From Crocinitomix sp. (GTDB taxonomy: Bacteria; Bacteroidota; Bacteroidia; Flavobacteriales_D; Crocinitomicaceae), in NCBI GenBank assembly GCA_013138735.1, contig WTCE01000105.1, forward strand, positions 1 to 34,271: a DNA stretch of 34,271 nucleotides, written 5' to 3'. Positions 1-34,271 of the stretch are shown here, one piece after another; positions within the stretch are counted from its first letter, which is position 1; every line of letters begins with the position of its first letter. The position numbers and the translations under genes were made by a program. A model generated the notes under the pieces. That model saw nothing but the letters and a program-made list of their open reading frames with translations. It had not been told where the DNA came from and did not search any database.

Positions 1-382
1 AAATCATTATACGTCTGCTGTCTGGATTGTTATTAATATGATCAATTGCGTTTTGCAACTGATATATACCCTCATTATTCCAATTGCGCCACTGTGCACC
101 ATAAACAGGGCCTAAGTCACCATCCTCATTTGCCCAGGCATCCCAAATTTTAACGCCATTGTCATTAAGGTATTTAATATTGGTGTCTCCTTTGATAAAC
201 CACAAAAGTTCATGAATAATAGACTTAAGATGAAGCTTTTTAGTCGTCACCATTGGAAAACCTTTTGATAAATCAAAGCGCATTTGGTGTCCGAAAATAG
301 CCTTGGTTCCAGTGCCGGTGCGGTCACCTTTTTCAATACCTGTGTCCTTAATAAGTTGGAGTAGCTCCAAGTAGTTTTGCAT
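1..382 (-). CDS. thyA: Thymidylate synthase, N-terminal part (cut by window edge)
   Basis: This is the first 127 residues of thymidylate synthase, which makes dTMP from dUMP using methylenetetrahydrofolate in the cytoplasm. The ATG is at 382-380 and the frame stays open to base 1, so the C-terminal half, including the catalytic cysteine, lies outside the window. The visible part follows E. coli ThyA closely: MQNYLELLQ at the start, the dUMP-phosphate loop [26 protein letters not shown], then [31 protein letters not shown] and PDSRRIM at the edge. Nothing is frameshifted. The neighbour at 564 is divergent, and I see no clear promoter box for thyA in the 181 bases between them. Identity is nearly certain. 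Confidence 0.95.
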
Positions 383-482
383 ATCTAAAAATTAGCTGTA
401 TAAAGTTAAATGTTTGTGTCATCATTGTGGCACACATTATGCATTAAAAATTGAACAAAGAAGAAGTTTTTATCAACAATGC

Positions 483-513
483 TTGTGAAACCGTTGCAAG
501 CCAGTTACATTTG
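483..513 (+). promoter_or_regulatory. Bacteroidota-type promoter for the 564-956 gene
   Basis: TTG at 483-485 (-33 element) is followed after 20 bases by TACATTTG at 506-513, an exact match to the Bacteroidota -7 consensus TAnnTTTG. Transcription would start near 519, leaving a leader of about 45 bases before the ATG at 564. Motif, spacing and orientation all fit; there is no experimental support. Confidence 0.5.
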
Positions 514-563
514 GCGGCATAGAAAAAAGCTAAAACATTTTTTTCTGTAAAAGAATTTAGAAT

Positions 564-956
564 ATGAAAGGAATTTTAATCACATTATTTACCCTGTTAT
601 TATTTACAAGTTTAAAGGCACAAGATTTACCAAAGGCTTGCTTTGGTAGCTATGGTGGTGAAATGCCGAGTTATAATGTAGAGGTTGATGGTGCTTCAAT
701 TCAAATCGAAAAGCATGATGTTTTTATAACAATAACCGAAGAAGAAGTTGTTTATGTTGGTGGGAAACTAGAGCTTTCTGGAGCATATTCAGTGTTCAAG
801 CAAAGCAAGAATGAATACGTGATTAAGTCAATATTGACAAATGGAAAATCATTGACTTACGAGTTAGATTTTATTTGGAATAAGAAAGAAGAGAAGATTT
901 ATATTACTCCAAAAAACGGTCAATCTGAGGCTGAGTTGGAGAAACTAGATGCTTAA
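564..956 (+). CDS. Small secreted protein of unknown function
   Basis: This 130-residue protein belongs to no family I recognise. Residues 1-19 form a clear Sec signal peptide (hydrophobic LITLFTLLLFTSL, then KAQ and the mature start DLPKACFGSYGG), so it should be exported to the periplasm or surface. The mature part looks like an all-beta domain of about 110 residues with alternating short strands (VFITITEEEVVYVGGKLEL, EYVIKSILT, LTYELDFIW, KIYITPK) and a single cysteine. There is no lipobox, membrane helix or T9SS C-terminal domain. It has its own promoter-like element upstream. Its stop overlaps the stop of the facing sensor-cyclase gene: TTAA at 953-956 ends both. Signal peptide, promoter and beta-rich composition argue that it is a real gene. 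Confidence 0.7.
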   Translation: MKGILITLFTLLLFTSLKAQDLPKACFGSYGGEMPSYNVEVDGASIQIEKHDVFITITEEEVVYVGGKLELSGAYSVFKQSKNEYVIKSILTNGKSLTYELDFIWNKKEEKIYITPKNGQSEAELEKLDA

Positions 957-3900
957 TCTTTATACTCGTCTCGCGCATAACGCTCTTCAATTTCACGAAT
1001 GTGTTTTTCCTTCTTAACTTGTCTTAGCTTAATTGCTGATTTTGTAAAGTAAGTGTGTTGGTTTAAGAATTTGATTTGAATCTCATCCCATAAACGATCA
1101 CTATTCAATTTACCATGTTCGCGTAGTTCTCTTCTTAAATAGTCGGCAATTACATGGAAATCATCTCGCCCTAAATAATCCAAATCAGCATCACACATAA
1201 TTTGTTCTAAATGTGTTTTAGGACTTTGCGGAATTTCAGTCGATTTGATTAAACCGTCTATTACGTCAAGTTGAATATCAGTATAACCGTATTTAGGTAA
1301 TATTTCTCGCGCCATTCGGATACCGATATCTTCGTTTTTATCATATTGTTCAACAAATCCAGCATCATGATAGGTAGCGGCAGATTTGAGTAAGAAAAGA
1401 TCTTCATCTGTAATTCCTTCCATAATCGCTAATCTTTCAACGGCCTGGGTTACATCAATCGTATGGTTTATACTATGGTAAAGTAGTTTTGGTGAAAGCG
1501 CATCCTCCAATATTTTCATAATGTGACGCTCTGCTTTCATATAGTTGATTGAACTATAAAGGTGCAAGTCAACAATCTTCCAGAAATCTTCATTTGGAAC
1601 TAGGCCTTCGCCGTCTATCGAAAGTTCAGGTTTTATGCCTTTCACGTAGAACATGTCTAGCATTCCCTTATGCTTCGTTTGAATTTTACCACGGTAAACG
1701 CAGTCAAAATAAGGGGCAATAAATTCGTAGGTATTTCCAGATACATTTACAGTTCCTGGCTGACCATGCATTTCCATTCGCTGGGCTTGGTTCACAGTTG
1801 AGCCCCAAATATCATAGGCAAATCGCTTCAATCCAATTACGCCCGCAATAACTTCTCCGGTATTAATACCAATTCTAATTTTCCAAGCTTGTTCACCACG
1901 TTTTTTGGCTTCTTCAGAAAAATTAAGCATGAAGTTTTTGATTTCCAAAGCCGCCAAGGTTACTTCAATCGCATTACTCTTGTTTCGAATTGGTACCCCA
2001 CCTGCGCACATGTATGAATCGCCAATGGTTTTAATTTTTTCAAGGTCATATTTCTCAATAATCTCATCAAAAGCCGAGAAATAATCATCCAATTGCTGCA
2101 CCAATTCTTGCGGTTTCATGTCCTCCGCAATTTTTGAAAAGCCTACAAAATCTGTAAATAGTACGGATACATTTTTATAATAACGTGCTTTGGATCTTCC
2201 TTTGTTTTTCAACTCCTCAGCTGTTCCAACGGGTAAAATGTTTAACAATAATTGCTCTACTTTTTCTTTCTCCTTTTCAAGCAATTCATTTTGATGCTCA
2301 ATTTTTGCCTTTTGGATTTCTACCTTTTGTTTTTGATCTTGAATTTTTTTACTTTGTTCGGTAACTTGACGTGTACGTTTCACAACCTCAATTTCCAAAC
2401 GTACTTTCTGCCTTCTGATTTTATCAATTCTTCGGCGATAAAAGAATAAGCCAAGTGCAATTAATAATATACCGACTAAAATTCTAAACCACCAGGTTAA
2501 CCAAAAGGGCGGGGTAATGTTAATGGTAACTGTTGTAGGTTCGTCTGACCATTCGCCGTCTGCACTTTGAGCATATACTTCTAATAAATAGCTGCCATGA
2601 TCGATATTCATGTAGGTTACCTTGTTTTCTTGATCGAGGTAACTGTATTCCGTCTCGTGACCTTCTAGGCGATACTTATAACGGTTTTGCTCAGGGTTTG
2701 AGTAGTTTGTGGCAGCAAACTGGAACGTAAGGTCGTTTTGATCATAATTAAGCTCTAAAACGTCTGTAACAAGAATGTTTTCTGCAATAATTGTGCGTGA
2801 CTTGCTGTTTTTGGCTGAAAGGGTTATTTCTGAAACAATAGCCTTTGGTGGATTGGGGTTATTGGTAATTGCTTTTGGGTCGAATATATTGTAGCCCTTG
2901 ATTCCACCAAAATAAAGCAGCCCTTTAGATGTTTTTAAATAAGCCCCTGTATTAAATTCATTACTCTGTAAACCATCTTTAACACTGTAGTTTGTAAATT
3001 TTTCCGTTTTCGGATTAAGTTTTGAAATTCCTTTATTGGTACTCGCCCAAATTAAACCGTCATCATCTTCTAACAGCCCGTAAATTACATTGTTTGATAA
3101 TCCTTCTAATTCTGTGAAGTTCTTAGTTTCTCTAGTAACGAGATCCAATTTTTTTATTCCTTCTCCAAATGTTCCCAACCACATACTGCCCGGTTCGGTT
3201 TGAAGCAAACAAGTGATTTGCGCATTGGATTCGTCGTGGTCTTTAATATTACAATACTCAAAATCAAAGCTGTTTTCTGAGTTTTCATGTACAGCATAAA
3301 GTCCTTTATTACTAGTAACTACCCATGTTTGGTCAGAAAGGTCTTTGTAAATCACTTTTACAGAGCCTTCTCCAAGGCCATTTCCACTGGCATAAAAACC
3401 AAAGTCTTTTGTTGATTTATCTATGATTGTTAATCCTTCGCGTGAGGCAATCCAAAGGCGATTGGAGTCTGCCGGAATAATCGCATAAACGCGCACATCT
3501 CTGCTAATGTCATCTGGCAGAAAATCTACCGGTTTCAATTCACTTTTAAACGTTTGTAAATCGAGAATGTTAAGAATATAAACACCGTCTTCATATCCAA
3601 GCCAAATTTTATCGTCGTTTTCAACATAAATAGACAATAAGCGGTGTGTTGCATTAATATCTCTTACGATATGATAATACTGTTGCTTTTCATAATTGTA
3701 AACCGTTAAATCCTTCTTAGTGCCAATGTATGTGTTTCCAATATTATCTTCTGCAAATGACCAAACACTATAATCAATCAATCCTTTCGCAGGGTCGTTA
3801 TTTAATGAAATAGTGGTAAAGCCTTGCTTATATTTATCGAATTTGGAAACACCTTGCTCTGTCCCAATCCAAAACACGCCCGACTCATCTTCATAAATAC

Positions 3901-4834
3901 ATGAAATTTCATTGTCGGCTATAGATGAGTTGTCAAGTGGGTTGTTTTGGTATTGCGAAATGATTTGTCGGTCATCTTCTGTTTCTTGAATCAAAAATAA
4001 ACCTGCAGCCTCTGTTCCTACCCAAGTATTGTTTGCATCTTCAATATAGAGGCAGTTAATGCTTCCGTAGCGGATATCAGTATATTCCGTATAAACTTGG
4101 AGTCGCATTTCGTCATCAACATAAAAAAGTCCTTTTTTAGTTAATACCATTAAATTACCATCAGGTGCTTTGTAATAATCGTTGACTGGAGCTATGGTAA
4201 AGATGGAGTTATAATCAATGGGTTTAAATTTTTTATAAGGATAGTCTGAGTAGTAAGTTTCACCAGATTCAGTTCCTACCCACATTAAATTGTTTTCATC
4301 AATGAAAATGGCGCTTAATTCCGCATTGCCTTCAACTGATTTGATTGTTTCAATTTTTTTGGTCTTAAGGTTTATTTTGTTGATTCCGTTTTTTTCTGTT
4401 AGTGCCCAAAGGTTGCCATCTTTATCAAAAGTTAGTGAGGTGAAAATATAACCATTTAGGTTAGGGAAAGTTGTTCGGCTTATCCGCTCTACGTTATAGT
4501 TTTTCGGGTCCATTTTTCCAATTCCACGGTTCGTTCCAAACCATAACATTCCAGCTTGATCTTTATCTAGAAAATGAATGTAATTGTTGGGAATTGAATT
4601 GGCATCAACGGGATTGTGTTTGAAGGTTTTAAATGAATAACCGTCATAACGATTAATTCCATCTTGTGTAGAAATCCAAATGAAACCGTAGGGGCCCTGA
4701 ACAATTCCTGTAACCGAGCTTTGAGAAAGTCCGTCGTCTAATGAATAGGTGTCAAACTTAATCGTTTTTTGCTGCCCGTATGAGTTTACCGATAAGAGAA
4801 GTAGCAGTATGAGACGGGTCAGTGTTTTTATCAT
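953..4834 (-). CDS. Reg_prop/Y_Y_Y transmembrane sensor with adenylate cyclase and HD domains
   Basis: This 1293-residue membrane protein carries a signal peptide (1-20), then about a dozen propeller repeats of Reg_prop type (about 30-655, recurrent W.GT..G..K.D), a Y_Y_Y immunoglobulin-like domain (about 700-775) and one membrane helix (about 779-798). A coiled coil (about 803-865) leads to a class III nucleotide cyclase (about 888-1066) and a C-terminal HD domain (about 1115-1290). The cyclase keeps metal aspartates D895 and D939 and catalytic N1015 and R1019. K935 and D1008 at the base-selecting positions indicate ATP rather than GTP. The HD domain shows H1124, H1156-D1157 and D1217. The expected role is to sense a periplasmic ligand and make cAMP inside; the HD domain may hydrolyse a nucleotide, which is inference. 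It is last in the operon, 5 bases after the phosphatase gene. Usual Reg_prop partners are histidine kinases, so the cyclase-HD output is uncommon. Confidence 0.9.
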   Translation of the reverse strand: MIKTLTRLILLLLLSVNSYGQQKTIKFDTYSLDDGLSQSSVTGIVQGPYGFIWISTQDGINRYDGYSFKTFKHNPVDANSIPNNYIHFLDKDQAGMLWFGTNRGIGKMDPKNYNVERISRTTFPNLNGYIFTSLTFDKDGNLWALTEKNGINKINLKTKKIETIKSVEGNAELSAIFIDENNLMWVGTESGETYYSDYPYKKFKPIDYNSIFTIAPVNDYYKAPDGNLMVLTKKGLFYVDDEMRLQVYTEYTDIRYGSINCLYIEDANNTWVGTEAAGLFLIQETEDDRQIISQYQNNPLDNSSIADNEISCIYEDESGVFWIGTEQGVSKFDKYKQGFTTISLNNDPAKGLIDYSVWSFAEDNIGNTYIGTKKDLTVYNYEKQQYYHIVRDINATHRLLSIYVENDDKIWLGYEDGVYILNILDLQTFKSELKPVDFLPDDISRDVRVYAIIPADSNRLWIASREGLTIIDKSTKDFGFYASGNGLGEGSVKVIYKDLSDQTWVVTSNKGLYAVHENSENSFDFEYCNIKDHDESNAQITCLLQTEPGSMWLGTFGEGIKKLDLVTRETKNFTELEGLSNNVIYGLLEDDDGLIWASTNKGISKLNPKTEKFTNYSVKDGLQSNEFNTGAYLKTSKGLLYFGGIKGYNIFDPKAITNNPNPPKAIVSEITLSAKNSKSRTIIAENILVTDVLELNYDQNDLTFQFAATNYSNPEQNRYKYRLEGHETEYSYLDQENKVTYMNIDHGSYLLEVYAQSADGEWSDEPTTVTINITPPFWLTWWFRILVGILLIALGLFFYRRRIDKIRRQKVRLEIEVVKRTRQVTEQSKKIQDQKQKVEIQKAKIEHQNELLEKEKEKVEQLLLNILPVGTAEELKNKGRSKARYYKNVSVLFTDFVGFSKIAEDMKPQELVQQLDDYFSAFDEIIEKYDLEKIKTIGDSYMCAGGVPIRNKSNAIEVTLAALEIKNFMLNFSEEAKKRGEQAWKIRIGINTGEVIAGVIGLKRFAYDIWGSTVNQAQRMEMHGQPGTVNVSGNTYEFIAPYFDCVYRGKIQTKHKGMLDMFYVKGIKPELSIDGEGLVPNEDFWKIVDLHLYSSINYMKAERHIMKILEDALSPKLLYHSINHTIDVTQAVERLAIMEGITDEDLFLLKSAATYHDAGFVEQYDKNEDIGIRMAREILPKYGYTDIQLDVIDGLIKSTEIPQSPKTHLEQIMCDADLDYLGRDDFHVIADYLRRELREHGKLNSDRLWDEIQIKFLNQHTYFTKSAIKLRQVKKEKHIREIEERYARDEYKD

Positions 4835-4839
4835 TTGGC

Positions 4840-6666
4840 TTAAATTCTTACTCCTACTACTAAAATATCATCTACTTGTTCAAAAGAACCTTGCCATTCG
4901 AACATTGTTTTTTGTAGGTATTTTTTCTGTTTAGACATTTCTTCTTTGTGCACTGATAACAAGTGCTGTCGGAAGCGATTATAAAGGAATTTTTTCCCGC
5001 GCTCACCACCAAACTGATCTGCATATCCATCACTAAATAAATAGATTACATCTCCTTTTTGAAGTTGCACTTTATGTTGGTTATATTTTTTGCTTCCTGG
5101 ATCAAAAGAGCCAATTGCAAACTTATCCGCTTTAATAATCATAAACTCGCCATCACGAATAATGTATAGTGGATTATTTGCCCCAGCATAGAATAATTCC
5201 ATTTTTTCATAATCAATAGAGCAAAGGGCAATATCCATTCCGTCTCTAATTTGATTTTCTTCTCTACTTTTATTCAATGATTCGTTTACGAATTTATTGA
5301 GATGATCCAAAATTTCTGCTGGCTCAGTCACATTATGTTCACGAATAGATGTGTTTAATCCATTGGCGCCTACTAGACTCATAAATGCACCAGGCACACC
5401 GTGTCCAGTACAATCAACTGCCGCAAAAAAGTTTGCTTTTTCTGTTTTTTCAAACCAGTAAAAATCTCCCGAAACAATGTCCTTTGGTTTGTATAAAACA
5501 AAGGAATCTGGACATATTGAATTGATTACTTCTTTTGGGGGAAGGATAGAGTTTTGTAATCGTTTTGCATAACGGATACTTGCTGTTACGGCTTTATATA
5601 AATCTTCTAATTTTAATCGTTGACGCTCATTTTCATCACGTTGTCTTACAACCTCTTCAGTTCGTTCTTTTACTTTTTGCTCTAATATTCGTTCTGTTTC
5701 TGCCAACTCATCACGCATTTTTAATAAGGCATGGCCCAATACATCTTCATTACTCAAGGGCTGATAAGGTGAATTAAAATTACTTTGTCCAACCTCTTCG
5801 GCAAAATGGGTGGTTTTTTTCATGCCATCTACCAGGTCTACCACGGCCGAGGACATATCACCTATTTCGTCATTTCTAATTTCAATTTTTTGTCTTGGAA
5901 AAATACCCTTACCTAATGACAATAGTACTTCGCGTAAATTATTAACTGGCTTTACAATTGTATTTGTTGTAAATACCGCAATGAAAATTGCAAAAATAAT
6001 TAAACAAGCTCCTAACCACCAATAGATGCGGAGGGATTGGAATTTTGTTCTAGATTCACCAGAGGATAAACGCACCAAGTCTAATGCATCCTTTTGTTTA
6101 TTAACAACGCTTTCTTCTAAGAACCCCAGATTTTTAAATAAATCTGTCATGTCTTCACCTACACCATTTTGATCAACTAAGCCCCGTGCCGAAAAAACAT
6201 TGAAAGCGTCATCATAACTACTAATGTTGGGCAAATAATCCATCATTTGCTGGTAGTTTGCAAACAAAGTGACATATTGATCCTTTAATACTTTAAATAG
6301 GTCTAAGTCATCCTCATCTGTCCATTTTTTAGAAATGTTTTCAAGCTTCTCAATTGTTGCTGGAATGTCTGTATCAATGATGGCTTTAAAACGCATTTTA
6401 TGATCAACGTCATTTCGGCTTTGGTCATTAACCCACTGTGCAGCCAATTGTCTAGACTCCGTTGTAAGAGATTGCAGACCAATTACATACTCTTTTGAAG
6501 GAGTTAAAACATTAATTAGTTGATTGGAGGTTTTATCGTTTTCCTGAAACGTTTCAATCCCATTATTTACAGCTAAAAAAGTGGCACCAAAGACCACAAT
6601 TATGAATAGAATAAGAACTCCAAATCCGGTTCCAATCTTTTTTCCTATTGTAAATCTAAAGCTCAT
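4840..6666 (-). CDS. Membrane HAMP-domain PP2C/SpoIIE-type serine phosphatase
   Basis: This 608-residue protein has an N-terminal helix (about 14-33), an extracytoplasmic helical sensor (34-213), a second helix (about 215-233), HAMP (about 234-290), a coiled coil (about 312-355) and a PP2C/SpoIIE phosphatase domain (about 370-608). Metal-binding motifs are all present: SGDFYW (D401), DCTGHGVPGAFMS (D418), SDGYADQFGG (D546) and QVDDILVVGV (D599). It should dephosphorylate a serine/threonine-phosphorylated protein in response to a periplasmic signal passed through HAMP. Such domains often act on STAS anti-anti-sigma factors, but none is encoded nearby, so its substrate is unknown. It lies between the TPR gene (27 bases upstream) and the cyclase gene (5 bases downstream), consistent with one transcript. 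The ATG at 6666 begins a typical short cytoplasmic tail (MSFRFTIGKK). Confidence 0.9.
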   Translation of the reverse strand: MSFRFTIGKKIGTGFGVLILFIIVVFGATFLAVNNGIETFQENDKTSNQLINVLTPSKEYVIGLQSLTTESRQLAAQWVNDQSRNDVDHKMRFKAIIDTDIPATIEKLENISKKWTDEDDLDLFKVLKDQYVTLFANYQQMMDYLPNISSYDDAFNVFSARGLVDQNGVGEDMTDLFKNLGFLEESVVNKQKDALDLVRLSSGESRTKFQSLRIYWWLGACLIIFAIFIAVFTTNTIVKPVNNLREVLLSLGKGIFPRQKIEIRNDEIGDMSSAVVDLVDGMKKTTHFAEEVGQSNFNSPYQPLSNEDVLGHALLKMRDELAETERILEQKVKERTEEVVRQRDENERQRLKLEDLYKAVTASIRYAKRLQNSILPPKEVINSICPDSFVLYKPKDIVSGDFYWFEKTEKANFFAAVDCTGHGVPGAFMSLVGANGLNTSIREHNVTEPAEILDHLNKFVNESLNKSREENQIRDGMDIALCSIDYEKMELFYAGANNPLYIIRDGEFMIIKADKFAIGSFDPGSKKYNQHKVQLQKGDVIYLFSDGYADQFGGERGKKFLYNRFRQHLLSVHKEEMSKQKKYLQKTMFEWQGSFEQVDDILVVGVRI

Positions 6667-6693
6667 AGTTCTGGTGGCACTGGAGTTGTTTAG

Positions 6694-7707
6694 TTATGGA
6701 TTCTCAAGAGCAAATAATATTTTTTTGAATTTTTCTGCTTGTTCTAAATCTATTAAAGTTTGCGTATAAACTCTTAGCAATTGTCTTACGTTTTCAATAT
6801 CAGCAGGATGCGTATTATGGCGTTCTAAATAGGTGCCTATATTATGTTGGTCAACCAACTTCTGATATTTCAAATACATTTCATTATTATTCAAACCATA
6901 ATAACAGCCCATTAATGCTTCTTGCACTGCTTTGTTATTTGGGTCTAAACGTTCAGCGCGGTGTAAGTAAGGAAGTGCTTTTAAAAATGCTTCTTCCGAC
7001 TTTTTTTGGTTTAAAATTATTCCTTCAAGCGTTATTCCATCTGCAGGAATAGTGATAATATAATCTACACCAATATTGTAATATACGATACCAATATTAA
7101 AATTGGCTTTAAAGTCTAACGAGTCAAATACCAATACCTTGTTGGAATATTCAATTGCTTTTTCTCGCAACTGCATTTTCTTAGTTGGCTCTACAATATC
7201 CACCTTTTTAAGGTATTCTGATCCTACGGCATTATAATAGTTAATATTAGTAACGGTAAAGTCGAAATTAGGATCAATCAGTTTTTTATACTCTCTTGTG
7301 TATATGTTGTAAGATTCTTCAGATTTTTCAAACTCACCATCTTCTATTAAGAGCGTTACAGCGTCGTTAAAATAGCGTACCAAGGTATTGCGTAAATACC
7401 CGTTAATTTTAACAGTATAAAGTCCTACGCTGTCAATCTTTTTTGCGCGAACAAAAGACTCTATAGCAATCTCACGGTAATAAATTTGATCTCCGTTTGA
7501 AATATCGCGGTAAATATGACCACGCAATTGCCATGTTTGCGAATCAAAGCGTTCAATTGAACTAATAGCTGAATCGATAGCAGTTTTTGCGCTTTCATAT
7601 TCACCCGCTTTGTAGAAATCATAGGCTTTTCCAGTCCAAATCTGGGCAAATGAAGATGAGGCCGAAAGCATCACTATTAAGATCGATATGTATCGTATTA
7701 ACTTCAT
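6694..7707 (-). CDS. Periplasmic TPR-like protein in the signalling operon
   Basis: This 337-residue exported protein has a signal peptide (about 1-21, ending SSSFAQ) and then mostly amphipathic helices resembling tetratricopeptide repeats. The clearest pair is near residues 195-280: an ANFNIGIVYYNIGV helix, then LPYLHRAERLDPNNKAVQEALMGCYYGLNN. No catalytic motif is visible, so a protein-binding role is likely. Its ATG is embedded in the stop of the upstream YfiR-like gene (ATGA at 7707-7704), a strong sign of translational coupling, and the phosphatase gene follows after 27 bases. By context it could be a periplasmic adaptor between the YfiR-like protein and one of the two membrane sensors; this is inference. 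Family assignment beyond TPR-like is not possible by eye. Confidence 0.8.
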   Translation of the reverse strand: MKLIRYISILIVMLSASSSFAQIWTGKAYDFYKAGEYESAKTAIDSAISSIERFDSQTWQLRGHIYRDISNGDQIYYREIAIESFVRAKKIDSVGLYTVKINGYLRNTLVRYFNDAVTLLIEDGEFEKSEESYNIYTREYKKLIDPNFDFTVTNINYYNAVGSEYLKKVDIVEPTKKMQLREKAIEYSNKVLVFDSLDFKANFNIGIVYYNIGVDYIITIPADGITLEGIILNQKKSEEAFLKALPYLHRAERLDPNNKAVQEALMGCYYGLNNNEMYLKYQKLVDQHNIGTYLERHNTHPADIENVRQLLRVYTQTLIDLEQAEKFKKILFALENP

Positions 7708-8243
7708 TTTACAACATTGGCCGCCAAGTCTGACAGCTTATCTGCGATTACTAATTTATGCTTTTTTGCGTTACTTTTGTTTATTTCGTATTTCTGTTGA
7801 TTTCCTTCAATGATAAAATTAACAATAGCTCCCTTTGTCAAACCGCCTGCACCTTCAGAAACCAATAAGGTGTTTTCCTTAATGGTAGTTTGCACTAATG
7901 TCTTAATATATTTTGAGTTCTCAGGGGTAACATACAATATATGCGAGTCAGAAATATCTTTTGTCGATTGATAATTTTTAACGACGATCTTTTGACTACC
8001 AATGGATTTGCCTGAGTACTTTTTATTTAATTCACTATAAACACCTGCAGTCTCACCAAAAACACCAATAACAAAATCACCAGTTCTTTTTTCCTTAGGC
8101 CACTCTACAAGTGTTGCAAATGTATAAATATATAAAGCTCTGACAACTGATCGCGTATCAGGCATCTGCGTAGGGCTTGGGGTATTACTCCTAAGTCCTA
8201 CCAGGATTATAATTGTTAACAGTATGTAAGTTACTCTTTTCAA
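7704..8243 (-). CDS. YfiR-like (DUF4154) periplasmic protein
   Basis: This 179-residue protein matches the YfiR/DUF4154 pattern: after the export signal comes ALYIYTFATLVEWP, then FVIGVFGE, a SDSHILYVTPE segment, TLLVSEGAGG and INFII-like strands, ending in an NKSNAKKHKLVIADKL helix. In Pseudomonas, YfiR is a periplasmic inhibitor of the HAMP-containing cyclase YfiN. Here it begins an operon whose third gene is a HAMP membrane protein, so an analogous role is plausible but inferred. The start is TTG at 8243: an in-frame TAG lies four codons upstream, no ATG intervenes, and the first internal ATG (residue 27) would remove the signal peptide. No convincing Shine-Dalgarno precedes it. The ferritin stop is 44 bases upstream, so read-through from ferritin is possible. 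Confidence 0.8.
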   Translation of the reverse strand: MKRVTYILLTIIILVGLRSNTPSPTQMPDTRSVVRALYIYTFATLVEWPKEKRTGDFVIGVFGETAGVYSELNKKYSGKSIGSQKIVVKNYQSTKDISDSHILYVTPENSKYIKTLVQTTIKENTLLVSEGAGGLTKGAIVNFIIEGNQQKYEINKSNAKKHKLVIADKLSDLAANVVK

Positions 8244-8287
8244 AAAATTTGTCTAAATCATTTGAGGCATTACCAAAAGCGTGCCAA

Positions 8288-8800
8288 TTAAATTGCTGTC
8301 TCACTCGGTTTAGCATTCTGGATCGTTTCAAGGTCTCTATCAAAAAGGTAAAGTCCTGCTTTGTCGTTTCCTATCATTTTTAGTTTGTCTAGAATGTTTC
8401 TTGCCAAAGCTTCCTCCTCTAATTGCTCCGCAACATACCATTGCATGAAATTGTGTGTTGAATAATCTTTCTCTTCTAAACAAACGAATACAATTTCATT
8501 AATCATATCTGTGACCTTAAGCTCATGCGTTAACAATAACGTAAAAACGTCTGTTAATGAGTCAAAATCTTGTTGTGGAAGATTTATGGATGGAATTATT
8601 GCTCTACCTCCACGTTCGTTTACAAACCGCACAAGTTTTAACATATGCTCGCGTTCCTCGTCAGAATGTAAGTATAAAAAGTCTGCTGTTCCATTAATTC
8701 CTGAAGACTCAGCCCAAGAAGCCATGGCCAAATAGAGTTGCGAAGATACTGCTTCAGCTTCTATTTGTTTGTTCAATATTTCTTCTACTCTTTTATTCAA
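8288..8800 (-). CDS. ftnA: Bacterial non-haem ferritin
   Basis: This 170-residue iron-storage ferritin should form a cytoplasmic 24-subunit shell that oxidises and stores iron. It follows E. coli FtnA along its length. Ferroxidase residues are in place: E16, Y23, E49 and H52 (DEEREHM), E93 (THELKVT), Q126 and E129 (YVAEQLEEE), and the tail GLYLFDRDLETI is typical. The start is TTG at 8800: AGAAGG lies immediately upstream (8808-8803), no in-frame ATG exists before the upstream stop, and the first internal ATG (residue 26) would delete E16 and Y23. It is divergent from RNase R across a 118-base region that holds a short palindrome (8817-8833) in the presumed ferritin leader. Downstream is the YfiR-like gene on the same strand. 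Confidence 0.95.
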   Translation of the reverse strand: MNKRVEEILNKQIEAEAVSSQLYLAMASWAESSGINGTADFLYLHSDEEREHMLKLVRFVNERGGRAIIPSINLPQQDFDSLTDVFTLLLTHELKVTDMINEIVFVCLEEKDYSTHNFMQWYVAEQLEEEALARNILDKLKMIGNDKAGLYLFDRDLETIQNAKPSETAI

Positions 8801-8918
8801 TTTCCTTCTTTTTTGTTTGGTCTTTTTGACCGAATCGATAAAAATAATCTAAAAAATAGAAACAATAAGGCTTTACACTTAAATAATTCATAATTTTATT
8901 CGGAATTTAAAGACATGC

Positions 8919-11051
8919 ATGAGCAAGAAAAAGACTAAGACCAAAAAAAAATTTAATAAAACATTACGTCAAGATATTCTTGCCATATTTATTGAAAACC
9001 CGAAAGCAGGATTAAATTACAAACAGATTTGTGGTTTTCTAGATATTAGCGATAAAGCGCTTAGAAAACTAGTGTTTGAATTATTGACAGAATTAACTGA
9101 GGAAGGTACATTAAAAGAAACCGAACGCGGTAAGTTCAAAATGAGTCATTCCCGCCAAGTGATAACAGGCCGGTTAGACATTGCTAAACGCGGTGTGGGC
9201 TATGTTATAACGGATGAATTAGACGAAGACCTTGTCATTCCTACCAAGTTTATGGGCCAAGTTGTTCATGGAGACACGGTAAGAGCAGAAATGCTGCCTG
9301 CAAAAGGAGGAAGAAGAAAACCTGAAGGACGAATTATTGAAGTACTTGGAAGAGATGAACGGCGATTTGTTGGAACCATTGATATCCAAAAAAAGTATGC
9401 TTTTCTATCACCTGATGATCCAAAAATTAGTGTTGATATTTTTATTCCAAGGAGCAAAACTAAAAATGCGGAATCCGGAGATAAAGTAATTGGAAAAATT
9501 ACGGATTGGCCAAGTTCTGCTAAAAATCCTTTTGGCGAAATAACACAAGTTTTGGGTTCTACTGAATCTAATGACGTACAAATGATGTCAATTTTGGCGG
9601 CGTCTGGAATTAATATGTCTTTTCCTGATGAGGCTATTAATGAATCAAACCAAGTAAATATTACGCTTGAACCTGCAGAAATAGCAAAACGAACTGATTT
9701 TAGAAAAACGTTAACGTTTACCATAGACCCTATAGATGCAAAAGATTTTGATGATGCTATATCTGTTGAGGTTTTAGAGAATGGAAATGTAAAGTTAGGC
9801 GTGCACATTGCTGATGTTGCTCATTATGTTACACCAGGAAGTGCTTTAGATAAAGAAGCTATTGATAGGGGAAATTCTGTTTATTTGGTAGATCGTGTAA
9901 TACCTATGTTACCTGAACATCTATCAAATGGGGTTTGTTCTTTAAGACCAAATGAGGAAAAATTTACTTTTTCTGCAGTGTTTGAATTGACTCCAGAAGC
10001 CCAGGTTGTTAATGAGTGGTTTGGTAAAACGGTAATTTGTTCAGCGCGAAGATTTACTTACGAAGAGGCGCAGGAAGTTATTGAAACAGGCAAAGGCGAT
10101 CATGCCAAAGAGATTGTTATGATTGATAAGATCGCCAAAAAATTGCGCTCTGAGCGTCTTTCAAAAGGTGGACTCGAAATTGTAAGTTCTGAAATTAGGT
10201 TTGAGTTGGATGAAGACGGAATGCCAATAGGTGTTTATAAAAAAACAAGTAAGGACGCCAATAAATTGATTGAAGAATTTATGCTTTTGGCCAATAAAAG
10301 CGTTGGCCGATTTATTGGGAATACGAAACGGAAAACTAAAATACCCTTGATTTATCGGGTGCATGATAAACCAGATCGCGAAAAAGTGGAACAATTCCGA
10401 GTTTTCGTTTCAAAATTTGGACGAGACTTTACCTTTAAAAATGATAAAGATATTTCATTAAAAATGAATGCTCTTTTTTCTGAAATGAAGGACGACGGTA
10501 ATTTTAATATGATTCAGCAAATGGCAATTAAATCAATGGCCAAAGCTATTTATGACACCGACAATATTGGTCATTATGGATTGGGTTTTGCGTATTATGC
10601 CCACTTTACTTCACCAATTCGGCGATATGCAGATTTAATGGTGCACCGTATTTTACATAATGTGCTGCGCGAAGAGTCTATGCGTTTTTCAGGATTAGAA
10701 GATATAGCAGACCATATTTCTAAAACAGAACGTCGCGCTGTAGAAGCAGAACGCGCCTCTAAAAAATACTTTCAAGCACAATATTTAAAAGATAAAATTG
10801 GCGAACGTTTCAGTGGCTTTGTGACAGGAATTACTGAATGGGGAATGTATGTGGAATTGTATGAAAACCATTGTGAAGGAATGATTCCTTTAAAAAGTAT
10901 GAAGCATGATCGATTCACCTTTGATGAGAAAGAATATGTAATTATTGGTCAACGCACCGGTGAATCTTATACCGTTGGCGACAATGTGGATGTGATACTT
11001 TCGCGTGTAAGTTTAGTTAAAAAGCAAATTGATTTAGAGTTGGTAGATTAA
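8919..11051 (+). CDS. rnr: Ribonuclease R
   Basis: This 710-residue processive 3'-to-5' exoribonuclease degrades structured RNA, including rRNA and mRNA fragments, in the cytoplasm. Order of parts: a lysine-rich N-tail (1-14), a winged-helix domain (about 15-75), two cold-shock/OB domains (about 80-240), the RNB catalytic domain (about 255-590) and an S1 domain (about 625-708, GFVTGITEWGMYVEL). The catalytic loop TIDPIDAKDFDDAI gives metal aspartates D270, D276, D278 and D279. HYGLGFAYYAHFTSPIRRYADLMVHR is the other family signature region. The length is slightly short for the family because the usual basic C-terminal tail after S1 is missing, as in many Bacteroidota. The ATG at 8919 is the first in-frame start. 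The gene runs into the DUF2490 gene, ending 8 bases from that stop. Confidence 0.95.
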   Translation: MSKKKTKTKKKFNKTLRQDILAIFIENPKAGLNYKQICGFLDISDKALRKLVFELLTELTEEGTLKETERGKFKMSHSRQVITGRLDIAKRGVGYVITDELDEDLVIPTKFMGQVVHGDTVRAEMLPAKGGRRKPEGRIIEVLGRDERRFVGTIDIQKKYAFLSPDDPKISVDIFIPRSKTKNAESGDKVIGKITDWPSSAKNPFGEITQVLGSTESNDVQMMSILAASGINMSFPDEAINESNQVNITLEPAEIAKRTDFRKTLTFTIDPIDAKDFDDAISVEVLENGNVKLGVHIADVAHYVTPGSALDKEAIDRGNSVYLVDRVIPMLPEHLSNGVCSLRPNEEKFTFSAVFELTPEAQVVNEWFGKTVICSARRFTYEEAQEVIETGKGDHAKEIVMIDKIAKKLRSERLSKGGLEIVSSEIRFELDEDGMPIGVYKKTSKDANKLIEEFMLLANKSVGRFIGNTKRKTKIPLIYRVHDKPDREKVEQFRVFVSKFGRDFTFKNDKDISLKMNALFSEMKDDGNFNMIQQMAIKSMAKAIYDTDNIGHYGLGFAYYAHFTSPIRRYADLMVHRILHNVLREESMRFSGLEDIADHISKTERRAVEAERASKKYFQAQYLKDKIGERFSGFVTGITEWGMYVELYENHCEGMIPLKSMKHDRFTFDEKEYVIIGQRTGESYTVGDNVDVILSRVSLVKKQIDLELVD

Positions 11052-11075
11052 ATAATCTACTAATCCTTTTTCTTT
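11040..11075 (+). terminator. Likely terminator after RNase R
   Basis: The inverted repeat GTAGATTA (11043-11050) and TAATCTAC (11053-11060), extendable by A-T and G-U pairs to 11040/11063, is followed by a T-rich stretch (TCCTTTTTCTTTTT). It spans the RNase R stop and the last codons of the facing gene. The central A-T pairs probably open into a larger loop. No T-run follows on the minus strand, so it should work mainly for RNase R. Confidence 0.5.
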
Positions 11076-11764
11076 TTAAACCATTTTGATGGCAACGAGT
11101 AGTTGTATTGTAAGACATAATTATGTGTTACACTTTGCTGGCTACCATGATCCAATTCATAAATGTATTTGATGCCCAATTCGTGTCTTTTTGGTAGATC
11201 AAAATCAATTCCTGCGTAAACTCTATAGGCATCTAAACCAACGGATCCTGCGGGTTGAATAGCTTTGAATAATTCATAGCCAACAAAGGGCAAAACTCGC
11301 TTAAAATCGTCGTTTTTATATCTTAAATTGAACTTCCAACGGAATGTGCTTCCAATATTAGGGTAAATGACCTCGTTAATTACCGCCGTACGATCAAATC
11401 CTAGCTGATAACGCGCTCTCGTCTTTAAACGTAGCCCTGTTTCGGCAATTTTAATGCTATAATCTGCGTTTAAGCAAAATCTGTTTTCGCCAACAAAGTA
11501 ACCCTCTTTAGCCTTTCTTGAATAGCGGTAACTTACGCCTAAGCCAAAGTTTTTTGCCAATTCATAACTTGCCGAAAGTTCATTATAATAGGTGCGGAGT
11601 GTTGAGGCATTTTTATAGAAGCGCGTTTGCGTTTCATATTTTAATGACATCTTTTTTCCAAGATCTGCCTTTAAGCCTAAACCAGTCCACAATTGTGCGT
11701 CTTGAGTTTGACTAAAGCCACCAAGGGTGCTAATTAATAATGTACTTAATATTAAACTTCTCAT
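11060..11764 (-). CDS. DUF2490-type outer-membrane beta-barrel protein
   Basis: This 234-residue protein has a signal peptide (1-18, ending GGFSQ) followed by alternating amphipathic strands (LWTGLGLKADLGKKMSLKYE, LGVSYRYSRK, LRLKTRARYQLGF, RWKFNLRYK, LGIKYIYEL, HNYVLQYNY). This pattern and the opening QLWTG... match the DUF2490 family of small predicted outer-membrane barrels. No biochemical function is known for the family. Its ATG overlaps the upstream lipoprotein stop by one base (TAATG at 11766-11762), so the two are translated together and may be surface partners. The C-terminus is very basic (KWFKKKKD), which is unusual for a barrel end. The barrel call is solid; the exact family call is less so. 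Confidence 0.75.
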   Translation of the reverse strand: MRSLILSTLLISTLGGFSQTQDAQLWTGLGLKADLGKKMSLKYETQTRFYKNASTLRTYYNELSASYELAKNFGLGVSYRYSRKAKEGYFVGENRFCLNADYSIKIAETGLRLKTRARYQLGFDRTAVINEVIYPNIGSTFRWKFNLRYKNDDFKRVLPFVGYELFKAIQPAGSVGLDAYRVYAGIDFDLPKRHELGIKYIYELDHGSQQSVTHNYVLQYNYSLPSKWFKKKKD

Positions 11765-12156
11765 TAGTCGTAAATTATAAGATCATCCATTGTTATTGTT
11801 TGCTTCTTATCTGTTATTTCAACCGTGGTGCTAACAGCATTTTGTCCACTGTCACATAAGTCGCATTTTGAATATGCAAATACAGTGTATTTACCAGGTG
11901 TCAAATAATTAAAAGCAAAACTTCCATCTAGGCTAGTTGAAAACTTGTCGGCATACGTGTCTGTATCCTCTCCATAGATGATATATACGTCTTGATCAAG
12001 CGCATAATATTGCGCAATGGTGTCTCCACTTGCGTTAAGATCAATCATCCATACTTTTCCAGTAATAGATGAAGTACCGCCTTCGCCCGGTTCTTTATTG
12101 CAGGCTGTAAAAAATAAAATTGAACAGGTTGCGGCAAATAGAATAAGTGACTTCAT
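11764..12156 (-). CDS. Lipoprotein with carboxypeptidase-regulatory-like beta domain
   Basis: This 130-residue protein has a lipoprotein signal peptide with the lipobox FFTAC, giving an acylated Cys19. The mature part starts NKEPGEGG and contains a single beta-sandwich: SITGKVWMIDLN, then DGSFAFNYLTPGKYTVFAYSKCD, the sequence pattern of CarboxypepD_reg/CnaB-like domains in which a defaulted value is displayed as a folded strand. A CxxC pair (CDLC, about residues 98-101) could form a disulfide outside the cell. It is coupled to the outer-membrane DUF2490 protein downstream and would sit on the inner face or the surface of the outer membrane. Its biological role is unknown. Confidence 0.75.
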   Translation of the reverse strand: MKSLILFAATCSILFFTACNKEPGEGGTSSITGKVWMIDLNASGDTIAQYYALDQDVYIIYGEDTDTYADKFSTSLDGSFAFNYLTPGKYTVFAYSKCDLCDSGQNAVSTTVEITDKKQTITMDDLIIYD

Positions 12157-12261
12157 TTGTAATGTTTTTCGTTTTAATGTGAAATTAATGATAAATTAAT
12201 AATTTACTAACATTTGACTGCATTTTGCATTTAAGGTTTAGCTGTCTTACGTTAGAAAACG

Positions 12262-12269
12262 TATTTTTG
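12262..12269 (+). promoter_or_regulatory. Possible -7 box for the small membrane protein gene
   Basis: TATTTTTG matches TAnnTTTG exactly and would place the transcription start about 20 bases before the ATG at 12298. The expected TTTG element 20-21 bases upstream is only TTTA (12237-12240), so support is weak. Confidence 0.3.
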
Positions 12270-12297
12270 ATACAATTCTAAACAATATTTCCCTTAA

Positions 12298-12504
12298 ATG
12301 GAATCAGAATCAGATGAAAAAATAGTTGTGGATTTTAAAAAATTCAAAGGTCATCACCGGAAATTTCCGTGGACTTTGATCATCCGCGTTATAGTGGCAT
12401 TAGTGAGTATAGCGATTATTTTTTTCTTAGTACAGTTCTTAGACGAACGGCTCAAAGAGCAGCCAACCGAGAAACGAGACATTGAAATTGAGGTTGAATT
12501 TTAG
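12298..12504 (+). CDS. Small single-helix membrane protein, unknown function
   Basis: This 68-residue protein has a charged cytoplasmic N-terminus (MESESDEKIVVDFKKFKGHHRKF), one membrane helix (about residues 25-46, LIIRVIVALVSIAIIFFLVQFL) and an acidic tail (EKRDIEIEVEF). The positive residues lie just before the helix, which predicts the N-terminus inside. I recognise no family. It sits alone on the plus strand, with a promoter-like box upstream. Its TAG overlaps the stop of the facing CHU_C gene (TTAG, 12501-12504). The ATG start, charge pattern and occupation of otherwise empty sequence make it a probable real gene. Confidence 0.6.
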   Translation: MESESDEKIVVDFKKFKGHHRKFPWTLIIRVIVALVSIAIIFFLVQFLDERLKEQPTEKRDIEIEVEF

Positions 12505-12848
12505 TATTGAACTTGTAATGATGTTTGTGACTTTACAATTGAACCATCCTCCGTAACGCCTTTTATCATTACAAAATAGGTTCCTGCTGTCACTTTTACC
12601 CCTGCATGTGTAAAACCATCCCAAGTTCCGTTTACTCCAAAATAACGGTAGATTATTTCACCATATCGGTTAATAATTGTGCAAGAAAGCTCTTCCACTC
12701 CATCAAGTCGAACAAAAAAAACGTCATTTATTCCATCACCATTTGGGGTTATTATGTTCGGTGCTTGCACATAATCTTGTGCAAAGCTGCCTATTGAAAA
12801 GAATAGACAAAATGTTAATATGATTTTTGAAAATGGCATTTGTAACAT
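12501..12848 (-). CDS. Minimal secreted protein: signal peptide plus CHU_C domain only
   Basis: This roughly 115-residue protein consists of a signal peptide (ending SIGSFAQ) and then almost at once a gliding-motility-type C-terminal domain: PNIITPNGDGINDVF, TIINRYGEIIYR, WDG, VTAGTYFVMIKG and a final strand. CHU_C domains normally sit at the end of large proteins as type B T9SS sorting signals, usually needing a PorP/SprF partner. Here there is no passenger. The start is uncertain: ATG at 12848 (used here) and ATG at 12839 both keep the signal peptide, and a TTG at 12851 is less likely. It is the last gene of the minus-strand surface run, 38 bases after the S9 peptidase stop. It could be a free decoy, a cap or a subunit of a surface complex; the function is unknown. 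Confidence 0.85.
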   Translation of the reverse strand: MLQMPFSKIILTFCLFFSIGSFAQDYVQAPNIITPNGDGINDVFFVRLDGVEELSCTIINRYGEIIYRYFGVNGTWDGFTHAGVKVTAGTYFVMIKGVTEDGSIVKSQTSLQVQY

Positions 12849-12886
12849 CAAAGATATTAAAAATCGAAGTGATATTCCCTAAAAGG

Positions 12887-15712
12887 TTAGTCTTTTTTAA
12901 GTTCTAGCCCGTAATTTATACCTTTATCAGTAGCCGGAACGCCTTCATCCATCCATTGAGGGATTTCTGCATCAAGTAAATAATAGTCAAAAAACTGACG
13001 CATTCTGATACTTAAATCTTTTCTGTTAGCCGTTTTCATGAGGTTATGTTGGTCGCCATTATAGTTCAAAAGCCATACGGGTTGATCCAATCTTCGCAGC
13101 CCCATATACAATTCAATACCTTGGTACCATGGCACAGCTCCGTCACCGTCGTTATGCATAATTAATAAGGGCGTTTGGACATTCGGTAGACCAAAAATCG
13201 GTGAATTTTCAATATATAGATCAGGTTTATCCCAAATGGTATAGCCTATTCGGCTTTGGGTACGTTCGTATTGGAACATTCTGCTCATACCTGATGCCCA
13301 ACGAATTCCTCCGTATGCTGAGAACATATTGCTAACAGGTGCACCGGCCATTGCCGCTTTGTATTTATTGGTCATTGTTATTAATTGTGCGGTTTGGTAA
13401 CCTCCCCAACTTTGACCTTGTAAGCCCATTCTGGTGCTATCAATCCAATTGTATTTTTGGGTTAAATAATCTGTCCCACTTACAATGCAATCATAGGCAG
13501 ATTGTGCTGGATGCCCTTCGGTATATTTAATGTCTGGAATAAAAATGATATAACCATTGCTCACATATTCAGTTGGGTAAACAATAGATGCCGTTGGCTT
13601 TGGTACATAATGGGAATGAATAGTTTGGGAATATTCTTCGTAAAAATAAGCGATCATTGGGTAGGATTTGGTTGAATCAAAATCTTCGGGTTTATAAAGT
13701 AATCCGCGCAATTCCAGTCCTTCAAAAGATGTCCATTCAATCATTTCTACAGTACCCCAATTATAATCCGCTTGTTGCGGGTTCGTAGTCGTTAGCGTTT
13801 TTGGATTTTTAAAATCTATCGTCGCACTTTCTAATTCAGGATAATCTAAAAAGTTCATTCTTCTAAAGAGTATTTGGTCAGAATCTTTTGCCTTATTCAG
13901 AAAGGTGAAACGGTGATTGGATGAAATGAGTTCTTCTAAGTCCCCAATATTGTGTTCTAAATTAGGGTCGAAGTAAAGAGTAATGCTATGATAGGCTTCT
14001 GATTTGGTGTCAAAGTCAGTTGAATGAATCAATCCATTATGAATGGTGGTATAAGTGCTATCACGATCAAATCGGCGATAACGGTAGGTGGTGTTTTTAA
14101 TTTTCCCAGCTCCTTTTGTTATGCTAAATGATAGGTCAGGACTAGACGGACAAAGCGCCCAAACGTCAAAGCGAGAATTTACGATAAAGTACTCTACATC
14201 ATCAATTTTTGCCCAGCCAGACGAGCCTTCTGAATGTGGAATGTATGGGTTTCCATTAATATCAGAAGCGAATAAATCACCTAAGCTAGCCGTTAAGTTT
14301 TGGGCCTCTCCTGTACTAACATTTTTGGCGTACCAATTTGAATCTGGCCCATCATACCAAATAAAATAAGATGCAGAAGGAGAAAGACTTGTAGTGTATG
14401 CCAACCCTTCTTTTAGGATCGAACTTTCACCTGTTTCTAGATCCGCTAAATAGACATCATTTTTCCAAGGAAAAGTCCAGTTCATTGATTTTTGGTAAGG
14501 TTTGGATGTGTAGGCAAGCGCGACTTTACCATTGGCGTGGTCAACGGTTCTAATTCGCTCAAGGTTGTCATCAGCAATTTGTACCAACTTTTTACTATCA
14601 AAGTGGTAAACGGCTCTATAATTCTTTTTTTCGTCTTTCTTTTTCTGTTTTAGTTGCTGTGGTTGAATTCTTAAATCAAAACCGCTCCACACATCAACTT
14701 TTGCTTTTTCTGTAGCCAAAAGGGTGTCTTCGGCTTCCTGTTCTACAATATTATTGGTTCCAATAAAAAGGCGTTCACCGTTTCTTGAAAAATAAGGATT
14801 GCAAAATTCTGATATGGTGTAGTTTTCTGGCATTCCGGCGGTGTTAGAATCAATCAATACCGAAGCCATTTCCATTGTGTTGTTCCAATAACCTAAAGAA
14901 AATGTTTTGCGTTTGTTCGTATCGGCAGAATGCAAAAAGGCCAATTGATTGTTTTCGTAATCAAATGAAAGTTGTGCGATTTTAAGTTGATTTGAAATAA
15001 GGGTTTTGCTTTCCATTGTTTCCGTATCTAAACAATGTAGACTTAAAGTATCAGTATCTCCTTTAAGGCTGGTAACATAGATTAATCGTTTTCCTTTTTT
15101 GTCTATTTTATAATCTGTTACACAGTCTATATTTTTTGTTTGGCCATTGGTAGGATTAATTAAATGCAATGTGGTTCCACTAGTTTTACTTTTGATATCG
15201 CACTTTTTCTTTTTTCTATGTTTACATTTTTTCTTGCTGCATTCCGGTCTTTCATCTTCTTGCGAGAGGTAAGCAAGCCACGTGCCTTCCTTGGCTAGTT
15301 TATAAGACTTAACGTTTGCAATCAGTTCTAATGAATCTGTTGCAGGACGATAAATAGCCAAGGTGTCTTTTGGAAATTTGTCTTCTTTTACCTTGTCTAG
15401 CTTAAGCGAACGGATGGTGTCTGACTCGGGTTTGATTAAAAACGTTACGAATGTTTCGTCCTTGCTAATTTGTGCCGTTTTCCCTCTAGCAAAACTATGT
15501 TTGTTTGAACCATCTATACGTTCAATATATAAGTTTCCGTCACCTTCTGGCGGGTTTATTTCATAGGCGACTAACTGTCCTGTATGTGACTGTAAAATGG
15601 CAGATATGGTATTCCAATCTGCATAGGCAGTATGATCAATTTTCTTTTTTGGTTCTTGAGCGTATGAAAGCGTTGAGAGAAGCGTTAAGAGTGCAAGCGT
15701 AGTTATTTTCAT
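12887..15712 (-). CDS. Secreted S9-family (prolyl oligopeptidase-like) peptidase
   Basis: This 941-residue serine peptidase has a signal peptide (1-19), an N-terminal beta-propeller-like region (about 30-640) and a C-terminal alpha/beta-hydrolase domain (about 660-915). The catalytic triad is visible: S768 in GQSWGG, D857 in HNDGDGAVPW and H889 in GDQHNL. The family cleaves peptides, often short ones, and export predicts work on extracellular or periplasmic peptides. An odd lysine/cysteine/histidine-rich segment (residues 157-176, with C158, C163, H165 and C171) interrupts the propeller and is not a usual family feature. The gene begins 6 bases after the TonB-dependent receptor stop, so peptide release and uptake may be coupled. 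The ATG at 15712 gives a normal signal peptide. Confidence 0.9.
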   Translation of the reverse strand: MKITTLALLTLLSTLSYAQEPKKKIDHTAYADWNTISAILQSHTGQLVAYEINPPEGDGNLYIERIDGSNKHSFARGKTAQISKDETFVTFLIKPESDTIRSLKLDKVKEDKFPKDTLAIYRPATDSLELIANVKSYKLAKEGTWLAYLSQEDERPECSKKKCKHRKKKKCDIKSKTSGTTLHLINPTNGQTKNIDCVTDYKIDKKGKRLIYVTSLKGDTDTLSLHCLDTETMESKTLISNQLKIAQLSFDYENNQLAFLHSADTNKRKTFSLGYWNNTMEMASVLIDSNTAGMPENYTISEFCNPYFSRNGERLFIGTNNIVEQEAEDTLLATEKAKVDVWSGFDLRIQPQQLKQKKKDEKKNYRAVYHFDSKKLVQIADDNLERIRTVDHANGKVALAYTSKPYQKSMNWTFPWKNDVYLADLETGESSILKEGLAYTTSLSPSASYFIWYDGPDSNWYAKNVSTGEAQNLTASLGDLFASDINGNPYIPHSEGSSGWAKIDDVEYFIVNSRFDVWALCPSSPDLSFSITKGAGKIKNTTYRYRRFDRDSTYTTIHNGLIHSTDFDTKSEAYHSITLYFDPNLEHNIGDLEELISSNHRFTFLNKAKDSDQILFRRMNFLDYPELESATIDFKNPKTLTTTNPQQADYNWGTVEMIEWTSFEGLELRGLLYKPEDFDSTKSYPMIAYFYEEYSQTIHSHYVPKPTASIVYPTEYVSNGYIIFIPDIKYTEGHPAQSAYDCIVSGTDYLTQKYNWIDSTRMGLQGQSWGGYQTAQLITMTNKYKAAMAGAPVSNMFSAYGGIRWASGMSRMFQYERTQSRIGYTIWDKPDLYIENSPIFGLPNVQTPLLIMHNDGDGAVPWYQGIELYMGLRRLDQPVWLLNYNGDQHNLMKTANRKDLSIRMRQFFDYYLLDAEIPQWMDEGVPATDKGINYGLELKKD

Positions 15713-15718
15713 GTTAAA

Positions 15719-18157
15719 TTAATTGGGCTGTTTGGTCTGATTTCCGGCAACTTTAAAGTCTATTTTATAATAAAACACAGGTAAAAAACCAAGTTGATAT
15801 CTTTCTGCCGTCAATGTTGGTGAATTTGGGGTATAGGTTAGGGCCAATATGTTTTGTGTATTTAACAAATTGACTAAGTCCAATCCAAACTCATGAGTTA
15901 CTTTTTTAGCGTTAACCGTATAGTTCACTTTTGTGTCAAACCTAAAGTAATCCTTAAAGCGATTGTCATTATATCCTTCGTCTAAATAAATAATCTCTTT
16001 TAAAGAATCTGTCATGACTTGGTTCACATTTCCGTAGCGCATTCCTCCAGCATACGTGATTTTAATCCCTATGGCAAAGGTGTTCTTTTTTTGTTTGCCT
16101 ACTTTGAATTCTTTACCGGCTAACCCATTAAATATGTAGTTGCCGTTAAAGTTTGTGCTGCGTTGAATTCCATCACTACCCACATATTGCGAGTTGTATA
16201 AACTAGCAGTGGTCATAAAAAAGAAACTATTGTCGAAATATTTTTGAATGGTAAATTCAATACCCATATTCGTGCCTGTTCCTGTGTTTTCTAGTGTGTC
16301 TGGAAAGAAGCGGGCAAAACCACTTCCTTGATTTAACAATGAAAAAGAAGAAGGTTCAACCTCAACCGGTACATTATATAGGGCTTGATAATACAACTCT
16401 GTTTTAAATACCATTGATTTTTTAAATTGAGTCGAATAACTTAAAACAGTATGAATACTTCTTGTAAAATCTATGTCTAAATTGTGTGGTTCAGTATTGC
16501 CGTCTAGCTGATAGGCGTAAATGTATAAGGGATGTAGTTGTGAGTGCATTCCTGCTCCAACCGCAATGACACTATTTTCTGTAGCTGCATATTTTAGTCC
16601 AAATCGTGGTTCAATTGGTGAAATGGAATTACTCATTGTAAAATATTGACTGTGAATTCCTGTGTTCATGGTCAATTTTTGATTGATTTTGTATTTCCAT
16701 TGAATAAAAGGTTGAACTAAAAACTCAGGACTACTTTGTTTATAGTTCCAGCGGTAATAGTAATCAGAGAGTGAATCCGTAATATCAGTTCGAATAGAAT
16801 CGACCAAACTAAAGTGATAAGCGTCAACATTTACACCATATTTAATTACGTTCTTGGCGTTTACTTTATGATTTAAACTAGCGTATGCAGATGCTGTTCC
16901 AATATCAAATAAATAGCCCATCATATTAAAAGGAGCGGCGTCATAGTCCCATTGATTGTCAGCATTAAGTGAACGTAATATGTACCTGTGATCTGTATAT
17001 TGTCCTTGGCGCGAGTATGCAATTGATGTTTTCAAAAAGAGTTTTTTGTTGATCGATTTTTTATACGACATGCCGCCTACGATCATTTGAGAACCGAAGT
17101 ATTGATCGCGATCTTGTTCGCCAAAAGCATCTTGCGCAGGCTCTACTTGGTCTGAAATAAGAATGTCAATAGAACTTGTACCACCCATTCCCCATAAAGA
17201 AAGTTGGCCACCCTTTTTGAGAGGAAAATTAAATTTAAACGCACCGTCACCATAAGATGGAACGGCATCTGTTCCATATTGAATGCCAACTTTATCCATT
17301 AATGTCAGGGTAGAATATCGCCCCATAACCAAGTAACTGGCCTTCGTTTTTTTCGATAATGGGCCTTCAAATAATACCTCAGTTCCTAAAAAACCAAATT
17401 GTCCTGTGAACTCATGGTTCTGGTTATTACCGCTTCTTACACGCAAATCAAATACGCCTGAGGTACTATTACCATATTCAGCGGGAAAGGCGCTCATAAA
17501 AAAGTCTGAATTATCTAGGAACTTATTGTTCAGAATAGAAACAGGTCCTCCGGTAGCACCTGCAACTGCAAAGTGATTTGGGTTGGGTATTGAAACGCCT
17601 TCAATTCTATACACTATTCCAAGTGGTGAGTTTCCTCGAATCACTAAGTCATTTCGCGAGTCATCTGTTCCTGTTGCACCAGCATAATTGGCCATCATTC
17701 TTGCAGGATCTCCTCTACTACCCGCATATCGGTTTGTTTCTTCTACTGAAAATGCTTGCGCACTTACGGTTGCCATTTGATTTAAAATTTCGCCCTTTTT
17801 TCTTCCTGTTACGACTACTGCATCTCCAGTAATACTTCGTTCCTCTAAATCAATTGTTAAAATGAGCTCTTTTCCAGAGGTTAGTGTTACAGACATTTCA
17901 CGTGTTGCATAACCCAATGAGCTAATTTCTAAAATATGTTTGCCAATTGGAATATTAGAAATTGTAAAATCTCCTGCATCATCACATACCGCACCATATG
18001 TGCTAGATTGTATGCTAATTACTTTAATTTTTGATCCAATTAGGGGATATTTAGTTTCAGAATCAACTACTTTTCCTCTAATGTTTTGTGTGATATCTTG
18101 CGAGTAAGAAACACTCGCATTAATAATTAAAAGCGCAATTAGCCAAATAGATTTCAT
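15719..18157 (-). CDS. TonB-dependent outer-membrane receptor with CarboxypepD_reg domain
   Basis: This 812-residue receptor has a signal peptide (1-19), a carboxypeptidase-regulatory-like domain (about 24-110, IRGKVVDSETKYPLIGSKI), a plug domain (about 115-240, VVVTGRKKGEI, NDLVIRGNSP, PAEYGNSTSGVFDLRVRSG) and a C-terminal 22-strand-type barrel ending in FYYKIDFKV. Such receptors import substrates through the outer membrane using TonB energy. The substrate cannot be read from the sequence. No SusD-like partner is nearby, so it is not a classic SusCD pair. Following directly are the S9 peptidase (6 bases) and then the CHU_C mini-protein, which suggests peptide-related uptake. A 56-base gap separates it from the PorP/SprF gene upstream, so it may have its own promoter, though I see no clear box there. 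Confidence 0.9.
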   Translation of the reverse strand: MKSIWLIALLIINASVSYSQDITQNIRGKVVDSETKYPLIGSKIKVISIQSSTYGAVCDDAGDFTISNIPIGKHILEISSLGYATREMSVTLTSGKELILTIDLEERSITGDAVVVTGRKKGEILNQMATVSAQAFSVEETNRYAGSRGDPARMMANYAGATGTDDSRNDLVIRGNSPLGIVYRIEGVSIPNPNHFAVAGATGGPVSILNNKFLDNSDFFMSAFPAEYGNSTSGVFDLRVRSGNNQNHEFTGQFGFLGTEVLFEGPLSKKTKASYLVMGRYSTLTLMDKVGIQYGTDAVPSYGDGAFKFNFPLKKGGQLSLWGMGGTSSIDILISDQVEPAQDAFGEQDRDQYFGSQMIVGGMSYKKSINKKLFLKTSIAYSRQGQYTDHRYILRSLNADNQWDYDAAPFNMMGYLFDIGTASAYASLNHKVNAKNVIKYGVNVDAYHFSLVDSIRTDITDSLSDYYYRWNYKQSSPEFLVQPFIQWKYKINQKLTMNTGIHSQYFTMSNSISPIEPRFGLKYAATENSVIAVGAGMHSQLHPLYIYAYQLDGNTEPHNLDIDFTRSIHTVLSYSTQFKKSMVFKTELYYQALYNVPVEVEPSSFSLLNQGSGFARFFPDTLENTGTGTNMGIEFTIQKYFDNSFFFMTTASLYNSQYVGSDGIQRSTNFNGNYIFNGLAGKEFKVGKQKKNTFAIGIKITYAGGMRYGNVNQVMTDSLKEIIYLDEGYNDNRFKDYFRFDTKVNYTVNAKKVTHEFGLDLVNLLNTQNILALTYTPNSPTLTAERYQLGFLPVFYYKIDFKVAGNQTKQPN

Positions 18158-18213
18158 AAAGGGGGTTTTAATAATCCAAAGTGAATTTAACGATTATTAA
18201 ATGAAATCCTTAT

Positions 18214-19122
18214 TTAGCGTTCACTTTTTCGATCTCCGAATGTAATTCCTAATAAGACTTCGTGTGAACCTGAGCTGTAATTTTTTAAATCAGTAGTCGT
18301 AATATCATAGGCATATCCTATTGATAATGTTTCGTGATATTTAAACCCAGCCATCACCGTTACGGCATCTCTGATTCGGACGCCAAAGCCACCCCAAAGC
18401 ATTTTTTTATAAGTTGCACGTAAGTTTATGTCAAATTTGGGCGGTGCCGGTAAACCAAGTTTTAATAAGAAACTTGGTTGTAATTCCCAGTTTTCAGCCA
18501 CGTCTAAATTATAACCACCATGGAAATAATAATGGTCTTCTAGATAACTTTCAGATCCAATTTGTGTGGATAAAAAAGAAAGTTTGTCATGAAATATTTG
18601 TTCAATCGACGAGCCAAAATACCAATCGTCATGATAAAGGTAAAATCCAAATTTCCCATCTGGATCAAATGATTTTAATAATCCGTTGGAAAAATAAAAA
18701 TCATCTGCATGATAGGCTGTAATTTTATCTGCATCTAAAATCCATTGATTAAACCCTAAGGATAAGCCAAATGAAAGTTGAATGGTTTCTGTCAACCTAA
18801 AATTATAGGCCATAGAAGCTTGAAAACCCAGTCGCCGAGTTGGGCCGACAACATCTGTATAGACATAGCCCCCCAAGGATAAGTTCTCTTTCTTTAATGG
18901 TCCGCTAGCCGACAAGGTAAAGGTTCTTGGCGCATCTGTTATTCCAATCCATTGGTAGCGATTATTTGTAACGGCTTCCCAATTTTCTTGTGCACCAGCA
19001 TAGGCTGGATTATAAGCATATTGGTTAAACATGTATTGCGTAAACTGTGGCAATTGTTGTGCCCTGGCAAATCCGCATATAAATAATGCGACTATGAGCG
19101 TATATGTATTGTGTAGCTTCAT
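18214..19122 (-). CDS. PorP/SprF-family T9SS membrane protein (copy 2)
   Basis: This 302-residue outer-membrane protein has a signal peptide (1-21, ending CGFARAQ) and the family's opening motif QFTQYMFNQYAYNPAYAGAQ, then RYQWIGITDAPRTFTLSASGPL and a barrel of alternating strands ending near VLLGITFG. PorP/SprF proteins support secretion or surface attachment of T9SS cargo that carries CHU_C (type B) C-terminal domains; SprF is needed for SprB in Flavobacterium. Here the gene starts 7 bases after the stop of the giant SprB-type adhesin, exactly the SprB-SprF arrangement, so the adhesin is its likely client. A second family member sits on the other side of the adhesin gene. Confidence 0.93.
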   Translation of the reverse strand: MKLHNTYTLIVALFICGFARAQQLPQFTQYMFNQYAYNPAYAGAQENWEAVTNNRYQWIGITDAPRTFTLSASGPLKKENLSLGGYVYTDVVGPTRRLGFQASMAYNFRLTETIQLSFGLSLGFNQWILDADKITAYHADDFYFSNGLLKSFDPDGKFGFYLYHDDWYFGSSIEQIFHDKLSFLSTQIGSESYLEDHYYFHGGYNLDVAENWELQPSFLLKLGLPAPPKFDINLRATYKKMLWGGFGVRIRDAVTVMAGFKYHETLSIGYAYDITTTDLKNYSSGSHEVLLGITFGDRKSER

Positions 19123-19129
19123 TCTTAAA

Positions 19130-22100
19130 TTACCACATTACGGTTAATGGTCCTGTTATTGGATCAGGAAAATCTTCGTGATCCACATCTATTACGAAGT
19201 AGTATGTTCCGGCAGGTAAGCGCTTTCCATCTACTGTTGTTCCAGCCCAATCATCATTGTAAGTTTCGTCACTTTCATATAATAGGTCTCCCCAACGGTT
19301 ATAAATATTAATTTTTATAGATACGCCAGGGTATTGGTCGATAAAGTCAAGGATCCATGTATCATTTTTCCCATCTGAACCAGGTGTTATTCCATCAGGT
19401 ATTACAATATCTGGAAGCAGGGTAACATACATGGAGTCTATATTCGAGCAACCATTGCTGTCTGTAGCTGTAACATAATACCACAGAGACATTTCTGGTG
19501 TAATTACCGAAGGATTGTCTATAAACGGATCATTTAAGTAAGTTGCTGGATCCCATATTATCGTATTATCAATATCAGTTGTTGGTGATCCTCCAATGGT
19601 TCCTGTTTGTCCTGGATATAGTTCGATATCTGGTCCTGCATCTACAAATATTGGTGGAGCAGTTGTTACAATTACTGTATCATAATCTGTACAACCCATG
19701 TATAGAACTTCTAATATGTAATATTCCGTTCCAGCTTCATTACCTGTAAGGACTAGGGAACTAGAATCTGAAAGGATATTTCCTAATGTGTCAAACCAAG
19801 TATAGGTTGCACCGTCTGCAATATTCGAAGTTCCAAAAAGAATTAGATCTGTGTTATTGCAAATGAGTGTATCAGGTCCAGCATTTGCAATAATGCTAAT
19901 TAGCGTGTCTACAGTTAATGTATCCATATAGACACATCCGTTTTCATCTGTAATTGTTAAATAATATGTCATTGGCAGAAGTCCACTTGGATCTTCTACT
20001 GTGAAGGTATCAATAAGCGTTTCTGAAACCCATTCATAGGTATAATCTGGTGTACCACCAATTACTGTAATGAATATTGCACCATCTGCAGCGTCTTGAC
20101 AAGTTGCATCATTGATACTGTCGAGCGTTATTAGCAATTCGTCTGGTTCAATCAATGTTCCAATTTGTATAACTTCACATCCGTTCGCATCTGTCATGGT
20201 AACTGTGAATGTACCAGCGCACAAGTCAGTAGCTGCTGGGGTAGTTTGTACTGCTGGATCGTCCCAAGTAAATACGAATGGTAAAGTACCTCCAATTGGG
20301 TTGGCCACAATAAAGCCGTCACAATCTCCAAAACAAGATGGGTCTTGAGAGAAAAGAGGGTTTACAAGTATCGTATCTGGTTCAGTAATTGCTGCTCCTT
20401 GGTAGGAGATACATCCTGCAGCATCTGTCACTTCAAGAATATAAAGCCCTGCACATAAATCTGTGATTAGTGGTGTGGTTGTTCCTATAGGAATCCCAAG
20501 TTCGTCTAACCATTCGAATGTGAAGGCAGGGTTTCCACCAGTTAAACTTAAAGTATCAATTGTACCATTGCAATTTCCATTACAGTCTATATCTGTTGCT
20601 ATTAATTCTATAACAACAGCTGATAGATTGTTTAAAGTATAAGTAAAGTCAAGTGAACATCCATTGTCATCAGTTATGGTGAGCACATAAATGCCAGCAT
20701 CTAAACCAGTAATAGCTGATGTTGTTGCGCCAGTGTCCCATAAATAAGTATGCGGTAACACTCCGCCGGATGACATAACGTTAATAGATCCATCTGACAA
20801 GCCACATGATGGGTTAGAAATAATTGCTTCTGCATCTATTGGTGCTGGATCAAACATTTCAACTTCAATGGTAGTAATACAGCCAATGTCATCTGTGATT
20901 TCAACAAAATAACTGCCTGCACATAATCCTGTTAAGATGTTTGAGGTAGAAAGGTCGTGTAACCAGAGATAAGTATATGGTGCTGTTCCACCAAGTCCAG
21001 TAACCACTAATGATCCGTCACATGATTCGGCGCAAGTAATTGCGGTTACAATAGCATCACCTGTTAAGCCTTCACTATTTCCAACCGTGAATGATTGAAT
21101 GACTGAACAGCCATTTTCATCTGTAATTTCTGCTTCATAAGCACCTGAGCAAAGATCTGTTAATGATAAACCTGTTGCGCCTGTATTCCACACGACAGTT
21201 AAAGCACCTGTTCCACCCATGAGAGTAAGGTCTATTGCTCCATTGCAAAGTCCACAATCTGTTGGTATAACAACTGCTGTTGCAATAATTTCAGCTGGAT
21301 CGACTAGTGTAGTATCTTCGAAAGTAACACATCCAAGGTCATCTGTTACTTGAATAATGTAGTCGTTAGCACATAAACCTGTTGGATCTTCGGCAATAAT
21401 ACCGTCTGGATTCCAAACATAAGTAAAAGGTGGATTGTCTCCGCTAGCCGTTATGGCGATACTTCCGTCACATGATCCAAAACAAGTTGGGTGATTGATT
21501 TCATCAAACACAACATCTGGACCACCAATATCACTTATAGTTGCCATAAATGTTTCGCTACAACCATTGGCATCAGTTACTGTTACAAAATAAATCCCTG
21601 AGAAAACATCTAATAAAGTCATGTCTATTTCTCCCGGTAGCGGAACCATTCCGTCATCAAACCATTGATAGGTAAATGGAGGATTTCCTCCACTAGCAAA
21701 TACAGTTGCGTTGCCATCAGCTATTGCACATGTGGCATCATTTGAGAATACGCTTCCAATTATTTCTGGGAAGCCATCAATAACAACAGGTAATAGTCCT
21801 GCAGTACATCCGTTTGCATCTACTACTTCAACTGTATAATTTCCTTCGCATAAATCTACAACCGAAGCTCCAGTGCCTCCTACGATTGGAACACCACCAA
21901 TTGTGAGCCATTCAAATGTATATGCAGGGGTTCCGCCAACAACAACAATATCTCCAGTTCCATCACAGAATCCAAAACAACTAGCATCAGTAGTTGTGAG
22001 TGTAAAGCTTATTTCGGTAGGTTCCGTAATAATAACAGTTGCTGAGGTTAAACTACAGCCATTGCCATCAGTGATTACAGCATAATAACTACCTGGACAA

Positions 22101-25100
22101 AGGCCAGTTGCTACTGGTCCTGTAATTCCAATAAGTGCATCTGTTATGGCATCATACCAAACGACTACATAGGGTGGTGCTCCACCACCAACTACTACGG
22201 TAGCGGTTCCATCACATAGTCCAAAACAAGTTACATCTGTGCTTGATATTGGAGCAGTAATTGCAATAGGTTCACTAATTGTTACATCCTCAGGAAGTGT
22301 AACAACACAGCCATTAGCATCTGTTACTTCAACATTATAATTGCCGGGGCAAATACCAGCAAGTAAAGGAGATACTTCTCCAGGCATTAAAATACCGTCC
22401 ATATACCATTGGAATGTAAATCCGCCAGCTCCGCCAGATGCAGAAGCTAAAATTGTACCGTTGCAGAAACCATTACATGTTACGTTGGTAGGGTCAACTG
22501 TTAGTATAATTGGTACCGGATCTGCTAAGTTAAAATTAAGTGTTTGTTCACAACCGTCAGCATCTGTTATGGTAACTGTCCAAGTTCCTGGGCCAAGATC
22601 TAAAGCTTCATTGGTTCCGTCACCGTTTGGTGGAATAGGCGACCATGAATAAGTATATCCGCCGCCAGATCCTCCTGTTGGAAATAATGTGATTGTTCCG
22701 TCAGAATCTCCTGAACAAGTTATTTGTGTAATGATTTCTCCTGCAAAAATTTCTGGAGGACTTCCTATGATAACACTTTCTATTGTAACGCAGCCAGAGC
22801 CATTAATTACTTCAACAAAATATTCACCCGGACATAGGTCCGTAATTATGGATGTAGTGACACCAGTCGTTAGGCCAGTTACTGCATCATACCATTCTTG
22901 TGTACACGGTGGATCACTACAGACATATGTTGCTTCTGCAGTTCCGTCACAAAGTCCGAAACAAGAGGCGTCTGTTGAGGTTATTGTGACATCCTCACCT
23001 GAAAGATCTGAAATAGCAAATACTTCAGTAATTGTACAGCCGTTGGCATCAGTGATTAATACGTTTACTACGCCTGGACAAAGCCCTGTTGCATTATTCG
23101 TTCCATCTCCACCAAGTGGATCAGGTGTCCAATCATATGTATATGGTTCAAGACCACCTTCTACATTTACTGTTGCTGACCCATTGCACTCGCCGCATGT
23201 TGCATTGTTCGAGAAGGTTGATGTCGTTACAATTTCAGGTGATTCGTCCAGTATAAATGTCGTGTCGATTGAACAACCTAAGGCATCTGTAATAGTCAAT
23301 GTTATTGGTCCTGCACATAAGTCACTTGCCGTTACTCCCGTTTGACCATCTGACCAGTTGAGTGTATATGGAGCTGTTCCGCCTAAAGGAGCAACAATAA
23401 CTTCTCCTGTGCACTCTCCAAAACAAAGAACGTCCGTTAAGTCGGTCATGTTGGCAAATATTGGATCGTTATCAATAATTTCAAATGATAGGGTCGTATC
23501 ACAGGTACCGGCATCAGAAATGGTGACGGTCCATATACCTGCACAAAGGAAGTTCGCAGTTGGCGTAACTTGCACTAAAGGATCATCCCATAAATAAGTA
23601 TAGGGCGGATTATTTCCATCTAAAACAACTACAGTTGCTGTTCCGTCGCAATCTCCAGCGCAAGAAATATTGGTTTGACTCGGAATAACAACCCATGGAG
23701 ATGAGGGTGAGGTCATATCAATTGGACCAAATATTTGAACGCATCCGCTTAAATCTGTAATTTCTAGATTATAAGTACCCGTACATAAGTTTTCTAAAGA
23801 ATCATTCGTTTGTCCAAGAATTGGCAATCCAAATTCGTCTAACCATTGGAAGAAGTATACACCATCTCCTCCTCCAGGAATTACCCAAATTAAGCCGTCG
23901 CAATCACCATAACAAGAAATTGTTTCCGTATTAATTATCGCTGTAATTTCTGGTGCATCATCCACAGGAATACATGTGCTTGTGACTGTACATCCGTTAT
24001 CATCTGTAACAACACATTCATATGAGCCTGGTGCCAACCCTGTCGCTAATGGACCCGTTTGTCCAATTGGTAAACCTGTTGCACAATCAAACCATTCATA
24101 AGTATAAGGCGGTGTACCACCACTTGCAATTACACTTGCTGTTCCGTCAGTATCTCCAAAACATGAAACGCCTGTTGATGATTCGGTATCAATAACAACG
24201 CCCGGTTCTTCATTAACCGTCGTTGTAAATATTACGATACAACCTGAGGCGTCTGTTACCACAACCTCCCAAGGACCTGCACATAAACCGATAGCATTTG
24301 GTGTTCCTTCACCTCCGCCTGGTAATGGCACTCCCCAGTCATAGGTATATGGCGGTGTTCCGCCAGAAACAACAACTGATGCAGTTCCGTCGCAAAGACC
24401 TTCGCATGTTACATCTGTCGCTGTTATTACGCCAGTAATTTCTTCTGGTTCGTTAACAACAATCACTTCAGTGGTAACGCATCCTGATGCATTAGTGAGG
24501 ACGGCTAAATATTCCCCAGCGCATAAACCAGTTGCTGGGCTGCCGAAAATACCAGTCGTTAATCCCGTTATATTATCAAACCATTCTAATACATAAGGTC
24601 CATCTAATTCAACAAATATCGCAATTGCCTGACCATCACAAAGCCCAAAGCAGCTAACATCAATTGAATCTAATTCTAAAACTTCCAATGCAATATCATC
24701 TATACTAACTACAATAGATTCAACGCATCCTGCAGCATCCGTTATAGTTACTGTATATGTTCCTGAACAAAGTCCAGTTACTGATGGTGTACCGTCTCCA
24801 GTAAGTGGATCTGGTTCCCAATCATATACGAATCCTCCTGCACCACCTGTTGCAGTAATAACGGCCTCACCGTCGCAAATCGCACAAGTAGCATCTGTTG
24901 TGGATACAATGGATGGAATAATTTCAGGAAATTCAGTTATTTCTATATCGTCCGATTGAGCCGTACATCCATTATCGTCTGTAACAATGCAATAATAATC
25001 GCCAGCACATAAATCAAAAATGGAGTCATTGTCAACGCCTAAGGCGATATCAGTTGCGGCATCAAACCATTCAAATGTATAAGGAGTTGTTCCACCACTA

Positions 25101-28100
25101 ATTGTAACATTAGCTGAACCAGTGCAATCGCCAAAGCACGCACCGTCTATTAGTTCAATATCAATGACAAGTTCTTCTGGTTCGATAAGTACGAATGTAA
25201 CTGCAGTGTCGCACCCATTATTGTCTGTAATAACAGCAATATAAGTTCCAGCACATAGACCTACTGCAGTAAATGTCGTTTGGGCTAAAGGATCATCCCA
25301 TAAAATAGTATAAGGAGCAACACCGCCACTGTTTACAAGAACGGTGGCAGTTCCATCACAATCTCCAAAGCAAAGTAAATCAACCTGGCTCAATGTTAAA
25401 TCAAAATCGGCTGGTTCAGCAATTGTGATGCTTGCAGATGCTACGCATCCATTGTCATCTGTAACTGTTACGGTATAAGTTCCTGCACAAAGGTCACTTG
25501 CCAATAATGTTGTTTGGGCATCTGGGTCATCCCAAAGAATGGAATAAGGAGGCGTTCCTCCTGTAATGACAACATCTGCTGATCCATCACAATCACCATT
25601 ACACAATACATCAGCAATTACGTTGGCATCTAATATTAATTCTGGTGGACTGGTAATGTCAAATGACATAGTCGTATCACATCCTTCAGAATCAGCAATC
25701 GTTACAGTCCATGTGCCTGCGCTTAAACCGGAAACATTTGCTGTTCCATCTCCAACAGGTGGTGTTGGTACCCAAGTAAAGGTATATCCAAATCCGCTTC
25801 CGCCACTATTAACTGTAATATCAATTGCTCCATCCGTATCTCCAAAACAAGCTAAATCGGTAATGATAAAGTCAATATCGTATTCTTCTGGTGAATCTAA
25901 AGTAATTGTACTCTCTCCTGTACAACCGTTATCATCTGTCACCGTTACGGTATAAGTATCTGCACACATATCTGAAGGAGAATCGGTATCTCCGCCAGTA
26001 CCTGGCAGTGGCGACCATGAATAAGTATATGGAGGGGTGCCTCCAGCACCAACAGCCAAGGCTGTTCCATCACATAAATCAAAACAAGTTGGATTAGTTC
26101 CAGTTACTGTTGCGGTAACCTCAGAAGGTTCAAGCACTTCAACAACCATTGCTGCTGATTCGCAACCGCTATCGTCTGTTACAATAATTTGATATTCACC
26201 TGGGCATAAACCGCTAATTGAATCTGTTGCTCCAACTCCTATTCCTCCTGGAAATGTTGTCCAGCTATAAGTATAAGGAGGTGTGCCACCTGTAATGTCA
26301 ACATCTGCTGCGCCGTCACAAACACCGAAACATGAAACACTATAAACATCAACCGTCATAATAAACGGAGGCGGCTCGCTAATGGTAATGGTCGCACTTG
26401 TTATATCACATCCCGAAGCATCCGTAACAACTACGAAATAGTCGCCAGCGCAAAGTCCAGTGGCCGTTTGGTCTGTAATTCCCGTTGTTAAACCTGTTCC
26501 AGCGTCGAACCATTCGTAGGTGTAAGCAGGAACACCACCAACTGGGTTCGCTGTAGCTTCACCGTCGCAATCTCCATTACAATTTGCGTCAACAACATCA
26601 ATTATTGTAACGGTCATAACAGGAGGATCAATTATGGTAATTGTGGTATCAAAATCACATCCATCAGCATCTGTAAGTGTTAATAGAATATCACCTGAGC
26701 AAAATCCATCTCCAGGGTTAGATGCCGCGCCACTAGCTGGTGCAGGAACCCAATTAAACGTAAAAGGCCCACCATTTCCGCCTGATGGATTTACCAATAT
26801 TATGGCGTCACAATCACCATTACAGGTGGGGGGTGTAATGTCTGGATTGGCGACAATAGGGATTGGGTCTGATATGACTACGGTATCACTAATCGTACAA
26901 CCATTAATATCTGTAATAACAATAGGATTGTCTCCCACGCAGAGCATAGTTGGGTTTGGTGTTGTTTCACCACTTACTGGCCAAAAAATTACTAAGGGTG
27001 ACGTTCCTCCTGTCGGAAAGGTAAAAGCTTGTCCATCACAAATATCAGGACAGGTTGGATTTATCGTTACCGGTGGGTCAAATGAAAGAACTGGTGGTTC
27101 GTTCAAATCATCACTAATGGTGCAAATATCGAATAGTCCTGGCGCTAATTCATTAGAAGAATCGGTTACAGTTACTGAATGTGAGCCTACACATAAATCA
27201 CTAAATACATTTGCAGCTCCAAATGGCGCAGGGTCTGGCCCAAGGCGATATGAAAACGGACCTGGTGTGCCTGATGCAACTACAGTAATTTCACCATCAC
27301 ATGAGTCAAAACAGGAAATGTGTTCACCATTATAATCGGAAGTAATGAATAAATTTAATTCAAATGGTGGTGTTGTACAAAATACGGTGGCATCTTTAGT
27401 AAGATCTCCGTCAAGTGTAAATTCTTTTAATTCTTCTGGGATGACAGAGTCGCATAAAACTAGGTAGGTTCCTCTGCCTCCAACATTCTCAGCTTCTGGA
27501 ACAAAGAAATTATCTAAAACAGAGATGTGTGAGGCAGTAAAGTCTAAATCGATCGCGTCATGATTGGCATAGATCGCCCTTGCATGAACGGTGTACCCTC
27601 TTGATTTGAAACTGCCTGAATTGAAATGAATCGAATAGTTTTTACCTGCTTTTAAATGACCAGCTAATTCCCAATCTCCTTGCTCGAAATAAATGTCTGT
27701 ATAGAAATCATTTCCATTAGTGTTGAGGGTGGCAGGTAAAGGATTTTTGTTTTTTAAAATTAGTTTACCGCCTAAATAGAACCCGGCGTTTGAGTTCATG
27801 TTGAGGTCGCCGCCTAAGGTTAGATTTATCCCGCTTCCGTAAAAAGAAATATATTCTTTCGAGTCTATATCCATAGACTGGATTGAAATATGATCTGTGA
27901 TTTGTACTAAAGAAAAATCATCAGTAAAGGAAAGTTCATCAAAAACAACATGATCATGCACACCAGGAATAGATCCACTAGCGGCGCCTCCGGAACTGGC
28001 TGACCAATGTCCGCCATCATTCCAGTTACCAGAACCATTTACCCAAAAGTAGTCACCAGAAAAGGCAACGTTTGACCATAGGGTAAATAGGGCAACGGTT

Positions 28101-28135
28101 AGAATGAAAATTTTCGCGGATAATGCTTTAGTCAT
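19130..28135 (-). CDS. Giant SprB-type cell-surface adhesin (3001 residues)
   Basis: This secreted adhesin begins with a signal peptide (1-26). An N-terminal domain follows (about 28-250) starting YFWVNGSGNWNDGGHWS, with VHDHVVFDE and beta-helix-like repeats. Then come 31 SprB-type repeats (about 275-2745), two Ig/PKD-like segments (about 2750-2905, AGPDTLICN and AGPDIELYPGQ) and a CHU_C domain (about 2913-3001, PDGITPGSDGKNDTW, IYNRWGDLLYES, LPAGTYYFVIDV). Each repeat carries GGTPPYTY-W and a LCAGTYTVTVTDDNGC-like end. By analogy with Flavobacterium SprB it would be exported by T9SS and displayed as a long filament for attachment or gliding. PorP/SprF genes flank it on both sides. The start is ATG at 28135, 105 bases from the previous stop. 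The minus-strand box TAAATTTG (28151-28144) sits very close to the start and is not a convincing promoter. Confidence 0.95.
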   Translation of the reverse strand: MTKALSAKIFILTVALFTLWSNVAFSGDYFWVNGSGNWNDGGHWSASSGGAASGSIPGVHDHVVFDELSFTDDFSLVQITDHISIQSMDIDSKEYISFYGSGINLTLGGDLNMNSNAGFYLGGKLILKNKNPLPATLNTNGNDFYTDIYFEQGDWELAGHLKAGKNYSIHFNSGSFKSRGYTVHARAIYANHDAIDLDFTASHISVLDNFFVPEAENVGGRGTYLVLCDSVIPEELKEFTLDGDLTKDATVFCTTPPFELNLFITSDYNGEHISCFDSCDGEITVVASGTPGPFSYRLGPDPAPFGAANVFSDLCVGSHSVTVTDSSNELAPGLFDICTISDDLNEPPVLSFDPPVTINPTCPDICDGQAFTFPTGGTSPLVIFWPVSGETTPNPTMLCVGDNPIVITDINGCTISDTVVISDPIPIVANPDITPPTCNGDCDAIILVNPSGGNGGPFTFNWVPAPASGAASNPGDGFCSGDILLTLTDADGCDFDTTITIIDPPVMTVTIIDVVDANCNGDCDGEATANPVGGVPAYTYEWFDAGTGLTTGITDQTATGLCAGDYFVVVTDASGCDITSATITISEPPPFIMTVDVYSVSCFGVCDGAADVDITGGTPPYTYSWTTFPGGIGVGATDSISGLCPGEYQIIVTDDSGCESAAMVVEVLEPSEVTATVTGTNPTCFDLCDGTALAVGAGGTPPYTYSWSPLPGTGGDTDSPSDMCADTYTVTVTDDNGCTGESTITLDSPEEYDIDFIITDLACFGDTDGAIDITVNSGGSGFGYTFTWVPTPPVGDGTANVSGLSAGTWTVTIADSEGCDTTMSFDITSPPELILDANVIADVLCNGDCDGSADVVITGGTPPYSILWDDPDAQTTLLASDLCAGTYTVTVTDDNGCVASASITIAEPADFDLTLSQVDLLCFGDCDGTATVLVNSGGVAPYTILWDDPLAQTTFTAVGLCAGTYIAVITDNNGCDTAVTFVLIEPEELVIDIELIDGACFGDCTGSANVTISGGTTPYTFEWFDAATDIALGVDNDSIFDLCAGDYYCIVTDDNGCTAQSDDIEITEFPEIIPSIVSTTDATCAICDGEAVITATGGAGGFVYDWEPDPLTGDGTPSVTGLCSGTYTVTITDAAGCVESIVVSIDDIALEVLELDSIDVSCFGLCDGQAIAIFVELDGPYVLEWFDNITGLTTGIFGSPATGLCAGEYLAVLTNASGCVTTEVIVVNEPEEITGVITATDVTCEGLCDGTASVVVSGGTPPYTYDWGVPLPGGGEGTPNAIGLCAGPWEVVVTDASGCIVIFTTTVNEEPGVVIDTESSTGVSCFGDTDGTASVIASGGTPPYTYEWFDCATGLPIGQTGPLATGLAPGSYECVVTDDNGCTVTSTCIPVDDAPEITAIINTETISCYGDCDGLIWVIPGGGDGVYFFQWLDEFGLPILGQTNDSLENLCTGTYNLEITDLSGCVQIFGPIDMTSPSSPWVVIPSQTNISCAGDCDGTATVVVLDGNNPPYTYLWDDPLVQVTPTANFLCAGIWTVTISDAGTCDTTLSFEIIDNDPIFANMTDLTDVLCFGECTGEVIVAPLGGTAPYTLNWSDGQTGVTASDLCAGPITLTITDALGCSIDTTFILDESPEIVTTSTFSNNATCGECNGSATVNVEGGLEPYTYDWTPDPLGGDGTNNATGLCPGVVNVLITDANGCTITEVFAISDLSGEDVTITSTDASCFGLCDGTAEATYVCSDPPCTQEWYDAVTGLTTGVTTSIITDLCPGEYFVEVINGSGCVTIESVIIGSPPEIFAGEIITQITCSGDSDGTITLFPTGGSGGGYTYSWSPIPPNGDGTNEALDLGPGTWTVTITDADGCEQTLNFNLADPVPIILTVDPTNVTCNGFCNGTILASASGGAGGFTFQWYMDGILMPGEVSPLLAGICPGNYNVEVTDANGCVVTLPEDVTISEPIAITAPISSTDVTCFGLCDGTATVVVGGGAPPYVVVWYDAITDALIGITGPVATGLCPGSYYAVITDGNGCSLTSATVIITEPTEISFTLTTTDASCFGFCDGTGDIVVVGGTPAYTFEWLTIGGVPIVGGTGASVVDLCEGNYTVEVVDANGCTAGLLPVVIDGFPEIIGSVFSNDATCAIADGNATVFASGGNPPFTYQWFDDGMVPLPGEIDMTLLDVFSGIYFVTVTDANGCSETFMATISDIGGPDVVFDEINHPTCFGSCDGSIAITASGDNPPFTYVWNPDGIIAEDPTGLCANDYIIQVTDDLGCVTFEDTTLVDPAEIIATAVVIPTDCGLCNGAIDLTLMGGTGALTVVWNTGATGLSLTDLCSGAYEAEITDENGCSVIQSFTVGNSEGLTGDAIVTAITCAESCDGSLVVTGLGGTAPYTYLWLHDLSTSNILTGLCAGSYFVEITDDIGCITTIEVEMFDPAPIDAEAIISNPSCGLSDGSINVMSSGGVLPHTYLWDTGATTSAITGLDAGIYVLTITDDNGCSLDFTYTLNNLSAVVIELIATDIDCNGNCNGTIDTLSLTGGNPAFTFEWLDELGIPIGTTTPLITDLCAGLYILEVTDAAGCISYQGAAITEPDTILVNPLFSQDPSCFGDCDGFIVANPIGGTLPFVFTWDDPAVQTTPAATDLCAGTFTVTMTDANGCEVIQIGTLIEPDELLITLDSINDATCQDAADGAIFITVIGGTPDYTYEWVSETLIDTFTVEDPSGLLPMTYYLTITDENGCVYMDTLTVDTLISIIANAGPDTLICNNTDLILFGTSNIADGATYTWFDTLGNILSDSSSLVLTGNEAGTEYYILEVLYMGCTDYDTVIVTTAPPIFVDAGPDIELYPGQTGTIGGSPTTDIDNTIIWDPATYLNDPFIDNPSVITPEMSLWYYVTATDSNGCSNIDSMYVTLLPDIVIPDGITPGSDGKNDTWILDFIDQYPGVSIKINIYNRWGDLLYESDETYNDDWAGTTVDGKRLPAGTYYFVIDVDHEDFPDPITGPLTVMW
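19903..27331 (-). repeat. Array of 31 degenerate SprB-type coding repeats, about 240 bases each
   Basis: By hand count, 31 in-frame repeats average 80 residues (first motif Cys codon 27313-27311, last 20101-20099). Consensus: a Cx1-2xCDG start, GGTPPYTYxW about 20 residues on, then LCAGxYxVxVTDxxGC. They are strongly diverged at the DNA level, so recent slippage is unlikely. Framework cysteines number four in 25 repeats and two in repeats 7, 14, 20, 24, 28 and 31. Repeat 1 has a displaced last cysteine, and repeat 19 has an extra CSDPPC pair. Confidence 0.9.
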
Positions 28136-28240
28136 ATTTTTTGCAAATTTACCAACTCCCTTAGAGTAGCATTGATTAAGGAAGCTGAATTTTTCGTAAC
28201 GCGTATATAGTTAAACGTATTTTAGTTCTTAAAGGTTGTT

Positions 28241-29188
28241 TTACTCAAACGTGGCGCAAGACGTAGTGCTTGAATTTCCATAGTTTGAGCAGGAATTAAA
28301 TCCCCCAGTAATTTCGTGTGTATACCAAATGTTTTTATTGAGTTTGGATATGATAAAATCAAAGGAATATCCAACTGAAATGAAATTAAAAAGCTTTACC
28401 CTGAATTGCGCAGTTACTGCATCCGTACGTCTCAATCCAACTCCAACAGATATTTTATTATCAAGATTGAACAAAGCGCTAAGGTGAAAATCCACTGGTG
28501 TATTCTTTGTTTTCATGAAGAAGAATGAAGGAACAAACACCCACTTTTTCTCCAATTTAATTTGTCGACCTGCTGTCATATAAAAGTGACGTTGTAGTGC
28601 CGATTCTGGTCCAATTTGATCTAATCGGTTTCCAAAAATATTATGAACAGAAAACCCAAAATAGGTGCGTTTATCCGCTAGCCATACACCTAATCTGCCA
28701 TCTGGAAAAACTAGAAATGATTGACTTGCCGTTGGAATGGCGGGATCATTAAACTCAGTAGTGAGATCGCTAACCGAAAATGCCGCTTGTTTAATTCCAA
28801 AAGAGACCCCAAATGAAAGGCGCCAATCTTTATTAATTGGTAAATGAAGCGCATAAGAAAGTTGGGCTTGTAAAAATGAAAGTGGACCAAACTTATCGCG
28901 ATTAATAAGGATACCTATTCCGCTTTTTGGACCAAATAGGTTTCTTTTTTTTCTACTAAATGAAAGTGGACCATGTGCATTAACAAAACCCGTTTGTGGC
29001 GAACCGTCAATTCCTACCCATTGAAAACGATATCCTGTGCGAATATCAATACACCTTTTAGTACCAGCAACCGCAGGATTAAAGTTGAATTGATTGAACT
29101 GATATTGCGTATAATGTTCGGTCTGTTGCCCTTGAACATTATAAGCTGAAAAAGCCAAAATCGATATGAAGATTTTAAAATAGCGCAA
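28241..29188 (-). CDS. PorP/SprF-family T9SS membrane protein (copy 1)
   Basis: This 315-residue outer-membrane barrel has a signal peptide (about 1-20, ending NVQGQ) and family motifs YTQYQFNQFNFNPAVAGTK, YRFQWVGIDGSPQTGFVNAHGPL and a series of barrel strands. A tail rich in Asn, Ser and Cys (about 300-315, GGFNSCSNYGNSSTTSCATFE) is longer than in the copy at 18214. The start is TTG at 29188, one base after the stop of the upstream CHU_C gene; there is no in-frame ATG before the upstream stop or near the signal peptide, so translation is probably coupled. Its nearest type B cargo are the CHU_C protein immediately upstream and the giant adhesin downstream, so it may serve either one. Known family role: helper for CHU_C-type cargo. 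Confidence 0.92.
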   Translation of the reverse strand: MRYFKIFISILAFSAYNVQGQQTEHYTQYQFNQFNFNPAVAGTKRCIDIRTGYRFQWVGIDGSPQTGFVNAHGPLSFSRKKRNLFGPKSGIGILINRDKFGPLSFLQAQLSYALHLPINKDWRLSFGVSFGIKQAAFSVSDLTTEFNDPAIPTASQSFLVFPDGRLGVWLADKRTYFGFSVHNIFGNRLDQIGPESALQRHFYMTAGRQIKLEKKWVFVPSFFFMKTKNTPVDFHLSALFNLDNKISVGVGLRRTDAVTAQFRVKLFNFISVGYSFDFIISKLNKNIWYTHEITGGFNSCSNYGNSSTTSCATFE

Positions 29189-29189
29189 A

Positions 29190-30455
29190 TTATCGTATTA
29201 TATTTAAATAGCCTTTATACTCTGTTGATTCTGAATCATTGAGACGAACAACATAATAGTACGTTGACGTAGGTAAATCTTTCCCTTTAAATGTGCCGTC
29301 CCACCATTGTTCCTCTTGTGTATAATTAACTGCTGTAAAAACGAGTTGTCCAGATCGGTCATAAATGTTCACTTCCATATTCGGAAACTTTTCACTGTTC
29401 AAAATATGCCAGCGGTCATTTACATTGTCCCCATTTGGAGAAAAGGCCGAGTAAATCGTTATAACATCTCCTACAAATACAGTAATACTATCTGTTGCAA
29501 AACAACCGTCATTTTCCATTGTTAAGAAATAAGTCGTGGTGTTTTCTGGACTTGCAATCGTGTTTAATGTTGTTGTGCTAGTTAAACTTGACCCTGGCGC
29601 CCATGTAGGGCTGCCAACTCCTGAACCAAATAAATTGGCCTGTTCACCTTCCTGAATAACTTGGTCTGGACCAGCTTCAGCTTCTACAGGTGTGATTTCA
29701 AGATTAAGGATATTAGATGTTGCCGTCTTTTGACAAAACGCGCCACAAGTAATTATTAATGATAAGTCGCCATCTTCTGTCAAGCCACTAGTTGAAAATG
29801 TATTAAAAGGCGAAGAGAAAATAGAAGCACCGTTATAAAACCACTCGTAGTTAGCAGTATCGCCACAATCTGTAATTATTACATCAATTTCTTGATCAAA
29901 GTTTTGGCAAATTGTTGTGCTAGTAGTTGAAATGGAGACTGTTGGGTCTGGTGTTTCAACTGCGGTTCCTGTTATACTGATATCAAAATCACATTCAGAT
30001 ACCGAAGTTACACCAACGCTTGAACCGCTCACTTGAACGTAATAAGTGGTATTTGGGTCTAAGACAATTAGTTCCGTTATGTCAAAATCTGCACCCGAAT
30101 CTCCGCAAGTAGATAGTGGCGTAAAAGGGGTGACGCCGCATGCACCAGCTGTTTTAAAGAACAGAGCTTGTATGTTTTGTCCAACTGTAGGGCCTGGATT
30201 AAAAGACAAATTTGTGAAGCTAACTGTAGCATTACCTCCTGCAGCATTGGTTGTAAAAATGTACCAAACCGTATTTTCCGGAGTGTAACAAAAGTTGTAA
30301 TCGGATGCCTGTGCAGTAGCTCCTGTGGTTGTACCGCTCAATGTTATGCCTGGACAAAGTCGTTCTGCATTATCACAAACGTCATTAGCAGGCTGCGAAA
30401 ATGCGGCATGGGACATAAGTGCAATAAACAGGAATATATATCTATACAAAATCAT
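29190..30455 (-). CDS. Secreted CHU_C-domain surface protein
   Basis: This 421-residue protein (starting at ATG 30455) has a signal peptide (MILYRYIFLFIALMSHAAFS). Its N-terminal domain (about 21-165) opens PANDVCDNAERLCPG, contains TVWYIFTT and ends in an ITGTAV strand, a module common in Bacteroidota surface proteins. Ig/PKD-like segments (about 170-330) come next, with AGPDQVIQEGEQANLFGSG. The last 85 residues are a CHU_C sorting domain (YSAFSPNGDNVNDRWHI, NIYDRSGQLVF, WWDGTFKGK, STYYYVVRL). It should be exported by T9SS. A longer TTG-started form (30470) exists, but the ATG gives a cleaner signal peptide. It is the first gene of the surface run, and its stop lies one base from the PorP/SprF start. 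Confidence 0.9.
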   Translation of the reverse strand: MILYRYIFLFIALMSHAAFSQPANDVCDNAERLCPGITLSGTTTGATAQASDYNFCYTPENTVWYIFTTNAAGGNATVSFTNLSFNPGPTVGQNIQALFFKTAGACGVTPFTPLSTCGDSGADFDITELIVLDPNTTYYVQVSGSSVGVTSVSECDFDISITGTAVETPDPTVSISTTSTTICQNFDQEIDVIITDCGDTANYEWFYNGASIFSSPFNTFSTSGLTEDGDLSLIITCGAFCQKTATSNILNLEITPVEAEAGPDQVIQEGEQANLFGSGVGSPTWAPGSSLTSTTTLNTIASPENTTTYFLTMENDGCFATDSITVFVGDVITIYSAFSPNGDNVNDRWHILNSEKFPNMEVNIYDRSGQLVFTAVNYTQEEQWWDGTFKGKDLPTSTYYYVVRLNDSESTEYKGYLNIIR

Positions 30456-30611
30456 AGCTTTTAAGGTCAAGCCCAGTCGCTAAATATACGTAAATAATAG
30501 TTTGGGGTTAGGCGGTTTTACTGAAAAAGCGGCATGAAATAGATAAGGCGTAATATACGAACGACGAGAAGTATGCATTAAAAGATTAAAAGACAAAAAA
30601 TGAGATAGTTT

Positions 30612-30634
30612 GAGTTTTTTTTCATTTAAAACTC
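30612..30634. promoter_or_regulatory. Inverted repeat upstream of pepT
   Basis: GAGTTTT (30612-30618) and AAAACTC (30628-30634) flank a 9-base T-rich loop, about 40 bases before the pepT start. It may be an operator, or a terminator hairpin in the 218-base divergent region 30456-30673, which shows no other clear signal. No TAnnTTTG box with good spacing was found there. Confidence 0.3.
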
Positions 30635-30673
30635 GACTAATTTATAGTATCTTAGAGCCTAAAATTGATTAAA

Positions 30674-31927
30674 ATGAACATAAACACCTATAAATACACC
30701 GTTTCAGAACGCTTCATGAATTATGCAAGAATCGATACGGAGGCCGATCCGGATTCAACAACTTTTCCATCTACAATGAAGCAAAAAGATTTGGGAAAAC
30801 TCCTAGTCAAAGAGTTGCTTGAAATTGGGGTTGTTGATGCTGAAATGGATGAGTGGGGCTATGTTTATGCAATAATTCCTGCAACAACTGGAAGTGAAAA
30901 TGTGCCAACAATTTGTTTTTGTGCTCACATGGATACTGCACCAGATTGTAGTGGTAAAGATGTAAAACCTATCCTTCATAAAAATTATGACGGAAACCCG
31001 ATAACATTGCCGGATGATAATTCGCAGATAATTACGACGGATAAACATCCTTATTTGAAAGAAAAAATTGGAGATGATTTAATCACCGCTAGTGGTTTAA
31101 CATTATTGGGCGCTGATGATAAAGCAGGTGTAGCTTGTATTATGGATTACGCCAATTTTATGATGAATAATCCAGGTTTTGAACACGGTAAAATTCGAAT
31201 TTTATTTACGCCTGACGAAGAAGTTGGTCGAGGAGTAGATCATATTGATATGGATCGATTGGATGCCGATTATGGCTATACGTTAGATGGCGGAGTCTTA
31301 GGTTCAATTGAGGATGAAAGTTTCTCGGCTGATGCTGTTACAATTCATATTCATGGAATTAGTGCACACCCAGGTTATGCTAAAAATAAGTTGACGAATG
31401 CTATTAAAGTGGCATCTGATTTTATAGATCAACTGCCTAAAGATTCATGGTCGCCCGAAACAACCTCACATAGAGAGGGCTTTGTTCATCCAACTTCTGT
31501 TTCTGGAATTATGGAAAAAGTAAAGGTGTCTTTTATTATTAGAGACCACATTACTGCCAATTTAGCGGACTACGAAGCAAGATTAAAACAAATTTTGGAC
31601 GACACAATTGCAAAATATCCTGGAGTTACTGCCGATTTTGAAGTAAAAGAGCAGTATAGAAACATGAAAGAAATCATTAAGGATGTACCTTTTGTAACTG
31701 ATAATGCCATTGAAGCAATGAAAAGAGCAGGGATTGAACCAAGACCTGTAATTATTCGCGGCGGAACGGATGGCTCACGCCTTTCTTTTATGGGTTTACC
31801 TTGTCCAAATCTTTTTACTGGTGAAATGGCAATTCATTCTAAACACGAATATGTAAGTGTACAGGATATGCAAAAAGCCGTGGAAACTATGGCGCATTTA
31901 ACCGTTATTTGGAAAGAAAAAGCCTAA
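30674..31927 (+). CDS. pepT: Peptidase T (tripeptide aminopeptidase)
   Basis: This 417-residue zinc exopeptidase of family M20 removes the N-terminal residue from tripeptides in the cytoplasm. Metal and catalytic residues are in place: H85 and D87 (CAHMDTAPD), D148 (LGADDKAGV), E182 and E183 (TPDEEVGRG), an Asp in TLDGG, and the C-terminal His in HSKHEYVS. The lid/dimerisation domain (about 205-320, VTIHIHGISAHPG) is complete and the length is typical. The start is ATG at 30674; a TTG three codons earlier (30665) is less likely. There is no signal peptide. A hairpin overlapping its stop codon may end the transcript. It would finish digestion of peptides imported from outside, perhaps those made by the S9 peptidase, though this link is only suggestive. 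Confidence 0.95.
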   Translation: MNINTYKYTVSERFMNYARIDTEADPDSTTFPSTMKQKDLGKLLVKELLEIGVVDAEMDEWGYVYAIIPATTGSENVPTICFCAHMDTAPDCSGKDVKPILHKNYDGNPITLPDDNSQIITTDKHPYLKEKIGDDLITASGLTLLGADDKAGVACIMDYANFMMNNPGFEHGKIRILFTPDEEVGRGVDHIDMDRLDADYGYTLDGGVLGSIEDESFSADAVTIHIHGISAHPGYAKNKLTNAIKVASDFIDQLPKDSWSPETTSHREGFVHPTSVSGIMEKVKVSFIIRDHITANLADYEARLKQILDDTIAKYPGVTADFEVKEQYRNMKEIIKDVPFVTDNAIEAMKRAGIEPRPVIIRGGTDGSRLSFMGLPCPNLFTGEMAIHSKHEYVSVQDMQKAVETMAHLTVIWKEKA

Positions 31928-31947
31928 TTTGTGCAATTAAATTAGGC
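31922..31947 (+). terminator. Hairpin over the pepT stop codon, probable terminator
   Basis: A perfect 9-base stem, GCCTAATTT (31922-31930) with AAATTAGGC (31939-31947), and an 8-base loop includes the pepT TAA. The following T-stretch (ATTTATG) is weak, so efficiency is uncertain. There is no gene for 54 bases beyond it. Confidence 0.5.
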
Positions 31948-32001
31948 ATTTATGCCGAAATGAAAAGAAGTGTGTGTTTTTTGTGACATAAGTCGCTTTT
32001 C

Positions 32002-32451
32002 TCACCAATTTCCTTTCACTATTTCGCTCACTTCTGGATCATTTTTGGCATACTTTATTGAGATGAAGTCACCAACTAAGGGCTTTTTTTGAAAGTAATT
32101 ATATATTTCTGAAGAGCTTATTTCATTGATGTCAATTACGTTACCTTTTGGTGTTTTATATTCGTATTCAATTATAAACGTGTTCACACTACCGTCCATT
32201 GGTATTGTAAAGGCTTGATTGTGTATAGATATTACTTTAGCTTCGACTTCTATACTTTCACTTAGAATGAATGCTTTGTACAAGCTGTTAACAGCTAAGA
32301 TTCCTAGAAGTAAGACGAAAATTTTCAAAAAAATACGAATTTTCTTAGAGGATGTCTTTTTTTCCTCATCCAGTTTTTCTCGTCTTTTTTGATCTCCCTC
32401 TAACCACCTCATTCTAAGGTGATCTTTCATATTAAATTTATCGATAGACAT
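32002..32451 (-). CDS. Membrane protein resembling DUF3592
   Basis: This 149-residue protein has a charged cytoplasmic N-terminus (about 1-38, rich in Lys, Arg and Glu), one membrane helix (about 40-60, IFLKIFVLLLGILAVNSLY) and an extracytoplasmic beta domain (about 65-149). In that domain EVEAKVISI, FIIEYEYKTPKGNVI and VGDFISIKYAKNDPEVSEI follow the DUF3592 pattern (a strand set ending in a V-x-Y-x-P-x-x-P-like motif). DUF3592 has no assigned function. The ATG at 32451 is used; internal ATGs at residues 7 and 14 are also possible. It lies 25 bases after the class V aminotransferase stop and is probably cotranscribed. Family assignment is tentative. Confidence 0.65.
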   Translation of the reverse strand: MSIDKFNMKDHLRMRWLEGDQKRREKLDEEKKTSSKKIRIFLKIFVLLLGILAVNSLYKAFILSESIEVEAKVISIHNQAFTIPMDGSVNTFIIEYEYKTPKGNVIDINEISSSEIYNYFQKKPLVGDFISIKYAKNDPEVSEIVKGNW

Positions 32452-32476
32452 TGGGTCAAAATGTTAATAAATAAGA

Positions 32477-33634
32477 TTACTGAAGTAAAACCGTTTCTTT
32501 TTTTATCGTCCGTATTGCATTAATTAGTGTTTCAATTTCGGCTGCTCCATTATAGGCTTGAAATGAAATACGCAAATAGGTGTCGCCTGAAAATGATACC
32601 ACAGGAATTTCAATTTTGTATTTCTCATAAAGGAGCTCCTTTAGTTCGAGCGGTTTTTCCGTTTGAATTGGAATACTACAAATTTGGCCTAAAAACTGAT
32701 CCGTTAATGGACAAATTATGTGACTTTCTAACTCATTTGCAACGATTGGGTAATAATGCTTGAGTAAGTCGCGACATTTCTTTTTGCGATCTTCCCATTG
32801 ATTGTCTTTTAAAAACTGAATCGCTGCTGGTGTGCACAAAAAAGCAGAAAAATCTCGTGTGCCTTGATATTGGTGATAATCCTGAAAGCGCGATTCAGAA
32901 GGAAACTCGGCTTCGTACCCCCATGAAATTATAAGCGGATCAATAGCGTTTTGCCAGTTCTTTTTAACGTATAAAAAAGAGCTCCCTTTTGGTGCTAAAA
33001 GCCATTTATGACAGGCGCCCGTATAAACATCTGGATCAAGTGCTTTTATATCTAAAGGAATCTGTGCCGGGGCATGCGCACCATCAATAATTGTCATTAA
33101 ACCCAATTCTTTGGCGCGTTCAATTATTTCCTTCACAGGAAAAATTAAAGCGGTTGGACTAGTGATTTGAGAAATGAATATAATTTTGGTTTTGGGTGTC
33201 AATCCACTCCAAAACTCTTGCAGAAATTTTTCTTTTGATGTTAATGGTAGGCTTATTTTTTGATGAATATATTGCGCCCCAACTTTTCGGCAATAATAGT
33301 TCCAAGTACGATCCATTGCCCCATACTCTTGGTCGGTTGTTAAAATTTCATCCCCTTTTTTTAAATTCAAACTTTTAATTACCGTATTCAATGCTGTGGA
33401 AGGATTGGTCGTATAGATCAGATCTTCTTTGTCACAATTAACAAATTCTGCCAACGCCTGTTTTGATTGATCTAAATATTTAACCCCAGTTTTTGTAATA
33501 AATTGGATGGGCTCTTGTTCTAATAGCAACTGCCATTTTTGATAATTGGCAAAAACTGGTTTTGGACAGGCACCAAAAGAGCCGTGATTCAAAAATGTAA
33601 TATTTGGATTGAGTAAAAATTTATCTTTCAACAT
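32477..33634 (-). CDS. Class V aminotransferase family PLP enzyme (isopenicillin-N-epimerase-like)
   Basis: This 385-residue cytoplasmic PLP enzyme of the aminotransferase class V fold opens LLNPNITFLNHGSFGACPKPV, the usual family start. It keeps NPSTALN for phosphate contact, D184 and H187 (IDGAHAPAQ) for the cofactor ring, the Schiff-base lysine K210 (GACHKWLLAPKGSSFLYV) and R355 (YLRISFQAYN) for the substrate carboxylate. The sequence resembles isopenicillin-N epimerase and related CefD-like proteins more than IscS/SufS: there is no catalytic-cysteine loop of the desulfurase type. The true substrate is not predictable. No pathway partner is adjacent. The ATG is at 33634; a possible -7 box lies at 33670-33663. 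Confidence 0.85.
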   Translation of the reverse strand: MLKDKFLLNPNITFLNHGSFGACPKPVFANYQKWQLLLEQEPIQFITKTGVKYLDQSKQALAEFVNCDKEDLIYTTNPSTALNTVIKSLNLKKGDEILTTDQEYGAMDRTWNYYCRKVGAQYIHQKISLPLTSKEKFLQEFWSGLTPKTKIIFISQITSPTALIFPVKEIIERAKELGLMTIIDGAHAPAQIPLDIKALDPDVYTGACHKWLLAPKGSSFLYVKKNWQNAIDPLIISWGYEAEFPSESRFQDYHQYQGTRDFSAFLCTPAAIQFLKDNQWEDRKKKCRDLLKHYYPIVANELESHIICPLTDQFLGQICSIPIQTEKPLELKELLYEKYKIEIPVVSFSGDTYLRISFQAYNGAAEIETLINAIRTIKKETVLLQ

Positions 33635-33662
33635 GCTTTTAAAGGAGTTATATGATCTGAGT

Positions 33663-33670
33663 CAAAACTA
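33663..33670 (-). promoter_or_regulatory. Possible -7 box for the aminotransferase gene
   Basis: On the minus strand TAGTTTTG matches TAnnTTTG and would start transcription near 33657, about 22 bases before the ATG. No TTG element is found at the expected distance upstream, so support is partial. Confidence 0.3.
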
Positions 33671-33783
33671 CTAAATAATCTATTTTGATTTGGAAAAAAA
33701 TTACAGCATTATTGAACGTTGTTTAATCCAATAAATTCTCCTTTTACCAAAACCATAGACTCGAACTTTCAACCTTTCGGGGT

Positions 33784-34271
33784 TCACTTTTTTCGCAAAG
33801 ATCTACGCTTTAATATGAAATAAGTCAATGCCGATCCAAAGATAAGAGCTATCCCGAACCAAATAATTAATGTTGTATTTGGTTGACTGGTTTCGATAAT
33901 TGTTTCAAGTTGAAATTCTCGCTTATTCTCTTCTTCTAATGATAAGACTTCTTCAATGTCGTAATCAACCTGCCCCAAAAGGGATTGAGTATCTGTGTTA
34001 AATTTGGCCCAATCAATCGTATAATTATTTGGATTATTATTATCAATAATACTTTTGTAGGATACGCCGGTTAGTTTAATGTCTGATCCGTCTGATGTAG
34101 TATGTGGGGGCGTCACATTTTTATAATCAGTCCGCAAAGCAATCATTTTATTCGCTTTCAGGTTTAATACCTCGAGGCTTGCCTCGTCAAATTTTACTAT
34201 TTTGTGACTAGATGTCACAGAATAGTAAATATATCCATAAAAGTCATAATGTTTCGGTTCTTCTTTATCAT
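33784..34271 (-). CDS. Membrane-anchored protein, N-terminus beyond window
   Basis: This frame is open from base 34271 to a TGA at 33786-33784, giving at least 162 residues, so the gene continues off the window. A GTG at 34218 could serve as a start, but the open frame upstream (reading KEEPKHYDFYGYIYYS) argues for a longer protein. The visible part has a mixed beta/alpha domain, an acidic stretch (about 20 residues before the helix, EEENKREFQLE), one membrane helix near the end (TLIIWFGIALIFGSALTYFIL) and a basic tail (KRRSLRKK). The topology is extracytoplasmic domain outside, tail inside. No family is recognised. Confidence 0.65.
   Translation of the reverse strand, partial: DKEEPKHYDFYGYIYYSVTSSHKIVKFDEASLEVLNLKANKMIALRTDYKNVTPPHTTSDGSDIKLTGVSYKSIIDNNNPNNYTIDWAKFNTDTQSLLGQVDYDIEEVLSLEEENKREFQLETIIETSQPNTTLIIWFGIALIFGSALTYFILKRRSLRKK

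Follow-up and report, generated by a model that had tools for sequence, protein, structure and literature searches.

Coupled cysteine losses suggest covalent stapling between successive SprB repeats of a very long Bacteroidota surface protein

Introduction

Gliding and adhesion in the Bacteroidota involve SprB-type adhesins, long filaments on the cell surface through which force is transmitted. The locus described here, which lies in a window of 34,271 nucleotides (the whole stretch of DNA that was analyzed), encodes a protein built of SprB repeats. It raises the question of which cysteines are joined to which along the chain, and what such bonds would mean for a thin chain of small domains that has to bear load. 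The SprB repeat was found in 29 of 30 genomes of the order (including the genome of the window) and in 76 of 296 genomes of the phylum.

Results

The gene of interest encodes a protein of 3001 aa on the minus strand. Its membership in the SprB repeat family (PF13573) was evident from a Pfam model score of 633 bits over 26 stretches (cut-off 28), and its C-terminus matched T9SS type B sorting domain models (TIGR04131, 45.9 bits with a cut-off of 35; CHU_C, 69.9 bits with a cut-off of 27). Two genes for PorP/SprF-like carriers (PF11751) are adjacent to it, one on each side:

19130 to 28135, minus strand: SprB-repeat protein, 3001 aa, with an N-terminal region, 31 SprB repeats, an Ig_7 domain, a last Ig-like domain and a T9SS type B tail
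18214 to 19122, minus strand: PorP/SprF-like outer-membrane gene, downstream of the SprB-repeat gene
28241 to 29188, minus strand: PorP/SprF-like outer-membrane gene, upstream of the SprB-repeat gene

The gene product is best explained as an adhesin of great length that a Crocinitomix-like bacterium exports to its surface through the T9SS, with Ig-like SprB repeats strung together along most of the chain.

Each repeat was read for four framework cysteines, C1 to C4. C1 and C4 were each found in all 31 repeats; C2 and C3 were both present in 25 and both absent in 6, and no repeat had a single one of the two. This recount agrees with that of an earlier note on this DNA, including the set of repeats lacking the pair, the displaced C4 of repeat 1 (the C3-C4 spacing is 23 there and 14 in repeats 2-31) and the estimate of about 110 framework cysteines, of which we counted 112 among the 123 cysteines of the protein; the span it gave for the repeats, 19903-27331, encloses the array. 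A Fisher test of C2 against C3 on the 31 repeats gave p = 1.4e-6, although repeats of the same protein are not independent. The array and the repeats without C2 and C3 are as follows, with the residues found in the C2 and C3 places in brackets:

19934 to 27313, minus strand: array of 31 repeats, bounded by the first repeat's C1 (27313) and by C4 of repeat 31 (19934)
25679 to 25849, minus strand: repeat 7, C1 to C4 (T/S)
23990 to 24163, minus strand: repeat 14, C1 to C4 (T/A), with extra cysteines 1351 and 1374 inside and 1388 just after
22550 to 22717, minus strand: repeat 20, C1 to C4 (S/G)
21560 to 21730, minus strand: repeat 24, C1 to C4 (A/F)
20657 to 20806, minus strand: repeat 28, C1 to C4 (S/D)
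19934 to 20101, minus strand: repeat 31, C1 to C4 (A/L)

The same cysteines were then read across the family. The first set was not a random sample, as long or high-scoring frames were chosen from genome listings; the second came from separate loci (5 of 79 were dropped for overlap with the first set), and both were read by one narrower rule. HMM domains with the C2 or C3 column unaligned were dropped (149 of 1446 in the first set, 113 of 1873 in the second), as were 2 and 3 more rows, respectively, because of overlaps or frame edges. For the combined set, from which 4 of 189 frames were removed as duplicates, the C1 and C4 windows were widened and a lone cysteine in the C2 place was read as C1 after exceptions had been seen, so that this count is not blind.

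C2 and C3 were both present, both absent or mixed in 331, 958 and 6 repeats of the first set (1295 repeats) and in 710, 1037 and 10 of the second (1757 repeats). The combined set (2978 repeats from 185 protein frames) gave 999, 1969 and 10, so that one cysteine without the other is not the frequent occurrence that the earlier note held would speak against its C2-C3 disulfide. By corrected mutual information (MIp), C2-C3 was the top-scoring of the 2628 column pairs separated by three columns or more (z = 27.7), with three times the score of the next pair. On a tree of 800 repeats with few gaps, made with the four cysteine columns left out, the joint C2/C3 state changed 130 times, compared with 127 for C2 alone, 128 for C3 alone and a mean of 251 for shuffled labels, a rough count given that the repeats are short and the tree poorly resolved. 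Among the mixed repeats, 5 of 10 in the second set and 1 of 6 in the first kept C3 and had another cysteine in the C-D region, which is possibly an alternative partner for C3 at the same end of the domain. In repeat 30 of locus L125, C3 stands alone, with no obvious partner, and the C2/C3 state of repeat 1 in L185 is unreadable; the remaining mixed rows seem to be explained by C-D-region partners, by shifted readings (L156, and repeat 8 of L200) or by array edges. The patterns of loss across the family support well a C2-C3 bridge within the repeat, one that would be optional from repeat to repeat.

The other half of the proposal, an invariant C1-C4 bridge inside each repeat, fared differently. 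C1 and C4 are both near-universal, and pairing them within the repeat would give each repeat an even number of framework cysteines. However, their losses within a repeat were nearly independent, with odds ratios of 1.7-2.6 over all three counts (in the combined set, C1 only was lost in 73, C4 only in 61 and both in 4 of 2978 repeats; odds ratio 2.6). The coupling lay instead across the junction: where repeat n lacked C1, repeat n+1 tended to lack C4, with an odds ratio of 252 (p = 3e-22) in the first set, and the same rules gave 975 (p = 9e-22) in the second, while lags of -2, -1, 0 and +2 gave 0-4.8 in these two sets. Over the 2658 junctions of the combined set, both cysteines were lost at 23, C1(n) only at 8, C4(n+1) only at 5 and neither at 2622 (odds ratio about 1500), which contradicts a pairing inside the repeat and would place the framework bridge between repeats. 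Start variants such as NCGxxDG and CxDG misalign, and apparent C1 loss is inflated as a result. An odds ratio of 6.7 at lag -2 in the combined set (6 cases) probably reflects periodic losses within single proteins.

Exceptions to this pattern were inspected individually. At 5 of the 8 combined-set junctions lacking only C1(n), a cysteine was found in the linker, and at junction 26 of L164 one lies just outside the reading window. One-sided junctions with no evident partner, numbered within their runs, are L177 1, L153 22, L166 4, L142 2, and L133 1 and 3, plus one in a three-repeat run. Among long frames, the fit was poorer in L142 and L138, where the narrow rule found 6 of 11 and 15 of 17 junctions intact. 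Joint losses are few, and a number of them fall in the same protein (five in L136 and four in L216, combined set), so the 23 joint-loss junctions, spread over 14 frames, represent fewer independent events, perhaps about 14. By MIp, C1(n)-C4(n+1) ranked only 58 of 5625, or 39 of 5548 in the filtered list, both columns being nearly invariant. Coupling was also seen between the residue following C1 of repeat n and column 1 of the model in n+1 (z 11.6); it may in part be an edge effect, as column 1 couples with many columns.

Could such joint patterns arise by inheritance alone, repeats having been duplicated together with their neighbors and no cysteines being physically paired? Neighboring repeats do share their C2/C3 state (odds ratio about 15 at lag +/-1 in the first set), and orthologues retain the same two-cysteine repeats wherever contigs cover them. 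Against this, both sets of loci, which are separate, show strong C1/C4 coupling at lag +1 and at no other lag; shuffling within proteins yielded a mean of 4.2 and a maximum of 10 joint-loss junctions in 2000 shuffles, well short of the number observed; and the C2-C3 score stands far above that of any other column pair. Inheritance alone was therefore rejected as a very unlikely explanation.

The ends of the arrays provide another view of the pairing. In runs of four or more repeats, C4 was missing from 27 of 187 first repeats versus 24 of 2377 internal ones, and C1 from 21 of 187 last repeats versus 25 of 2377 internal ones. The converse losses were rare (first repeats without C1, 6 of 187; last repeats without C4, 3 of 187). 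This bias is not expected if C1 and C4 pair within a repeat, although the end test offers little contrast, since an upstream cysteine was kept with 17 of 22 first repeats lacking C4 and a downstream one with 12 of 15 last repeats lacking C1. In the window protein, the cysteines flanking the array could continue a chain of bonds in both directions:

27377 to 27379, minus strand: Cys253, ahead of repeat 1, proposed partner of Cys338 (C4 of repeat 1)
19859 to 19861, minus strand: Cys2759, the C1-like cysteine in Ig_7, proposed to pair with Cys2896
19691 to 19693, minus strand: Cys2815, the C4-like cysteine in Ig_7, proposed to pair with Cys2679 (C1 of repeat 31)
19448 to 19450, minus strand: Cys2896, C4-like cysteine of the last Ig-like domain, in which there is no C1

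Cys253 was conserved in 9 of 9 aligned sequences of the genus, that of the window included. Of 35 matching C-terminal stretches, the best-scoring 20 were aligned, and all 20 had both C1 and C4 in the last repeat, the two Ig_7 cysteines and the C4 of the last domain (one row has its C1 displaced by one position). In 18 of the 20, the last domain had no cysteine in its N-terminal half, the exceptions being L164 and L182; a C4-like cysteine without any first-half cysteine in its own domain is again at odds with an in-repeat pair. Ig_7 (PF19081, CHU_C-associated) resembles the SprB repeat in that its C1-like and C4-like cysteines stand in matching register. It would continue the chain here, but it is a separate Pfam family with one copy, after the array.

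An AlphaFold2 model was obtained for three successive repeats, one of which lacks C2 and C3:

25397 to 26140, minus strand: repeats 6-7-8, modeled with pLDDT 96.6 and pTM 0.79

The strands follow the order of an Ig-like beta-sandwich, and Foldseek matched the model to Ig-domain chains. An alignment of repeat triplets comprised 26 of the 29 from the window and 110 of the 1545 others. C1 and C2 lie in the loop joining strands A and B, C3 in the one joining E and F, and C4 in the turn joining F and G; a second AlphaFold2 model, of the C-terminal domains, has cysteines in equivalent places. The predicted fold would set C1 (A-B loop) at one end of a domain and C4 (F-G turn) at the other, so that C1 of one repeat would face C4 of the next across the junction. 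Taken with the loss coupling across junctions, the end patterns and the last domain, this strand order led us to reject the in-repeat C1-C4 bridge as highly improbable.

The same strand order gathers C1, C2 and C3 of repeat n and C4 of n+1 at one junction, where they could in principle hold a metal ion without any disulfides. We consider such a site extremely unlikely and rejected it, because the unit of loss is the pair and not the quartet: each pair is lost independently of the other, 1907 of the 1969 repeats that lack both C2 and C3 still have C1, and C1(n) and C4(n+1) were lost with C2 and C3 of n retained in L073, L078, L155 and L167 and twice in L170. Further optional cysteine pairs elsewhere in the fold (columns 22-48, 27-32 and 58-72) are likewise what would be expected of bridges.

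Discussion

Based on the joint losses, the boundary patterns and the strand order, consecutive Ig-like repeats are very probably joined by covalent staples. The result would be a pair of interleaved covalent rails and a filament with next to no extensibility; disulfide formation and the mechanics are deduced from sequence and models. The staple would run from C1, located distally in repeat n, to C4, located proximally in n+1, and the optional C2-C3 bridge would close the distal end in most of the repeats of this protein. The chain of staples would enter at Cys253 and exit through Ig_7 to the last domain. Between C4 of one repeat and C1 of the next lie 24-27 residues, corresponding to strand G and strand A of the following repeat, and staples would join each such stretch to the one two repeats on, forming the rails. 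The C1-to-C4 core (49-57 residues in repeats 2-31) would then be off the load path, and a repeat should not come undone under tension. With 0.36 nm allowed per residue, two repeats would stretch to roughly 9-10 nm if stapled as opposed to roughly 58 nm if not. Such a filament would act as a tether that hardly lengthens and resists unraveling, and this would account for the ability of a thin series of small domains to bear load. In some proteins the few unstapled junctions occur at intervals, as in L136, where they follow repeats 1, 4, 7, 10, 15 and 18. It is possible, as a tentative generalization, that SprB-type T9SS filaments are double-railed covalent cables in which force bypasses the domain cores, with unstapled junctions at intervals as built-in hinges and the further optional bridges tuning single beads.

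Covalent cross-links also serve against mechanical load in the isopeptide-bonded pilins of Gram-positive bacteria and the disulfide-linked endospore appendages of Bacillus. Those systems differ in fold, in chemistry or in having bonds between subunits, whereas the staples proposed here would join successive domains of one chain. Stapling would pose a folding problem for the T9SS because the bonds would join different domains and no DsbB or VKOR match was found in the genome of the window, which has one match to the DSBA family.

The gliding adhesin SprB of Flavobacterium johnsoniae has PF13573 repeats, a T9SS type B tail and an SprF anchor; PMC12635249 reports that a C-terminal Cys-X-Cys of SprF bonds to GldK and ties SprF to the gliding track. 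The window protein is similar in repeat family, type of export tail and PorP/SprF-like neighbors. A C-terminal Cys-X-Cys is absent from both flanking PorP/SprF proteins, the two that were checked, and a role in gliding is therefore not established. In four loci with Flavobacterium in their titles (L161, L186, L207 and L215), C1(n) and C4(n+1) were both present at 66 of 66 scored junctions. Their 70 repeats all lack the C2-C3 pair, unlike most repeats of the window protein.

Among PDB entries, GhpA of Aureispira sp. CCB-QB1 (9flw, 9flp and others) gave the three-repeat model its lowest E-values, 8e-9 in the fold search (TM 0.52, normalized to query length) and 9e-55 in the search with a sequence profile. 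GhpA differs in its size of 5898 residues, with fragments solved by cryo-EM, but like the SprB repeats it has C1-like and C4-like cysteines in the displayed part of the alignment.

The adhesin gene and its cysteines

The whole finding is held in a single open reading frame, which is flanked on either side by a PorP/SprF-like gene:

19130-28135, minus strand: SprB-repeat protein (adhesin), 3001 aa
28241-29188, minus strand: PorP/SprF-like gene, upstream of the adhesin
18214-19122, minus strand: PorP/SprF-like gene, downstream of the adhesin

The 3001-aa protein matches PF13573 (SprB repeat) with 633 bits over 26 stretches, and it also matches the Ig_7 domain and CHU_C/TIGR04131, the last being its type B T9SS export tail. 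Its N-terminal region is present in 9 of 9 genus genomes, that of the source bacterium included. Elsewhere in the window, a protein that combines a regulatory propeller and Y_Y_Y with a cyclase domain of the adenylate/guanylate type (953-4834) adjoins a SpoIIE-domain protein (4840-6666).

The framework cysteines are C1 and C2 in the CxGxCDG start of each repeat, C3 in LCAG and C4 in DxxGC. Repeat-by-repeat reading found C1 and C4 in 31 of 31 repeats, and C2 and C3 together in 25, both absent from 6 and single in none. These counts, and the numbers of the 2-Cys repeats, are exactly those of the earlier note, and its estimate of about 110 framework cysteines compares with 112 counted among the protein's 123. 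Wherever a contig covers them, the 2-Cys repeats lack both C2 and C3 in orthologues too, and in repeat 25 the state of the two is switched jointly in one relative (L069).

C2 and C3 covary within repeats

Repeats of the family were collected with a profile in which the four cysteine columns were masked, making detection neutral to cysteine state. The first set comprised 81 loci, drawn from the window, its own genome, the genus, the order and the phylum, and the second 74 loci from a separate scan, 5 of 79 having been excluded for overlap.

Table. Cysteine states within repeats and across junctions between repeat n and repeat n+1. In the combined set duplicates were removed and reading rules slightly widened, with wider reading windows for C1/C4.
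Set; repeats; C2/C3 both, neither, mixed; C1(n)/C4(n+1) kept, only C4(n+1) lost, only C1(n) lost, both lost; joint-loss odds ratio
First; 1295; 331, 958, 6; 1077, 4, 16, 15; 252
Second; 1757; 710, 1037, 10; 1596, 3, 6, 11; 975
Combined; 2978; 999, 1969, 10; 2622, 5, 8, 23; -

The proposed covariation of C2 with C3 holds across family members, the two being mixed in 10 of 2978 repeats. By corrected mutual information the pair ranks first of 2628 column pairs, at three times the value of the second. Several mixed repeats look as if C3 had changed partner, since they keep C3 together with another cysteine of the C-D region (1 of 6 in the first set, L071; 5 of 10 in the second, L206, L184, L205 and L200 twice).

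C1 covaries with C4 of the following repeat

A C1-C4 pair inside the repeat, as the earlier note had it, fails: same-repeat losses are nearly independent, with odds ratios of 2.6 and 1.7 in the first and second sets. Joint loss is instead concentrated between C1 of one repeat and C4 of the next (Table). At lags -2, -1, 0 and +2 the odds ratio was 0-4.8 in both sets; in the combined set it reached 6.7 at lag -2, on 6 cases. The 23 joint losses, spread over 14 frames, compare with a mean of 4.2 and a maximum of 10 in 2000 within-protein shuffles. At 5 of the 8 junctions lacking C1(n) alone, a cysteine lies in the inter-repeat linker (L011 twice, L080, L224 twice).

One frame (L136, frame +1) has lost both C1 and the next C4 after repeats 1, 4, 7, 10, 15 and 18. 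Its unstapled junctions, 5 of 6 of which persist under the wider rule, are three to five repeats apart, which might reflect hinges set at intervals or the duplication of a unit of three repeats.

Array ends

Among runs of at least 4 repeats in the combined set, C4 is missing from 27 of 187 first repeats (C1 from 6) and C1 from 21 of 187 last repeats (C4 from 3), compared with 24 (C4) and 25 (C1) of 2377 internal repeats. This distribution fits the proposed stapling between repeats. A cysteine lies at most 115 aa upstream of 149/149 first repeats with C4 and 17/22 without, and downstream of 151/151 last repeats with C1 and 12/15 without; the contrast is small. All nine aligned sequences, the window's among them, have a cysteine at Cys253, N-terminal to repeat 1, whereas not all have one at Cys228.

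The C-terminal alignment covers 20 of 35 matching stretches. All 20 rows have C1 and C4 of the last repeat (C1 displaced by one column in L182), two Ig_7 cysteines and a C4-like cysteine in the last domain; 12 have exactly these five and no others. In 18 of 20 rows, all but L164 and L182, the last domain is free of cysteine in its first half. Judged from these sequences, within-domain pairing would strand the last domain's cysteine, whereas the staple scheme would leave none over. Applied to the window, stapling would give 30 bonds joining successive repeats, 25 C2-C3 bridges, one entry bond (253-338) and two exit bonds (2679-2815 and 2759-2896). Cysteines 228, 1049, 1351, 1374, 1388, 1739 and 1744 fall outside this scheme.

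Predicted geometry

In an AlphaFold2 model of repeats 6-7-8 (136-row alignment; pLDDT 96.6, pTM 0.79), the stretch linking strands A and B contains C1 and C2 (19, 23), the one linking E and F contains C3 (59), and the one linking F and G contains C4 (73). Neighbouring strands of an Ig fold are antiparallel, and strand G runs on into the next domain; the A-B and E-F loops should therefore lie at the domain's far end and the F-G turn at its near end. On this reasoning, which draws on strand order and what is generally known of the fold, C2 would face C3, and C1(n) would face C4(n+1). A C-terminal model (pLDDT 90.1, pTM 0.72) has cysteines in, or bordering, equivalent places. An added hint of junction contact may be the coupling (z 11.6) of the residue following C1 in repeat n with model column 1 of repeat n+1, an edge column that couples with many others too.

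Relation to known systems

In the literature searched on SprB, the SprB repeat, disulfides, Ig-like domains and T9SS, no title or start of an abstract concerns disulfides in these repeats, and two papers using the phrase SprB repeat mention neither cysteine nor disulfide. Disulfides are likewise not mentioned in the accessible part of PMC12618676; that of PMC12635249 describes a disulfide joining SprF to GldK and does not mention bonds within SprB. The closest solved structure to the window's repeats is GhpA of Aureispira; bonds linking its domains, if any, may have been published already, so stapling is put forward as new with that reservation.

In F. johnsoniae SprF a C-terminal Cys-X-Cys serves as track tether (PMC12635249, in the part available), whereas this motif is absent from both PorP/SprF-like proteins flanking the adhesin. 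The upstream one (28241-29188) has two cysteines, 11 positions apart, at its end. As for oxidation machinery, nothing in the source genome matched DsbB or VKOR; it has a single DSBA-family match and three to MauE, one of these above cut-off.

Further cysteine pairs

A search of 2791 repeats for co-occurring cysteine columns returned 22-48 (together in 23, alone in 0), 27-32 (22 and 2) and 58-72 (19 and 22), besides weaker pairs. From their co-occurrence, these three are probably more optional bridges. Cys1739 and Cys1744 of window repeat 19 occupy the 27-32 position, counted along the seed alignment. An extra pair is also found in 5 of 20 Ig_7 domains (alignment columns 155 and 174; L184, L206, L163, L168, L200), always as both cysteines.

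Cys228 and Cys1049 occur together in four sequences (the window's, L062, L063, L064) and are both missing from L065, L066, L068 and L069, a shared distribution that may be one clade's chance. Repeat 14, a 2-Cys repeat, has three extra cysteines (1351, 1374 and 1388), conserved in five aligned orthologues (L062, L063, L064, L065, L068) and also in L069; Cys1374 and Cys1388 are placed symmetrically around its F-G turn.
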